NCBI RefSeq assembly: GCF_001422445.1 | Contig: NZ_LMNA01000012.1 | Span: forward strand, 186,001-250,000 | Direction of reading: 5' to 3' | DNA: 64,000 nt | Source: Pseudorhodoferax sp. Leaf274 | GTDB taxonomy: Bacteria > Pseudomonadota > Gammaproteobacteria > Burkholderiales > Burkholderiaceae_C | Shown: positions 1-64,000 of the stretch, one piece after another | Layout of the letters: each line of letters begins with the position of its first letter | How positions within the stretch are numbered: the stretch's first letter is position 1 | The notes under the pieces: model-generated | The model's input: only the letters and a program-made list of their open reading frames with translations | Database searches by the model: none | Told to the model about the DNA's origin: nothing | Program-made: the position numbers and the translations under genes

Positions 1-644
1 GTGGCCCTCGTGAGCCTCCAGGCGGGCCTGAACCACAGGCAGAGCGTGAACGTGACAGCTCCAATGATTGCCTGGAATACTAGGCTCCAGACGCCGAAAC
101 CAGCCAGAACCATGGCGATGACGGCGGCACTGCCGACGAAAGTGGAGGCAAGAGTCGCGGTCGCGATTCGTTTGTAATCGAGCGCTCGCCGCCGCATGGC
201 CAGCTGGCCGAACGATGCAGCCGATATAGGAAGAACAAGCGCAGAGACCTGCAGAATGCGCGTCAATTCAGGTTGTTTCATGAACGACGCAATGAATGGC
301 GCAAGAAGGCAAACAGAGATCGTCAGAAAAATCGCGACAGAAATATTGAGCCAGAACACCGTATTCATTTGCTGCGGTGTGATGGTTTCGCGTTGGACGA
401 CCGCCTCGCTCAAACCCTGTTCTGCCAGCATGCTGAGAAAGGTGAGAATCACGGTGGTCATGGCATACAAGCCGATCTCGGCGGGCGAAAGCACGCGCGC
501 CAAAACCATGAATACGCCAAGCGAACTCAGTCGAAATGTCCAGCTCTGGATAGCCGACCAGATCAATCCCAACCGCACCTTGTCGCGCAATGATTCCGCC
601 ACTTTGACTCCTGCTGTAGGTATGGAGGGGGTTTCAGTTGTCAT
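1..644 (-). CDS. Wzx-type polysaccharide flippase, 3' end outside window
   Basis: This is the N-terminal part (about 214 residues) of a lipopolysaccharide/EPS flippase of the MATE-like polysaccharide transporter family, which moves lipid-linked repeat units across the inner membrane. I translated it from the reverse strand: it starts MTTETPSIPTAGVKVAESLR and continues with several hydrophobic segments, the typical family start 'GLIWSAIQSW' and 'ARVLSPAEIGLYAM'. The ATG at 644 overlaps the stop of the nitroreductase-like gene by 11 bases, so it is the last visible gene of the minus-strand operon. Sampled rows are only 45-55% G+C, well below most of the window. The C-terminal half lies beyond base 1. 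Confidence 0.85.
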   Translation of the reverse strand, partial: MTTETPSIPTAGVKVAESLRDKVRLGLIWSAIQSWTFRLSSLGVFMVLARVLSPAEIGLYAMTTVILTFLSMLAEQGLSEAVVQRETITPQQMNTVFWLNISVAIFLTISVCLLAPFIASFMKQPELTRILQVSALVLPISAASFGQLAMRRRALDYKRIATATLASTFVGSAAVIAMVLAGFGVWSLVFQAIIGAVTFTLCLWFRPAWRLTRA

Positions 645-1680
645 GGATTGTCGTCATCGACTGTGGGGTGCGCCGGGGGGAGCGGGGTACGAGGGCGTTC
701 GCCGAAGCATATCCAACCGCCAAATACATGATGATTTTCTCGTGGTCGGCAATATTGCCTTGCTGGTGCGCGCGCTGGTCCAGGTCTGGCGCAACGCACC
801 AATTCAGGCAGCAGCTTGCAATGCCGCGCGCCTGTAAGGCGAGGATGAGGCTCATGGAAAAGAGACCCGAGTCGATGTAGGGTTGGTTGCGTTCCGAGGC
901 GTCGAAAAAATAGCGACTGTCGGCGCAGATAACGATCAAGGTGCTGAGCTGATGGCCGAATCCGGTGTTTCCATTTTGCAGTTCGAGCAAACGCGCAATT
1001 TGCTTGGGATCTCTGTAGATGTGAACGAGCCATGGCTGCCGGTTGCAAGCGCTGGGACTGAGTTGCGCTGCTGCGATTGCATCTTGCACAAGATCAAGTG
1101 GCACCACGACGTCAGAATAAGAGCGAACACTGCGCCTGTCTTTGCAAAGCTGATCAAATATCTCGGTCGTACCGTCGGTCGGACGATAAGGCACCGGCGT
1201 CGAAGAATCAGGTGCCGAAGGCATAGAGGTGTCTATGCAAGCGTCCAATGCGGTGAAGATGCTGGCTGCCTCGTGGGAGGGAGGTGGTGTTTCGTCCAGA
1301 CGGTTTCGATAAGCGCGCAATGTTTCAATGGCGCCGATATACACTGGATCGTTGGTCGAAAAGCCGGCGCGGTGCCAGCGCGCTACCAACTTACAAGTGG
1401 CAAGAACGGGATCGCGGCCGAAGAATCGTTTAGGGCCGGAAATGCACAGGCCTTTTTCCAACTTGTGGTATTGAAAAATGAGTTCCGCGCTGAGCTTGGC
1501 GTAGGAAGCGTCGTGTTCGGCCCAGAACATGAACCGCTTGGCTTGGGTGATGTCGCCAATGAAATAGCGCAGCTTGTGCCAGCGTCTGATGTTGACCTTG
1601 AATTCGTCCAGTCGGCGTTTTGCCCTTGGGAAAGGCTTGACCAGAAGATTCACAGGGGCCACTAGGAGCTTCTTGAGCAT
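634..1680 (-). CDS. Nitroreductase-family protein of an EPS cluster
   Basis: A 348-residue protein whose C-terminal half is a nitroreductase-fold FMN domain: RRSVRSY at residues 182-188 and SPSACNRQPW at 208-217 match the usual flavin-binding motifs. The first 170 residues are an extra region with a 'YHKLEKGL' motif (71-78) that I associate with nitroreductase-like proteins in polysaccharide loci. Its substrate is unknown. It sits between GT25 and the flippase, in the same direction, and overlaps the flippase by 11 bases, so it probably acts on the glycan, its lipid carrier or a modifying group. A role as an ordinary nitroaromatic reductase is less likely from context. Confidence 0.8.
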   Translation of the reverse strand: MLKKLLVAPVNLLVKPFPRAKRRLDEFKVNIRRWHKLRYFIGDITQAKRFMFWAEHDASYAKLSAELIFQYHKLEKGLCISGPKRFFGRDPVLATCKLVARWHRAGFSTNDPVYIGAIETLRAYRNRLDETPPPSHEAASIFTALDACIDTSMPSAPDSSTPVPYRPTDGTTEIFDQLCKDRRSVRSYSDVVVPLDLVQDAIAAAQLSPSACNRQPWLVHIYRDPKQIARLLELQNGNTGFGHQLSTLIVICADSRYFFDASERNQPYIDSGLFSMSLILALQARGIASCCLNWCVAPDLDQRAHQQGNIADHEKIIMYLAVGYASANALVPRSPRRTPQSMTTIHDN

Positions 1681-1740
1681 GGCTGCAGCCTTTCTCGATG
1701 TCCAGGCAAAGGCTGGTTGGCGCGAACTTGCCGAATGGTT

Positions 1741-2517
1741 TTAGTTGATCGAGGCGGCGCCCTGGTCCTGGGGCTTGCCGAAAGGGTGGCGACTGCAGAA
1801 CAGGTCGGACGACGCGCGTGCCGCACGTTCTCGGATCTTCCACGATAGCCTTGCAGCCCGTTGCCTGGCGGTGGGCAGGAATTCCTCCTGCGCCGAATGC
1901 CCGATGGTGGAAGGTCCGTGACGCTCCAGCACAGGAAATGGGAAAAGGCAGTAATTGCGCACGCCATAGTCCCAATACCTGGACATCGCCCAATCGACGG
2001 GCATGCACAGCACGTTGCACGAGCGGTGCAAGGCTGTCGCTCCTGTGCGGGTCAGCAGATAGGCCTGCGTGCCCAGCGTGAGGCCCCGAACGCTCAACAG
2101 ATGGCTGTGGTCCGACAGCAGCTTGTATTTGGCCACGCGTGCGTTGAGGGGGTGCGTGCTGAAGAGCTTGAGGATGTCGATCCCGTGTGACGACAGATCG
2201 TGCCTGCACAACGGCGCAATCGCCGGCCAGTCCACCACGGTGTCGTCCTCCAGAACGACCAACTGATCGTAATCGGACGCCAGGAACCAGCCCCACAGGG
2301 CGTAGTGGCTGGCATAGCAACCGATCTCCCCGGGCTTGAGGGGGCGACCGAAGCGTGACACCGCCAGCTGCATGTCGTACCGCAATGGCGCCTCGGCCTG
2401 CCGCAGGGCGGGGAAGAAGGCCCAGTCCAGGCCGCAGCCGTTCGCCGCTTCGCCGAACTCCGTTCGGCGCTTGGTGGCGCTCTCCATGCTGATCACGCGG
2501 ATGGCGGTCTTGGTCAT
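1741..2517 (-). CDS. Glycosyltransferase family 25 protein
   Basis: A 258-residue GT25 enzyme, the family of LPS galactosyl/glucosyltransferases such as LgtB and Lex2B. It shows GEIGCYASH at residues 63-71 and LEDD at 89-92, the conserved family blocks (the acidic block is thought to bind metal/nucleotide sugar). No signal peptide is seen, so it should act at the cytosolic face of the inner membrane. Its ATG overlaps the stop of the upstream GT4 gene by 4 bases, indicating coupling. GT25 enzymes are more usual in LPS than in EPS loci. Donor and acceptor cannot be told from sequence. Confidence 0.85.
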   Translation of the reverse strand: MTKTAIRVISMESATKRRTEFGEAANGCGLDWAFFPALRQAEAPLRYDMQLAVSRFGRPLKPGEIGCYASHYALWGWFLASDYDQLVVLEDDTVVDWPAIAPLCRHDLSSHGIDILKLFSTHPLNARVAKYKLLSDHSHLLSVRGLTLGTQAYLLTRTGATALHRSCNVLCMPVDWAMSRYWDYGVRNYCLFPFPVLERHGPSTIGHSAQEEFLPTARQRAARLSWKIRERAARASSDLFCSRHPFGKPQDQGAASIN

Positions 2518-3791
2518 GGCATGGCCTCGCGCGCAAGCGCCGCCTGTGCGGCCGGCTGCGGCAATGCGTGACGCCGACGGGCCGCGAGCGCGTTGATTTC
2601 TGTCATGAGCTGCAAGGTCTTGCTTTGGAAAGAGAAGTTCTGTGCCACGTGGGCACGACCGCTTTCACCCAGGTTGCGCGCCGTGGCCGGGTCGCGCAGG
2701 AGCGAGACGATGGCGTCGGCGAAGGCGCGCGTGCCGTTGGCCACGGCAAGGTGCTGCCCATCGACCGCGCCCAGGCCCTCCGCTCCGACGCTGGTCGCCA
2801 CGACAGGGCAGGCGCGCGCGAGCGCTTCGATGACCTTGATCTTGATGCCACCGCCGAAGCGGTAGGGGCAGACGGAGACAGCCGCACCGTCGAAGAAGGC
2901 ATCGATGTTGTCGACGAAGCCGGTCATGTGCACGCCCTGTGCCAGCAGTTCCGGCGTTTGCGGCGGGCATTGGGGCCCCGCAACGCGGAGTTGCGCGTCC
3001 GGCATCTGCGCACGGACCTGCGGCCAGACCTCCGAGAGCAACCAGTGCAGGCCGTCCACGTTGGGCGGGTGGAAGTAGTTGCCGACCATGGCCACGTAGC
3101 TGCCCGGGCCGCGTGCAACTTGAGGGGGGACCTCGGTTGCGACGGGGCTGAGGACGCACGGCACATCGGCCCAGAAGGCGCGCAGCACACCGGCGTCGGT
3201 CTCGCTCAGCGCCAGCAGCAGGTCGGCCGTGGCGTAATGGCGCATTTCGTAGCGTGCCCAGGACAGCCAGTTCAAGCCGTCGATGATGCGGCGCTTGGTG
3301 CTGCCGGCCTTGCGCCATTGGCGGTAGATCGACACGGTGCTCACGTCCTGGGTGTCCATGATGGTGGGCACGGCTGATCCAGCGCGGATGTATTGCGCCA
3401 CCTGCGGGAACTGAAACAGCGCGGCGATGGCGCTGGACCGCGCGATGACGGTCTTGATGGTGTCTTCCATCTCGCGCGATTCCATCACCTGTGCCGGAAC
3501 CGGCGGCCCGCCCAGCAGCTGGCGTGCGCGCAAGCGCCAGCGTGGCTGTGGTGCGGGGAGTGGCACGGTGGTGACGCTTGCGCAGAACTCGCGCAGCGCC
3601 GTCTTCCCAGCTTCCACGTCGTTCGTCGTGGTGTCGAACGAGACCCAGTGGATGCTGTAGTGGGCGGCCAGGCTCTTCAACAAACGGAAGCACAGCACGC
3701 CTCCACCGATGCCGCACCGCAGGTGGAATACCCAGGGGGCGACAACCACGATGGATGGCAGGGGCGTTCTTGTCGGTTCGTTCAGCTGCAT
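2514..3791 (-). CDS. Glycosyltransferase, GT4-like
   Basis: The product is 425 residues if the ATG at 3791 is used (protein starts MQLNEPTRTPLPSIVVVAPW). An open frame continues upstream, but its translation there is not protein-like and would overlap the preceding gene. The C-terminal half has the GT4/GT-B donor-site block 'FGGGIKIKVIEALA' followed by 'CPVVATSVGAEGL'. It belongs to the minus-strand glycosyltransferase operon, 91 bases downstream of another GT4 and overlapping GT25 by 4 bases. It likely adds one sugar to the undecaprenyl-linked EPS repeat; the sugar is unknown. Confidence 0.85.
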   Translation of the reverse strand: MQLNEPTRTPLPSIVVVAPWVFHLRCGIGGGVLCFRLLKSLAAHYSIHWVSFDTTTNDVEAGKTALREFCASVTTVPLPAPQPRWRLRARQLLGGPPVPAQVMESREMEDTIKTVIARSSAIAALFQFPQVAQYIRAGSAVPTIMDTQDVSTVSIYRQWRKAGSTKRRIIDGLNWLSWARYEMRHYATADLLLALSETDAGVLRAFWADVPCVLSPVATEVPPQVARGPGSYVAMVGNYFHPPNVDGLHWLLSEVWPQVRAQMPDAQLRVAGPQCPPQTPELLAQGVHMTGFVDNIDAFFDGAAVSVCPYRFGGGIKIKVIEALARACPVVATSVGAEGLGAVDGQHLAVANGTRAFADAIVSLLRDPATARNLGESGRAHVAQNFSFQSKTLQLMTEINALAARRRHALPQPAAQAALAREAMP

Positions 3792-3882
3792 TTCAAGAGA
3801 TGGTCGGTGTGGTGTGTGGCAGCGGTGCGGCCATGCCGGATGGAATGGCCGTGGCGTCCTGGCTCCCATCCGTTGGCTGAGG

Positions 3883-5112
3883 TCAGATCGAAGGCATGAG
3901 GATCTTCTTTTCGCCCTTGGCTGCCTGCGGCACATGCGAGGCCAGGGCGGTCGCCAGCGCGGCGACTTGCTCCGAATTCCACTCCTGGGCAGCAGCTCTG
4001 GCGGCCTCGGCGAACTGGCGCCGCAACGCGGCGTCGTCCAGCAGGCGCAGGATGGAGTCGGCAAACGACTGGGCGTCATCGTCGTCTGCCACGCAGAAGG
4101 CACGCTCGAAGTACGCGTCCAGCCCACGCGCACCCGAACGCGTGGTGACGATGGGCATGCCTGCGGCCATGGCGTCCAGCAGTTTGATGTTGATGCCGGT
4201 ACCGGCCCGCACGGGGTTGATCGCAATCATGGCGGCGTCGAACGCATCGGCGAGTTGGGGCACGAAACCCAGCCGCACGATGCCCGGTTGCGCTTCGATT
4301 TCGTTGGAAACCGCGCCGGCAAGCAGCAGTTCGAAGCCGGGCTTGGCTCGACGCACGATCGGAAGCACGTTGTCGATGAAGTGACGCGCGCCTGTCGTGT
4401 TGATGGGGTTGCCGGAGCCGACGAAGACCGCAGCTTGCCGTGCGGACGGGTTCGAGGAGACGGGCATGTCGATGAGGTGGCCGACTTGCAGGACACGCGT
4501 GCTGCTGCCGGCAACGCGCGTCGCAAAGTCGCGCGCTTCGCTGGCCTGGATGGCCAGGACGATGTCGGCGCGCCGAAAGCCCCTTTCTTCTTCTTCCAGG
4601 CTGGTGGAGAACCACTGGGGGCGCATGCCGGCCTTGAGGTAGGCGCGGTGCCGCAGGCCGAAACAATCGTGGGTGTCCAGCACGCGCAGGCAGTCCGGTG
4701 GCAGCGCTTCGAGGGCCTTGGATGCAAATACGTATTCGGCGAACACGACGTCGTACCGGTGCTGTGCGTGGAGCGCGGCGAGCTCTGCGTTGGCGGCGGC
4801 GCTGTACCAGTCGTCCAGGCGCCACATGAAGGCACGCTCGATGTTCAGGAACCGGCCGAGCTTGCGGGCCATGCGCGCGAGAGGGCCGGGACGCGGCGGA
4901 ACGGCATTCAGCACATGCACCCTTGTGCTGCCGTAACGTGACTGCATCGCCACCAGGTCGTAGGGCTCCAGCGGGATGTAGGCGAAGTGAACCTCGTGGC
5001 CGGCCTGGATCAGGCCTTGGGCCAGCGTCATGATGCGGACGCGGTTGCCCGCGTCCGGCGGATCGGTAGGCACAGGCGACACCATCAGGATCCGCAGGCT
5101 GCCCGCGCTCAT
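3883..5112 (-). CDS. Glycosyltransferase, GT4-like
   Basis: A 409-residue GT-B enzyme. The start at 5112 (MSAGSLRILMVSPVPTDPPD) gives a 4-base ATGA overlap with the upstream GT2 gene and a proper N-terminal Rossmann strand. The donor-site block 'GTGINIKLLDAMAAGMPIV' near residue 340 is typical of GT4. It resembles the next gene in length and layout, so the two may be distant paralogues adding successive sugars. Acidic run DDDDAQ and the tail show nothing unusual. Substrate unknown. Confidence 0.87.
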   Translation of the reverse strand: MSAGSLRILMVSPVPTDPPDAGNRVRIMTLAQGLIQAGHEVHFAYIPLEPYDLVAMQSRYGSTRVHVLNAVPPRPGPLARMARKLGRFLNIERAFMWRLDDWYSAAANAELAALHAQHRYDVVFAEYVFASKALEALPPDCLRVLDTHDCFGLRHRAYLKAGMRPQWFSTSLEEEERGFRRADIVLAIQASEARDFATRVAGSSTRVLQVGHLIDMPVSSNPSARQAAVFVGSGNPINTTGARHFIDNVLPIVRRAKPGFELLLAGAVSNEIEAQPGIVRLGFVPQLADAFDAAMIAINPVRAGTGINIKLLDAMAAGMPIVTTRSGARGLDAYFERAFCVADDDDAQSFADSILRLLDDAALRRQFAEAARAAAQEWNSEQVAALATALASHVPQAAKGEKKILMPSI

Positions 5113-6185
5113 CGGATCACTCCCAGCCTGGAAAGCGCCGTGCGCAATGCCTGGGGACGCGCGGCTGGCACGAACCGCCAGAGGATCAAGCGGTTGCCGG
5201 CTTTGCGCGGCAGGAGCGCAACGAGCGTTGTCCATACGCCAATGGCGGTCTTGCCTTTGGCGGACATTCCTTGCGGCTTGAACAGGGCCTGTACGACGTC
5301 CAGCCATACAGCGCCCGCACTGTCGCCAGGAATCGGGTGGGTCTGGGGTTCAAGGCGCAACGAGGCCAGCCTGTAGGGAAGGTACGACAGGCTGCCGTTG
5401 ATCGCGTCAGGCTTGATGTCGATGCCCACCCGCTGTGCGATGCGCCTGGCATAGGCATGCCGTTGCTGGGCACGCACGACGTGCAGTTGGAATTGCTTGA
5501 CGTCCAGCCGCGAGGCTGCGCCATCGTTGCGGCCATGGATGCGGTAGCAGCCCAGCACGTGGGGAATCGTCAGCACGTCTCCAAGGAACGGTGCCGCCGC
5601 GAGGCAACTCGCGTCGCCAGGTCTGCCGCACGAGTCGTCCAATGGAAAGATTTGCGCCAGGTACGCACGGGCGTAGGCGTTGCCTGAGCCCGGGGGGGTG
5701 GGGTAGGCGGTCGTGGTCGCTGCCCAGTGGCGGATGTCCTCGGGCGTCGGCACACCATGGAATTGTGGAATCACATTGCCCAAAGGTTGGCCGCCGGCAT
5801 CGATGGTGCGCATGCGGTACTGCACCTTGCTGACGCCGGGGCGCCACAAGGAGGCAACTTCGCGCATCACCTGCGGTTCGAGCAGATCGTCGGAGTCCAG
5901 GAAGATCACCACCTCCTCGGTAGCGAGGCGAAAGCCGACGTTGTACGCCTCCAGCTGCCCGGCATTCGCCTGATGCACGATCTGCACCCGGCCCCGGTAG
6001 CCTTCGATGACTTCGCGCGACCGGTCGGTCGACCCATCGTCCACGACGATCACCTGGACGCGGGGCCAGTCGACGGCCAAGGCGCTGTCGATGGCCAGGC
6101 CTATGAATTCCTGGTAGTTGTAGTTCGGGATGATGATGCTCAGCCCGAACGAAGGTTCACCGTTGGCGAGCATCGGTCTTCTCAT
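5109..6185 (-). CDS. Glycosyltransferase family 2 protein
   Basis: A 358-residue GT-A enzyme with the GT2 signature: 'LSIIIPNYNYQEF' at the N-terminus, 'VIVVDDGSTDRS', and the DxD-like 'FLDSDD'. It is the first gene of the minus-strand operon that ends in the flippase. A second ATG 12 bases in (6173) is also possible. The C-terminal half shares a pattern with the GT2 at 14,011-15,105 ('GNAYAR', 'YRIH', 'GDSAGAVW'), suggesting the two are paralogues on either side of the locus. Upstream is 447 bases without a recognised gene. Confidence 0.87.
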   Translation of the reverse strand: MRRPMLANGEPSFGLSIIIPNYNYQEFIGLAIDSALAVDWPRVQVIVVDDGSTDRSREVIEGYRGRVQIVHQANAGQLEAYNVGFRLATEEVVIFLDSDDLLEPQVMREVASLWRPGVSKVQYRMRTIDAGGQPLGNVIPQFHGVPTPEDIRHWAATTTAYPTPPGSGNAYARAYLAQIFPLDDSCGRPGDASCLAAAPFLGDVLTIPHVLGCYRIHGRNDGAASRLDVKQFQLHVVRAQQRHAYARRIAQRVGIDIKPDAINGSLSYLPYRLASLRLEPQTHPIPGDSAGAVWLDVVQALFKPQGMSAKGKTAIGVWTTLVALLPRKAGNRLILWRFVPAARPQALRTALSRLGVIR

Positions 6186-6632
6186 GATTGTTGCTGCGAT
6201 TGCCCAGATCGAGGGCGCATGGGCATGTGGGCCTGCAGCGTGCGGGGAGCGGCATCCTACCAGTCGACTGCCGAACCGGCCCAGTCGGAGATTCGCGGCA
6301 CGGCCGTTGCGCCATGCTGGGAAATCGCCCTGTGGCCGGCAGTGCTGGCTGTGGAGCGGCCATCACCAAGGGCTGGCCGGCAGCTGGTCGGCAGCAGATC
6401 GTCGGACCCCAGCTACCGCACGGCGACCAGCTGGATTGTCGGATTGGGCCAACCGAGCGGCGCAGACGAACGGTGCTATGGTGCGAAGGTGCCGAGATGA
6501 ATCAGCATGTAACGCAGAGATGGGTTTTTGCGTGCGCGTCAACGGTGGGGTGTCGTGGCCCGCAAGCGCTGTGGGTTGAAGATCCGCGCGGTCACGGCCT
6601 GGCAGCATGCGCATCGGCCGTATAACGCGTGT
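6186..6632. other. Intergenic region, no gene recognised
   Basis: This 447-base stretch separates the GT2 operon start (6185) from the stop of the small exported protein (6633). Open frames exist on both strands but none has protein-like composition, a ribosome binding site with a sensible start, or a family resemblance I know. It should hold the promoter for the minus-strand operon 6185-1. I checked by eye for a sigma-54 -24/-12 element in that direction and found none. Confidence 0.5.
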
Positions 6633-6965
6633 TCAGCCATTGCGCGAGCGTCGCCGCGCGATGATCGCCATGATGCACAGGCCGGCAAGTGCGGCATAGC
6701 TGCTCGTGCCCAGATCCTCCGACGGACCAGAGGACGCGGCGGCTTGGCGACGGAACGATTTGTCTGTCCCGGTGTCAGCGATCCTGCTGGGCAGCGCCAT
6801 CTGGGACATGGCTGTCTGATAGTCCTGCGGTTGTAGGGTGTATTTGGCATGTCTCGCATTGGCCTGGGGCTGGGAGACGGCGTCGGTCACTGGTGATGCG
6901 CTGGCCGCGCAACTGGCGGCGATCGCAGTGGCAACCAGGACAATGCGCGGCGAGAAATTTCGCAT
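6633..6965 (-). CDS. Small exported protein with C-terminal sorting-signal-like tail
   Basis: A 110-residue protein of unknown function. It starts with a clear Sec signal peptide (MRNFSPRIVLVATAIAASCA, likely cleaved after ASA) and ends with a short hydrophobic stretch followed by arginines (SSYAALAGLCIMAIIARRRS), then NG. That three-part tail looks like a PEP-CTERM signal, but the Pro-Glu-Pro motif is missing; 'GPSEDLG' stands in its place. The middle is Gln/Ala-rich and polar. It lies between the two halves of the EPS locus and diverges from epsF, so it may be a substrate or partner of the EPS secretion or exosortase system. No homologue family is claimed. Confidence 0.6.
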   Translation of the reverse strand: MRNFSPRIVLVATAIAASCAASASPVTDAVSQPQANARHAKYTLQPQDYQTAMSQMALPSRIADTGTDKSFRRQAAASSGPSEDLGTSSYAALAGLCIMAIIARRRSRNG

Positions 6966-7073
6966 GGTGAAGTACTCGGGTGGATTTAGCCACATGGATG
7001 GGGGGCATGGTGAGCGATTTTGTGCAGTGCAGCAATAGTCCAAATGTACTAAGTTGATGCCCTGTCGACCCGT

Positions 7074-7079
7074 CACAAT
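7074..7079 (+). promoter_or_regulatory. Candidate -10 element for epsF
   Basis: CACAAT followed by CGCCCG, 39 bases before the epsF ATG. It matches the -10-plus-CG pattern seen in front of rpsP, rplS and fmdB, but no good -35 is visible. It lies in the 153-base divergent gap shared with the small exported protein. Confidence 0.3.
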
Positions 7080-7118
7080 CGCCCGCGGAACACGCCGCGC
7101 TGCTTGTTCGGAGCTTTT

Positions 7119-8537
7119 ATGAATTTGATGGATGTTTATGTGTCGCTGCTGGCGCGATGGCGCACTGCGCTGATCGTGCTGATCGCAGTCGTCGGCGCCA
7201 CCGCAGCCTTCACGCTGACGCGTGTTCCCCAATACACGGCGCAGGCTTCCGTGGTGCTGGACGTGAGGACCCCGGATCCGATCGCTGCGGCGGGAACGCA
7301 AAGCATGGCCGGCACTGCCTACATGGTCACGCAGGTCAACGTGCTTCGCAGCGAGCGCGTGGCTGTGCGGGCGCTGGATGCGTTGGGCCTGAGCCAGGAT
7401 CCCGACCGCCAGGCGCAATGGCGCGCAGCGACGAACGGTGTGGGCAGCTTCGAGTCCTGGCTGGCGGACGGTCTGCTGTTGAAATTGGACGCAGCACCGC
7501 CGCGCGACTCCAATGTGATCGACGTGTTCTACACGTCGCCAGATCCCGTGTTTGCTGCAAAGGTCGTCAACGCCTGGGTCAAGGCCTATGTCGACACGAC
7601 GCTGGAGTTGCGGGTCGAGCCCGCCAAGCGCTACAACAGCTTTTTCGACAACCGCAGCAAGGAATTGCGCGAACAACTGGAGGCTGCACAGTCGCGGCTT
7701 TCGGCCTTCCAGCAAAAGATGGGGATCGTCGCCACGGAAGAGAGGCTGGATGTCGAGAATTCGCGTCTCTCTGAGCTGTCGTCCCAGGTCGTGCAACTGC
7801 AGGGACTGGCAAACGAGTCGAGCGGGCGTCAGCGGCAGTCGGCACAGAACGCGTCCGACATGAACCAGGTGTTCAGTTCCCCGGTGCTGGTGTCGATGAC
7901 GACGGACCTGGCGCGTGCGAAGACCCAGTTGAACGAGCTGGGCGAACGGCTGGGCGCCAACCATCCCGCCATGGCGGAACTGCGGGCCAAGATCGCGCAG
8001 CTGGAGTCCGGCATCGCCGCCGAAACCAGGCGTGTGGCGAGCAGCCTGTCCATCGACGACCGGATCAACCAGACGCGGCTCGCACAAGCGCAGGCCGCAG
8101 TTGCGGAGCAGCGTGCGAAGTTGCTGCAATTGCGGACGCACCGCGATGAAATGGCGGTGCTCGAGCGCGATGTGGAGAGCGCGCGGCGCAGCTACGACAC
8201 GACGCTGGCGCGCCTGGCGCAAACCTCCGTGGAAAGCCAGACCAACCAGACCAACGTGTCGCTTCTCAAAGAGGCCACCCCGCCGGCCTACCCGGCATCG
8301 CCGCGTGTGCGGCTGAACATCACGATCGGCTTCTTGGTGGGCTGCCTGCTGGCTGTGGCCGGCGCGGTGGTGCGCGAATTGCTCGACCGCAGGTTGCGGA
8401 CGGACCATGACGTCCTGAGCGGCCTCGACGTGCCCTTGCTGGGCGTGCTGCCCGCGAAAGCGGGTGCGAAGAGGATCGGTGCATCGCGTCGTCGGCTGCG
8501 GCTGACCTTGTCCTCGGCCCCCCCGAAGCTTTCGTGA
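7119..8537 (+). CDS. epsF: EPS chain length determinant EpsF (Wzc/GumC-like co-polymerase)
   Basis: A 472-residue inner-membrane polysaccharide co-polymerase of the EpsF family. An N-terminal Wzz-type region begins with a transmembrane segment (about residues 15-32), a long periplasmic coiled-coil region rich in Ala, Gln and Leu follows, and a second transmembrane segment (LNITIGFLVGCLLAVAGAVV) near the C-terminus comes after a Pro-rich 'ATPPAYPASPRVR' motif. The ATG at 7119 is chosen because CGGAG lies 5 bases upstream; an in-frame TTG 15 bases earlier has no such site. It controls chain length together with EpsG, which follows after 27 bases. Confidence 0.9.
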   Translation: MNLMDVYVSLLARWRTALIVLIAVVGATAAFTLTRVPQYTAQASVVLDVRTPDPIAAAGTQSMAGTAYMVTQVNVLRSERVAVRALDALGLSQDPDRQAQWRAATNGVGSFESWLADGLLLKLDAAPPRDSNVIDVFYTSPDPVFAAKVVNAWVKAYVDTTLELRVEPAKRYNSFFDNRSKELREQLEAAQSRLSAFQQKMGIVATEERLDVENSRLSELSSQVVQLQGLANESSGRQRQSAQNASDMNQVFSSPVLVSMTTDLARAKTQLNELGERLGANHPAMAELRAKIAQLESGIAAETRRVASSLSIDDRINQTRLAQAQAAVAEQRAKLLQLRTHRDEMAVLERDVESARRSYDTTLARLAQTSVESQTNQTNVSLLKEATPPAYPASPRVRLNITIGFLVGCLLAVAGAVVRELLDRRLRTDHDVLSGLDVPLLGVLPAKAGAKRIGASRRRLRLTLSSAPPKLS

Positions 8538-8564
8538 TGCCAATGTCAATGCGCTCAGGACTTC

Positions 8565-9491
8565 ATGCAATCCAAATCAAATTTGCGCGCCATGCCACCG
8601 GTCGGTGATTCTGGCCAGTCGGGATCTTCGCCAGCGGCGGATGGTGGCGTGGTGATGGGGCGCTCGATCGGCGACCTGATCCGCGAGGCGCGCGGGCTCA
8701 CTGCGGCGCAGATCGAACAGGTGCTGCAATACCAGCGCGAGCACCGCGTGCATTTCGGCGAGGCTGCAGTCGCCCTGAAGTTGGCATCGCGCGATGACGT
8801 GCTTTGGGCGCTGTCGCAACAGTTCCAATATCCCTATGCGCCCGCGGGCGATGTGTCGGCGCTGAGCCCTGAACTGATCACGGCGATCGACCCGTTCAGC
8901 GACGAGTCAGAGATGTTCCGCGACGTGCGTAGCCAGTTGCTGATGGGGGCGCTGGCGCCAGACCAGCCGCGGCGCGCTCTGGCCGTCATGAGCCCCAACG
9001 TGGGGGACGGCAAGTCCTTCTTTGCGGCAAACCTGGCCATCGCGTTCAGCCAGTTGGGCGGCAGGACGCTGCTGGTCGATGCCGACATGCGCACACCGCG
9101 CCAGCAGGATCTGTTCAACGTGGCAAGGCGTGCAGGCCTGAGCAACATCCTGGCCGGCCGTGCCGATGCGGAAGTCATCCACGAGGTGGCGGCATTGCCC
9201 GGGTTGTTCCTGCTGCCGGTGGGTGCCACGCCGCCCAATCCGCTGGAGCTTTTCCTGCGACCGACCTTTCGCCTGCTGCTGCAGGAGGTCTGCGCCAAGT
9301 TCGACCACGTGATCGTGGACACGCCGGCGGCAAGCCACGGGGCGGACGCGCGCGTCCTGGCTGCCACTTGCGGAGCTGCCCTGGTGATCGGCCGCCGCAA
9401 CACCAGCCGCATGCACGCCATCAAGGAACTGGTCCAACAGATCGCCAAGACGCGGGCCACATTTGCCGGGGTGATCATCAATGAGCATTGA
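8565..9491 (+). CDS. epsG: EPS tyrosine-kinase-like ATPase EpsG
   Basis: A 308-residue cytosolic partner of EpsF in the BY-kinase/ParA-like family. Walker A is SPNVGDGKS (143-151), Walker A' is LLVDADMR (169-176) and Walker B is HVIVDTPA (248-255). Residues 33-91 form a separate helical module ('IGDLIREARGLTAAQIEQVL', 'FGEAAVALKLASRDDVLWAL') resembling the N-terminal domain of type II secretion ATPases (MshEN/GspE-N). Unusually, the last tyrosine is Y91: the C-terminal tyrosine cluster of classical BY-kinases is absent. The gene overlaps the next by 11 bases. Confidence 0.9.
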   Translation: MQSKSNLRAMPPVGDSGQSGSSPAADGGVVMGRSIGDLIREARGLTAAQIEQVLQYQREHRVHFGEAAVALKLASRDDVLWALSQQFQYPYAPAGDVSALSPELITAIDPFSDESEMFRDVRSQLLMGALAPDQPRRALAVMSPNVGDGKSFFAANLAIAFSQLGGRTLLVDADMRTPRQQDLFNVARRAGLSNILAGRADAEVIHEVAALPGLFLLPVGATPPNPLELFLRPTFRLLLQEVCAKFDHVIVDTPAASHGADARVLAATCGAALVIGRRNTSRMHAIKELVQQIAKTRATFAGVIINEH

Positions 9492-10518
9492 GGCACAAGC
9501 GCTGCGCGTGCTTGTTGTCATCCCCACGCTCAACGAGGCACATGGCATCGACGCGGTGATCGATGCCCTGGCTGTCGACCTGCCCGTCGACGCACAGGTG
9601 ACGATGGTGGTGGCGGACGGCGGCAGCGACGATGGCACGGTCGAGCGCGTGCAGCGGCTGCAAGCAACGCGCCCCTGGTTGAAGCTGATGGCCAATCCGA
9701 AGCGCATCCAGAGCGCAGCCGTGAATCTTGCCGTTCGCACGCATGGTGGCGGTGCCGATGTGCTGGTGCGTTGCGATGCGCATGCGCGTTATCCGAGCGG
9801 CTTCATCGGCAGCCTGCTGCAAACGTTGGAACGTACGGGTGCCGATGAAGTGGTCGTGCCCATGGATTCGTCTGGCAGCGGCTGCTTCCAGCGTGCCGTG
9901 GCCTGGGTGTCCGATACGCGTGTGGGCTCTGGCGGGTCTGCGCACCGTGGTGGGCGGCGCAGCGGCTACGTGGACCATGGGCACCACGCGGCGTTTCGCA
10001 TGGCCTCGTTCGTGCGTGCCGGAGGCTACGACGAGAGCTTCACCCACAACGAGGACGCCGAGTTCGATTGCCGCCAGCGCCGGCTGGGTGGCCGGGTGTA
10101 TCTGGATGCCGACATCCGGCTCGAGTACGCACCACGCGCCACGCCTGCCCGGCTGGCCAAGCAGTACTTTGCCTACGGACGGGGGAGATCCCGCACGGTC
10201 CGCCGCCATCCGGGTTCGATGCGCTTGCGGCAGCTCGCGCTGCCGGTGCACCTGTTGGTGCTGCTGATGTCGCTGGCGCTGGCCGCATGGTCCGCCTGGG
10301 CCTTGGCCTGGCCGCTGGTGTACGCGGGTGTGCTGGCCCTTACCTCGTGCCAGACCGCCTGGGGCCGGCGTTCCCTGTGCGGACTGTGGGCCGGGCCCGC
10401 TGCGGGCATCATGCACACGAGCTGGGCTGCGGGTTTTCTGTGCGGATTGGCCTTCATCCGTGAAGCACCGTGGCGGGCCGATGGGTCGCTGCCGCTGGGC
10501 GCAAGGCGCGAGGTCTAG
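9481..10518 (+). CDS. Glycosyltransferase family 2, ExoA-like
   Basis: A 345-residue GT2 enzyme resembling succinoglycan ExoA. It has the GT-A core ('LVVIPTLNEAHGI', 'VVADGGSDDGT', 'RCDAHARY' as the DxD-like site, 'HNEDAEFDCR' and an RR-containing block 'GRGRSRTVRRHPGS') and then two or three C-terminal transmembrane segments from about residue 250. It probably adds a sugar at the cytosolic face and is membrane-anchored. It overlaps epsG by 11 bases and is followed after 5 bases by a GT4. Confidence 0.88.
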   Translation: MSIEAQALRVLVVIPTLNEAHGIDAVIDALAVDLPVDAQVTMVVADGGSDDGTVERVQRLQATRPWLKLMANPKRIQSAAVNLAVRTHGGGADVLVRCDAHARYPSGFIGSLLQTLERTGADEVVVPMDSSGSGCFQRAVAWVSDTRVGSGGSAHRGGRRSGYVDHGHHAAFRMASFVRAGGYDESFTHNEDAEFDCRQRRLGGRVYLDADIRLEYAPRATPARLAKQYFAYGRGRSRTVRRHPGSMRLRQLALPVHLLVLLMSLALAAWSAWALAWPLVYAGVLALTSCQTAWGRRSLCGLWAGPAAGIMHTSWAAGFLCGLAFIREAPWRADGSLPLGARREV

Positions 10519-10523
10519 GCGGC

Positions 10524-11705
10524 ATGACGCAGCTTTCCCCGCTTCATGCGCTGTTGATCGATCCTTCACTTTTCACGGCCCCTTACGACGCCGCGCTGAC
10601 AACCGGGTTGGTGGCCGCCGGGGTGGAGGTGGTGTGGGCCACACGGCCGACGCGCAAGGGCGACCGGCAGGAGCTGCCGATCGAGCGGACCGATACCTTC
10701 TTCTACCGTCGGACCGATGAGGCGCAATGGGTGCCGAACCGGCTCAAGCCGGTGCTCAAGGGCATTGCCCACTTTGCCGGGTTGGCGACATTGTTGGCGC
10801 GTGTACGCAAGCAAAAGCCCGATGTCGTGCACGTCCAGTGGATCGTGGTGCCGCCGTTGGATGTGCTGGCATTCATGTTGATCCGCAGGTGGTGCCCGTT
10901 GGTGCTGACCGTTCACGACACGGTGCCCTTCAACGGCCAGAAGATGAGCCTGCTGCAGCGCATTGGATTCGATGTGCCGATGCGTTGGGCCCATCGGCTG
11001 ATCGTGCACACCAAGTCCGGGCGTCAGGCGTTGATCGACCGTGGGGTGCCGGCCGGCAAGATCGAGGTGATCCCGCATGGACCTCTGCAGCTGGCCGTGC
11101 AGCCGATGCCGTCTGCGACACCACGCGATCCGCGTTGGACCTTCGTGCTGTTTGGCGAGATCAAGCCCTACAAGGGGCTCGACCTGCTGATCGAGGCTTT
11201 TGCGCGCATGCCTGCCGCCATGCGTGCCCAGGCGCGTGTCGTCGTTGCCGGCCGTCCGCGCATGGATCTGGCGCCGCTGCTGGCCCGGATCGAGGCGCTT
11301 GGCTTGTCGGAGCAATTTGACATGCGGCCGCAGCGCCAGTCCGAGGAGGAAATGGCCACGTTGTTCGCAGAGACCGATTGCTTCGTGTTCCCCTACCGCC
11401 AGATCGATGCCAGCGGCGTGTATTTCCTCGTGAAGTCCCTCAGTTGCTGGCAGATTGCCAGCCGGGTGGGCATCTTTGCCGAGGACATGGTTCCCGATGT
11501 CGACGGCACGCTCGTGCCATGCGAGGACGTGGATGCACTTGCACAGGCGATGCAGTCGTCCATCGCACGGCGTCCGAGGCGCAGCGCACCAGCCGCGTCG
11601 GATTCCTGGGCAGAGATCGGTCGGACGACCCGCGCCCTGTACCTGGATGCGATGGCGGCCTTCCACGGCGTATCGCACCCGAACAGCCCGAGCACTGTGG
11701 AGTAA
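10524..11705 (+). CDS. Glycosyltransferase, GT4-like
   Basis: A 393-residue GT-B enzyme starting at 10524 (MTQLSPLHALLIDPSLFTAP). Family marks are 'PDVVHVQWIVVPPLD', 'LTVHDTVPFNGQ', 'IEVIPHGPL' and 'FGEIKPYKGLDLLI' in order, the usual GT4 layout with the donor-binding domain at the C-terminus. It begins 5 bases after the ExoA-like gene and stops 2 bases before the GH16 gene. Sugar specificity is not readable. Confidence 0.87.
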   Translation: MTQLSPLHALLIDPSLFTAPYDAALTTGLVAAGVEVVWATRPTRKGDRQELPIERTDTFFYRRTDEAQWVPNRLKPVLKGIAHFAGLATLLARVRKQKPDVVHVQWIVVPPLDVLAFMLIRRWCPLVLTVHDTVPFNGQKMSLLQRIGFDVPMRWAHRLIVHTKSGRQALIDRGVPAGKIEVIPHGPLQLAVQPMPSATPRDPRWTFVLFGEIKPYKGLDLLIEAFARMPAAMRAQARVVVAGRPRMDLAPLLARIEALGLSEQFDMRPQRQSEEEMATLFAETDCFVFPYRQIDASGVYFLVKSLSCWQIASRVGIFAEDMVPDVDGTLVPCEDVDALAQAMQSSIARRPRRSAPAASDSWAEIGRTTRALYLDAMAAFHGVSHPNSPSTVE

Positions 11706-11707
11706 CG

Positions 11708-12604
11708 ATGCGCAACCTGCCGGATTCGCCAGAACCTCTTCGTTCGCTGACGCTGTTACGCCGGCGGCTGATCCAGGGCTTGATTGGCCTTGCGGGGGGA
11801 GGCGCATGGCTGACGCGGGCAGCACATGGGCAAACCGCGGTGCCGTTGCCGGCACCGATCGCTGGCACCGGCTACCAGTTGGTCAAGAACTGGGACTTCA
11901 CTTCGAACGTGACGGACATCGCCACGTTGCGCAAGGAGTTCTTCACGCGCTACATCTACAACAACGGGCAGCAGGACGCGCTGAACGATGAATGGCAGCG
12001 CTACCGCGACAACGGCAACCATGCGTTCGAGGACGATGCGCTGGCACTGGTCGCGCGCGCGCCTGCAGGCGTGGCGCGCGGGAAGATCGAAAGCGGCATG
12101 CTTCGATCCAAGTGGTTCGGCAAATATGGCTACTTCGAGTGCAGCATGAAGGTGCCTGCGGGGCGGGGGATGTGGCCGGCGTTCTGGCTCAACCCACAGG
12201 ACGGGCGGTGGCCTCCTGAGATCGACATCGTCGAGATCGTCAACAACGGCCGCGACACCACACGCAACAGCTTTCACATCCTGCACACCCGCAGCAAGGA
12301 GAAGAGGGTCGTCACCTCGTCGCGCCTGGACAAGCACCAATCCTATTGGCCGGGATTTGATTACAAGGATGATTACCACCGCTTTGCCGTCTTGTGGGAG
12401 GCGGACCGGGTCCGCCACTACGTGGACGACAAGCTTGTGGCGGACCAGAGTTTCAAGTGGGAGCACGAAGACGGGGTGGATGGCGGGCCGGCGCATATTT
12501 TGGTCAACCTCGCCGTGGGTGGCAGCTGGCCCGGTGCTCCGGACGGTGCCGACGCTTTTCCTGCCAGGCTGATGCTCCGGCATATCCGCGTGTGGCAAGC
12601 ATGA
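11708..12604 (+). CDS. Glycoside hydrolase family 16 protein, exported
   Basis: A 298-residue GH16 glycanase. The catalytic ExDxxE motif is EIDIVE at residues 171-176 (nucleophile E171, acid/base E176), in the context 'WPPEIDIVEIVNNG', with the family's Trp-rich strands ('GMWPAFWLNP', 'YHRFAVLWEADRVRHYVDD'). The N-terminus has RRRLIQ (18-23) followed by a Gly/Ala/Leu stretch and a probable cleavage after 'RAAHGQ', compatible with Tat export. It likely cuts the EPS itself to set chain length or release the polymer, as seen for GH16 lyase/hydrolase partners in other EPS loci. Confidence 0.88.
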   Translation: MRNLPDSPEPLRSLTLLRRRLIQGLIGLAGGGAWLTRAAHGQTAVPLPAPIAGTGYQLVKNWDFTSNVTDIATLRKEFFTRYIYNNGQQDALNDEWQRYRDNGNHAFEDDALALVARAPAGVARGKIESGMLRSKWFGKYGYFECSMKVPAGRGMWPAFWLNPQDGRWPPEIDIVEIVNNGRDTTRNSFHILHTRSKEKRVVTSSRLDKHQSYWPGFDYKDDYHRFAVLWEADRVRHYVDDKLVADQSFKWEHEDGVDGGPAHILVNLAVGGSWPGAPDGADAFPARLMLRHIRVWQA

Positions 12605-12659
12605 GGCAGGCCGGGGTTGCGGCGCTGACAGTCACACCTGACTATTCAGACTTGACACC

Positions 12660-14021
12660 ATGAGTTTTTCGCACCCAGGCCATGCATGGTCGGGCAAGGT
12701 GCCGCGCAGCAGTACCCCAGGCACGCAGACGGTCCATGCTGCCCCAGATGCGGCACAACCACCGTTCGGCCTGAAGGTTGCGTTTGTCTTTGTATTGCTG
12801 GCGCTGACGGTGCTGGACCGCTTTGGCCTGCGTCTGACGAGCAGCTATTCGGTCAATCCCGCCACGATGGCGATGTATGGGCTGGTCGCCGCGCTGCTCG
12901 TGACTCGCCATGCGCAGATCAACGTCGTGAGTGCTCTGCTCTATGTCGGTGCCGTGACGCTGGCGTGTACAAGCTTCGTCGTGAACATGACGTTCGGTAC
13001 CCGGCAACTCACGTCGCTGGGTTCTCTCATGCTGTTGTGCGTGCTGTATGCGCCGTTCGTGTTCGCGCTGCGCAACGGCCCGCATGCCGGGTCCATGTGG
13101 CGATGGATGATGCGCTGGTATGTGATCTTCATGGCAGTGCTTGCCGTGTTCGGCGTCACGCAATACTTTGCGCAGTTCGTGGTGCGACTGCCATGGCTGA
13201 TCGACTTCACAGACTACATTCCCACAGCTATTCGCGGGTCGGGCGTCTACAACACATCCAATGTGATTGGGTCGGCGTTCAAGTCCAACGGCTTTTTTCT
13301 GCGCGAAGCTTCTGGCTTTTCCATGTACATGGCGATTGCGCTTGTCTGCGAGTGGGAGCTTGCGCGACGCAAATCGCTGCTGGCCTTGTTCGGCCTTGCC
13401 GTGGTCGTGACGTATTCGGGTTCGGGCATGCTGATCCTTATCGTCGCGCTGGCGCTGCCACTTGGTTGGCAGACGTTTTCGCGTGCCGTCATCGCAGGGC
13501 TGGCCATCGGATTGGTCGTGTTGCTGTTCGGCGATGCATTGAACCTTTCTTACACCCTGGGCCGTGTGGGTGAGTTCAACGCAGAGGGCAGCAGCGCCTA
13601 TTGCCGGTTTGTGGCGCCTGCAAAACTGGTGGTCGAGCAGATCGAGTCTGATCCCTGGGTGGCTCTTCTCGGCCATGGGCCCGGCACGACGCAGAAAATG
13701 TCTGCTGTTTGTGAGACCACCTATGGCAAGGTGTTGTTCGAGTACGGAATGGTGGGCGCCTTGCTGTTTTCGGCGCTGATCCTGTTCGCGCTCGCGAGGC
13801 CATGGATTCCGCTGCGCTTGCGCTCGGCACTGGCCGTGAACTGGTATCTGCTCGGCGGCAATCTTCTGGGACCGGAATCGCTGTTGATGATTTTCTTTTT
13901 GAGTGCGATGTGGCCTTCGAGATTGCCGGAGAAGTTCGTTTTGAGTACGGCAAGACCGGATGATGCAGTGCGTGGCCGGGGCGCCGTGCAAAAGAACGAA
14001 AGGCCACGCGATGGCGGATAA
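12660..14021 (+). CDS. Wzy/O-antigen-ligase-like EPS polymerase
   Basis: A 453-residue integral membrane protein with about ten hydrophobic segments and one larger periplasmic loop (residues about 170-210, 'DYIPTAIRGSGVYNTSNVIG'), typical of the Wzy polymerase/WaaL ligase superfamily. Sequence alone does not separate polymerase from ligase, but its place in an EPS cluster with EpsF and a flippase makes it the likely polymerase. Its last 11 bases overlap the next GT2 gene. Base composition is lower in G+C than the neighbours in several rows, as is common for polymerases. Confidence 0.8.
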   Translation: MSFSHPGHAWSGKVPRSSTPGTQTVHAAPDAAQPPFGLKVAFVFVLLALTVLDRFGLRLTSSYSVNPATMAMYGLVAALLVTRHAQINVVSALLYVGAVTLACTSFVVNMTFGTRQLTSLGSLMLLCVLYAPFVFALRNGPHAGSMWRWMMRWYVIFMAVLAVFGVTQYFAQFVVRLPWLIDFTDYIPTAIRGSGVYNTSNVIGSAFKSNGFFLREASGFSMYMAIALVCEWELARRKSLLALFGLAVVVTYSGSGMLILIVALALPLGWQTFSRAVIAGLAIGLVVLLFGDALNLSYTLGRVGEFNAEGSSAYCRFVAPAKLVVEQIESDPWVALLGHGPGTTQKMSAVCETTYGKVLFEYGMVGALLFSALILFALARPWIPLRLRSALAVNWYLLGGNLLGPESLLMIFFLSAMWPSRLPEKFVLSTARPDDAVRGRGAVQKNERPRDGG

Positions 14022-15105
14022 CGCAGTGCCGACGGTGAGCATCGTGATCACCTGTTTCAACTACGAGCGCTACATCGCGCTGTCGGTGGGCAGTGCTCTG
14101 GCGCAGTCGATTGCGCCGACGGAGATCATCGTTGTCAACGATGGATCGACTGACGGGTCTGCGGGGGTGCTCGCCAGTTTCGGCGCGCAGATCACCGTGA
14201 TCGACCAAGCAAATGCTGGCCAGATCGCGGCAACCAACCGCGGATATGCCGCGAGCAGCGGCGACATCGTCATGTTCCTGGACGCCGACGACATTCTCGA
14301 AACCGGTGCCGTGCAGGCTGTGATCGAGGCGTGGACGCCCGACTGCGTCAAAGTGCAATTCGAGCTCGAGGTCATCAACGGGGCCGGCGAACTGCTGGGC
14401 AGGCGCTTTTGCAACTATGTGGAGCCCTACGGGCCGGAACAGGTGCGCAGTGAGTTCAAGCGGTTCGGCACCTATGTCTGGCCCGTCATGACAGGCAATG
14501 CTTTCGCGCGCCGATTCTTGCAAGGCGTGATGCCGCTGACGGTGAAGATGGCGCCGGACGGCATTCTCAACACGGTTGCGCCGCTGTACGGCAGCATCCA
14601 GGTCGTGCCCCAGGCACTGGCCCGCTACCGCTTGCATCAAGCCAATCAGAACTACCATGGCACGACATCCAATGCCATCGGTGTGCGGTTCGCCAAACAG
14701 GTGAATTTGCGGGTCAGCGAAGTGAACGTGTTGCGGCAGCATGCGGCCGCCCTGGGCGTGCAACTACCCGAAGGCAACTTGCTGGACCACGATATGACGT
14801 TCATCAACTACCGGTTGATGGCGCTGAAGCTGGGCGAGCCCTACGAGGAAAGCGCGGGTGATTCACCAGGGCGCCTGTGGCGCGCCGGCATCGTGGCATT
14901 GCGCAAGCGTCCCCTGCCATCGCACTTGAAACTGTTCCACATGCTGTGGCTGACGGCTCTGCGATGGAGTCCGCGCAGCGCGGCGCGCGCACTGATCCAG
15001 TTGCGGTTCCAGCGTGCCGAGTTGTTGCAGCCTTGGCGACGCCGTTGGGCAACCTTGACCGGTTTGGGGCGAGCGGCAGAGACCGGACCTGGAAGAAATT
15101 CGTAG
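14011..15105 (+). CDS. Glycosyltransferase family 2 protein
   Basis: A 364-residue GT-A enzyme. The start at 14011 (MADNAVPTVSIVITCFNYER) overlaps the polymerase stop by 11 bases. GT2 marks are 'SIVITCFNYE', 'EIIVVNDGSTDGS' and 'FLDADD'. The C-terminal half carries 'TGNAFAR', 'LARYRLHQAN' and 'GDSPGRLWRA', matching the layout of the GT2 at 5,109-6,185. It is the last plus-strand gene of the locus and converges on the acyltransferase 78 bases away. Confidence 0.87.
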   Translation: MADNAVPTVSIVITCFNYERYIALSVGSALAQSIAPTEIIVVNDGSTDGSAGVLASFGAQITVIDQANAGQIAATNRGYAASSGDIVMFLDADDILETGAVQAVIEAWTPDCVKVQFELEVINGAGELLGRRFCNYVEPYGPEQVRSEFKRFGTYVWPVMTGNAFARRFLQGVMPLTVKMAPDGILNTVAPLYGSIQVVPQALARYRLHQANQNYHGTTSNAIGVRFAKQVNLRVSEVNVLRQHAAALGVQLPEGNLLDHDMTFINYRLMALKLGEPYEESAGDSPGRLWRAGIVALRKRPLPSHLKLFHMLWLTALRWSPRSAARALIQLRFQRAELLQPWRRRWATLTGLGRAAETGPGRNS

Positions 15106-15183
15106 TCTTCACCCGTCCGGATGCGTTGCTTCCTTTGCAGTTGAAGCGCCTTCAGATGGCGGCAGAGCCACCTGGAAGGAGGG

Positions 15184-16341
15184 TCACCGCGTCAGATGAG
15201 GACTCGCGGCCGGCGCCGTGGCATAGGCACCATCGGTGGCTGGGACTTCGCGCCAGCGCTTCGTGAGCCACTTGGCCAATCCCTGCTCGAGCCAACGCCA
15301 CGACCAGTACGCTACCAGCCAACTCAGCAAGCCAGAGACGATGGCAAAAACCAGCGTCAGCTCCCAGCTGCCGCGACCGTCCGGAAAGAGCTTCAACAGC
15401 AAGAGCTTGGTCATGGACATGACCACCGGATGCACCAGATAGAAGCTGTAGCTGATGCTGCCGAGGTGCTGAGCCGCGCGCGTTCTGAGTGCGCCCAGGC
15501 CAGCCGGTGTTCCCGCCATGGCGACGCAGGCGATGACGTGCGTGCCAGCCAGAGCCGCGAGCAGGACGGACAGGGTGTGCCCATTGGCCAGCACGGACCA
15601 CAATGGCACGCTGAACTCCGCGGCGAATATGCCGGTGTCGAACCAGGCGAACAAGAACACCAGGAGTGTCAATGGCACAAGCATCGGTGTGCGCTGCAGC
15701 CAGCGCACGGCACCTGGTGCCAACGCGACCAGCACGCCTGGCAGGAAGAACAGGGCACGCGGATAACACGCGATGAGCAAGCCGGCCAGGGCAGCCCACA
15801 CCAGTTTGGCGGGCAGGGGGGCGCCCCGCCGCCACAACAGTGCAGCCAGCGCGGCAACGCCATAAAACACCCACTCGTAGGTCAATGACCAAGACGCCGG
15901 GTGCAGCAGAAAAATCGGCAACAGCGGCGGCAGCAAGAATAGATTGGCCAGCGAGTGCAGGACCCATTCCACAGGCGTGCTCGTGCCGCCGTGGCCAGCT
16001 GCATAACGCACGACGGCCAGAAAGATCGCGATGGGAATCCATACTGGAAAGATGCGGATCACGCGATCCAGCAGGAACCGCGACAGCGTGGCATGTCGGC
16101 GCAGGCTGTTCACGATGACGTAGCCACTGATCATGAAGAACAGTTCGACGCCATAGCCGAAGGCCATGAACAGGCGATGCAGCATCACTTGGGCCGTCGA
16201 TGTCGCGTCGGCAGTCGGCGGCAAACCGGAGTTTGCAACGTGGTGCAAGAACACCAGCAGCACGCAGACACCGCGGAACCCGTTGATGTTCAGCGAGTAG
16301 TTGTCCGGTCGCGGCCGGACGGCTGCGGGCTGCGGGCTCAT
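15184..16341 (-). CDS. Acyltransferase family 3 (OafA/YrhL-like)
   Basis: A 385-residue membrane acyltransferase with about ten transmembrane segments. The family start is visible: 'NINGFRGVCVLLVFLHHVAN' with the conserved RG and His, then 'GVELFFMISGYV' and 'RIFPVW'. Such enzymes O-acetylate or O-succinylate sugars of secreted polysaccharides. It is the last gene of the epsA-epsB-epsL-epsE operon (16 bases after epsE), so it should decorate this EPS. The transferred acyl group is unknown. Confidence 0.9.
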   Translation of the reverse strand: MSPQPAAVRPRPDNYSLNINGFRGVCVLLVFLHHVANSGLPPTADATSTAQVMLHRLFMAFGYGVELFFMISGYVIVNSLRRHATLSRFLLDRVIRIFPVWIPIAIFLAVVRYAAGHGGTSTPVEWVLHSLANLFLLPPLLPIFLLHPASWSLTYEWVFYGVAALAALLWRRGAPLPAKLVWAALAGLLIACYPRALFFLPGVLVALAPGAVRWLQRTPMLVPLTLLVFLFAWFDTGIFAAEFSVPLWSVLANGHTLSVLLAALAGTHVIACVAMAGTPAGLGALRTRAAQHLGSISYSFYLVHPVVMSMTKLLLLKLFPDGRGSWELTLVFAIVSGLLSWLVAYWSWRWLEQGLAKWLTKRWREVPATDGAYATAPAASPHLTR

Positions 16342-16357
16342 GGCCTTACCCTCGGTG

Positions 16358-17194
16358 TCAGAACAGGCTTTCGCGCACGTAGATCACATCATCGGGCTGC
16401 AGGGCATCCGAGAACTGTGGCGTGGTCTGTTGAACGACACCTGCAGCGTCCCTGCGGTGCAGCCGCAACCGGGTCTCGCTGCCGCGTGTGGTGGGGCCAC
16501 CGCCAGTCGCTAGCGCTTGCATGACGGTCATGCCGCGTTCGATCCTGTAGGCGCCAGGCCGCTGCGCTTCGCCGTAGATGTAGAACATCGGCGCGCGTGG
16601 AACGTAGAGGACGTCGCCCCCGGCAATGGCGACGTCGTTTTCGCTGGACTCGACCATGAACAGTGCCGTGATGTCGATGGTCTTGCGGTAGGGCCGTCCA
16701 TCGCGTGTGCCGGTCAGAATCACATAGTCTGCTCCGGTAGCGGTCGCTCCGCCGGCCATGGCCAGCACCTCCGTGACGCGGATGTTCGCGGTGTCCAGGG
16801 GAAAGCGGCCCGGGCGACTGGCATGGCCCAACACGGCAACTTGGTTGCCGCGCACCTGCAGCAGCACGATGTTGACCTGCGGCCGTACCAGGAAGTTGCC
16901 GGTGCGCAAGGCTTGGGCGATCTTTCGCTCCGCGTCCGCAATGGAAAGGCCGGCCAGTTCGACAGTGCCGATCAGCGGATAACTGATGGCGCCGTTGTCT
17001 GAGATGCGCGTTTCGACGGTCAGGTCCGGACTTTGGAAGACCTGCACTCGGATCGAGTCACCGACGCTGAGTCGGTAGTCGATGCTTTGTTGCTGTGCAG
17101 CTGCCATGCGTGGCAGCAGTGCACTGAACATTGTCACGATGAAGAAAGCCAACCAGACGGCCGTGCGGCGGGGGAGGGGCAGGATCAGGTTCAT
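16358..17194 (-). CDS. epsE: Polysaccharide export outer-membrane protein EpsE (Wza-like)
   Basis: A 278-residue exported protein. After a signal peptide (cleavage near residue 34, MAAAQQQ) comes the poly_export domain ('YRLSVGDSIRVQVFQSPDLT', 'RISDNGAISYPLIG') and then SLBB domains ('VAVLGHASRPGRFPL', 'FYIYGEAQRPGAYRIERGMT'). No lipobox cysteine is seen, unlike Wza. It forms the periplasmic/outer-membrane export channel with EpsF. It lies 21 bases downstream of epsL in the minus-strand eps operon. Confidence 0.92.
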   Translation of the reverse strand: MNLILPLPRRTAVWLAFFIVTMFSALLPRMAAAQQQSIDYRLSVGDSIRVQVFQSPDLTVETRISDNGAISYPLIGTVELAGLSIADAERKIAQALRTGNFLVRPQVNIVLLQVRGNQVAVLGHASRPGRFPLDTANIRVTEVLAMAGGATATGADYVILTGTRDGRPYRKTIDITALFMVESSENDVAIAGGDVLYVPRAPMFYIYGEAQRPGAYRIERGMTVMQALATGGGPTTRGSETRLRLHRRDAAGVVQQTTPQFSDALQPDDVIYVRESLF

Positions 17195-17215
17195 ATGCGC
17201 TTTGCCAAATGATCG

Positions 17216-18460
17216 TCAGTAGGAGATCTGGGCTGAGAAATTGGCCGAATTGTTCTTGAAATCGAAGCCGGAGTAATTGGACACGCGTTTTTCCGTCTTC
17301 AACCAAAAACCCAAGGTGATGCTGTCGCGAGGCCGCCAATCCAAGCCGAGGGACGCCGACCGCGTGGTGTCGGCGCGGTCGAACGGAAAGTTGGCGCGAT
17401 CGATTGCCCCGCCATAGTCTTCGTCGTACTGCTCCAGATGCATGCGCAGGCTGGTGTGCGCCGTCGCCTGCCACGAGGGGGTCAACGTGAATCTATTGCC
17501 GGACGCATAGCTGCTGTACTGGGTCTGGTAAGAACGCCAGTCACGGTCTGCCGTTGCATCCAGCCGGAGTTTGGCCGTCGGTTGCCAACTCAGGCGCAGC
17601 CCACCCACCGGACCACTGAAATCACTCCCCGCAAAACCGGGGTATTGGCGGCTGACATGCGCCACGCGCGCATACAGGGTGGTTTTTCCGGTGGCCACCC
17701 ACCTTGCAGTGAGTTCGTGCTCTGTGTTGTTGAACGTGGTCGGCAGCGGCGTCGTGGTCACGGTTGCCTCCTCGCTGTACTCACCATGGCCCTTGCGCAG
17801 CCTGTAACTGAGTTGGCTGCCGGAAGGCAACACATACCGCACGCCGCCGGCCACACTCTGCACCTTGAATCCGCGGTCCTGGGCCAGCAGTTCCTCGTTG
17901 CGCAGGCGAAACTGGTCCACGGAACCGAAAAGCTTGACGGCTGCACCCATGTCGTACTCGCCCTGCGCACGCAGAACGCTGTCGGTCCGCACATTGCGCT
18001 GGGTCACGTCCTGCGTGTCGGAAAAGCTGTTGGAATTCTGGCGCTGGGTGGCCTGCAACGTTCCGCGCAGACGGGGTGTGATCGACCAATGCCACGCCGC
18101 CGCATAGTTCAGCGCTGTGAAATTCAGGTAATCGTAGTTCTGGTACTTGTAATTGACGAGCGAAGCATTCAGTTCGATGCGCTGCAGAGAGTAGCTTTTA
18201 TCCAGCAACAGGCCGGCAGAGCCGATCCGGATCGTATCGGACCAAGGACGGCCTCCCAGCGTCGATGCAGGAAGCGTCGAAGACAGCCGGAACAGGTTGC
18301 TGTCATGCAACTGTTCATACCGGGCCACGAGTTGCAGCGTTTTGTCGGTGTCCGCCGAAACGCCGCCCGCGCCCGTCAACATGCACGCCAGAACGCTGCC
18401 CTTGACGAGCGGATGGTGCAGGACGATGCAGGGATGAAAGGAGCGCCGCTCAATGGTCAA
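17216..18460 (-). CDS. epsL: EPS outer-membrane beta-barrel protein EpsL
   Basis: About 414 residues of an EpsL-type protein: after a hydrophobic export signal ('LVKGSVLACMLTGAGGVSA') the whole chain is alternating amphipathic strands with aromatic ends and finishes 'NNSANFSAQISY', as in outer-membrane barrels. The start is uncertain. I choose a TTG at 18460; an in-frame TTG at 18532 would add 24 residues, and an internal ATG inside the signal would leave too short a leader. None has a good Shine-Dalgarno. EpsL is characteristic of exosortase-B-type EPS loci and may be the outer-membrane exit or a docking partner of EpsE. Confidence 0.8.
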   Translation of the reverse strand: MTIERRSFHPCIVLHHPLVKGSVLACMLTGAGGVSADTDKTLQLVARYEQLHDSNLFRLSSTLPASTLGGRPWSDTIRIGSAGLLLDKSYSLQRIELNASLVNYKYQNYDYLNFTALNYAAAWHWSITPRLRGTLQATQRQNSNSFSDTQDVTQRNVRTDSVLRAQGEYDMGAAVKLFGSVDQFRLRNEELLAQDRGFKVQSVAGGVRYVLPSGSQLSYRLRKGHGEYSEEATVTTTPLPTTFNNTEHELTARWVATGKTTLYARVAHVSRQYPGFAGSDFSGPVGGLRLSWQPTAKLRLDATADRDWRSYQTQYSSYASGNRFTLTPSWQATAHTSLRMHLEQYDEDYGGAIDRANFPFDRADTTRSASLGLDWRPRDSITLGFWLKTEKRVSNYSGFDFKNNSANFSAQISY

Positions 18461-18586
18461 GTGTGAATGTTCAAATCTGAAACGAGGGTTCACCACGACA
18501 ACCTGCAGTAAAGCGGCGATTCGTCGACCCAACCGATGGGCTGCACGAGAGACGCACGTTCATTGGATCCGAGAGACGGCGGGGCA

Positions 18587-20011
18587 TCAAAACGCCTTGC
18601 TGTCCTTGAACACGACGCCCACCGTCCTCGCGATGATGTAAAGATCCAGCCGCAGCGACCAATTGCGCAGGTAGTCCAGGTCGAACTCGATGCGGCGTTG
18701 CATGGACTCCAGATCGTCGCCGCCACGGAAACCGTTCACCTGCGCCCAGCCGGTGATGCCGGGGCGCACCTTGTGGCGAATCATGTAGCCGGAGATCTGC
18801 TTGCGGTATTGCTCGTTCACCGCGATGGCGTGAGGCCGCGGGCCGACGACGCTCATGCGTCCTTGCAGAACGTTGATGAACTGCGGCAGCTCGTCCAGCG
18901 AGGTCTTGCGGATGAACGCGCCGATCTTGGTCACGCGCGCGTCGCCACGCTTAACCTGCGTGTAGCTCTTCTCGCCGTCTTCGGTCACGGTCATCGAGCG
19001 GAACTTGTAGACCATGATCTCCTTGCCGTCGAGGCCGTAGCGGCGCTGCTTGAAGACGATCGGGCCGGGCGAGGTCAGCTTGATGCCGATGGCCACGGCC
19101 AACATGACCGGGGCGATCAGCACCAGGATCACGGATGCCAGCAGGATGTCCCAGGCGCGCTTGACCAGGCCGGTGGTGCCGCGGAACGGAGTCTCGCAGA
19201 CGGAGATGACGGGCGTGCCGCAGACCGATGCGCTGCGGCCCTGGATCAGGTCGGTCACGAACATGTCGGGCACGAAGTAGATCGATGCGGTGGTGTCTTT
19301 CAGGCCGTCGAGCACCTGCAGGATGCGCGGCTGCGACGCCATCGGCAGCGACAGGTAGATCATCTGCACGTCGTTGGCCTGGACGTAGGCCGGCAGGGCG
19401 GCAAGGCGGTCGATCAGGCCGAAGCCCATGGGCGCGTTCAGGCGGTGCAACTCGCGGTCGTCGAAGAAGCCGGAGACCTCGATCTGGGAGTAGGGCGTCT
19501 CGCGGATGCGGCGCGCCAACGCCACGCCTTGCGTGTTCATGCCGACGATCACGGCCTTGCGCGGCGGCCCGCGCATCGCCAGGATGCCAGGCGCCGCCAG
19601 GCGCAGGGCGCGGTGTGCCGCGATCTGGGACAGCGGGGCCAGCCACAGCCACATGAGCACTGCACCGGTAGGGAATTGGCGGCTGTAGCCCGTGGCCACG
19701 CCCATGACCAGCAGCAGCGCCGCGATGGCGACCCAGTTGATCAGGGTTTGCGTGACCAGCTTGCGCAGCGACGAGCGGATCTGCGTCGTGCCAGGAAATG
19801 TCATCGCAAACACGATGACGGACAGGATGAGGTACTCCGGCTTGAGGCTGCCGCTGTGGTAGAGGCCGACGCCCCACAGCGACAGGACCAGCATGCCGGG
19901 GTCAATCAGCGATTCAATGAAGCTGAGCGGGTGGTCCTTGCCGAGAGTGCCGCCGCCTGCTGCGTCGGAGGCGGCCTTGATGTCGGTCAGTGGGATCGGG
20001 GAGCTATCCAT
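18587..20011 (-). CDS. epsB: Undecaprenyl-phosphate hexose-1-phosphate transferase EpsB (WcaJ-like)
   Basis: A 474-residue polyisoprenyl-phosphate hexose-1-phosphate transferase that starts repeat-unit synthesis on undecaprenyl phosphate, probably with glucose-1-phosphate. Four N-terminal transmembrane segments and a CoA-binding-like Rossmann region ('[15 protein letters not shown]') precede the catalytic bacterial sugar transferase domain: '[13 protein letters not shown]', '[20 protein letters not shown]', '[20 protein letters not shown]', '[12 protein letters not shown]'. It overlaps epsA by 8 bases, and a 126-base gap separates it from epsL. Confidence 0.93.
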
Positions 20012-20831
20012 GGGCGTAGGGGCTGTTCTTCAAGCGGGACACGGCCTGGGCGCGGTTGTAGACGTCCAGCTTCTTGAAGATGCGCTGAAGGTGGTTCTTG
20101 ACGGTGAAGGCACTGATGTCCAGGATGGTGCCGATCTCCTGGTTGGTCTTTCCCATCTCGACCCATTGCATGATCTGCAGCTCGCGGCTGGTCATGCCGT
20201 TGTCTGGTACGGGCGCGGCCATGCCTTGTTGGCGTGAAATGGTGATCTGCGCGGCCGCCCCGGCCGGATGGCCCTGCGTGAGCGCGTCGGAAGGCAAGGC
20301 GACCTGGCGCATGGCCATGTCGATGTAAGGCAGCAGCGCAGCAATGGCAGCTGCGCCAGCTTCCTCGGAAACGGGGTCGCGGCTCAACACCACGTACAGG
20401 CAATCCTCGCCGCTGCGCAGGTCGCGCAGGCCATGCACCAGGGCAGAGCGCATCGGTGGGGAGATCGAACGCAGCGGGTCTTGCAGCGGGTGCAGCGAGA
20501 AGACGCCGCTCATGCGTTCGGCAGGCGTCACATAGGGCTGCTTGTTTCCGGCCGACCAGTTGGCGAACAGCTCCTGCAGGCGGGGAACCAGCGCGGACGC
20601 ATCGGCCCGCGCCGTGCGCACACCGCGCAGTGGCGAGACGATGTCGTAGCCGATGGCGTTGCGCTGGAAGTCGCCCCAGGCTGCCACGAGGATGTCGTGC
20701 GGCATGAAGTACTGGATGCCGCCACGCAACCAATTGAACAAGTCCAGGTGGGTGCGGATGCGTGCGACTTCGGCCAGTACATCGAAGCAGCGTTCGCGGT
20801 CAGCGTCGGGGAGTTTGCTCAAAAATGACAT
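20004..20831 (-). CDS. epsA: LuxR-type transcriptional regulator EpsA
   Basis: A 275-residue regulator with an N-terminal region of the EpsA family ('LFNWLRGGIQYFMPHDILVA') and a C-terminal LuxR/GerE helix-turn-helix ('TSRELQIMQWVEMGKTNQEI', 'FTVKNHLQRIFKKLDVYNRA'). It heads the minus-strand eps operon. AAGGA lies 5 bases before the ATG. It likely controls EPS gene expression; the signal it senses is unknown, and no canonical acyl-homoserine-lactone residues were checked. A sigma-54 type element lies about 320 bases upstream, so it may itself be under RpoN control. Confidence 0.88.
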   Translation of the reverse strand: MSFLSKLPDADRERCFDVLAEVARIRTHLDLFNWLRGGIQYFMPHDILVAAWGDFQRNAIGYDIVSPLRGVRTARADASALVPRLQELFANWSAGNKQPYVTPAERMSGVFSLHPLQDPLRSISPPMRSALVHGLRDLRSGEDCLYVVLSRDPVSEEAGAAAIAALLPYIDMAMRQVALPSDALTQGHPAGAAAQITISRQQGMAAPVPDNGMTSRELQIMQWVEMGKTNQEIGTILDISAFTVKNHLQRIFKKLDVYNRAQAVSRLKNSPYAHG

Positions 20832-21148
20832 TCACGTCCTTGAGGATGACCTGTCAATGGAATACATGGACGCCGCGGCCCCCTGCGCGCGTCGAAATGG
20901 TGCATCTTCATGGATGCTCCCGGCCTCATTCTTGGCTCTCGGTCTCGACTGTCGCCAGTTTGATGCCCGTCCATGTCTGCCTGATGGCATCCCCGTCTGG
21001 ACCAAATTGTCATTGTTCGGCCTCTTTTCGTCAGGATGCGCCCAGCCGTCAGCTGGTCGGGGGGCCGTCAACGACAGGAAAGCCTGCCTTGACAGATTGT
21101 CGATGCCGGTGGTTGGTAGCGGGCGATCTTAGCGGCACAGTGCCGTGC
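20832..21148 (-). other. Long untranslated leader of epsA
   Basis: This stretch between the sigma-54 type element and the epsA ATG holds no recognisable gene; the short minus-strand frames in it are not protein-like. If transcription starts about 12 bases after the -12 GC, the epsA message would carry a leader of roughly 300 bases. TGTCAA on the plus strand at 20852-20857 reads TTGACA on the minus strand, but there is no matching -10. Confidence 0.4.
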
Positions 21149-21164
21149 AGCAACTTTCAAGCCA
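21149..21164 (-). promoter_or_regulatory. Sigma-54 (RpoN) -24/-12 promoter element upstream of epsA
   Basis: The minus strand reads TGGCTTGAAAGTTGCT. Compared with TGGCACGN4TTGCW, only two positions differ (A5 and C6 are T), and the GG and GC are at the exact required spacing (12 bases from first G to first G). It points towards epsA and lies in the gap after the epsP stop, where a promoter for the eps operon is expected. The downstream PrsR gene in this window encodes a sigma-54 activator, which fits. Confidence 0.6.
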
Positions 21165-21236
21165 TCAGGAAATGTAACAGTGTCCTGATTGACGCCCGTT
21201 CCTGGTGCAGCTCAGCGGCTCCCGCGCAGCCTACCG

Positions 21237-21695
21237 TTACTTACGGATCCTGTCGCGCCACGACAACACAGCCTGTTCGATCAGGCCATGCGTTTCCTGG
21301 TAGACCGACTCGTGCCGGAGGTAGGGGTCGGCGATCGTTCTCCCAAGCCAGTGGCCCAGCATGTGGGTCTTTCCACGCGCTTGCGGATCGATCTTCTCGA
21401 TCTGACGGACATGGGGCCGTTCCATCACAAGAATCAGATCGGCCCACCAGAGCAACGTGCCGTTGACCTGTTGCGCGCAATGCCGCTCCAGCTCTTGCAG
21501 CAGCCGCGGCTGTTGGCGGGCGACATGGAGCACCGTTTCGTCCGCAGGCTTGCCGACCAACGCACGCGTGCCGGCGGATTGCACCTGCGTCATCTGCCCG
21601 CGGCCATCGGCCTCCAATTGCAGTCGCAACATGGCTTCCGCCAGTGGGCTGCGGCAGATGTTGCCGGTGCAGACGACCAGGATGCGTTCGTACAT
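21237..21695 (-). CDS. epsP: Low-molecular-weight protein-tyrosine phosphatase (Wzb/EpsP-like)
   Basis: A 152-residue LMW phosphatase starting MYERILVVCTGNICRSPLAE, with the P-loop C9-x5-R15 and the general-acid Asp in 'IADPYLRH' near residue 120. In EPS and capsule systems it dephosphorylates the partner BY-kinase to reset polymerisation. It is the last gene of the gmd-fcl-epsP group, 14 bases downstream of fcl. Here its expected target EpsG lacks C-terminal tyrosines, so the true substrate needs checking. Confidence 0.92.
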   Translation of the reverse strand: MYERILVVCTGNICRSPLAEAMLRLQLEADGRGQMTQVQSAGTRALVGKPADETVLHVARQQPRLLQELERHCAQQVNGTLLWWADLILVMERPHVRQIEKIDPQARGKTHMLGHWLGRTIADPYLRHESVYQETHGLIEQAVLSWRDRIRK

Positions 21696-21709
21696 CGCGA
21701 ACCCTCGGT

Positions 21710-22663
21710 CTAGGCTGCAGCCCGTGCCAGAAAGTCCTGGTACGCACGCGAGATGCCTTCCTCCAGGCCGATGCGCGGCTGCCACCCCATGGCGTTGAGC
21801 TGGCTCGAGTCCATCAGCTTGCGCGGCGTGCCGTCCGGCTTGCTGCGGTCGTAGACGATGCGACCTGTGAAACCCACTGCCCGCATGACCAGTCCGGCCA
21901 GCGTGGCGATGCTGACATCGGCACCGGCGCCCACGTTGATCAAGGGTCCATCGAAGCCGCGTTCCATCAAGAACACGCAGGCATCGGCCAGGTCGTCCAC
22001 GTAGAGGAACTCGCGCAGCGGCGCGCCCGTGCCCCAGACCACGTACTCCGCATCGCCGCGCAGCTTGGCCTCGTGGGCCTTGCGGATCAGCGCCGGCAGC
22101 ACATGGCTGTTGGCCAGGTCGTAGTTGTCGTTGGGGCCATACAGGTTGGTCGGCATGGCGCTGGTGTACTGGCGCCCGTACTGGGCGTTGTAGGCCTCGC
22201 ACATCTTGATGCCGGCAATCTTGGCGATGGCATAGGGTTCGTTGGTCGGCTCCAGCAAGCCCGTCAGCAGGTGGTCTTCCCGGATCGGCTGCGGTGCCAG
22301 CTTGGGATAGATGCAGCTGGAGCCCAGGAACATCAGCCGCTGCACCCCGGCCAGGTGGGCCCCGTGGATCAGGTTGTTCTGGATGCAGAGGTTCTGGTAG
22401 AGGAACTCGGCGCGGTAGGTGTTGTTGGCCTGGATGCCGCCCACCTTCGCGGCAGCGATGAACAGATAGTCGGGCCGGTGTTCCGCGAGGTAGGCGTGCA
22501 CGGCGGACTGGTCCTGCAGATCCAGCTCGGCACGCGCCGGCGCCAGTACCCGGCTGTAGCCGCCGGTCTGCAGGCGGCGCACGATGGCCGAGCCCACCAT
22601 GCCCCTGGCGCCGGCCACCAGGATGGTGGCGTCGCGGGCCATCGGAGCAGTGCGCGCGCTCAT
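21710..22663 (-). CDS. fcl: GDP-L-fucose synthase
   Basis: A 317-residue extended SDR enzyme that epimerises and reduces GDP-4-keto-6-deoxy-D-mannose to GDP-L-fucose. Visible marks: NADP-binding '[13 protein letters not shown]', the catalytic Ser block '[12 protein letters not shown]', and YxxxK in '[11 protein letters not shown]'. The start at 22663 makes a 4-base ATGA overlap with gmd. A second Met (MARDATIL) 21 bases in is possible. With gmd it supplies an activated fucose for the EPS. Confidence 0.93.
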
Positions 22664-23775
22664 TCGTGGTGGTCGTAAGCCGTGAAGCCGGCGAGGCGCA
22701 CCAGCGCATCGCGCTTGGCAGAGGTGTAGTCCGCCTGGACCATCTCTGCCACGAGTTCCTTCAGCGTGGTCCTGGGGGTCCACCCAAGTTTCTGCCGGGC
22801 CTTGGTCGGATCGCCGAGCAGCGTGTCGACCTCGGTCGGCCGGAAGTAGCGCGGATCGACCTTCACGACCACATCGCCCGCCTTGCACTTGGCCTGCTTG
22901 CCCTGCACGGCAGCCACGATGCCGCGTTCGTCCACGCCCGAACCCTCCCAGCGCAGGGAGATGCCGAGTTCGCCAGCTGCGAATTCCACAAACTGGCGCA
23001 CGCTGTACTGCACGCCGGTGGCGATGACGAAGTCTTCCGGCTGCTCCTGCTGCAGCATGAGCCACTGCATCTCGACATAGTCGCGCGCGTGGCCCCAGTC
23101 GCGCAGCGAATCCAGGTTGCCCAGGTACAGGCAGTCCTGCAGCCCCAGCGCGATGCGCGCCGTGGCGCGCGTGATCTTGCGCGTGACGAAGGTCTCCCCG
23201 CGCAGCGGGCTCTCGTGGTTGAACAGGATGCCGTTGCAGGCGTACATGCCGTAGGCCTCGCGGTAGTTCACCGTGATCCAGAAGGCGTACATCTTGGCCA
23301 CGGCGTAGGGGCTGCGCGGGTAGAAGGGGGTGGTCTCCTTCTGCGGCGTCTCCTGCACCAGGCCGTACAGCTCGCTCGTGGAGGCCTGGTAGAAGCGCGT
23401 CTTCTTCTCCAGCCCCAGGATGCGGATGGCTTCGAGCAGCCGCAACGTGCCGATGCCGTCGGCGTTGGCGGTGTATTCAGGCATCTCGAAGCTCACGGCC
23501 ACGTGGCTCATGGCGGCCAGGTTGTAGATCTCGTCGGGCTGCACCTGCTGGATGATGCGGATCAGGTTGGTGCTGTCCGTGAGGTCGCCGTAGTGCAGCA
23601 CCATGTCGCGGTGCTCCACGTGCGGGTCCTGGTACAGGTGGTCGATCCGGTCGGTGTTGAACAGCGAGGCGCGCCGCTTGATGCCGTGCACTTCGTAGCC
23701 CTTGTGCAACAGGAATTCGGCGAGGTAGGCGCCGTCCTGGCCAGTGATGCCGGTGATCAGGGCGACTTTTTTCAT
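22660..23775 (-). CDS. gmd: GDP-mannose 4,6-dehydratase
   Basis: A 371-residue extended SDR enzyme converting GDP-D-mannose to GDP-4-keto-6-deoxy-D-mannose. It begins [20 protein letters not shown] (NADP site) and contains '[13 protein letters not shown]', 'STSELYG', '[15 protein letters not shown]' (YxxxK) and '[13 protein letters not shown]', all Gmd hallmarks. The ATG at 23775 is preferred over an in-frame TTG 12 bases upstream. It is the first gene of the gmd-fcl-epsP operon. GDP-mannose must come from genes outside the window. Confidence 0.94.
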
Positions 23776-23939
23776 GGGTGTCGTCAAGGAAGTCCGCGGG
23801 ATTGGAGCAAAGCAGCGGGCGGGCCGCCGCGCGTGGACGGAAGTATCGCAGTGCAGGCCGACGCGCTGGAACGCGCAGTTACACTGCGCCCTGTTTCACC
23901 GATCCGTCATATTTTTGACACATCCCCCAGGACCTGCGC

Positions 23940-24587
23940 ATGCTGTTCGGCAAGCTGATGCCACGCGATGGCAACTTTTTCGAGATGTTCAACCAGCATG
24001 CCGACCGCATCGTGGAGGCTGCGCGCGCCTTTTCGCAGCTGGTGGCCAACTACCACGATGCGCATCTGCGTGAGCAATACAACCGCGACGTGGACAACGC
24101 CGAACGCGCCGCCGACCGCGTCACGCAGGAGGTCAACCGCACGCTGCACAAGACCTTCATCACGCCGATCGACCGCGAGCAGATCCACTCGTTGATCAAT
24201 TGCATGGACGACGTGGCCGACCTGCTGCAGGACGCCGCCGAGACCATGGCGCTGTACGACGTGCGCAGCATGACGGACGAGATCCGCCGCCTGACCGAGC
24301 TGTGCGTGAAGTGCTGCGAGCGCGTGCACGATGCCGTCAAGCTGCTGTCCAACATCGCCGAGCCGGCCACGGCCGAAGCGGCGCTGAAGACCTGCGAAGA
24401 GATCGACAAGCTCGAATCCGACGCCGACCGCGTCATGCGCGCCGCGCTCAGCAAGCTGTTCCGCGAGGAGCCCGACGTGCGCGAGCTGATCAAGCTCAAG
24501 GCCATCTACGAGCTGCTGGAGACGGTCACCGACAAGTGCGAGGACGTGGCCAACCTCATCGAGGGCATCGTCCTCGAGAACTCCTGA
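23940..24587 (+). CDS. DUF47/PhoU-like phosphate transport regulator
   Basis: A 215-residue all-helical protein of the DUF47 family (PhoU-like). The N-terminus 'MLFGKLMPRDGNFFEMFNQH' and the internal 'LHKTFITPIDREQIHSLIN' and 'DDVADLLQDA' are family blocks. Members sit next to Pit transporters and are thought to modulate phosphate uptake, perhaps by binding metal clusters through acidic motifs. The pitA gene follows after 15 bases, so the two form an operon. TACACT at 23880-23885 could be a -10, but without a clear -35. Confidence 0.92.
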   Translation: MLFGKLMPRDGNFFEMFNQHADRIVEAARAFSQLVANYHDAHLREQYNRDVDNAERAADRVTQEVNRTLHKTFITPIDREQIHSLINCMDDVADLLQDAAETMALYDVRSMTDEIRRLTELCVKCCERVHDAVKLLSNIAEPATAEAALKTCEEIDKLESDADRVMRAALSKLFREEPDVRELIKLKAIYELLETVTDKCEDVANLIEGIVLENS

Positions 24588-24602
24588 TCCGGGCGGCGCG
24601 CG

Positions 24603-25613
24603 ATGGCTTCTGTGCAGGTGGCCCTGTGGGTGGTGGTGCTGCTGGTCACCCTGGCCCTGGTGTTCGACTTCATGAACGGCTTCCACGACGCGGCGAACTC
24701 CATCGCCACCGTGGTGTCCACCGGCGTGCTCAAGCCGGGCCAGGCCGTGGTGTTCGCGGCCTTCTTCAACTTCGTCGCCATCTTCGTGTTCCACCTGAGC
24801 GTGGCGGCCACGGTGGGCAAGGGCATCGCCGAGCCGGGCGTGGTGGACGTGCACGTGGTGTTCGGCGCGCTGATCGGCGCCATCTCGTGGAACCTCATCA
24901 CCTGGTACTACGGCATTCCGAGCAGCTCCTCGCATGCCTTGATCGGCGGCATCGTGGGCGCCGTGATGGCCAAGACCGGAACCTCCGGGCTGGTGGGCAG
25001 CGGCATCGCCAAGACGGTGGCATTCATCTTCGTGTCGCCTGTGCTGGGCTATGTGCTGGGCTCGCTCATGCTGGTGATCGTGGCCTGGATCTTCCGGCGC
25101 GCCACGCCCTCGCGCGTGGACCGCTGGTTTCGCCGGCTGCAGCTGGTGTCTGCCGGCGCCTACAGCCTGGGACACGGCGGCAACGATGCGCAGAAGACCA
25201 TCGGCATCATCTGGCTGCTCCTGATCGCCACGGGCTACGCCTCGGCCAATGACGCCGCGCCGCCGACCTGGACCATCATCAGCTGCTACGTGGCCATTGC
25301 CGCCGGCACCATGTTTGGCGGCTGGCGCATCGTCAAGACCATGGGCCAGAAGATCACCAAGCTCAAGCCCGTGGGCGGCTTCTGCGCGGAGACGGGCGGG
25401 GCGCTGACGCTGTTCATGGCCACGGTGATGGGCATTCCGGTGTCGACCACGCACACCATCACGGGCGCCATCGTCGGCGTGGGCTCCACACGGCGCGCCA
25501 GCGCAGTGCGCTGGGGCGTGGCGGGCAACATCGTCTGGGCCTGGATCTTCACGATCCCGGCCAGCGCCTTCGTGGCGGCGATCGGCTACTGGGTCAGCTT
25601 CCGGGTGTTCTGA
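24603..25613 (+). CDS. pitA: Inorganic phosphate transporter, PiT family
   Basis: A 336-residue transporter with the two PiT signature repeats: 'FDFMNGFHDAANSIATVVST' near the N-terminus and 'SLGHGGNDAQKTIGIIW' in the second half, plus 'IPSSSSHALIGG' and 'IPVSTTHTITGAIVG'. About ten membrane segments. It takes up phosphate, usually as a metal-phosphate complex, using the proton gradient. It is shorter than E. coli PitA (about 499) because it lacks the long central loop. Partner of the upstream DUF47 gene. Confidence 0.93.
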   Translation: MASVQVALWVVVLLVTLALVFDFMNGFHDAANSIATVVSTGVLKPGQAVVFAAFFNFVAIFVFHLSVAATVGKGIAEPGVVDVHVVFGALIGAISWNLITWYYGIPSSSSHALIGGIVGAVMAKTGTSGLVGSGIAKTVAFIFVSPVLGYVLGSLMLVIVAWIFRRATPSRVDRWFRRLQLVSAGAYSLGHGGNDAQKTIGIIWLLLIATGYASANDAAPPTWTIISCYVAIAAGTMFGGWRIVKTMGQKITKLKPVGGFCAETGGALTLFMATVMGIPVSTTHTITGAIVGVGSTRRASAVRWGVAGNIVWAWIFTIPASAFVAAIGYWVSFRVF

Positions 25614-25637
25614 CCCCTTGCGGCCTCCATCCGGTCC

Positions 25638-26087
25638 TCATTGCGAGATCTTGCGGGCCTCTTCGATCTGGTACTCGAAGTAGCGCTGGAAGCTGAAGGC
25701 TAGGCTGGCCATCAGGACGGCCGTGCCCAGCAGCAACGCGGCGGCGATGCCGATCACGGTGAACCAGTTGGTGCTGCCGGCCGGCGCTTCAGGCGCCGAT
25801 GCTGCATTGAAGGCGGCGTTCCACTTTCCGGGGGAACGCAGGCCGTAGACGATGGCAGTCAGCGCACTGGCCGCGATCGACACGCCCAGCAGCGGAATCA
25901 GCACCCAGCTCAGGTGGTCGTCCTGGCCGAGTTGCTGCACGCGCTCGATGCCGTACAGGCCCAGCGCCGTGGGCAGCGGGTAGAGCCAGCCCCACAGGTC
26001 GCCCAGGCCGCGCAAGTAGAAACGGTGCAGGCCGAGCGGGCCGCCCAGCAAGGCCAGCCAGGTGGCAAGGGTCTTGTTCTTCTGCAT
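25638..26087 (-). CDS. TM2 domain membrane protein
   Basis: A 149-residue membrane protein of unknown function. The first 45 residues form a TM2-like unit ('ALLGGPLGLHRFYLRGLGDL'), then further hydrophobic segments follow, with one more transmembrane helix near residues 108-132. The ATG at 26087 (MQKNKTLATW) is used; longer frames upstream are not protein-like. It lies 5 bases downstream of the GNAT gene on the same strand, so they are probably co-transcribed, and converges on pitA. Confidence 0.8.
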   Translation of the reverse strand: MQKNKTLATWLALLGGPLGLHRFYLRGLGDLWGWLYPLPTALGLYGIERVQQLGQDDHLSWVLIPLLGVSIAASALTAIVYGLRSPGKWNAAFNAASAPEAPAGSTNWFTVIGIAAALLLGTAVLMASLAFSFQRYFEYQIEEARKISQ

Positions 26088-26092
26088 CGTCT

Positions 26093-26614
26093 TCAGGCCG
26101 GTGGCTGGCTGTCGCCAGGGCCCAGGGCCTTTTCCATGAGCACGATGTCGAGCCAGCGCTCGAACTTCCAGCCGCACGAGCGGATCACGCCGACGTGCGC
26201 GAAGCCGAGCGCGCGGTGCACGCCGACGGAGCCGGCGTTGGCAGAGTCGCCGATCACGGCAATCAGCTTGCGCACGCCGCGCGCCTGCGCCTCTTCGGCC
26301 AGGGCGGTCAGCAATTGGCGGCCCACGCCGCGGCCTGCCGCTTCGGGTGCCAGGTAGATCGAGTCCTCTGCCGAGAAGCGGTAGGCCGGGCGCGGCTTGA
26401 ACCAGTTGCAATAGGCAAAGCCCAGCACGCGGCCGTCTTCCTCGGCCACGAGATAGGGCAGTCCCTTGGCCAGCACGTCGGCACGGCGCGCTGCCATGTC
26501 CTCTGCCGATGGCGGATCGATCTCGAAAGTGCCGGTGCCATGCAGCACGTGGTGGGTGTAGATCGCGGCGATGGCCGCGACGTCGGTGTCGGTGCTGGGG
26601 CGGATGCTTGGCAT
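26093..26614 (-). CDS. GNAT family N-acetyltransferase (phosphinothricin acetyltransferase-like)
   Basis: A 173-residue acetyltransferase resembling the Pat/Bar group: 'IRPSTDTDVAAIAAIYTHHV', 'GTGTFEIDPPS', the acetyl-CoA motif 'GRGVGRQLLTALAEEA' and 'HRALGFAHVGVIRSCGWKF'. Members acetylate phosphinothricin, methionine sulfone/sulfoximine or related amines; the natural substrate here is unknown. It diverges from rpsP across a 159-base gap that holds the rpsP promoter. Confidence 0.88.
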   Translation of the reverse strand: MPSIRPSTDTDVAAIAAIYTHHVLHGTGTFEIDPPSAEDMAARRADVLAKGLPYLVAEEDGRVLGFAYCNWFKPRPAYRFSAEDSIYLAPEAAGRGVGRQLLTALAEEAQARGVRKLIAVIGDSANAGSVGVHRALGFAHVGVIRSCGWKFERWLDIVLMEKALGPGDSQPPA

Positions 26615-26642
26615 GTGAAAAGGAAAAGCAGCAGGTGCAGGC

Positions 26643-26648
26643 TATAAT
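26643..26648 (+). promoter_or_regulatory. -10 element of the rpsP operon
   Basis: A perfect TATAAT followed by CGCGGGCTTTTC. Transcription would start near 26655, giving a leader of about 119 bases before rpsP. No good -35 hexamer is seen at 16-18 bases upstream. The same TATAATCG plus GG/CTTTT pattern occurs before rplS and, less exactly, before fmdB and the helicase. Confidence 0.65.
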
Positions 26649-26656
26649 CGCGGGCT

Positions 26657-26708
26657 TTTCAGCGTGTCGCTGGCCGGGTGGCCTCAAGCGCGTGTCTCAG
26701 CGCTGAAA
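26657..26708 (+). promoter_or_regulatory. Nested stem-loop in the rpsP leader
   Basis: TTTCAGCG (26657-26664) can pair perfectly with CGCTGAAA (26701-26708). Inside, GGCC (26672-26675) can pair with GGCC (26680-26683) around GGGT. The structure would lie almost at the 5' end of the message. It is not followed by a T-run, so it is not a simple terminator; a stabilising or autoregulatory leader is possible. Confidence 0.4.
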
Positions 26709-26773
26709 CAGAGAAACGAATCTGGCCTTACCGGTGCTATCTAGCTGGCAGGCCGACCCCTTGAGGATAAATC

Positions 26774-27046
26774 ATGGTTGTCATCCGGCTTTCCCGCGGC
26801 GGTGCTAAGGCCCGTCCCTTTTTCAACATCGTCGTTGCCGACAAGCGCGTTCGCCGTGACGGCCGCTTCATCGAGCGCATCGGTTTCTACAACCCGACCG
26901 CCAAGGCCAACGAAGAGAGCATCCGCATCGCCCAGGACCGCCTGAGCTACTGGCGCAGCGTCGGCGCCCAGGCTTCGCCCACGGTCGAGCGCCTGGTGGC
27001 CCAGGCCGCCGCCGCACCGGCTGCTGCGCCCGCAGCGGCTGCCTGA
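26774..27046 (+). CDS. rpsP: 30S ribosomal protein S16
   Basis: A 90-residue ribosomal protein with the S16 core '[20 protein letters not shown]', '[10 protein letters not shown]' and '[16 protein letters not shown]'. It ends in an Ala/Pro-rich tail ([10 protein letters not shown]), common in betaproteobacteria. First gene of the rpsP-rimM-trmD-rplS operon. Confidence 0.98.
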
Positions 27047-27062
27047 GTTGGCAGGCCTGCCG

Positions 27063-27632
27063 ATGCTGCAGGCACTCGATCCGGCGCCCCTGCCGGACGA
27101 TGCGGTCGAAGTGGCCCGCATCGCCGGTGCCTGGGGTGTCAAGGGTTGGCTCAAGCTCCAACCCCATAGCGCCCAGCCCGAGGCGCTTTTTTCTTCCAAA
27201 CGCTGGTATCTGCAGGCGTCCGACCGCGGCCCCAAGGCCTTCGATGGAACGCTGCTGCTGCGTGTGCGCGAGGCACGCGAGCATTCCGGCGGTGTCGTCG
27301 CGCAGGTGCAGGACATCGAGGACAAGGATGCGGCCGATGCGCTCAAGGGCGCACGCATCTTCGTGTCGCGTTCCAGCTTCCCAAGTGCCGCGACGGACGA
27401 GTACTACTGGGTCGACCTGATCGGCCTCGACGTGGTCAACCGCGAGGGCGTGGCCCTGGGTCAGGTGCGCGAGTTGCTGTCCACCGGGCCGCAGACCGTG
27501 CTGGTCATGGAGCAGCCGGGCGCCGAGGGCGGCAAGTCCGTCGAGCGCATGGTTCCCTTTGTCTCGGCCTACGTCGACAAGGTCGATCTGCCCGGCCGCT
27601 GCATCACGGTGGACTGGCAGCCAGACTACTGA
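27063..27632 (+). CDS. rimM: Ribosome maturation factor RimM
   Basis: A 189-residue 16S rRNA processing/30S assembly factor that binds S19. N-terminal RimM domain ('VEVARIAGAWGVKGWLKLQP') and C-terminal PRC-barrel ('YYWVDLIGLDVVNREGVALG', 'MVPFVSAYVDKVD'). I chose the ATG at 27063; an in-frame TTG at 27048 directly after the rpsP stop would add 5 residues. It lies between rpsP and trmD as usual. Confidence 0.95.
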   Translation: MLQALDPAPLPDDAVEVARIAGAWGVKGWLKLQPHSAQPEALFSSKRWYLQASDRGPKAFDGTLLLRVREAREHSGGVVAQVQDIEDKDAADALKGARIFVSRSSFPSAATDEYYWVDLIGLDVVNREGVALGQVRELLSTGPQTVLVMEQPGAEGGKSVERMVPFVSAYVDKVDLPGRCITVDWQPDY

Positions 27633-27651
27633 ACGAAGGGCTGGTCAGGCC

Positions 27652-28410
27652 GTGCGCTTCGACGTCGTCACGCTGTTTCCCGAACTGTTCGCACCGTTCC
27701 TGGCCAGCGGCGTCACGCGGCGCGCGTTCGCCTCGGGCCAGGTCGACGTGCGCTTGTGGAATCCGCGCGACCAGGCCGAGGGCAACTACAAGCGTGTGGA
27801 CGACAAGGCCTTCGGCGGCGGTCCGGGCATGGTCATGCTGGCCGAGCCGCTCGCACGCTGTCTTGATGCGATCCTGGCCGAGCGCGGTGCCGGCACGCCC
27901 GTCGTGCTGTTCGCGCCGGTGGGCGCGCCGCTCAACCATGCGGCCGTGGCCAACTGGGCCGAAGGCGAGGGCGCCGTGCTGCTCTGCGGCCGCTACGAAG
28001 GCATCGACCAGCGCCTGGTCGACCGCTATGTGACGCACAGCATCAGCCTGGGCGACTTCGTGCTGTCGGGTGGCGAGATCGCCGCGCTGGCGCTCCTGGA
28101 CGCGGTGGCGCGGCTGCAGCCCGGCGTGCTCAACGATGCCGAGAGCCACCAGTTCGACAGCTTCCATCCGGCCCTGGACGGGTTGCTGGACTGCCCGCAC
28201 TACACCCGGCCCGAGCAATGGCGCGGCGCGCCGGTGCCCGAGGTGCTGTTGTCGGGCCACCATGGCCGTATCGCGCGTTGGCGCCGTGACGTGCAGCTGC
28301 GCCTGACTGCAGAGCGCCGGCCCGATCTGCTGGCCGCCGCGCGTGCGGCCGGGCGCTTGACTGCCGCGGACGAGGCAGCGCTGGCGCAAAAGGCAACTGG
28401 CGGGCTATAA
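27652..28410 (+). CDS. trmD: tRNA (guanine-N1-)-methyltransferase
   Basis: A 252-residue SPOUT methyltransferase making m1G37 in tRNA. It starts with GTG at 27652 (VRFDVVTLFPELFAPFL) and has 'GGGPGMVML', 'LLCGRYEGIDQR' and 'SLGDFVLSGGEIAAL', the knot and SAM-binding blocks. Its final codons overlap the -10 element of the separate rplS promoter. Confidence 0.96.
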   Translation: MRFDVVTLFPELFAPFLASGVTRRAFASGQVDVRLWNPRDQAEGNYKRVDDKAFGGGPGMVMLAEPLARCLDAILAERGAGTPVVLFAPVGAPLNHAAVANWAEGEGAVLLCGRYEGIDQRLVDRYVTHSISLGDFVLSGGEIAALALLDAVARLQPGVLNDAESHQFDSFHPALDGLLDCPHYTRPEQWRGAPVPEVLLSGHHGRIARWRRDVQLRLTAERRPDLLAAARAAGRLTAADEAALAQKATGGL

Positions 28411-28411
28411 T
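28406..28411 (+). promoter_or_regulatory. -10 element of an internal rplS promoter
   Basis: TATAAT overlapping the trmD stop codon, followed by CGCCGGCTTTTC. It matches the rpsP promoter over a 17-base block almost exactly. Predicted leader to rplS about 118 bases. It would let L19 be made independently of rpsP-rimM-trmD. Confidence 0.6.
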
Positions 28412-28535
28412 CGCCGGCTTTTCGGATCCTCTGTCCGCTGCCTTTCGCAATGTCGCGTCTGGCCCCGTCCCGGCAACCGGCCTTTTTGCCCTGCTGCGCG
28501 ACACCCGAGCGTGAGCACGATCCAGTGGAAGAACC

Positions 28536-28922
<387 letters not shown>

Positions 28923-28947
28923 TCCGGCCGGCCTTCCGGTCCGTCGA

Positions 28948-28980
28948 GCCGCCACCTGCTTTTGCGCGTGGCGGCTTTTT
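28948..28980 (+). terminator. Rho-independent terminator after rplS
   Basis: GCCGCCAC (28948-28955), a 12-base loop, GTGGCGGC (28968-28975), then TTTTT (28976-28980). Perfect 8-bp G+C-rich stem with a T-run, 25 bases after the rplS stop. Confidence 0.9.
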
Positions 28981-29017
28981 GCTTTCCGGTTCCCGTTTTC
29001 TTCCCCTACGAGTGCCT

Positions 29018-29719
29018 GTGTCCGATCTGCCGCTGACGCCGCTGTCCAAGATCCCGAATTTCGATCCGCGCCATGCGCCTTCGCTGGGAACCGATGCACA
29101 CCTGCCCGCAGTGCCCCTGGCGCGCCTGACGGCCGAGGCCCTGCGCCAGCGATTCCGCGAGCCGCCGGTGTGGGAGCCCGAGGTGCGGGCCGAGCCGCGC
29201 TTCACCGACCGCGCGCCGGCCCGCGCTGCGGTGCTGGTGCCGGTGGTGCAGCGCGAAGCCGGGCCGACGCTGCTGCTGACCGAGCGCTCGCTGCAGCTGG
29301 CCAACCATTCAGGGCAGATCGCCTTTCCGGGGGGGCGCATCGATGCCGCCGATGCCGATGCCAACGCCGCTGCGCTGCGTGAGGCCGATGAAGAGGTGGG
29401 GCTGGACCCGTCCCATGTCGAGATCATCGGCGCGCTTTCCAACTATGTGACGGGCACGGCCTTCGTCGTGACGCCTGTTGTGGCCCTGGTGCGGCCTGGC
29501 TTTGCGTTGACGCTGAACGCCGGCGAGGTGGCCGATGCCTTCGAGGTGCCGCTGGCGTTCCTGATGGACCCGGCCAACCACCACCGCCACATGCTGGAAT
29601 GGCAAGGGGTGCGGCGCGAGTGGTTCTCGATGCCGTTCCAGGACGGTGCTGCCGAGCGTTTCGTCTGGGGTGCGACGGCTGGCATGCTGCGCAACCTGTA
29701 CCGCTTCCTGTCGGCCTGA
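29018..29719 (+). CDS. NUDIX hydrolase, CoA pyrophosphatase (NudL/YeaB-like)
   Basis: A 233-residue NUDIX enzyme. The UPF0035-type block 'LLTERSLQLANHSGQIAFPG' is followed by 'LREADEEVGL', with the same spacing as E. coli NudL, which cuts CoA to 3',5'-ADP and 4'-phosphopantetheine. The start is a GTG at 29018 (VSDLPLTPLSK); a GTG two codons earlier is equally possible. It lies after the rplS terminator, 34 bases before the CobD/CbiB-like gene. Confidence 0.88.
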   Translation: MSDLPLTPLSKIPNFDPRHAPSLGTDAHLPAVPLARLTAEALRQRFREPPVWEPEVRAEPRFTDRAPARAAVLVPVVQREAGPTLLLTERSLQLANHSGQIAFPGGRIDAADADANAAALREADEEVGLDPSHVEIIGALSNYVTGTAFVVTPVVALVRPGFALTLNAGEVADAFEVPLAFLMDPANHHRHMLEWQGVRREWFSMPFQDGAAERFVWGATAGMLRNLYRFLSA

Positions 29720-29753
29720 AAGCGCCGTTCCCGTCGCCTATGATGGCCGCCCC

Positions 29754-30743
29754 ATGAGCTTCTTCGCCATCTTCTGTGCGCTGCTGCTCGAGCAGGTGCG
29801 GCCGCTGGCCCGTGACAACGCCATCCACGGCTGGTTGCGTGCCTGGGTGCGCTGGAGCAGCGACAACTTCGACGCGGGGAAATCCCTGCACGGCTGGACC
29901 AGCTGGGCCCTTGCGGTCCTGCTGCCCACGCTGGTGGCGCTGGCCCTGTACTGGATGCTGGCCCACTGGATCGGCTGGCCCGCGGCTGTGCTGTGGAACG
30001 TGGTGGTCCTGTACGGCACGCTGGGCTTTCGACAGTTCAGCCACCACTTCACCGAGATCCGCAACGCGCTCGATGCCGGCGACGAACTGCAGGCGCGTGA
30101 GCACCTGGCCGCCTGGCAGCGCGTGGATGCGAGCGAGCTGCCGCGCCGCGAGATCGTCCGCCATGTGATCGAGTATTCGGTGTTGGCCGCGCACCGCCAC
30201 GTGTTCGGCGTGCTGACCTGGTTCGCGGTGCTGGCGGCGCTCGGCCTGGGGCCGGCCGGCGCCGTGTTCTACCGGCTCGCGGAGTTCGTTTCGCGCTATT
30301 GGCGCTACCGCAGCAACCCCCAGGGCCAGCCGGCCAGCGCCGCTTTGCAGCAGGTGGCCGGTGGCGCCTGGACCGTGGTCGACTGGCTGCCGGCGCGCGC
30401 CACGGCGCTGGGCTTTGCCATCGTCGGCAGTTTCGAGGATGCCATCGACAGCTGGCGCCACCATGCCCAGCAGTTCCCCAATGACAACGACGGCGTGATC
30501 CTGGCGGCCACCTCGGGCGCCGTGAACGTCCGCCTGGGCGGCGAGGCGCTCAAGGCCAAGCCCGCGGCCGGCGCCCTGCAGCCCTTCGAGGCGGGCCTGC
30601 AGCCGCCGCAGGACTCGGCGTCCACGCCGGGCCGCGAGCCCGAGCTTGCGCACCTGCGCAGCGTGGTCGGACTGGTCTGGCGCACCGTTGTCCTGGTGCT
30701 GGGCCTGCTGGCCCTGCTGACCCTGGCGCGCCTCCTGGGATGA
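29754..30743 (+). CDS. CobD/CbiB-family membrane protein
   Basis: A 329-residue membrane protein with four or five hydrophobic segments and the CbiB/AmpE-like signature '[20 protein letters not shown]', '[18 protein letters not shown]', '[18 protein letters not shown]'. CbiB amidates adenosylcobyric acid with aminopropanol; AmpE-type relatives are signalling membrane proteins. The metal/nucleotide residues were not compared, and no other cobalamin genes are present, so the exact role is open. It overlaps hisC by 4 bases. Confidence 0.8.
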
Positions 30744-31813
30744 GCTTCACGAGTCCGCACCTGGCCGCGCTGGCGCCCTACACGCCCGGAGAGCAGCCCG
30801 CCATCGAAGGCTTGGTCAAGCTCAACACCAACGAGAACCCCTACCCGCCATCGCCACGCGTGCTGGCCGCGATCGAGGGTGCGGCACGTGCAGGCCTGCA
30901 GCTCTACCCGGACCCGGAATCCCGCGTGCTGCGTGGCGCGATCGGCCGCCACCATGGCGTGGCAGCCGATCACGTGTTCGTGGGCAATGGCTCGGACGAG
31001 GTGCTGGCCTTGGCCTTCGACGCCTTCTTCCTCCATGGCGATCTGCCGCTGCTGTTGCCCGACGTGAGCTACAGCTTCTACCAGTCCGTCTGCCGTTGGC
31101 TCGACGTGGCGGTGCGCCGGGTGCCGCTGGACGACGGGCTGCGTGTGGACCTCGCCGCCTTCGAGGCCACGCGCGGCGAGGCCGTCGCTGGCATGGTCAT
31201 CGCCAATCCGAATGCGCCCACCGGCATCGCGCTGCCGCTCGATGCACTGGAGCGGCTGGCGCAGGTCCATCCGCAGCGCGTGCTGCTGGTCGACGAGGCC
31301 TACGTGGATTTCGGTGCCGATTCGGCCACGGCGCTGGTGGCGCGGCACCCGAACGTGCTGGTGGTGCAGACGCTGTCCAAGTCGCGTGCGCTGGCCGGGC
31401 TGCGCGTGGGCTGGGCCATCGGTCAGCCGCCGCTCGTGGAAGCGCTCACGCGGGTGAAGAACAGTTTCAACGCCTATCCGCTGGACCGTCTGGCGCAGGC
31501 CGGCGCCACCGCGGCCTTCGAAGACCAGGCGTACTTCGCGCGCCAGCGCGATGCTGTGGTGCACTGCCGCGAGGGCTTGTTGCTGCAGATGGAAGACCTC
31601 GGCTTTGCGGTGCTGCCCTCGCAGGCCAATTTCGTTTTCGCGCGGCATCCCGCGCACGACGCCGCGCAGCTGGCCGCGGCCCTGCGGGCGCGCAAGGTGC
31701 TGGTGCGCCATTTCGCGCAGCCGCGCATCGACCAATACCTGCGCATCAGCGTCGGCACGCCCGCACAGTGCGAGCAGCTGCTGCAGGCCATGGCGGCCTG
31801 CCTGCAAGGCTGA
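30740..31813 (+). CDS. hisC: Histidinol-phosphate aminotransferase (HisC-like)
   Basis: A 357-residue fold-type I PLP aminotransferase: '[17 protein letters not shown]', '[10 protein letters not shown]', 'VDEAYVDF' and '[18 protein letters not shown]' with the PLP lysine at about K214. It converts imidazole acetol phosphate to histidinol phosphate. Because it is coupled by ATGA to a CobD/CbiB-like gene, the related threonine-phosphate decarboxylase (CobC) is an alternative, but the sequence reads as ordinary HisC. It converges on fghA with only 3 bases between stops. Confidence 0.85.
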
Positions 31814-31816
31814 GCT

Positions 31817-32658
31817 TCAGCCTCGCAACGCCTGCGCATGGTGGGCGAAGTGATCGCCCAGGAAACTCGCGATGAAGTAGTAGCTGTGGTCGTAGCCCGG
31901 CTGCAGGCGCAGCGTCAGTGGGTGGCCGGCGGCGGTGCAGGCGGCCTGCAGCAGCTCGGGTTGCAACTGGGCTGCCAGGAATTCGTCTGCATCGCCTTGG
32001 TCGACCAGCAGCGGCAGCCGTTCGGCCGCACCCTTGACCAGCTCGACTGCGTCCCAGGCTGCCCAGCTGCCGCGGTCCTCGCCGAGGTAGGCCGTGAGCG
32101 CCTTCTGGCCCCAGGGCACCTGGGTCGGTGCGACGATGGGCGAGAACGCCGACACGCTCTTGTAGCGGCCAGGATGGCGCAGGGCCGTGACCAGCGCGCC
32201 ATGGCCGCCCATGGAGTGGCCGGAGATGCCACGTGCGGCGGTCGCCGGGAAGTGCTGTTCGACCAGCGCCGGCAATTCTTCCGCCACGTAGTCCTGCATG
32301 CGGTAGTGCGCGGACCAGGGCGCCTGCATGGCGTTGACATAGAAGCCCGCGCCCTGGCCCAGGTCGTAGCCGGGGTCGTTGGCCACCGCGTCGCCGCGCG
32401 GGCTGGTGTCCGGCGCGATGACGATCAGGTTGTGGCGCGCGGCATGCTCCTGTGCGCCGGCCTTGTTGATGAAGTTCTGCTCGGTGCAGGTCAGGCCCGA
32501 GAGCCAGTACAGCACGGGGCACTTCTCGCCGCCCGGATCGTGCAGGGCGGCCGGCGGAAGGTAGACGCCGAACTTCATCTCGCAGCCGAGCGCGCTGGAG
32601 GCGTGTTTCCAGACCTCCTGGCGGCCGCCGAAGCTGGTGTGGCTCTCGACGCGTTCCA

Positions 32659-32659
<1 letters not shown>
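31817..32659 (-). CDS. fghA: S-formylglutathione hydrolase
   Basis: A 280-residue esterase-D type alpha/beta hydrolase that splits S-formylglutathione into formate and glutathione. 'GLTCTEQNFINKAGAQEHAA', the nucleophile elbow 'GHSMGGHGAL', 'PLLVDQGDADEFL' (Asp) and 'GYDHSYYFIASFLGDH' (His) are all present. The ATG shares one base with the frmA stop (TGATG), so the two are translationally coupled in the formaldehyde operon. Confidence 0.94.
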
Positions 32660-34064
<1,405 letters not shown>

Positions 34065-34070
34065 GGCGTT

Positions 34071-34092
34071 ACACTATACCCCAGGGGAGTAT
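34071..34092 (-). promoter_or_regulatory. frmR promoter -10 and FrmR-type operator
   Basis: On the minus strand ATACTCCCC-T-GGGGTATAGT forms an imperfect palindrome with a C-run/G-run centre, like known CsoR/RcnR/FrmR sites. TATAGT (34078-34073) is a plausible -10, placed 8 bases before the frmR ATG at 34064. Repressor on the palindrome would cover the -10. Confidence 0.55.
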
Positions 34093-34097
34093 TGGCG

Positions 34098-35006
34098 CTA
34101 GTAGCGCGGCGGCTGGCTCAGTTCGGCGAACAGGTCGCTGTAGATCGCGTGGCGGCGCGGAGCGATGTCGCCTTCCTCGCCCACGGCGGCCAGCACGGCG
34201 CATCCAGGCTCGTGCAGGTGCGTGCAGTTGTAGAAGCGGCACTGGTCCGCATGCGCGGCGATGTCGGGCATCAGCGCGGCGAGCTGGCGCGGCGCGATCT
34301 GGTGCAGGCCGAACTCCTGGAAGCCGGGCGAGTCGATCACGGCCGTGCTGCGCGTGGCGTCGGTCCAATACCAGGTGGTGCTGGTGGTGGTGTGCTTGCC
34401 CGACTTGAGCGCGTACGAGATCTCCTGTGTCAGCACGGCGGCACCTGGCACCAGCTGGTTGATCAGCGTGCTCTTGCCGGCGCCCGAGGGCCCCAGCACC
34501 AGCGTGGCCTTGCCGTGCAGAAGCGGCGCCAGCTCGCCCGCCCCCTCGGTGCGCAGGCTGGCGGTGTGCACCCCGTAGCCCATGGCGCGGTAGGGTGCCA
34601 GGCGCTGCCAGGCGCGCGCGAAGGGTTCGGGAAGATCGCGCTTGTTGAGCACGACCAGCGGGGCGATGTGCGCGGCCTCGGCTGCGATCAGCACGCGCGC
34701 CAGCTGCTGCTCCGAGGGCTCAGGTTCGGCCGCGATCAGCACCAGAACCTGGTCGATGTTGGCTGCAAAGGACTTGGTGCGGATCTCGTCCTGCCGGTAC
34801 AGCAGGTTGCGGCGCGGTTCCACGGCCTCGATGCTGCCTTCCTCGCCCTGGCCGGTTGGCGGCGACGACCAGCGCACCCGGTCGCCCACGACGGCCTGGC
34901 TTCTCTTGCCGCGCGGATGGCAGATGCGCCTGCTGCCGTCGTCGGCCTCGACCAGGCAGTGGCGGCCATGCGCGGCGACCACGAGGCCGCTGGAGACTGT
35001 GTTCAA
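34098..35006 (-). CDS. rsgA: Ribosome small subunit-dependent GTPase A
   Basis: A 302-residue circularly permuted GTPase for late 30S maturation. OB-fold at the N-terminus, then 'VVLNKRDLPEP' (G4 first), 'VLGPSGAGKSTLINQLVP' (G1), 'IDSPGFQEFGLHQ' (G3) and the zinc-binding 'CRFYNCTHLHEPGC'. The best start is a TTG at 35006 whose last two bases are shared with the phhB stop (TTGA). The stop lies a few bases from the FrmR operator. Confidence 0.92.
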   Translation of the reverse strand: MNTVSSGLVVAAHGRHCLVEADDGSRRICHPRGKRSQAVVGDRVRWSSPPTGQGEEGSIEAVEPRRNLLYRQDEIRTKSFAANIDQVLVLIAAEPEPSEQQLARVLIAAEAAHIAPLVVLNKRDLPEPFARAWQRLAPYRAMGYGVHTASLRTEGAGELAPLLHGKATLVLGPSGAGKSTLINQLVPGAAVLTQEISYALKSGKHTTTSTTWYWTDATRSTAVIDSPGFQEFGLHQIAPRQLAALMPDIAAHADQCRFYNCTHLHEPGCAVLAAVGEEGDIAPRRHAIYSDLFAELSQPPRY

Positions 35007-35344
35007 GCGCCGCCTTGCAGCAGTGCGTCGAAGCGGGCGGCGCAGTCCAGATCGGTCTCGGAGATGCCGTGCACGTCGTGCGTGTTGAGGGCCACCACGC
35101 AATGGTCGTAGCGCACCACGAGTTCGGGATGGTGGTCCTGCACATGGGCGATGAAGGCGACCGCGTTCACGAAGGCCATGGTCTCGTGGTAGTTCGCGAA
35201 GCGGTAGGTCTTCTCGATCGCGACGTCGGCCCCGTCGCCGCGCAGGGTCCAGCCCTGCAGCTGGGCCAGCCGCGTCACGATGTCGGTGGGTTTGAGCGCG
35301 CGGCGCGGTGTGGTGGCCCAGTCCTTTTGGGTCAGCGTGTTCAT
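35003..35344 (-). CDS. phhB: Pterin-4a-carbinolamine dehydratase
   Basis: A 113-residue PCD/DCoH protein that dehydrates 4a-hydroxytetrahydrobiopterin. 'TYRFANYHETMAFVNAVAFI', 'HHPELVVRYDHCVVALNTHD' and 'GISETDLDCAARFD' cover the [EDKH]-x3-H-[HN]-PE motif. In this window it has no phenylalanine hydroxylase next to it; it sits between the M48 protease (10 bases upstream) and rsgA (overlapping). Confidence 0.93.
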   Translation of the reverse strand: MNTLTQKDWATTPRRALKPTDIVTRLAQLQGWTLRGDGADVAIEKTYRFANYHETMAFVNAVAFIAHVQDHHPELVVRYDHCVVALNTHDVHGISETDLDCAARFDALLQGGA

Positions 35345-35354
35345 GCGGTGCTCC

Positions 35355-36650
35355 TCAGATGGCGGGCTGTAGGCGGGCCAGCCGTTCCGAGGCTGGCGGG
35401 TGGGAGTAATAGAACTTCACGAACACCGGGTCCGGTGTCAGCGTGCTGGCGTTGTCTTCGTACAGTTTGAGCAAGGCGCCGGACAGGTCGGCACCGCTGG
35501 TCTGGGCCACGGCGAACGCGTCGGCCTGGAATTCGTGGCGGCGTGAAAGCTGGGCCGACAGCGGGGCCACGAAGAAGCTGAACACCGGCATGGCGAGCAT
35601 GAACAGCAGCAGCGCCAGCGCATCGTTGGGGGCCGGGCGGCCATCGGGCAGCAGGGCCATGAGAGGCTGCACGCCCAGGCCTGTGTAGAACCAGGTCTGG
35701 CCCGACAGCCAACCCAGCAGCGCGAAGCCGGCCAGGCTCAGCGCGAACATCGCGACGATGCGCTGCACGATGTGCTTGTGCTTGAAGTGGCCGAGCTCGT
35801 GGGCCAGCACGGCGTCGACCTGGCGCGGCGACAGGCGGGCCAGCAGGGTGTCATAGAAAACCACGCACTTGGCGGCGCCGAAACCCGTGAAATAAGCGTT
35901 GCCGTGTGCGCTGCGGCGGCTGCCGTCCATCACGTACAAACCCTTGGCGGCGAAGCCGCAGCGTTGCATGAGGGCCGTGACGCTGGCCTTCAGGGTCTCG
36001 TCCTCCAGTGGCTTGAACTGGTTGAACAGCGGCGCGATGAAGCTCGGGTAGACCATCAGCAGCACGAGGTTGAAGCCCATCCAGGCGGCCCAGGCCCACA
36101 GCCACCACAGTTGGCCGGTCGCACCCATGAGCCACAGGATCAGGGCCGCAATCGGCAAGCCGATCAGCGCGCCGATCGACACCGACTTGAGCAGGTCGGC
36201 CAGCCACAGGCCGCCTGTCATCTTGTTGAAGCCGAAGCGTTGCTCGATGCCGAAGGTCTGGTGCAGCGAAAACGGCAACTCGAGCAGGCCGCCGATCAAC
36301 GCGAACACGGCCAGCAAGGCAAGCTGCTGCGGCATGCCCGGGCCCAGGGCGCGCAGCAGGAGTTCGTTCAGGAGGTTCAGTCCGCCCAGCAAGGTCCAGC
36401 CCAGCAGCACGGCCACGCCGAAGGCCATCTCCAGCAGGCCGAAGCGCGACTTCGCGATGGTGTAGTCGGCGGCCTTGCGGTGTGCTGCCGGCGTGATGGT
36501 GCCGGCGAATGCAGGGGGTACCGCATCGCGGTGTCGCGCCACATGGCGGATCTGGCGGCTGGCCAGCCAGAACTTGACCAGCAGGCCGAGCACGAGGGCC
36601 ACGGCGAATGCCGCGGTGAAAAGGTCCGCAGCGGACAGGTCGGGGGGCAT
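35355..36650 (-). CDS. M48 family membrane metallopeptidase (Ste24-like)
   Basis: A 431-residue membrane zinc protease of the CAAX-prenyl-protease (Ste24) type. HELGH at residues 284-288 in 'AVLAHELGHFKHKHIV', and a downstream glutamate in 'RRHEFQADAFA' as third zinc ligand. About seven membrane segments, with the long N-terminal Ste24 region ('QTFGIEQRFGFNKMT'). Probable role in membrane-protein quality control. The ATG at 36650 diverges from orn across 36 bases. First gene of the protease-phhB-rsgA operon. Confidence 0.92.
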   Translation of the reverse strand: MPPDLSAADLFTAAFAVALVLGLLVKFWLASRQIRHVARHRDAVPPAFAGTITPAAHRKAADYTIAKSRFGLLEMAFGVAVLLGWTLLGGLNLLNELLLRALGPGMPQQLALLAVFALIGGLLELPFSLHQTFGIEQRFGFNKMTGGLWLADLLKSVSIGALIGLPIAALILWLMGATGQLWWLWAWAAWMGFNLVLLMVYPSFIAPLFNQFKPLEDETLKASVTALMQRCGFAAKGLYVMDGSRRSAHGNAYFTGFGAAKCVVFYDTLLARLSPRQVDAVLAHELGHFKHKHIVQRIVAMFALSLAGFALLGWLSGQTWFYTGLGVQPLMALLPDGRPAPNDALALLLFMLAMPVFSFFVAPLSAQLSRRHEFQADAFAVAQTSGADLSGALLKLYEDNASTLTPDPVFVKFYYSHPPASERLARLQPAI

Positions 36651-36686
36651 AGCCGGGCAGTGTAGGCCATCGGCGAGAATGGCCGA

Positions 36687-37271
36687 ATGGACCCGACGAA
36701 CACCACTCCTGCACCCGTACTGCTGGGCAAATCCGACAAGAATCTGGTCTGGCTGGACTGCGAGATGACCGGCCTGGATCCGGAAGTGGAGCGCCTGATC
36801 GAGATCGCCGTGGTGGTGACAGGCCCGGATTTGCAGCCCCGTGTGGAAGGGCCGGTTCTCGTGATCCACCAGTCCGATGAACAACTCGACAAGATGGACG
36901 CCTGGAACAAGGGCACGCACGGCCGCAGCGGCCTGATCGACAAGGTGCGCGCCTCGACCGTCGACGAAGCCCAGGCCGAGGCCGAGTTGTTGGCGTTCCT
37001 TGCGCGCTACGTGCCCAAGAACGTGGTTCCGATGTGCGGCAATAGCATCGGGCAGGACCGGCGCTTCCTGGTCAAGTACATGCCCAAGCTGGAGGCGTTC
37101 TTCCATTACCGCAACCTGGACGTGAGCACGCTGAAGGAACTGGCCAAGCGTTGGAAGCCTGCGGTCTACAGCAGCTTCAAAAAGGCGCAGAAGCACACGG
37201 CGTTGGCAGACGTGCATGAGTCCATCGACGAATTGGCCCACTACCGCACACACTTCCTGCGCATGGATTGA
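36687..37271 (+). CDS. orn: Oligoribonuclease
   Basis: A 194-residue DEDDh 3'-5' exonuclease that degrades di- to pentanucleotides, including pGpG from c-di-GMP breakdown. '[20 protein letters not shown]' (DxE), '[20 protein letters not shown]' (D) and '[18 protein letters not shown]' (H and D) are present. The first 20 residues are a short extension. It diverges from the M48 protease gene. A route from c-di-GMP turnover to the EPS genes is possible in principle. Confidence 0.96.
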
Positions 37272-37281
37272 CTACGCATGC

Positions 37282-37287
37282 CATAAT
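37282..37287 (+). promoter_or_regulatory. Candidate -10 element of the helicase gene
   Basis: CATAAT followed by CGCGGGCTTC, matching the rpsP/rplS promoter block except for one base of the hexamer and the end. It lies 11 bases after the orn stop. Transcription from about 37294 would give a leader near 190 bases. No -35 at normal spacing. Confidence 0.4.
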
Positions 37288-37387
37288 CGCGGGCTTCGGC
37301 GAAGTCTTGAAAGTTCAAGGCGACACCGTTTTTGTGCATCTCCCCTCACACTCCCGGCTCTGAAGTAGCCGCCAGCGCCCAGCGTCA

Positions 37388-37455
37388 TGCTCGGCGTTGT
37401 TTCGTTTGAAGGTGGATGTTTGTTCCACCGATGACGAGCCTTGCACCGCCGAGCA
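37388..37455 (+). promoter_or_regulatory. Structured leader upstream of the DEAD-box helicase
   Basis: TGCTCGGCG (37388-37396) pairs perfectly with CGCCGAGCA (37447-37455); inside it GGTGGA (37411-37416) pairs with TCCACC (37424-37429). Two smaller hairpins lie just upstream (CTTC-GGC-GAAG at 37294-37304; CTTGAA-AG-TTCAAG at 37306-37319). There is no gene in this 213-base gap. Long structured leaders are known in cold-shock helicase messages; the role here is inferred. Confidence 0.4.
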
Positions 37456-37484
37456 GCGCGGCGCATCGCACGTGTGAGAAATCC

Positions 37485-39167
37485 ATGACCGACTCTTTTG
37501 AAGACCGGGCAGCTTTGCCCATGCCCGCCCACGACACCGCTTTCGTCGAGGGCGATTCGTCCCCTTCCGTCGATGCCACGCCGGCGGATGTTTCGGCTTT
37601 CGCCGCCTTGGGCCTGGCCGAGCCGCTGCTGCGTGCAGTCGCCGACCTGGGCTTCACCCAGCCCACGGCCGTGCAGCAGCAAGCCGTGCCCATGGCCATG
37701 GGCAGCACCGGCGCGTTCAACGATCTGCTGGTCTCCAGCCAGACCGGCAGCGGCAAGACGGCGGCCTTCCTGCTGCCCGTGCTGCACACATTGATCCGCC
37801 AGCAGGAGGCCGACGAGGCGGCGGAGCGTGCAGAACGCGAGCGCTTGGCCGCCGACGCCGTTGCGCGCGGCGAAACCGCGCCGAAGAAGCCGCGCCGCAA
37901 GGATCCGACCAACCCGCGCCACTTCAAGGCGGCCGAGCCAGGTGCGTTGGTGCTGTGCCCCACGCGCGAGCTGGCGCAACAGGTGGCGCACGACGCCATC
38001 GAACTGGTCAAGCATTGCCGCGGCCTGCGTATTGCCAACGTGGTGGGCGGCATGCCCTATGCGCTGCAGATCGCCAAGCTGCAGAACGCCAATCTGGTCG
38101 TTGCGACGCCGGGCCGTCTGCTGGACCTGCAGCGCTCGATGCAACTCAAGCTCGACAAGGTGCGCTTCCTCGTGGTCGACGAGGCCGACCGCATGCTCGA
38201 CCTGGGCTTTGCAGATGATCTGGCCGCGATCAATGACCTGACCGCCCAGCGCCAGCAGACGATGATGTTCAGCGCCACTTTTGCGCCGCGCATCCAGCAA
38301 CTGGCGATGCGCGTGATGCGCGAACCCAAGCGCGTGCAGATCGATTCGCCGCAGGAAAAGCACCAGAACATCCGTCAAGTGTTGTTCTGGGCCGACAACG
38401 CGCAGCACAAGCGCGCGCTGCTGGACCACTGGCTGCGCGATGCCAGCATCGAGCAGGCCATTGTTTTTGCCAGCACCCAGATTGAGTGCGACGGTTTGGC
38501 CAACGACCTGCAACAGGCAGGCTTCTCGGCTGTGGCATTGCACGGTGCCCTGAGCCAGGGACTGCGCAACCGGCGTCTCATGGCGCTGCGCCAGGGACAA
38601 GTGCAGATCCTGGTGGCCACCGACGTCGCGGCCCGCGGCATCGATGTGCCGGCCATCACGCACGTGTTCAATTTCGGCCTGCCGATGAAGGCCGAGGACT
38701 ACACCCACCGGATCGGCCGCACCGGCCGCGCCGGCCGTGACGGCTTGGCCGTGACCTTCGCCGAGTTCCGTGATCGCCGCCGTATCCAGGACATCGAGCA
38801 CTTCACGCGACAGCCGTTCAAGGCCGAGGTGATTCCCGGCATGGAGCCGCGTGAGCGCCCGCCCGAGCCCCGCAAGCCCGCTTTCGGCCGCGGCGGCCCC
38901 CGCAGCGGTGCCGAGCCTCGTGGCCGTGGCTTTGGCGCACCGCGTGGCGGTCAGCATGAGCGCGATCGTGGTGGCTTCGGCGCCTGGCAGGGCGGCGATC
39001 GCGGCGGATTCGGCAGCCAGGCGCGGCCCTCTCCTGCGCCTGGTGGCCGTGCGCAGCCTGCAGGACGTGGCGACGGCGCTCGTACAGCCGGCGCGCGCCC
39101 AGCTGGCGGCGGCAAGGTGTTCGTGCCTTTCGATGCCAAGAGGCGCCCGCACAAAGCTTCGCGCTAG
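37485..39167 (+). CDS. DEAD-box ATP-dependent RNA helicase
   Basis: A 560-residue helicase of the RhlE/DeaD group. The ATG at 37485 (MTDSFEDRAALPMPAHD) is used; upstream frame is not protein-like. Motifs in order: Q motif 'GFTQPTAVQQQAV', I 'SQTGSGKT', Ia 'PTRELAQQ', II 'VVDEADRMLDLGF', III 'FSATF', IV-VI 'VIFAST'-like, 'VATDVAARGIDVP', 'HRIGRTGRAGRDG'. A charged insertion of about 45 residues lies after motif I. The C-terminal 110 residues are an RG/RGG-rich low-complexity tail ending in KxxRPHKASR. Likely in rRNA assembly or mRNA decay. Confidence 0.93.
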   Translation: MTDSFEDRAALPMPAHDTAFVEGDSSPSVDATPADVSAFAALGLAEPLLRAVADLGFTQPTAVQQQAVPMAMGSTGAFNDLLVSSQTGSGKTAAFLLPVLHTLIRQQEADEAAERAERERLAADAVARGETAPKKPRRKDPTNPRHFKAAEPGALVLCPTRELAQQVAHDAIELVKHCRGLRIANVVGGMPYALQIAKLQNANLVVATPGRLLDLQRSMQLKLDKVRFLVVDEADRMLDLGFADDLAAINDLTAQRQQTMMFSATFAPRIQQLAMRVMREPKRVQIDSPQEKHQNIRQVLFWADNAQHKRALLDHWLRDASIEQAIVFASTQIECDGLANDLQQAGFSAVALHGALSQGLRNRRLMALRQGQVQILVATDVAARGIDVPAITHVFNFGLPMKAEDYTHRIGRTGRAGRDGLAVTFAEFRDRRRIQDIEHFTRQPFKAEVIPGMEPRERPPEPRKPAFGRGGPRSGAEPRGRGFGAPRGGQHERDRGGFGAWQGGDRGGFGSQARPSPAPGGRAQPAGRGDGARTAGARPAGGGKVFVPFDAKRRPHKASR

Positions 39168-39176
39168 TTGTTGCGA

Positions 39177-39213
39177 AGGAGGTCGGCCGCGCTTGATGTC
39201 ATGGCCGCCTCCT
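39177..39213 (+). repeat. Inverted repeat after the helicase gene
   Basis: AGGAGGTCGGCC (39177-39188) against GGCCGCCTCCT (39203-39213): an 11-bp stem with one bulged base. No T-run follows, so it is at best a weak or Rho-assisted terminator. TACAATCG begins at its right end (39213) and could be a -10 for the downstream sugar transferase. Confidence 0.45.
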
Positions 39214-39444
39214 ACAATCGTTCGGAGGTTTGTGGGTTTTTGCGCAGATTCCGCCCAAATAGGGCGCGATCATGGCGCCCGCGGCTGGATCTGAGCCGCC
39301 TTGCATCTGTTGGCACGTACAGTTGCGGTTGGCGGGCTCTGTCTTTCACCGGAAACGGCATCGGATGATTCGACTTCGACGTAGCGACATCAAAGGGGCG
39401 CGTTCCCTGGTTACATCAGACGCTTGGGCAGAGGGCTGCGGCGC

Positions 39445-40821
39445 ATGATCAAGTTGTTCAATCACTACCTGCACCGGCGCACGGTGTTGCAGGTGGTTCT
39501 CGATTTCCTGTTGATCCTAGCGGCGGTGTTCGCAGAACTGGTCTGGCGCCGTGCCGAATGGCCGACGATGGTGCCGGTGCTGGGATACACAGCCCTGCTG
39601 GCCACCGGCATGCTGGTCATCAACGGCAGCATGGGTTTCTACCAGCGTGTGCACGGCCGTTCCTTGAACCAGTCGCGCGCGCGGGCGGCGCTGGCGCTGC
39701 TGCTGGCTGTGCCCGTGACGTACGCGGTCTTCGGGGCGGTCCCGTTGGGCATCGAGGGGCGGCAGTCGCTGGCCTTGGCAGCGATGGTCGGCTTGTTGGT
39801 GGTGCTGGCGCACCGCGTCGATGCGGCGCATTCCGGTGCGCAGTCTGCGCTACGTCACCGCGTCCTGGTGTTCGGCACCGGTCCCCGGGCGGCTTTGGTG
39901 GGCCGCGCGCTCAAGAAGGACGACCCGCACGTGGACGTGGTGGGTTACTACGCCAGTCCGAACGAGTCCGAGGCCGAAGTGTCGGCCTGGGGCATCCTCT
40001 CCAAGAACAAGTCGTTGACCGATACGGCCCTGGAGCTGGAAGTCGACGAAATCGTCGTGGCGCTGGTCGAGCGCCGCGGCGGCAGCATGCCCTTGCGCGA
40101 ACTGCTGGACTGCAAGCTGCATGGTGTGCGGGTGGTCGACATGGCGACGCACTTCGAGAAGACCAAGGGTCAGATCCGTCTCGATTCGGTGTCGGCGGGC
40201 TGGCTGGTTTTCGGCGACGGATTCAGCCAAGGCGGGCTGCGCACGATCGTCAAGCGCATATTCGACATCGCCTGTGCGCTGGTGTTGATTGCGGCCACCG
40301 CGCCGATGATGCTGATCACGGCGCTCGTCATCAAGCTGGAGAGCCGTGGCCCCGTGTTCTACCGCCAGGAGCGCGTGGGTTTCAATGGCCGATTGTTCAA
40401 CGTCGTCAAGTTCCGCAGCATGCGTACCGACGCCGAGAAGGACGGGCCGCAGTTCGCCGCTGCGAAGGACAACCGAGTGACCCGGGTCGGGGGCTTCATC
40501 CGCAAGGTGCGCATCGATGAATTGCCGCAACTGTTCTCCGTGTTGAATGGCGACATGAGTCTGGTGGGGCCCCGTCCAGAGCGGCCATTCTTCGTGGACC
40601 AGCTGACCCGCGAGATTCCTTACTACGCGGTGCGCCAGAGCGTCAAGCCGGGCGTGACCGGCTGGGCGCAGGTGCGTTACCACTACGGCGCTTCGGTAGA
40701 AGACTCGGCGGAAAAGCTGCAGTACGACCTGTACTATGTCAAGAACCACTCGCTCTTCCTGGATCTCGTGATTCTGTTCGAGACCATCGGGGTGGTATTG
40801 ATGGCCAAGGGCGCGCGCTGA
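39445..40821 (+). CDS. PEP-CTERM-system-type sugar transferase (polyprenyl-phosphate hexose-1-P transferase)
   Basis: A 458-residue initiating transferase, distinct from EpsB. It has N-terminal membrane segments, a Rossmann-like middle ('HRVLVFGTGPRAALVGRALK', 'DEIVVALVERRGGSMPLREL') and the bacterial sugar transferase domain ('KRIFDIACALVLIAATAPMM', 'YRQERVGFNGRLFNVVKFRS', 'RIDELPQLFSVLNGDMSLVG', 'PGVTGWAQVRYHYG'). This subfamily accompanies PrsK/PrsR/PrsT and exosortase A loci. The ATG at 39445 is chosen; it lies 55 bases before prsK. Confidence 0.88.
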   Translation: MIKLFNHYLHRRTVLQVVLDFLLILAAVFAELVWRRAEWPTMVPVLGYTALLATGMLVINGSMGFYQRVHGRSLNQSRARAALALLLAVPVTYAVFGAVPLGIEGRQSLALAAMVGLLVVLAHRVDAAHSGAQSALRHRVLVFGTGPRAALVGRALKKDDPHVDVVGYYASPNESEAEVSAWGILSKNKSLTDTALELEVDEIVVALVERRGGSMPLRELLDCKLHGVRVVDMATHFEKTKGQIRLDSVSAGWLVFGDGFSQGGLRTIVKRIFDIACALVLIAATAPMMLITALVIKLESRGPVFYRQERVGFNGRLFNVVKFRSMRTDAEKDGPQFAAAKDNRVTRVGGFIRKVRIDELPQLFSVLNGDMSLVGPRPERPFFVDQLTREIPYYAVRQSVKPGVTGWAQVRYHYGASVEDSAEKLQYDLYYVKNHSLFLDLVILFETIGVVLMAKGAR

Positions 40822-40876
40822 GCATGCCGGCGCCGTGCGTGGCGCAGGGCTGCACGCGCTCTGAGTAGAAAGTCGC

Positions 40877-42991
40877 GTGGACAGTCCCAACATCCTGCTG
40901 AGCATCTGGGGGTATGCCTTTACCGGGCTGACCTTCGCCGCGTTCGCCGTGGCGCTGGTGCGTCAGCACACGCTCTGGGCCACACACAAAGTCTCGCCAG
41001 GCCTGCTCTTGGGTGCTGTCGTGGCGTCGGCGATTTGGGCCTTTGTGGTGCTTGCCACATTGCTGGGGGCACCGCCCTGGCTGTTCGAATTCAGCTTGCT
41101 GGCAGATTGCCTGCGCTACGCCTGCTGGATTGGATTCCTGCTGTTGCTGTGGAGGCCTGAGCGCCGGGGATCTTTGGCGCGTCGCTTCGGTTGGGCGGGT
41201 GTGGTCGCTGCACTGCTGGTCGGGGGCACCTTGGCGGTGCGCTTGAACAGCTTGCTCCAGGGCGGTGATGCGCTCGCTGTGTCGGGCCAGTGGCAACTGC
41301 TGGGCGCCATGGCGCTGCCCGTCTTCGCGCTGTTCTTGCTGGAACAGGTCTACCGCAGCGTGGCCGACGACGTGCGCTGGAGTCTCAAGCCGCTGTGCCT
41401 GGGTCTGGCCGGCATCTTCCTTTTCGATCTGTACGTGTTCTCGCAGGCGGTGCTGTTCAGCCGACCTGACCTCGACGCCGTGAGCGTGCGCGGCTTGCTG
41501 CATGCGGTGATGGTCCCGCTGATGTGGTTGTCGATGACCGGCCGCAGCGACTGGGTCGGCAAGGTGCGCGTCTCACGCACGGCGATCTTCCATTCGGCCA
41601 CGCTGGTGCTCGCAGGCGTCTACCTGATCTTCATTTCCGCGGTTGGTTACTACGTGCGCTATTTCGGTGGCGACTGGGGACGGGCGCTGCAACTGGCGTT
41701 GGTGTCTGTTGCCTCGGTGGGCATGATGGTGCTGCTGATGTCCGGCACGGTGCGTTCGCGCCTGCGGGTGACGCTGGGCAAGCACTTCTTCCGCTACCGC
41801 TACGACTACCGGGAGGAATGGCTGCGCTTCACCCAGACCCTGTCGAACGACCGGTCGCCGCTGGCGATGGGCCAGAGGGTGATTCGGGGCCTGGCCGACA
41901 TGCTGGAAAGTCCGGCGGGTTGCCTGTGGCTGCGCGGCCCGGGCGAGAGCACGTTGCGGTGTTCGGCGACCTGGAACATGCCGGCGCCCAAGGACAAGGA
42001 AGAGGCAGACTCTGCGTTTTGTCGTTTCTTGCTGAACAGTGGTTGGGTGATCAACCTGCAGGAGTACCGCTCGTTTCCCCAGCGCTACGGAGACCTCGCG
42101 TTGCCGGCCTGGTTGCAAGAGGTGCTGCAGGCCTGGCTCATCGTGCCCTTGACTGTTGGTGACGAGCTGATCGGCTTCGTCGTGCTGGCTAGCGCGCGCG
42201 CCGATGTGGACGTCAACTGGGAGGTCAACGACCTGCTGAAGACGGCTGGCCGGCAGGCCGCCAGCTTCCTGGCGCAGATGCAGGCGACCGAGGCCTTGCT
42301 GGAGGTGCGCAAGTTCGACGCCTTCAACAAGATGTCCGCGTTCGTGGTCCACGACCTCAAGAACATCGTGACCCAGCTGTCCCTGATGATGAAGAACGCC
42401 AAGCGGCTGCAAGGCAACCCTGAGTTCCAGCAGGACATGCTCATGACTGTCGAGAATTCCTTGGACAAGATGCGGCAGCTGATGCTTCAATTGCGCGAGG
42501 GAGCCAAGCCAACCGGAACCGTGCATGGCGTGGGTCTGGCGGTCATTGCCCAGCGCATCGCCCGGGTGGCCGAAGGCCGCGGTCGCGAACTGGAACTCGA
42601 CCTCGACGACCAGGTCGTCGCGCGCGGCCAGGATGAGCGGCTCGAACGCATCATTGGCCACATGGTGCAGAACGCCTTCGATGCCACCGAGCCTCCAGGC
42701 CGTGTCTGGCTGAAGCTGCGGCGCGAAGCCGGCATGGCAGTGGTCGAAGTCGGCGACACCGGGCGCGGCATGTCCGAACAATTCGTCCGGGAACGCCTGT
42801 TCAAGCCATTTCAGACCACGAAGCAGGCGGGTATGGGCATCGGTGCCTACGAGAGTTATCAGTACGTGCAGGAACTGGGTGGAAAAATCCAGGTGGACAG
42901 CGAACTTGGACGCGGAACAGTGATCATGATGCTGTTGCCGTTGTTCGACGCCCACTCGACATCCGTCCTGCAGCCATTGGAGAACGCATGA
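40877..42991 (+). CDS. prsK: Sensor histidine kinase PrsK
   Basis: A 704-residue membrane histidine kinase. The first 300 residues hold about nine hydrophobic segments, then a GAF-like region (about 340-460), the H box 'AFVVHDLKNIVTQLS' with His492, N box 'HMVQNAFDAT', and the ATP-lid 'VGDTGRGMSEQF' and 'GMGIGAYESYQYVQELGG'. It starts with GTG at 40877. It overlaps prsR by 4 bases, its partner. PrsK is the kinase of the XrtA/PEP-CTERM regulatory system; its signal is unknown. Confidence 0.92.
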   Translation: MDSPNILLSIWGYAFTGLTFAAFAVALVRQHTLWATHKVSPGLLLGAVVASAIWAFVVLATLLGAPPWLFEFSLLADCLRYACWIGFLLLLWRPERRGSLARRFGWAGVVAALLVGGTLAVRLNSLLQGGDALAVSGQWQLLGAMALPVFALFLLEQVYRSVADDVRWSLKPLCLGLAGIFLFDLYVFSQAVLFSRPDLDAVSVRGLLHAVMVPLMWLSMTGRSDWVGKVRVSRTAIFHSATLVLAGVYLIFISAVGYYVRYFGGDWGRALQLALVSVASVGMMVLLMSGTVRSRLRVTLGKHFFRYRYDYREEWLRFTQTLSNDRSPLAMGQRVIRGLADMLESPAGCLWLRGPGESTLRCSATWNMPAPKDKEEADSAFCRFLLNSGWVINLQEYRSFPQRYGDLALPAWLQEVLQAWLIVPLTVGDELIGFVVLASARADVDVNWEVNDLLKTAGRQAASFLAQMQATEALLEVRKFDAFNKMSAFVVHDLKNIVTQLSLMMKNAKRLQGNPEFQQDMLMTVENSLDKMRQLMLQLREGAKPTGTVHGVGLAVIAQRIARVAEGRGRELELDLDDQVVARGQDERLERIIGHMVQNAFDATEPPGRVWLKLRREAGMAVVEVGDTGRGMSEQFVRERLFKPFQTTKQAGMGIGAYESYQYVQELGGKIQVDSELGRGTVIMMLLPLFDAHSTSVLQPLENA

Positions 42992-44352
42992 GCTCGGAAA
43001 AAATGCGCGCGCTGTTGATCGTCGAAGACGATCCGGCGCTGCAAAAGCAGATCAAGTGGTCGCTGGACCGTTTCGAGTCGGTGACCGCGTTGGATCGCGA
43101 GTCCGCGCTGGTGCAGTTGCGTCGGCATTGTCCGCCGGTCGTGACGATGGACCTGGGGTTGCCGCCGGACGCGGACTCGGTCACCGAGGGATTCAAGCTG
43201 CTGGAGCAGATCCTGGCGGTGGAGCCCGACACCAAGGTCATCGTCCTGACGGGCCAGAACGACCAGGCCAACGCTTTGCGCGCAGTGGCCATGGGCGCCT
43301 ACGACTTCATGCCCAAGCCGTTCGACCCGGACGTGCTCAACCTGACGGTGGACCGGGCGTTTCGCCTGTTCGAACTGCAGAAGGAGAACCGCCGTCTGCG
43401 GTCCATGCAGCAGCCCGATGCGCTTGGCGGCTTGATCACGCGCGACCCGGAGATGCTGCGCCTGTGCCGCACCATCGAAAAGGTGGCCAACAGCACGGCG
43501 ACCGTCATGCTGCTTGGTGAAAGCGGTACGGGCAAAGAGGTGCTGGCCAAGGGGCTGCACCAGGCGTCGCCACGGCGCAACGGCAAATTCGTGGCCATCA
43601 ACTGCGCCGCGATTCCGGAGAACTTGCTCGAAAGCGAACTCTTCGGCTATGAGAAGGGCGCCTTCACCGGCGCCGCCAAGACCACGATCGGCAAGATCGA
43701 GACCGCCAACGGCGGCACCTTGATGCTCGACGAGATCGGCGACCTGCCGTTCACCCTGCAGGCCAAGCTGCTGCGCTTCCTGCAGGAGCGCACCATCGAG
43801 CGCGTGGGCGGTCGGCAAGAGATTGCGGTCGATGTGCGGATCGTCTGCGCCACGCACCAGGACCTCAAGGCCCTCAGCAAGGAGAGCCGCTTCCGTGAGG
43901 ACTTGTATTACCGGTTGGCCGAGATCGTGGTGAACATTCCGCCCCTGCGCGCGCGGGTGGGCGATCCAGCGCTTCTGGCCCATGCTTTCGTGCGTCGCTT
44001 TGCACAAGAGCAGAACCGGGGATCTGTCAGCCTGAGCGAAGACGCCGTTCGCGCGATCGAAGCGCATGGCTGGCCGGGCAATATCCGCGAACTCGAAAAT
44101 TGCATCAAGCGCGCGGTCATCATGGCCGATGGCAACCAGATCGTGCGCGACGACATCGGGCTGGACGCGCCCGAGCCTGCCGAAGGCCTGGACCCTGCGC
44201 TAGACCTGCGGGCCGTGCGTGATGCGGCCGAACGTACCGCCATCATCGCCGCGCTGGGCCGCGTCAACGGCAACATCGTCAAGGCCGCGGAACTGCTCGG
44301 CGTCAGCCGGCCCACGCTGTACGACCTCATGCACCGACTGGGCTTGAAATGA
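42988..44352 (+). CDS. prsR: Sigma-54-dependent response regulator PrsR
   Basis: A 454-residue NtrC-type activator. Receiver domain (residues 8-130) with the phospho-acceptor Asp55 in 'VVTMDLGLPPD'; AAA+ domain with Walker A GESGTGKE (177-184), GAFTGA (224-229, the sigma-54 contact) and 'GGTLMLDEIGDLP'; C-terminal Fis-type HTH 'KAAELLGVSRPTLYDLMHRL'. It should activate RpoN promoters when phosphorylated by PrsK. The candidate RpoN site in this window is the one upstream of epsA. It overlaps both neighbours. Confidence 0.95.
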   Translation: MSSEKMRALLIVEDDPALQKQIKWSLDRFESVTALDRESALVQLRRHCPPVVTMDLGLPPDADSVTEGFKLLEQILAVEPDTKVIVLTGQNDQANALRAVAMGAYDFMPKPFDPDVLNLTVDRAFRLFELQKENRRLRSMQQPDALGGLITRDPEMLRLCRTIEKVANSTATVMLLGESGTGKEVLAKGLHQASPRRNGKFVAINCAAIPENLLESELFGYEKGAFTGAAKTTIGKIETANGGTLMLDEIGDLPFTLQAKLLRFLQERTIERVGGRQEIAVDVRIVCATHQDLKALSKESRFREDLYYRLAEIVVNIPPLRARVGDPALLAHAFVRRFAQEQNRGSVSLSEDAVRAIEAHGWPGNIRELENCIKRAVIMADGNQIVRDDIGLDAPEPAEGLDPALDLRAVRDAAERTAIIAALGRVNGNIVKAAELLGVSRPTLYDLMHRLGLK

Positions 44353-44390
44353 GCCCTGCCTTCGTCGAGACCAACTCAGGGAGTTTTTCC

Positions 44391-47171
44391 ATGCCACGCC
44401 AGAAGATTACGTTCGCTACCGTCGCAGTCGCTGCTGCCGTCGCCTTGCTGCTCGCCGGCTGCGGCGGCGACAGTCCGGAATCGCTGTTGTCCTCTGCCAA
44501 GGACTACATCGCCAAGAACGACTACAAGGCCGCCACCATCCAGATCAAGAATCTGCTGCAGAAGCAGCCCGATTCGGCAGAGGCGAGGCTGTTGCTGGGG
44601 CAGTCCCTGCTCGCCACAAACGATCCGGCCGCGGCAGAGATCGAACTGCGCAAAGCCAGTGAACTCAAGCAGCCGGACGACCGGGTGGTTCCCAAGCTTG
44701 CACAAGCGCTGCTGCTGCAGGGCAAGAGCAAGAAATTGATCGAGGAGTTTTCGGCGACGCAATTGACGGCTCCCGCGGCGATCGCGGAACTGCAAACCGC
44801 GCTGGCAAGTGCCTATGCGGCCGAGCGCGATCAGGCTGCATCCGCGAAGGCGCTGGAAAAGGCTCTGGCCGCTGAACCGCAGAATCCGGGCGCGCTGCTG
44901 TTGCAGGCGCGCCAGAAACTGGCAACCCGGGACACGGACGGCGCGTTGGCGTTGCTCGACGGGCTGATTCAGCGGGATGGCAAGAATGGTGATGCGTGGC
45001 GGCTCAAGGGTGACATCCTTCAGTACGCGTTGAACCGGCCGGATGACGCGCTGGCGTCGTACCGCAAAGCGATCGAGGCGCAGCCCAACGATGCGCGGGG
45101 GTACTTTGGTGCTGTCGGGATCCTGACGCGGCAAGGCAAGCTGGACGATGCCGAGAAGGACATGGCCACGCTCAGGAAGGTCATGGGGAAGCATCCGGAA
45201 ACCATCTACCTGGACACCCAACTCGCTTACGCCAAGAAGGATTTCCCGAAGGCCCGGCAACTCGCGCAGGATCTGCTGCGTGCCGCTCCCACCAATGCGC
45301 GCGCGCTGGAGATTGCCGGGGGCATCGAACTGCAACGCAATGCGCTGGTGACCGCCGAAGAGTATCTGGCAAAGGCGGTCCAGGGTGACGGCAGCCTGTC
45401 GATGGCTCGCCGCTGGTTGGCGATGACGTATCTGCGCGCTGGCCAGGCCGCCAAGGCGCAAGCCACGTTGGCACCGGTCATCAACGATGCCACTGCCGAT
45501 CCCACGCTGCTCTCTCTGGCCGGCGAAGTGAGTTTGATGGGAGGCGATGCCAAGAAGGCGGAAGAGTACTTTGCGCGTGCCAGCAAGCTCGATCCCACCG
45601 ATGGTCGCAAGCGTACCGCGCTGGCCATGTCGCAGATGGCGAGCGGCAAGCTGGAAGCTGGCCTGGAACAACTCCAGGACATTGCTGCAAGCGACACAGG
45701 AACCTCCGCCGACATGGCGCTCATCAGCACGCAGATGCGGCGGCGCGAATTCGACAAGGCGCTCAAGGCCATCGATGGCCTGGAAAAGAAAGCGCAAAAC
45801 TCGCCCGCGATCGGGCAGTTGCGTGGCAGCGCGTTGCTGGCCAAGAACGATCTCGGCGGTGCACGCAAGAGCTTCGAGTCGTCCCTGGCGCATGACCCGA
45901 ATTTCTTCCCCTCCATCGCGGCGCTGGCCACGCTGGACATGGCTGAGCGAAAGCCCGAGCAGGCGCGCAAGCGCTTCGAGGACTTGCTCGCGCGTGAGCC
46001 GAAGAATGCGCGAGCCATGGTCGCCCTGGCGGAAATGCAGGCCCGCGAGCCTGGCGATCACAAGAAGCGCATCGTCGATCTGCTGACGCAGGCCATCGAC
46101 GCAGATGCGACGGAAGCGGGTCCGCGGGTGATGCTGGTGGACTACCTCCTGCGGGAGCAGGACGTCAAGCAAGCCGTGTCCGTGGCCCAGGCGGGGCTGG
46201 CAGCGCTGCCAGACAATCCAGCCTTGCTGGATGCGGTTGGCAGGGCGCAGATCGCGGCCGGCGACATGAACCAGGGCACCACCATGCTGGCGCGTGTGGC
46301 GGCGCTGCAGCCGCAGTCTGCTGCGCCTTTGGTGCGGCTGGCGGATGCACAGATGCTGGACAAGAACACGGCTGCGGCCGATCAGTCGTTGCGCCGCGCG
46401 CTTGAGTTGCAGCCCAATCTGGTCGATGCCCAGCGCCGGCTGATCGCAGTGCGCCTCGAACAGGGACGTGCTGCAGATGCCATCGCGATCGCACGCACGG
46501 TCCAGAAACAGCGTCCGACAGAATCCGTCGGCTTCGTGCTGGAGGGCGATGCGCGCATGGCCAACAAGGACGCCGCCGGGGCGTTGGTCGCCTACCAATC
46601 CGGTCTCAAGGCTGCCCCGTCGTCTGAAGCAATGGTGCGCCTGCTGACGACATTGCGCTCCACCGGCAAGGGCGCCGAGGCGGAGCGCCAGGCCGACGCC
46701 TGGCGCAAGGCCCAGCCCACGGATATCGTGGTGCCGATGTTCCAGGCGGAAATGGCCATGGGCGAGAAGCGCATGGCCGACGCCGAGAAGATCTACCTCG
46801 AGGTGGTCAAGAAGCAGCCGAACAATGCCGTTGCCTACAACAACTTGGCCTGGGTTTCGTCCGAACTCAAGCGCGACAACGCGCTGTCCTATGCCGAGAA
46901 GGCGAACGAGCTCGTGCCCAACGAAGCCGCTTTCATCGACACCTGGGCCGCCTTGCTGGCCGACAAGCAGGACTATAAGAAGGCCATCGAACTGCAGACC
47001 AAGGCGCTTGGTTTGCAGGGGAACAACCCCTTGTTCAAGTTGAACATGGCCCGGATCTATGCCAAGGCCGGCCAGAAGACCGAGGCGCGGCAACTGCTGG
47101 ACGATCTGGCCAAGCAGGGCGACAAGTTCGCTGGCCAGGCGGAAGTCGAGAAACTGCGCGCGACCCTCTGA
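44391..47171 (+). CDS. prsT: TPR-repeat lipoprotein PrsT
   Basis: A 926-residue exported lipoprotein: signal peptide with lipobox LLAGC (lipidated Cys24) and then tandem tetratricopeptide repeats over the whole chain (for example 'PDSAEARLLLGQSLLATNDP', 'NARALEIAGGIELQRNALVT', 'PNNAVAYNNLAWVSSELKRD'). The ATG at 44391 is chosen because AGGGAG lies 7 bases upstream and it places the signal peptide at the very N-terminus; an ATG at 44349 would add 14 polar residues. PrsT belongs to PEP-CTERM loci and is thought to act in envelope assembly or secretion of the polysaccharide. Confidence 0.92.
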   Translation: MPRQKITFATVAVAAAVALLLAGCGGDSPESLLSSAKDYIAKNDYKAATIQIKNLLQKQPDSAEARLLLGQSLLATNDPAAAEIELRKASELKQPDDRVVPKLAQALLLQGKSKKLIEEFSATQLTAPAAIAELQTALASAYAAERDQAASAKALEKALAAEPQNPGALLLQARQKLATRDTDGALALLDGLIQRDGKNGDAWRLKGDILQYALNRPDDALASYRKAIEAQPNDARGYFGAVGILTRQGKLDDAEKDMATLRKVMGKHPETIYLDTQLAYAKKDFPKARQLAQDLLRAAPTNARALEIAGGIELQRNALVTAEEYLAKAVQGDGSLSMARRWLAMTYLRAGQAAKAQATLAPVINDATADPTLLSLAGEVSLMGGDAKKAEEYFARASKLDPTDGRKRTALAMSQMASGKLEAGLEQLQDIAASDTGTSADMALISTQMRRREFDKALKAIDGLEKKAQNSPAIGQLRGSALLAKNDLGGARKSFESSLAHDPNFFPSIAALATLDMAERKPEQARKRFEDLLAREPKNARAMVALAEMQAREPGDHKKRIVDLLTQAIDADATEAGPRVMLVDYLLREQDVKQAVSVAQAGLAALPDNPALLDAVGRAQIAAGDMNQGTTMLARVAALQPQSAAPLVRLADAQMLDKNTAAADQSLRRALELQPNLVDAQRRLIAVRLEQGRAADAIAIARTVQKQRPTESVGFVLEGDARMANKDAAGALVAYQSGLKAAPSSEAMVRLLTTLRSTGKGAEAERQADAWRKAQPTDIVVPMFQAEMAMGEKRMADAEKIYLEVVKKQPNNAVAYNNLAWVSSELKRDNALSYAEKANELVPNEAAFIDTWAALLADKQDYKKAIELQTKALGLQGNNPLFKLNMARIYAKAGQKTEARQLLDDLAKQGDKFAGQAEVEKLRATL

Positions 47172-47953
47172 TGGCTGCCACGCGCCGTCGATGGATCGCG
47201 CTTTGCGGGGTTGGCTGGCTGCTGTGCGTCCAGTCCGCGCAGGCGCAGTTCGTCGAACTCATCGAAAAGACCAAACCTTCGATCCTGATCGTCGGCACGT
47301 ACAAGGCCACGAGCAGCCCGCGCTTCAACCTGCGCGGAACCGGCTTCGTGGCGGGCGACGGCAACCTGGCCATCACCAATGCGCACGTGCTGCCCAAGCC
47401 GGATGAGCCCTCGGACGGCTCCGATCTCGTGGTGCAGGTGCGGATGGGCCGCGAACTGCAGATGCGCACGGTCACCGTGCTGGAGATCGATCGGTTGCGC
47501 GACCTGGCCTTGCTGCGCTTCTCGGGCGACCCGGCACCGGTGCTGGCGCTGGGCGATTCCGATGCGGTGAAGGAAGGCCAGACCATCGCCTACACCGGCT
47601 TTCCGATCGGTGGGGCGCTTGGCTTTTCGCCGGTGACGCACCGGGGCATGGTGTCGTCGATCACGCCCATCGTGCTGCCGGCCGCCAACGGCCAGGCGCT
47701 CTCGGCGCGCGCCATCCGCAACGCGCGCGATGGCAGCTTCGACATTTTCCAGCTGGATGGAACGGCCTATCCGGGCAACAGCGGCGGCCCGGTGTTCGAC
47801 GTCGCCACCGGCCAGGTGATCGCGGTGATCAACATGGTCTACGTCCGCGGAACGCGCGAAACCGCGTTGTCCCAGCCGTCGGGCATCACCTACGCGATCC
47901 CCGCCAACTTCATCGTGCCGCTGCTGCAACGGCACCAGGGCCAGCCGCGCTGA
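47171..47953 (+). CDS. Exported trypsin-like serine protease
   Basis: A 260-residue S1-type protease with an N-terminal signal peptide (cleavage near 'QSAQAQ', residue 26). Catalytic triad H72 (ITNAHVLP), D111 (RDLALLRF) and S204 (GNSGGPVF). No PDZ domain is present, unlike DegP. Its ATG shares a base with the prsT stop (TGATG), so it is translationally coupled to prsT and probably works with the PEP-CTERM/EPS apparatus in the envelope. It converges on aspS 24 bases away. Confidence 0.9.
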   Translation: MAATRRRWIALCGVGWLLCVQSAQAQFVELIEKTKPSILIVGTYKATSSPRFNLRGTGFVAGDGNLAITNAHVLPKPDEPSDGSDLVVQVRMGRELQMRTVTVLEIDRLRDLALLRFSGDPAPVLALGDSDAVKEGQTIAYTGFPIGGALGFSPVTHRGMVSSITPIVLPAANGQALSARAIRNARDGSFDIFQLDGTAYPGNSGGPVFDVATGQVIAVINMVYVRGTRETALSQPSGITYAIPANFIVPLLQRHQGQPR

Positions 47954-47977
47954 CCGACCCTGGGTGCACGCCGCGTG

Positions 47978-49792
47978 TCAGGCGGCTGCGGTGGGGTTGC
48001 GCAGCCGGATGTGGAGTTCGCGCAGCTGCTTCTCGTCCACGGGCGCCGGTGCCTGCGTCAGCAGGTCCTGGGCGCGCTGCGTCTTGGGGAAGGCGATCAC
48101 GTCGCGGATCGATTCGGCACCCGTCATCAGCGTGACGATGCGGTCCAGGCCGAAGGCCAGGCCGCCATGCGGTGGGGCGCCGTACTGCAGCGCGTCCAGC
48201 AGGAAGCCGAACTTCTGCTGGGCTTCCTCCGCGCTGATCTTGAGCGCGTCGAACACCTTCTGCTGCACGTCGGCGCGGTGGATACGGACCGAGCCGCCAC
48301 CCATCTCCCAGCCGTTGAGCACCATGTCGTAGCCCTTGGAAATGCACTTCTCGGGCGCGGTGACCATCCAGTCCTCGTGACCGTCCTTGGGCGCGGTGAA
48401 CGGGTGGTGCACGGCGGTATAGCGTTGCGATTCCTCGTCGAACTCGAACATCGGAAAGTCCACCACCCACAGCGGTGCCCAGCGGTTCTCGAACAGGCCA
48501 TTCTTCTTGCCGAATTCGCTGTGGCCGATCTTGATGCGCAGGGCGCCGATCGCGTCGTTGACGATCTTCTCCTTGTCGGCGCCGAAGAACAGCAGGTCAC
48601 CGTCCTGCGCGCCGGTGCGGGCCAGCACTTCCTGCAGGGCCTTGTCGTGGAGGTTCTTCACGATGGGCGATTGCAGGCCGTCGCGGCCCTTGGCCAGCTC
48701 GTTGACCTTGATGTAAGCCAGCCCCTTGGCACCGTAGATCTTGACGAACTCTGTGTAGGCGTCGATCTCGCCTCGCGACAGGCCCGTGCCTTCCTTCGCC
48801 GCACCGGGAACGCGCAACGCAACCACGCGGCCGCCCTTGCCGTTGGCGGCAGCCGAGAACACCTTGAAGTCCACATCACCCATGATGTCCGTGAGTTCGG
48901 TGAACTCCAGCTTCACGCGCAGGTCGGGCTTGTCCGAGCCGAAGCGGTGGGCTGCCTCCTGGTAGGTCATGACCGGGAACTCGCCCAGGTCCACGCCCAG
49001 GGTGTTCTTGAAGACCGTCTCGATCATTCCCTGGAACAGCGCGCGGATCTCTTCTTCGCCCAGGAACGAGGTCTCGATGTCGATCTGGGTGAACTCGGGC
49101 TGGCGGTCGGCGCGCAGGTCCTCATCGCGGAAGCACTTGGTGATCTGGTAGTAGCGGTCGTAGCCGGCCACCATCAGCAGCTGCTTGAACAACTGGGGCG
49201 ACTGCGGCAGCGCGAAGAAGTGGCCGTCGTGCACGCGGCTGGGCACCAGGTAGTCGCGTGCGCCTTCGGGCGTGGACTTGCCCAGCATCGGCGTCTCGAT
49301 GTCGATGAAGCCGTTGGCGTCCAGGAACTTGCGCACCTCCATGGCCACGCGGTAGCGCAGCATGAGGTTCTTCTGCATGTAGGGGCGGCGCAGGTCCAGC
49401 ACGCGGTGCGTCAGGCGCGTGGTTTCGCTGAGGTTCTCGTCGTCGATCTGGAACGGCGGCGTGACGGACGGATTGAGCACCGTCAGCTCCTGGCACAACA
49501 CTTCGATCTTGCCGCTCTGGATCGTGTCGTTGGTCGTGCCGGCCGGGCGCGCACGCACCAGGCCCTTGACCTGGACACAGAACTCGTTGCGCAGGCCTTC
49601 GGCGGTGGCGAACATCTCCGGACGGTCGGGGTCACAGACCACCTGCACGTAGCCTTCGCGGTCGCGCAGGTCCACGAAGATCACGCCGCCGTGGTCGCGC
49701 CGACGGTTGACCCAGCCGCACAAGGTCACGGTCTGGCCCATCAGCGCTTCGCTGACGAGGCCGCAGTAGGTGGTACGCATTTGAGATTCCAT
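47978..49792 (-). CDS. aspS: Aspartate--tRNA ligase
   Basis: A 604-residue bacterial-type class II synthetase. N-terminal OB anticodon domain ('[20 protein letters not shown]'), catalytic motifs including '[20 protein letters not shown]' and '[20 protein letters not shown]' (motif 2), the bacterial GAD insertion ('KDGHEDWM' region after it), and motif 3 '[14 protein letters not shown]'. An ATG four codons in (49780) is an alternative start. Third gene of the fmdB-DUF502-aspS operon. Whether it is discriminating for tRNA-Asn was not assessed. Confidence 0.97.
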
Positions 49793-49858
49793 ATCCAGCT
49801 CGGAGGTCTTGGCGCCTGTGCCGGCGCCGTTGGAGGAGAAAGCGCCGGCCCCGCAGGC

Positions 49859-50488
49859 TCAGCGCAATGTCGGGTTCGGGTCGGGCGGCATCACCGGCGC
49901 CACCACACCCATCGAAACGATGTACTTGAGCGCCTCATCGACGCTCATGCGCAGTTCGACGCAATCGCTGGCCTTCACCAGCACGAAATAGCCGCCGGTC
50001 GGGTTCGGCGTGGTCGGCACGTAGACGCTCAGGTAGTCCTGCGGCGGCAGATGGTTGGCCGTGTCGCCGCGCGGCGTGCCGGTCACGAAGGCAATGGTCC
50101 ACATGCCGGCATGCGGCCATTGCACCAGCACCGCGGTGCGGAAGGCGTTGCCGTTTTCCGAGAACACCGTGTCCGACACCTGCTTCACGCCGGAATAGAT
50201 CGAACGCACGATGGGAATGCGGTGCAGCAGGTGGTTCCACCAGTCGACCAGCTTGCGCCCGAGGAAGTTGCTGGCCACGGCGCCGACCGACAGCAGGATG
50301 GCCAGCGCCAGCAAGACGCCGAAGCCGGGCACGTGGAAGCCGAGCAGGCGGTCCGGATGCCATGCGGAGGGCAGGATCAGCAGTGTCTGGTCGAGCGCGC
50401 TGATGACCCACTCGAGCACCCAGGCGGTGATCACCGCAGGCACCACGACGAGCAGGCCCGTGGCCAGCCATTTGCGCAAGGCGTTCAT
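49859..50488 (-). CDS. DUF502 membrane protein
   Basis: A 209-residue membrane protein with two N-terminal transmembrane segments ('KWLATGLLVVVPAVITAWVL', 'GFGVLLALAILLSVGAVASN'), then 'RKLVDWWNHLLHRIPIVRSI', 'YSGVKQVSDTVF' and 'GYFVLVKASDCVELRMSVDE', all typical of DUF502. Function unknown. It lies 10 bases after fmdB and 66 bases before aspS; a 6-bp GGCGCC inverted repeat (49811-49828) is in that gap. Confidence 0.9.
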   Translation of the reverse strand: MNALRKWLATGLLVVVPAVITAWVLEWVISALDQTLLILPSAWHPDRLLGFHVPGFGVLLALAILLSVGAVASNFLGRKLVDWWNHLLHRIPIVRSIYSGVKQVSDTVFSENGNAFRTAVLVQWPHAGMWTIAFVTGTPRGDTANHLPPQDYLSVYVPTTPNPTGGYFVLVKASDCVELRMSVDEALKYIVSMGVVAPVMPPDPNPTLR

Positions 50489-50498
50489 CGGCGGGCGC

Positions 50499-50852
50499 TC
50501 AGGTGCTGCCGGACGACGGGGTGGACGGCGTAGGGCTGGCGGCGGGCGCGACGGCCGCAGTGGCAGCCGCCGGTGCGGGTGCCGGCGCAGGGCTGGCCGC
50601 TGCATCGCCGGCCGGCGCGGGTGCGCTCTCGCCGGGCTTCGCCGCGGGCGCGCCGCCAGCGGCGTTGCCGTTGTTGCGGAAATCCGTCACGTACCAGCCC
50701 GAGCCCTTGAGCTGAAAGCCGGCGGCAGTCAACTGCTTGCGAAATGCCTCGGCCCCGCATTGCGGGCACACGGTCAGCGGCGCGTCGGAGATCTTTTGCA
50801 GAACATCCTTGGCATGGCCGCAGGACTCGCATCGGTAGGCATAGATTGGCAT
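50499..50852 (-). CDS. FmdB-type zinc ribbon protein
   Basis: A 117-residue protein: an N-terminal zinc ribbon ('MPIYAYRCESCGHAKDVLQK', then 'CPQCG') of the FmdB family, and a C-terminal half of Ala/Pro/Ser low complexity. The CxxC pairs are at about residues 8-11 and 29-32. Role unknown, perhaps regulatory. First gene of the operon with DUF502 and aspS, with a perfect TATAAT about 38 bases upstream. Confidence 0.9.
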   Translation of the reverse strand: MPIYAYRCESCGHAKDVLQKISDAPLTVCPQCGAEAFRKQLTAAGFQLKGSGWYVTDFRNNGNAAGGAPAAKPGESAPAPAGDAAASPAPAPAPAAATAAVAPAASPTPSTPSSGST

Positions 50853-50889
50853 GGCGTGGCGGGCGCAGGTGGGCTCAAAAAAACCCTCG

Positions 50890-50895
50890 ATTATA
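50890..50895 (-). promoter_or_regulatory. -10 element of the fmdB-DUF502-aspS operon
   Basis: The minus strand reads TATAATCGAGGGTTTTTTT, a perfect hexamer followed by CG and a T-run as in the rpsP and rplS promoters. Transcription would start near 50883, giving a leader of about 30 bases. Confidence 0.6.
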
Positions 50896-50920
50896 GGCCG
50901 CGGCCCGCCCGCGAAGCGCT

Positions 50921-52366
50921 TCAGGTGCTGCGCACGAGCGGGCGGTGGCTGGCGTGCCGATCGGCGATCCACTGCGGCGCCAGCGAACCGGCCAGCATGC
51001 CCGCCACCGAGGCCAGCACGCCGGCCAGTTGCGCCGGGAATACTTCGCCCCAGGGCGAGTACATGACGGCCAGCCAGGTGCCGATGCCGGCGATGACGGC
51101 CAGGATGGCCCCCTGGGTGCTCGCGCGCTTCCAGTACAGGCCGAACACCAGTGGCACGAAGGCGCCGACCAGTGGCACCTGGTAGGCACCCGACACGAGC
51201 TCGTAGATCGACGTGCCCTGCATGGCGATGGAGTACGCCAGCACACAGGCGCTGAACACCAGCACCGTGATGCGCATGGTCAGCAGTTCCTGCCTGTCGC
51301 TGGTGCGCGGCACGAACTGGCGCCAGATGTTCTCGGTGAAGGTGACCGAAGGCGCCAGCAGCGTGGCCGATGCGGTCGACTTGATGGCCGACAGCAGCGC
51401 ACCGAAGAACAGCACCTGCATCACGAACGGCATCTTCTCCATGACCAGCGTGGGCAGGATCTTCTGCGGATCGTCGGCCAGCAGCGCCTGGGTCTGCTCG
51501 GGCATGATGATCAGCGCGCTGGCCACCAGGAACATCGGCACGAAAGCGAACAGGATGTACATGGTGCCGCCGATCACGGGGCCCTTGGTGGCGGCCGAGA
51601 CGCTGTTGGCCGACATCACGCGCTGGAACACGTCCTGCTGCGGGATCGAGCCCAGCATCATCGTCATGGCGGCGGCGAAGAAGAACAGCATGTCGTGCAG
51701 GCTGGGCTCGGGCCAGAACTTGAACAGGTCGCGGCTGACCGCCAGGTCGATCACCTTGTCGGCACCGCCGGCCATCTGTCCGGCGAACACCGCCAGCACG
51801 GCCAGGCCGGCCACCAGGATGATCATCTGGATGAAGTCCGTCACGGCGACCGACCACATGCCGCCGAACAGCGTGTAGGCCAGGATGGACACCACGCCGA
51901 TCACCATGCCGGTCGCGATGCCGATGGCGCCGCCCGACAGCAGGTGGAAGACCAGGCCCAGCGCAGTGACCTGGGCCGAGACCCAGCCCAGGTAGCTCAG
52001 CATGATGATCAGCGAGCACCCCACCTCGACCACGCGGCCATAGCGTTCGCGGTAGTAATCGCTGATGGTCAGCAAGTCCATCTTGTAGAGCTTGGCGGCG
52101 AAGAACAGGCCCACCAGGATCAGGCAGAAGCCGGCGCCGAAGGGGTCCTCGACCACGCCGCCCAGCCCGCCCTGGACGAACTTTGCGGGGATGCCCATCA
52201 CGGTTTCCGAGCCGAACCAGGTCGCGAACGTGGTCGTCACGATCATGATGAGCGGCAGGTTCTTGCCCGCGACCGCGAAGTCCGCGGTGGTCTTCACCCT
52301 GCGCGCGGCCCACAGGCCCACGGCAATGGTGGCGAGGAGGTAGACGAACACCAGTGTCAGCAACAC
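50921..52366 (-). CDS. Sodium:solute symporter family protein
   Basis: A 481-residue SSS transporter with about 13 membrane segments. 'DFAVAGKNLPLIMIVTTTFA', 'TISDYYRERYGRVVE', 'LAYTLFGGMWSVAVTDFIQM' and 'PSVTFTENIWRQF' match the family. Substrate unknown (proline, pantothenate or organic acids are all possible). It starts with GTG at 52366. It lies 30 bases downstream of ubiB on the same strand. A shallow resemblance to sensor-kinase-linked SSS proteins was not pursued. Confidence 0.88.
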   Translation of the reverse strand: MLLTLVFVYLLATIAVGLWAARRVKTTADFAVAGKNLPLIMIVTTTFATWFGSETVMGIPAKFVQGGLGGVVEDPFGAGFCLILVGLFFAAKLYKMDLLTISDYYRERYGRVVEVGCSLIIMLSYLGWVSAQVTALGLVFHLLSGGAIGIATGMVIGVVSILAYTLFGGMWSVAVTDFIQMIILVAGLAVLAVFAGQMAGGADKVIDLAVSRDLFKFWPEPSLHDMLFFFAAAMTMMLGSIPQQDVFQRVMSANSVSAATKGPVIGGTMYILFAFVPMFLVASALIIMPEQTQALLADDPQKILPTLVMEKMPFVMQVLFFGALLSAIKSTASATLLAPSVTFTENIWRQFVPRTSDRQELLTMRITVLVFSACVLAYSIAMQGTSIYELVSGAYQVPLVGAFVPLVFGLYWKRASTQGAILAVIAGIGTWLAVMYSPWGEVFPAQLAGVLASVAGMLAGSLAPQWIADRHASHRPLVRST

Positions 52367-52396
52367 GATCCCAGTTCTCCGGTCAAGAGTGGTTGT

Positions 52397-53968
52397 TCAG
52401 AACAGCTGCACGCGCACCCACAGCTGCATGGCCAGCAAGCCCAAAGCAAAACCGATGCCGCCATAGATGATGCCCTGCAGCAACCGGTTGGTCCGGCGCT
52501 GCTCGGCCACCAGCTGCAGCAGCTGCCGGTCGTGCTGCCCGGACGTGCCCCCGCGGCGCAGGTAGTCGACCAGCAGGCGCGGCAGCTCGGGCAGAAGCTT
52601 GGCATAGCGCGGTGCCTCGTCGCGCAGCTGGCGCAGCAGGGCCTGCGGGCCGATCTGCTGCATCATCCATTTCTCCAGGAAGGGCTTGGCCGTGGCCCAC
52701 AGGTCGAGGTCGGGGTCGAGCTCGCGGCCCAGGCCCTCGATGTTCAGCAGCGTCTTTTGCAGCAGCACCAGCTGGGGCTGGATCTCCACGTGGAAGCGGC
52801 GCGAGGTCTGGAACAGCCGCATCAGCACCATGCCCAGCGAAATCTCCTTGAGCGGGCGGTCGAAGTAGGGCTCGCAGACCGCGCGGATGGCCGCCTCCAG
52901 CTCGTCCACCCGCGTGTTCGCCGGCACCCAGCCCGACTCGATGTGCAGCTCGGCCACACGCTTGTAGTCGCGGCGGAAGAAGGCCGTGAAGTTCTGCGCC
53001 AGGTATTCCTTGTCGAACTCGGTCAGCGTGCCGACGATGCCGAAGTCCAGGGAGATGTAGCGTCCGAACGTGGCGGGATCCAGGCTCACCTGGATGTTGC
53101 CGGGGTGCATGTCGGCGTGGAAGAAGCCATCGCGGAACACCTGCGTGAAGAAGATCGTCACGCCATCGCGCGCCAGCCGGTGCATGTCGACACCGGCCTC
53201 GCGCAGCCGTGCGGTCTGGCCGATGGGCACGCCCTTCATGCGCTCCATGACGATCACATCGGGCGCGCAGTAGTCCCAGAACATCTCGGGGATGAGCACC
53301 AGGTCCAGGTCGGCCATGTTGCGGCGCAACTGGGCCGCGCTGGAGGCTTCGCGCAGCAGGTCGAGCTCGTCGTGCAGGTACTTGTCGAACTCGCCCACCA
53401 CCTCCAGCGGCTTGAGCCGCTTGGCCTCGTTGGACGCACGCTGCACCCAGCCGGCCAGCATGCGCATCAGCGCCAGGTCGTTCTCGATGGTGGCCAGCAT
53501 GCCGGGGCGCAGCACCTTCACGGCCACCTCGCGCTGCTCGCCCTTGCGCGTGCGCAGCACGGCGAAATGCACCTGCGCGATGGAGGCACTGGCGATCGGC
53601 GTGCGGTCGAACTGCACGAAGATCTCGTCGAGCGGTTTGCGGAACGCGCGCTCGACCGTGGCGACCGCGATGTCGGACGGGAAGGGCGGCACGCGATCCT
53701 GAAGCCGCGCCAGTTCGTCGGCGATGTCGGGCGGCAGCAGGTCGCGCCGCGTCGACAGCACCTGGCCGAACTTCACGAACAGCGGCCCCAGGCGCTCCAT
53801 CGCCTCGCGCAGGCGCTGGCCGCGCGGTGCGCTGAGGTCGCGGCCCACCGACAGCACGCGCGTGAGCCCGCGCAGCCAGGGCTGGCGAAAGCTGGAGAGC
53901 ACCAGCTCGTCCAGTCCATAGCGCAGCGCGATCCAGGAAATGTAGGCGCCGCGGGCGAATTGCCTCAC
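52397..53968 (-). CDS. ubiB: Ubiquinone biosynthesis protein UbiB
   Basis: A 523-residue atypical kinase-like protein (ABC1/ADCK/UbiB). '[20 protein letters not shown]' holds the KxGQ motif; '[14 protein letters not shown]' the Ala-rich loop; '[12 protein letters not shown]' and '[10 protein letters not shown]' the catalytic and metal Asp loops. Two C-terminal transmembrane segments ('[20 protein letters not shown]'). It supports coenzyme Q synthesis, probably by handling Q intermediates in the membrane. It starts with GTG at 53968, in a GTGA overlap with a 13-codon frame after ubiJ. Confidence 0.93.
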
Positions 53969-54006
53969 GGCGCGGCTTTCATGCCGGCGGCCATGTCGAC
54001 CGTCAT
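53965..54006 (-). CDS. 13-codon frame bridging ubiJ and ubiB
   Basis: [13 protein letters not shown] plus stop. Its ATG overlaps the ubiJ stop (ATGA) and its TGA overlaps the ubiB GTG (GTGA). It could be a coupling frame that hands ribosomes from ubiJ to ubiB, or just the remnant of a longer ubiB start. No function for the peptide is claimed. Confidence 0.25.
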
Positions 54007-54548
54007 AGCGGGCGCTTGCCGCGCGCGCCGCTGGCGAGCGCCACGAACTTCTTCAGCGCCGCGGAAGCAGCCCGGCCAACCTGGCCGAGCGCATGGGCCG
54101 GCGCATCGCCGACCAGGCGCGACAGGTCTTCCTCGATGTCCCAGCGCACGTGCTCGATGAGCCAGTTCACATCGGCCGCCAGCTGCACATCACCTTCGAT
54201 GCGGATGCCGGGCTTGTCGCCGCGCAGCAGCGTCTGCGCCAGCGCGGCCGCGGACTCCTCGGTCACGGTCAGCGTCAGGTCGGCCGGCGTCAGCGCGTCG
54301 GCCAGGTCCAGCAGCCCGGCGGGCGTGGCCAACAGGTGCAGGGTGAACTGGCGCCACTGAAAGCGCACGGCGCGGCCCTGGTGGCGCAGCAGCCTTTCCA
54401 TGGCTTGCGGCTCCTGCATCAGCACATGGTTCAGCAGCAGCACCAGACGCCGGTGGAATTCATCCACGGCCCAGGCGGGCGGCTGCAGCGAACTGCCAAC
54501 GCGGTCTAGCAGACCGCCCAGAAAAGAAAAAGGGGACGATGTGGCCAT
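54003..54548 (-). CDS. ubiJ: Ubiquinone biosynthesis accessory factor UbiJ (SCP2-like)
   Basis: A 181-residue protein with an SCP2-like sterol/lipid-carrier fold in the N-terminal two thirds ('[20 protein letters not shown]', '[20 protein letters not shown]', '[20 protein letters not shown]') and a helical tail ('[20 protein letters not shown]'). UbiJ presents Q intermediates to the Ubi complex. A possible -10 (AATAAT at 54561-54556) is only 7 bases from the ATG, so a leaderless message is possible. Confidence 0.88.
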
Positions 54549-54596
54549 GTCCCCGATTATTTCCGCGTTTGCGCCGCATACCGCGGCGCGGGCGCT

Positions 54597-55604
54597 TTAT
54601 TGCAGTGCCTGGACACCAGCCACCAGCCAGCCGACGTGGCCCGCCTTGGGCTTGGTCATGTTCCAGACTTCGCGGAACGGGCTCGGGCCGGCCGAGGGCT
54701 CCTCGCGGATCATGCCGGAGAACTCCACGCTGGCCATGTAGTCGTCGCCCAGGTCCTCGATGCCCAGCAGCTTGGCGTCCAGCATGACCACGTCGGTCTT
54801 GTTCGACAGGCCGCCGGTGTGGGCCTCGCGTTCCTTGAGCTGGGCCTGGATCTCGCCCAGCATGGTGTCGGTCATCATGGCGCGCAGCGAGGAGATGTCG
54901 GCGCGGTCCCAGGCCGATTGCAGCGTCACGAAGTTGCGCTTGGCGGCGACCAGGAAGCCGTCGGTGTCGAAGTCGGCCGGGATGCCCCAGGTTTGCGAAC
55001 CCGACAGGCCCGAGCCGATCACCACGCCGGTGGTGCCGACGCCCGCGGTGCCTGCGTCGAACGCGGTGGCGTTGCGCTCCCAGGGGCGGGCCGAGGCGTC
55101 GTTGCCGACGTTCTCGGGCCGGTAGCTGCGCGGCACCTCGGGTGCCTGCGGCGAGGCCGGGCCCGCGCCCTGGAAGGCGAACGGACTGCGGTTGGCCTGC
55201 TGTGGCTGCGCGCCGCGGCGCGCACGCATCACCGCACCGATGACCACCATGGCCATCAGCACCAGCAAGGCGATCAGCATGAACTGGCCGAAGGCTTCGC
55301 CCAGGCCCAGCGACGATGCCAGCCAGGCCAGCCCTAGGCCCGCTGCCAGGCCGCCCAGCATTGCGCCCCAGGGGCGCTTGGGTTGTGCGGCAGCCGCATT
55401 GGGCGCTGCGGCCGCCTTGTTCGGCACGGCGTTGTTGGTCGACTGCGCGGGTGCGGCCGGTGCCTGCGGCGCGGCTTCACGCTGCGTCACGTTGTTCGAT
55501 TGCTTGCCGAAGGACTTGCCCCCGCCCATGCGGCGCTGTGCGTCAGCGTCGGTACCCAGCGTCAACATCAGTGCGCCGGCCAGAATCACGGTCCAGAACT
55601 TCAT
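54597..55604 (-). CDS. Tim44-like domain protein
   Basis: A 335-residue exported or membrane-linked protein: signal peptide (cleavage after 'GTDADA'), an Ala/Pro/Asn/Gln-rich linker (residues 25-75), two hydrophobic stretches ('GAMLGGLAAGLGLAWLASSL', 'LIALLVLMAMVVIGAVM'), another linker, and a C-terminal Tim44-like domain ('FLVAAKRNFVTLQSAWDRAD', 'LREMM'-type block, 'VEFSGMIREE'). Function in bacteria unknown. It lies between ubiE and ubiJ on the same strand, a common arrangement in this group. Confidence 0.88.
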   Translation of the reverse strand: MKFWTVILAGALMLTLGTDADAQRRMGGGKSFGKQSNNVTQREAAPQAPAAPAQSTNNAVPNKAAAAPNAAAAQPKRPWGAMLGGLAAGLGLAWLASSLGLGEAFGQFMLIALLVLMAMVVIGAVMRARRGAQPQQANRSPFAFQGAGPASPQAPEVPRSYRPENVGNDASARPWERNATAFDAGTAGVGTTGVVIGSGLSGSQTWGIPADFDTDGFLVAAKRNFVTLQSAWDRADISSLRAMMTDTMLGEIQAQLKEREAHTGGLSNKTDVVMLDAKLLGIEDLGDDYMASVEFSGMIREEPSAGPSPFREVWNMTKPKAGHVGWLVAGVQALQ

Positions 55605-55643
55605 CGAGGTCTCCTCGTCGTCTTCAAATCAAAAAAGGGCGGT

Positions 55644-56375
55644 TCAGCACTTGATGCCCACGTGCAGCGCCACCATGCCGCCGGTCATGTTGTGATAGTC
55701 CACGTGGCCGAATCCCTGTGCCTGCATGAGGCCTTTGAGCGCCTGCTGGTCAGGGTGCATGCGGATCGATTCGGCCAGGTAGCGGTAGCTGGCGTCGTCG
55801 CCGGCGACCATCTTGCCGATCCGTGGCAGCACCTTGAAGGAGTACCAGTCGTACGCCTTCTCCAGCGGCTTGGCCACCTTGGAGAACTCCAGCACGAGCA
55901 GCTTGCCGCGCGGCTTGAGCACGCGGCACATCTCGGCGATGGCCTTGTCCTTGTGCGTCATGTTGCGCAGGCCGAAGGCCACGCTCACGAGGTCGAAGCT
56001 CTCGTCGGCGAAGGGCAGGGCTTCGGCGTCGCAGACCATGCTGGGCACCACCACGCCGTCGTCGAGCAGGCGGTCGCGGCCGGTGCGGAGCATGGCTTCG
56101 TTGATGTCGGTGTGCACCACCAGGCCGCTGCGGCCCGCGCTCTTCGCGAAGCTGCGCGTGAGGTCGCCGGTGCCGGCCGCGATGTCCAGCACGTGCTGGC
56201 CTTCGCGCACGTTGGCCACCAGCGTGGTGTAGCGCTTCCAGGCCCGGTGCAGCCCGGCGGACATGAGGTCGTTCATGAGGTCGTACTTGGGCGCGACCGA
56301 ATCGAACACCTCCCGCACGCGGCTGGCCTTCTCCGTCTCGTCGACGGACTGGAAACCGAAATGGGTGGATGACAT
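55644..56375 (-). CDS. ubiE: Ubiquinone/menaquinone C-methyltransferase UbiE
   Basis: A 243-residue SAM methyltransferase: start [20 protein letters not shown], '[20 protein letters not shown]', motif I '[12 protein letters not shown]', '[20 protein letters not shown]', '[20 protein letters not shown]' and '[20 protein letters not shown]'. It methylates 2-polyprenyl-6-methoxy-1,4-benzoquinol. The ATG at 56375 is used; a TTG 21 bases upstream is less likely. A 9-bp hairpin lies 26 bases upstream. Confidence 0.96.
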
Positions 56376-56401
56376 GTTGCGAATCCTAGGACACAAGGGG
56401 T

Positions 56402-56425
56402 GTGCAGGGACTCACATCCCTGCAC
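56402..56425 (-). repeat. Perfect hairpin upstream of ubiE
   Basis: GTGCAGGGA (56402-56410), a 6-base loop, TCCCTGCAC (56417-56425). It lies in the gap between the DUF971 stop and the ubiE start and is not followed by a T-run on either strand. Possibly an RNA stem in the operon message. Confidence 0.5.
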
Positions 56426-56473
56426 CAGATCGGGGATTGTGGTGCGCTTTGCGCCACAGTGGGCGCGGCGCCG

Positions 56474-56887
56474 TCAGTGGCTGGCGCAGCCGTGCCCGGC
56501 CGCAGGCGCCATGGGCGCGTCGCGGTCCACGCCGGCTTCGGCCAGGCGGCGCGTGTAGTCGGCCCACAGCTGCTGCTCTTCCTTGCCCAGGAAGTACAGG
56601 TATTCCCAGGTGAAGATACCCGAGTTGTGGCCATCGGAGAAACCGGGTTGCACGGCGTAGTTGCCGACCGGGTCCAGGCCCAGCAGCGTGACCTCGCGCT
56701 TGCCGGTCTGCAGCACCTCCTGGCCCGGCCCGTGGCCCTTCACCTCGGCCGAGGGCGAGTACACGCGCATGAGCTCGAACGGGATGCGAAAGCGCGCGCC
56801 GTCGGAGAACGCGATCTCCAGCACGCGCGACTGGCCGTGCACGGTGATGTCCTCGGGCGTGGGGGTGGTGGGGGTCAGGCCGGCCAT
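56474..56887 (-). CDS. DUF971 family protein
   Basis: A 137-residue protein of the DUF971/GBBH-like N-terminal family: 'ITVHGQSRVLEIAFSDGARF', 'IPFELMRVYSPSAEVKGHGP', 'VTLLGLDPVGNYAVQPGFSD', 'HNSGIFTWEYLYFLGKEEQQ'. In gammaproteobacteria a relative acts with ApbC; in this gene order it precedes ubiE. It lies 9 bases after the FAD oxidoreductase. It ends with a His/Cys-rich tail (GHGCASH). Confidence 0.92.
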   Translation of the reverse strand: MAGLTPTTPTPEDITVHGQSRVLEIAFSDGARFRIPFELMRVYSPSAEVKGHGPGQEVLQTGKREVTLLGLDPVGNYAVQPGFSDGHNSGIFTWEYLYFLGKEEQQLWADYTRRLAEAGVDRDAPMAPAAGHGCASH

Positions 56888-56896
56888 GGCATCCTT

Positions 56897-59800
56897 TTAC
56901 ACGAGCACGCGTTCGATGCCGCCGCTGTTGGCGGCACCCACATAGTTCTGCATCCAGTCCTCGCCCAGGATCTTGCGCGCCATCTCGACCACGATGTAGT
57001 CGGCCTCCAGCAGGCCGCTCTGCAGGTCGTTCTGGTAGCGCGACAGGCCCTGCAGGCAGCTCGGGCAGCTGGTCAGGATCTTCAGGTCGCCCTGCACGCC
57101 CTGCGCGCGCAGCGCCGCTTCGCTGTTGCGCAGTTCCTCTTCCTTGCGGAACCGGATCTGCGTAGAGATGTCGGGCCGCGTCACGCCCAGCGTGCCGGAT
57201 TCGCCGCAGCAGCGTTCGCTCTTGGCCACGCCATCGCCCAGCAATGCCTTGACGGTCTTCATCGGCTCCTGCTGCTTCATCGGCGTGTGGCAGGGGTCGT
57301 GGTACAGGTAGGCCCCGGCCTGGCCCAGCGTCACGCCCTTCTCGAGCAGGAACTCGTGGATGTCGATGATGCGGCAGCCCGGGAAGATCTTGTCGAACTG
57401 GTAGCCCTGCAGCTGGTCATAGCAGGTGCCGCAGCTCACCACCACGGTCTTGATGTCCAGATAGTTCAGCGTGTTGGCCACGCGGTGGAACAGCACGCGG
57501 TTGTCGGTGATGATCTTCTCGGCCTTGTCGAACTGGCCCGAGCCGCGCTGCGGGTAGCCACAGCACAGGTAGCCCGGCGGCAGCACCGTCTGCACACCGG
57601 TGTGCCAGAGCATGGCCTGCGTGGCCAGGCCGACCTGGCTGAACAGCCGCTCCGAGCCGCAGCCCGGGAAATAGAACACCGCCTCCGAATCCGTGCTCGT
57701 GGCCTGCGGATTGCGGATGATGGGCACGTAGTCCTTGTCCTCGATGTCCAGCAGCGCGCGCGCGCTGCGCTTGGGCAGCCCGGCCGGCATCTTCTTGTTC
57801 ACGAAGTGGACCACCTGCTCCTTGATCGGTGCCGGCCCCACGGTGGCCGGCGGCGCGGCGGTCTGCTTCTTCGACAGCCCCCGCAGCACGTCGCTGGCCA
57901 GCCGCTGGGCCTTGAACCCGACGTCGACCATGGCCGTGCGCATGAACTTGATGGTCTGCGGATTGGTCGCGTTGAGCATCAGCATCGCCGCGGCATTGCC
58001 GGGCCGGAAGCTCTTCTTGCCCATCTTGCGCAGCAGGTTGCGCATGTTCATGGTCACGTCGCCGAAGTCGATCTTGACCGGGCAGGGCGTCAGGCACTTG
58101 TGGCAGACGGTGCAGTGGTCAGCCACGTCCTCGAACTCCGCCCAGTGCTTGATCGACACGCCGCGGCGCGTCTGCTCCTCGTAGAGGAAGGCCTCGATCA
58201 GCAGCGAGGTGGCCAGGATCTTGTTGCGCGGGCTGTAGAGCAGGTTGGCACGCGGCACGTGGGTGGCGCAGACCGGCTTGCACTTGCCGCAGCGCAGGCA
58301 ATCCTTGACGCTGTCGGCGATCGCGCCGATGTCCGACTGCTGCAGGATCAATGACTCGTGGCCCATGAGGCCGAAGCTCGGCGTGTAGGCGTTGGTGAGG
58401 TCGGCCGGCAGGGCTGCATCGCGCAGCAGCTTGCCCTTGTTGAAGCGGCCCTCGGGGTCGACACGGCGCTTGTAGTCGGCGAACGGCGCAACCTCTTCCT
58501 CGGTCAGGAACTCCAGCTTGGTGATGCCGATGCCGTGTTCGCCCGAGATCACGCCGTTGAGCGAACGCGCCAGCGCCATGATGCGCGCCACCGCCTCGTG
58601 GGCGGTCTGCAGCATCTCGTAGTTGTCGCTGTTGACCGGGATGTTGGTGTGCACGTTGCCGTCGCCCGCGTGCATGTGCAGCGCCACCCAGACCCGGCCC
58701 TTGAGCACGCGCTGGTGGATGGCCTCGCATTCCTGCAGCAGCGGCCGGAAGGCCGCGCCCGGGAACAGGCTCTGCAGCGGCGTGCGGATCTGCGTCTTCC
58801 AGCTGGCGCGCAGGCTGTGGTCCTGCAGCTGCGGGAACAGCGCGTCCACGTCGTGCAGCCAGCCCTGCCACTGCATGCGCACCTCGCGCAGCAGCGCCAG
58901 CGCCTGGGCCACGCGGTCTTCCAGCAGCTCGGCCGAGGCGATCTCCGAGGCATCGTCCTCCTTGCCCAGCGGCAGCTTGCCGGCGCCGAAGAAGTCGATC
59001 AGCGCGTCGGCCAGCGCCAGCTTGTTGCGCAGCGACAGCTCGATGTTGATGCGCTCGATGCCGTCGGTGTACTCGGCCATGCGCGGCAGCGGGATCACCA
59101 CGTCTTCGTTGATCTTGAAGGCGTTGGTGTGGCGGCTGATGGCGGCGGTGCGCTTGCGGTCCAGCCAGAACTTCTTGCGCGCCTCGGGGCTGATGGCGAT
59201 GAAGCCCTCGCCGCTGCGCGAGTTGGCGATGCGCACCACCTCGGACGTGGCGCGCGCCACGGCATCGGCGTCGTCGCCCGCGATGTCGCCGAACAGCACC
59301 ATCTTGGGCAGGCCCGCGCCATGGCTCTTGGACTTGGTGGCGTAGCCCACGGCCTTGAGGTAGCGGTCGTCCAGGTGCTCCAGGCCGGCCAGCAGCACGC
59401 CCGAGCGCTTCTGCTCGGCGAACATGAAGTCCTTGATCTCCACGATCGAGGGCACGGCGTCCTTGGCGTTGCCGAAGAACTCCAGGCACACCGTGCGCGT
59501 GTGCGCCGGCATGCGGTGCACGATCCAGCGCGCGCTCGTGATCAGGCCGTCGCAGCCTTCCTTCTGAATGCCGGGCAGGCCCGACAGGAACTTGTCCGTC
59601 ACGTCCTTGCCCAGGCCTTCCTTGCGGAACACGCGGCCCGGGATGTCCAGGCGCTCGCTGCGCACGGGGGTCTTGCCGTCGGCCTCGAAATACTCCAGCT
59701 GGAAGCTGGCCAGTTCCACGTCGTGGATCTTGCCCAGGTTGTGGTTCAGGCGCGTGACCTCCAGCCACTGCGCCTGCGGCGTGACCATGCGCCAGGACGC

Positions 59801-60748
59801 CAGGTTGTCCAGCGCCGTGCCCCACAGCACGGCCTTCTTGCCGCCCGCGTTCATGGCCACGTTGCCGCCGATGCAGGAGGCTTCGGCCGAGGTCGGGTCG
59901 ACGGCGAACACATAGCCGCCGCGCTCGGCCGCGTCGGCCACGCGCTGGGTGACCACGCCGGCGCCGGTCCAGATCGTCGCCACCGGCTGTTCCACGCCAG
60001 GCAGCGCGACGAGCTCGACCTCGGTCATGGCCTCGAGCTTCTCGGTGTTGATGACCGCGCTCTTCCAGGTCAGCGGGATCGCGCCGCCGGTGTAGCCGGT
60101 GCCGCCGCCGCGCGGGATGATGGTCAGGCCCAGCTCGATGCAGGCCGCGACCATGCCGGCCATCTCGGCCTCGGTGTCCGGGGTCAGCACGACGAACGGG
60201 TATTCCACGCGCCAGTCGGTCGCATCCGTCACATGCGCCACGCGGGCCATGCCGTCGAACTTGATGTTGTCCTTGGCCGTCAGCCGCTGCAGCGTGCGGC
60301 GGGCGCGCCGGCGCAGGGTGGCGATCTCGGCAAAATCGGCGTCGAACCGGGCCACGGCCTGGCGCGCGGCCTCCAGCAGCTCGCCGACCAGCGCATCGCG
60401 GCCGGGGTCGGACTGCGGCGTTCGGCGTTCTTCGGCCGCAGCCAGCCGGTGCTGCAGGGCCTGCACCAGCAGCGCGCGGCGCTTGGGGTTGTCCAGCAGG
60501 TCGTCCTGCAGGTAGGGGTTGCGCTGCACCACCCAGATGTCGCCCAGCACCTCGTAGAGCATGCGGGCGGAGCGGCCCGTGCGGCGCTCGCCGCGCAGCG
60601 TCTGCACCAGGTCCCATGCGCGCGCGCCCAGCAGCCGCACCACGATCTCGCGGTCGGAGAAAGAGGTGTAGTTGTAGGGGATCTCGCGCAGGCGCTGCGT
60701 GTCTTCTGCCGGCGCCAGCAGCTGGTTCAATGTATTCGGGGCATTCAT
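56897..60748 (-). CDS. Large FAD/Fe-S oxidoreductase (DUF3683, D-lactate-dehydrogenase-like)
   Basis: A 1,283-residue fusion. In order: DUF3683-type N-terminal domain ('[20 protein letters not shown]', about 1-130), FAD-binding PCMH domain ('[20 protein letters not shown]'), FAD-oxidase C-terminal domain, two 4Fe-4S-type clusters ('[11 protein letters not shown]' from about 817 and '[13 protein letters not shown]' from about 878), and two CCG domains ('[10 protein letters not shown]' near 1062, 'CCGESGTLG' near 1178). This is the layout of GlcD+GlcF in one chain and of YdiJ-like enzymes, so it oxidises a D-2-hydroxyacid (D-lactate or D-2-hydroxyglutarate) and feeds electrons to the quinone pool. 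Substrate not readable. Confidence 0.92.
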
Positions 60749-60935
60749 CGGGGGTCGTGCTCAAGCCCGCCGGCCCGGCGCAGGCGGGGGTGGATGTTAC
60801 CGCAGCGCAACAATCAGCGTCCCGATCTGCGCGGACCATGGAAAGCCCGCATGGGCGCATGACAGTCACTGCGCTTAAATCGTTTTGTCACATGGCGCAG
60901 CTAGCCTGCCGCCTTTCCTGTTTACCGGAGCTTTC

Positions 60936-62243
60936 ATGAAGAAGACCTTTGCCCTGGCGGCACTGGCCGCCGCCGCGTTCACGCTGCCGGCCCACGCGCA
61001 GACCGAGATCCAGTGGTGGCATGCCATGAGCGGCCCCCTGGGCGAGTGGGTCAACGACCTGGCCAAGCAGTTCAACGCCAGCCAGACCGAATACAAGGTC
61101 GTGCCGACCTACAAGGGCCAGTACGACGAGACACTGACGGCCGGCGTCGCCGCCTTCCGCGCCGGCAACGCGCCGCACATCCTGCAAGTGTTCGAGGTCG
61201 GCACCGCGACCATGATGGCGTCCAAGGGCGTGATCAAGCCGGTCGGCGAGATCATGAAGGAGGCGGGCGTCAAGTTCGACCAGAACGCCTACATCTCCGC
61301 CGTCGCCGGCTACTACACGGCGCCCAACGGCCAGATGCTGAGCTTCCCGCTGAACAGCTCCACGACCATCTTCTATTACAACAAGGACGCCTTCAAGGCC
61401 GCCGGCCTGGACCCGAACAAGGCGCCGACGACCTGGCCCGAGGTGGTGGCCGCCGCGGCCAAGCTCAAGGCCAGCGGCCACAAGTGCCCGTTCACCACCA
61501 GCTGGGTCAGCTGGACGCAGCTGGAGAGCTTCTCGGCCTGGCACAACACGCTCTACGCCACGCTCAACAACGGCTTCGGCGGCACGGCCACGCGCCTGGC
61601 CTTCAACTCGCCGCTGCATGTGCGCCACTTCGAGAACCTGGCCAACATGTCGCAGCAGGGCCTGTTCGTCTACAAGGGCCGCAACAACACCCCCGACGCC
61701 TCGTTCCCCTCGGGCGAGTGCGCGATGATGACCGGCTCCTCCGGCCTGTATGCGCGCGTGGCCAAGGACGCCAAGTTCGCCTACGGCATCGGCGCGCTGC
61801 CGTACTACCCGGACGTGGCCGGCGCACCGCAGAACACCGTGATCGGCGGCGCCAGCCTGTGGGCCATCGGCGGCAAGAAGCCGGCCGAATACAAGGGCGT
61901 GGCCGCGTTCTTCAGCTTCCTGTCCAATGCCGAAGTGCAGTCCGCCAGCCACAAGCGCACGGGCTACCTGCCGGTCACCATGGCCGCCTACGAGCTGACC
62001 GAGAAGTCGGGCTTCTACAAGCAGAACCCCGGTACCGACGTGGCCGTGACGCAGATGATCCGCAAGACCACCGACAAGTCGCGCGGCATCCGCCTGGGCA
62101 ACTTCCTGCAGATCCGCACCATCGTCGACGAGGAAGCCGAGCAGATCTGGAGCGGCAAGCAAAGCGCCAAGCAGGCGCTGGACAACGCCGTCAAGCGCGG
62201 CAACGAGCAGCTCGAGCGCTTCCAGAAAGCCAACAAGGGCTGA
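60936..62243 (+). CDS. ugpB: sn-glycerol-3-phosphate ABC transporter, periplasmic binding protein
   Basis: A 435-residue binding protein: signal peptide [20 protein letters not shown] (cleaved after AHA), then '[20 protein letters not shown]', '[20 protein letters not shown]', '[20 protein letters not shown]' and '[12 protein letters not shown]', all UgpB-like. The ATG at 60936 has CGGAG 5 bases upstream. Two hairpins follow before ugpA, which may keep the binding protein message more abundant. Confidence 0.94.
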
Positions 62244-62259
62244 CACGCCGGCAGGCACT

Positions 62260-62305
62260 GGCGGGCGGCTACACTCGCCCGCCGCGGCGCAGGGGGCGCC
62301 GCGGC
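62260..62305 (+). repeat. Two overlapping hairpins between ugpB and ugpA
   Basis: Hairpin 1: GGCGGGCG (62260-62267) with CGCCCGCC (62276-62283). Hairpin 2: GCCGCGGCGC (62281-62290), loop AGGGG, GCGCCGCGGC (62296-62305), a perfect 10-bp stem. They share three bases, so they compete. No T-run. Such structures after binding-protein genes often protect the upstream message from decay. Confidence 0.6.
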
Positions 62306-62331
62306 AACCCGGATCCAGGACGATCACCACA

Positions 62332-63213
62332 ATGGAAAAACGCGTGCTGTTCCGCTCGGCGTGGCTGCCCTGGCTGCTGGTCGCGCCGCAGATGGCGGTC
62401 GTGCTGGTGTTCTTCTTCTGGCCGGCCAGCCAGGCCATCGTGCAGTCGCTGCAGACCGAGGACGCCTTCGGCACCTCCACGGTGTGGGTCGGCCTGGACA
62501 ACTTCGTCGCGCTGTTCCAGGACGAGGCCTACCTCGAATCCTTCAAGGTCACGGCGCTGTTCTCGGCGCTGGTGGCGGGCCTGGGCATCGCGGTATCGCT
62601 CGTGCTGGCCGTGTTCGCCGACCGCATCCTGCGCGGCTCCCTGGTCTACAAGACCTTCCTGATCATTCCCTACGCCGTGGCGCCTGCCGTCGCCGGCGTG
62701 CTGTGGGTGTTCATGTTCTCGCCCAGCATCGGCATCGTGGCCTATGGGCTGCGCGGGCTGGGCTATGACTGGAACCACCTGCTCAACTCCGGCCATGCGC
62801 TCACGCTGATCGTGGTGGCCGCGGTCTGGAAGCAGATCTCCTACAACTTCCTGTTCTTCCTGGCGGGCCTGCAGTCCATTCCCAAGGCGCTGATCGAGGC
62901 CGCCGCCATCGACGGGGCAGGGCCGGTGCGCCGCTTCCTGAGCATCCAGCTGCCGCTGCTGTCGCCCACCACGTTCTTCCTGCTGGTCATCAACGTGGTC
63001 TATGCCTTCTTCGACACCTTCGCGATCGTGCACGCCACGACCGAGGGCGGCCCCGGGCGCGACACCTCCATCCTGGTCTACAAGGTCTGGCACGACGGCT
63101 TCAAGGCGCTGGACCTGGGCGGCTCCGCTGCGCAGTCGGTGGTGCTGATGGGCATCGTCGTGGTCCTCACGGTGATCCAGTTCCGCTATGTCGAGAAGAA
63201 AGTGAACTACTAG
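62332..63213 (+). CDS. ugpA: sn-glycerol-3-phosphate ABC transporter, permease UgpA
   Basis: A 293-residue permease with six membrane segments and the EAA loop '[20 protein letters not shown]' that docks on the ATPase. N-terminal '[20 protein letters not shown]' and '[20 protein letters not shown]' fit UgpA. It works with UgpE and UgpC; ugpC is not in the window. Confidence 0.94.
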
Positions 63214-63218
63214 CATGT

Positions 63219-63296
63219 GGCCCCCACGCTCATCGCTTCGCGTATCGCTGCCCCCCAAGGGGGCGCGTCAGCGCCTTCGGGCGGCCGGGCGGCACT
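63219..63296 (+). repeat. Comamonadaceae-type intergenic repeat between ugpA and ugpE
   Basis: The gap reads 'cccccacgctcatcgcttcg', then GCCCCC-CAA-GGGGGC, then 'gcgccttcgggcggccgggc'. From memory this order of blocks (CACGCT-CGCTTCGCG, CCCCC/GGGGG palindrome, CCTTCGGGCGGCC) is a common scattered element in Comamonadaceae intergenic regions. It sits inside an operon, where it may form a strong hairpin. Only one copy is visible here. Confidence 0.55.
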
Positions 63297-63299
63297 GAC

Positions 63300-64000
63300 A
63301 TGGTCGAACGCCGCCCCCTGCTGACGCTGCTCTCGCACCTGGTCCTGGTGCTGGGCATCCTCATCGTCGCCTTCCCGATCTACCTGGCGTTCGTCGCCTC
63401 CACGCACACGCGCGACGAGATCGTGCAGGTGCCGATGCCGATCACGCCCGGCGCGCACATGGTGGAGAACTACACCGCGGCGCTGACCGGCACCGGATCC
63501 ACCCAGGGCTCGGCCGCGCCGGTGGGCCGCATGATGTGGGTCAGCCTCGTCACGGCGCTGGTCATCAGCCTCGGCAAGATCTCGATCTCGCTGCTGTCGG
63601 CGTTTGCCATCGTCTACTTCCGCTTCCCGTTCAAGAAGCTGGTCTTCTGGATGATCTTCATCACGCTGATGCTGCCGGTGGAGGTGCGTATCCTGCCCAC
63701 CTACAAGGTGCTGTCGGACCTGGGCATGCTCAACACCTATGCCGGGCTCACGGTGCCGCTGATCGCCTCGGCCACGGCCACCTTCCTGTTCCGCCAGTTC
63801 TTCCTGACCGTGCCCGACGAACTCGTGGAGGCGGCGCGCATCGATGGCGCGGGGCCCATGCGCTTCTTCAAGGACGTGCTGGTGCCGCTCTCGCAGACCT
63901 CCATCGCGGCACTGTTCGTGATCCAGTTCATCTACGGCTGGAACCAGTACCTGTGGCCGCTCCTGGCCACGACCACCGAGGACATGTACCCCATCGTCAT
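63300..64000 (+). CDS. ugpE: sn-glycerol-3-phosphate ABC transporter, permease UgpE, 3' end outside window
   Basis: The first 233 residues of a six-helix permease, starting at the ATG at 63300 ([20 protein letters not shown]). '[20 protein letters not shown]', '[16 protein letters not shown]', '[20 protein letters not shown]' and the EAA loop '[20 protein letters not shown]' identify UgpE. It is cut by the window end near 'EDMYPIVI', about 45-50 residues short of the usual length. Confidence 0.93.

Follow-up and report, generated by a model that had tools for sequence, protein, structure and literature searches.

A probable sigma-54 promoter in front of the epsA operon of Pseudorhodoferax

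The epsA locus and its upstream element

The stretch of DNA that we analysed (the window, 64,000 nucleotides long) carries a polysaccharide operon on its minus strand. The first gene, epsA (20004..20831), encodes a LuxR-type regulator (TIGR03020). It is followed by epsB (18587..20011; undecaprenyl-phosphate glucose phosphotransferase, TIGR03023), epsL (17216..18532; an outer-membrane protein with an uncertain start, TIGR03014) and epsE (16358..17194; a polysaccharide export protein, TIGR03028), all four over the curated cut-offs of their families, and by an acyltransferase gene (15184..16341; PF01757). Upstream of epsA, also on the minus strand, lie epsP (21237..21695), which encodes a low-molecular-weight tyrosine phosphatase, then fcl and gmd. 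The best models of both epsP and fcl score below their cut-offs (for epsP, 106 bits against a cut-off of 243).

The neighborhood is only partly constant. EpsP is encoded upstream of epsA in the window's own genome and in all five relatives (L204-L208), and the rest of the fetched 20 kb around epsP-epsA-epsB-epsL-epsE varies between these species. The EpsB proteins of the five relatives are 70-94% identical to that of the window, the EpsL proteins only 31-39%. In each of the six genomes a single exosortase exceeds the cut-off of TIGR02602, with weaker second matches also present; the exosortase of the window's own genome (G000:C23:116095-116805) is XrtA, and the EpsA and EpsL proteins of the window are members of families named XrtB-associated. 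The window also contains prsK (40877-42991) and prsR (42988-44352) on the plus strand. Family models identify both, and GAFTGA is found at residue 224 of PrsR, which bears out what an earlier note on this DNA had said about the pair.

Between epsP and epsA, at 21149..21164 on the minus strand, lies the sequence TGGCTTGAAAGTTGCT, with GG at 21163-21162 and GC at 21151-21150. It begins 72 nt after the epsP stop and is separated by 317 nt from the epsA ATG (20831). The earlier note had described it as a near-consensus sigma-54 site just past the epsP stop that points into epsA-epsB-epsL-epsE-acyltransferase. This description holds: GG and GC are intact and correctly spaced, 10 of the 12 specified positions of TGGCACGN4TTGCW agree (14/16 if N is counted), and the family models give the same order of genes.

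A lone match of this quality is not beyond chance. The window contains 14 matches with at most two mismatches to the consensus, while 18.8 ± 4.5 are expected from 100 shuffles, 87 of which have at least 14. We also report scores from a sigma-54 position weight matrix (PWM) trained on the genus itself, on 23 sigma-54 sites of Pseudorhodoferax PEP-CTERM genes (leave-one-out scores 5.3-22.0). The sites were drawn from 30 loci and 20 places in the own genome, which overlap; a site with GG and GC and at least 9/12 positions was present in 31, from which three duplicates and five doubtful sites were dropped by eye. Under this matrix TGGCTTGAAAGTTGCT scores 14.4 bits and ranks second among all positions of the window on both strands.

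The highest score in the window belongs to CGGCATCGGTTTTGCT (52445-52460, minus strand) and may be due to chance; this site falls within the end of an ABC1-kinase gene, and a sodium:solute symporter gene (50921-52366) follows it at a distance of 78 nt. Third is CGGCACGGCCGTTGCG (6296-6311, plus strand) in the long region before epsF; EpsF is present in one of the five relatives within the fetched 20 kb. In the whole own genome the pattern TGGCNTGN4TTGCT has nine matches and the reversed pattern two, and several of the matches other than that before epsA seem to be intragenic. A second own-genome site that shares the -24 half, TGGCTTGCAACTTGCT (G000:C12:387340-387355), stands 24 nt before a putative start ATG of an ORF of 492 codons.

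Conservation in the genus and the predicted leader

Our genus sample consists of six genomes, including the window's own, each with one EpsA over the cut-off. The sequence TGGCTTG[A/G]AAGTTGCT is found upstream of epsA in all six. TGGCTTGAAAGTTGCT is identical in five of them and the sixth has a single change in the spacer, so that 15 of the 16 columns are identical. GG and GC are kept 6/6 within the genus, which answers the check for conservation in relatives proposed in the earlier note (outside the genus, sites are found in a minority of loci). The spacing between GC and the epsA ATG is also maintained, at 310-319 nt in every genome. Both element and distance are kept even in the sixth, whose identity to the other five over the alignment is no more than 45-49%. 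Across the whole epsP-epsA intergenic alignment 21% of the columns are identical in all six genomes, and TGGCTTGAAAGTTGCT is its best conserved 16-mer.

Conservation extends beyond the element. All six genomes share, without any change, a GTTACA block (21173..21178, minus strand) that lies 8 nt before TGGC. Together the two form a 29-nt element, GTTACA-N7-ATGGCTTG-N-AAGTTGC, of which every one of the six genomes has exactly one copy (reversed control: 0). If the pattern is relaxed to GTTACA-N8-TGGC-N7-TTGC with one mismatch, the six epsA sites and one more are found, and the reversed control has three.

It is this conservation within the genus, and not the match to the consensus, which alone is not above chance, that leads us to read the element as a sigma-54 promoter. 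We put the probability that TGGCTTGAAAGTTGCT serves as the -24/-12 promoter of the epsA-epsB-epsL-epsE-acyltransferase operon in Pseudorhodoferax at about 0.72, judging from sequence comparison. RpoN-RNA polymerase would form a closed complex at TGGC..TTGC, and opening it would fall to a sigma-54 activator other than PrsR.

At sigma-54 promoters transcription starts about 12 nt past the GC. This geometry predicts a start at 21136..21140 on the minus strand, and a start at that position would give epsA a leader of about 300 nt (20832..21138, minus strand), a length that is kept in the six genomes. The putative leader has blocks that are conserved in five genomes. Among them we note a palindrome, GACAATCTGTC (21091..21101, minus strand), and a partial repeat of it, GACAATTT (21011-21004, minus strand), each present in 5/6 genomes.

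We considered two further roles for the leader and rejected both. As a structured RNA it is not convincing. The covariation term is unfavourable (+2.84), only 6 of 75 pairs are changed on both sides, and the fold z-scores of four pieces are -0.18, -0.65, -1.06 and -2.28, where the last value comes from a single relative. An Rfam scan of 12000-24000 returned one match, which lies elsewhere and is far below its gathering score, and no family in the leader. The own genome has a leader ORF of 64 aa, but only one relative (L112) has a comparable start and end; the remaining four have a broken frame or one with a different end. No leader ORF is kept from start to stop across the six genomes.

The main rival view takes the conserved block for a weak sigma-70 promoter, with -35 TTGCT[C/G] and -10 TA[A/C][C/G]AT, preceded by an activator site GTTACA-N7-ATGGCTTG. 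The likeness to sigma-54 sites would then be incidental, or the two promoters would overlap. A possible -10 hexamer, TAAGAT in the window (21126..21131, minus strand) and TAACAT or TACCAT in the relatives, follows TTGCT after 17 nt, a spacing (TTGCT-N17-TANNAT) from which none of the six genomes departs, not even the diverged one. The GTTACA block would also be accommodated, as it lies outside the core of a sigma-54 promoter. However, the two hexamers match only 3/6 and 4/6 positions, and a scan of 20700-21400 for sigma-70 promoters (two hexamers with at least 4/6 each and at least 9/12 in all, spacing 16-18) found none. We consider this explanation unlikely.

Alternatively, the element could be the binding site of another factor, for example EpsA itself, and no promoter at all, with epsA being transcribed by read-through from gmd-fcl-epsP. 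Such a site would fit the conservation of GTTACA, which lies outside the promoter core. The constant position of epsP upstream of epsA, and the fact that no terminator was found in 20700-21400, fit read-through, which by itself is possible. A binding site of this kind leaves unexplained why GG and GC stand at exact sigma-54 spacing in 6/6 genomes, and also why similar sites recur outside the family. As an account of the element we regard it as very unlikely.

Sites before epsA in other bacteria

How far does a sigma-54-like site before epsA extend beyond Pseudorhodoferax? We used 73 of 80 named loci, omitting the five genus loci (the discovery set), one with short upstream DNA (L176) and one with a partial match (L187). 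We scanned 350 nt of DNA before each EpsA match, and in these stretches 62 of the loci are distinct in sequence. Sites with intact GG and GC and at least 10/12 positions are present in 9 of these 62, compared with one in antisense and 1.2 in shuffles; none of 200 shuffles reaches nine. At 9/12 or more there are 20 sense sites, six antisense and 5.7 in shuffles, and at 11/12 or more the numbers are two, one and 0.1. The nine positive loci are titled Methylotenera, Methylovorus and Gallionellaceae, with two unclassified. The other 53 of the 62 loci have no site at 10/12 in the 350 nt upstream of epsA.

These counts are inflated by the relatedness of the loci. When the counts are averaged over 24 units of loci clustered at 60% EpsA identity, sites at 10/12 amount to 4.0 versus 0.57 ± 0.59 in shuffles, whose maximum is 2.9. 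With nine units at 50% identity the values are 1.2 versus 0.21 ± 0.27, which does not pass the shuffle maximum of 1.6. Neither does the value for three units at 40% identity (0.3 versus 0.08, shuffle maximum 0.4). The 29-mer found upstream of epsA in the genus is absent from the other loci scanned; the closest sequence has six mismatches among the 21 specified bases.

The window's own family presents a different picture. EpsA occurs in 23 of its 299 genomes. In the 19 non-genus loci of the family, the 350 nt scanned contain one site at 10/12 (shuffles: 0.42) and one at 9/12 (shuffles: 1.82). Since the family has no excess of such sites, sigma-54-like control of epsA does not apply everywhere, and the promoter in Pseudorhodoferax does not simply descend from a state that its family shares. 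The same lack of an excess in the family's other genera speaks in favor of a sigma-70 promoter at the conserved block. That explanation leaves unaccounted for the excess of GG/GC-intact epsA sites in other beta-proteobacteria.

In the Methylotenera group we aligned 13 loci, of which 12 are titled Methylotenera or unclassified Betaproteobacteria. TGGCAT-N6-TGCA, with a variable spacer, is present in 9 of the 13. The same nine loci have a block resembling TGAC[A/G]-N5-GTTG that ends 72-82 nt upstream of the site, and the other four have neither. Judging from the sequences, such a pair has the layout of an activator site and a -24/-12 promoter. The block, around GTYGTAAWWYTGACAC..AGTTG (L148, L149, L152, L153, L155, L139-L141 and L146), resembles a PrsR box with a spacer that is one base shorter. 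PrsR over the cut-off is absent from all seven genomes tested among these nine loci.

The earlier note had suggested that the epsA operon is controlled by RpoN. This part of its proposal is likely to be right on present comparisons: conservation in the genus and the recurrence of sites in other, mostly methylotrophic beta-proteobacteria argue for it, and the single site among 19 loci from other genera of the own family argues against it.

Candidate activators and known systems

The earlier note had also named PrsR as the natural activator of epsA, and this suggestion did not stand up. That RpoN and PrsR together drive epsA directly seemed attractive at first sight: prsR lies about 22 kb from epsA, PrsR is present in 6/6 genomes of the genus, and it is predicted to drive PEP-CTERM genes (PMC1569441, in the part of that article available to us). 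In many PEP-CTERM genes of the genus a PrsR box of the type GTCG-N9-ACA precedes the sigma-54 site, mostly by about 60 nt, and the pattern matched 17 of 28 non-duplicate PEP-CTERM sigma-54 sites. We found no such box near epsA of the own genome in a scan that started 400 nt upstream of the site and ran through the whole leader; its top score is 8.6 bits, compared with 16.7-26.8 for the 15 training boxes (two doubtful ones of the 17 were dropped). For the other five epsA loci of the genus, 700 nt of upstream DNA yielded no box either. The highest score there, 9.5, comes from a looser PWM; its 17 training boxes score 15.8-25.7 except for a doubtful one at 9.0 that was later dropped.

The distribution of PrsR points in the same direction. 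Over its curated cut-off it is present in 9 of 36 genomes searched, the six Pseudorhodoferax and three others, and in those three (L160, L172 and L174) epsA has no site at 9/12 within 350 nt. Conversely, none of 14 other genomes picked for a sigma-54-like epsA site (12 with 10 or 11/12, and L139 and L140 with 9/12) has PrsR over the cut-off, although several are metagenome assemblies that may be incomplete. PrsR is hence unsupported as the activator of epsA, because no PrsR box lies near the gene, PrsR is found in 0/14 of the other genomes, and 13 other activators are available in the own genome. Direct control of epsA by RpoN and PrsR appears highly improbable to us.

Which activator could act instead? 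The own genome has one rpoN match and 14 strong matches to PF00158, namely PrsR and 13 other candidate sigma-54 activators. For these 13 loci ten proteins were scanned: one is NtrC over the cut-off, one is GlrR-like below the cut-off, and the remaining eight have no match at E 1e-130. From genomes with a sigma-54-like epsA site five regions with PrsR-like matches were fetched and four proteins scanned. One is GlrR-like below the cut-off, two are response-regulator activators for which no named family is over the cut-off, and one has a VpsR domain; none is PrsR over the cut-off. Upstream of the element in Pseudorhodoferax neither the PrsR-box scans nor the six-genome alignment let us recognise an activator site, and no activator common to the genomes with sigma-54-like epsA sites emerged.

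VpsR-domain activators are AAA+ regulators of the sigma-54 type that have been linked to polysaccharide. One of them, with GAFTGA, is encoded in a Methylotenera genome that has a sigma-54-like epsA site. The domain is over the cut-off in 18 of 40 genomes, but in none of the six Pseudorhodoferax, and we therefore rejected it as the common activator.

It is useful to compare the epsA element with systems that have been described. Promoters of PEP-CTERM genes consist of a PrsR box and a sigma-54 motif (Haft 2006, PMC1569441, in the accessible text); motif 1 is expected 32-92 nt before the sigma-54 motif, and in that article motif 2 lies on average 71 nt from the start and 221 nt in the extreme case. 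The epsA element shares with them the -24/-12 motif with GG and GC, and both kinds of site are found in the same genome. It differs in that the PrsR arrangement was not found at epsA, in that 310-319 nt separate GC from ATG as opposed to a mean of 71, and in that the product of epsA is not a PEP-CTERM protein.

A parallel in logic is Burkholderia cenocepacia, where, according to the portion of PMC5552954 that we could draw on, RpoN and BerB drive berA, and BerA turns on the bep exopolysaccharide genes. We see the resemblance because the first gene of the epsA operon itself encodes a regulator, just as RpoN drives a regulator gene in the case of berA. The likeness has its limits. BerA responds to c-di-GMP, whereas EpsA is LuxR-type, and berB lies close to berA, while prsR, of the activator genes in the window the one closest to epsA, is about 22 kb away.

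Our literature searches, in which few subscription papers were covered, returned no report of sigma-54 control of this type of epsA operon among the matches listed. In Aquincola, transcription of pepA depends on RpoN1, and the EPS genes are described, with reference to an earlier paper, as lying outside RpoN1 control (PMC9850573, as far as the available part of the article goes). This statement would speak against our prediction for epsA if the two clusters are comparable.

Somewhat more tentatively, one could propose that in several beta-proteobacterial lineages EpsA-type polysaccharide operons are under RpoN through activators other than PrsR, and that in bacteria like Pseudorhodoferax the matrix polysaccharide and the PEP-CTERM matrix proteins therefore share a sigma factor but respond to separate signals. 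We hold this wider view to be somewhat less probable than its opposite. If the promoter is real, it would provide a concrete entry point to the question of when these bacteria make their matrix polysaccharide. The decision to make it would then be separate from the control that PrsR exerts over PEP-CTERM proteins.
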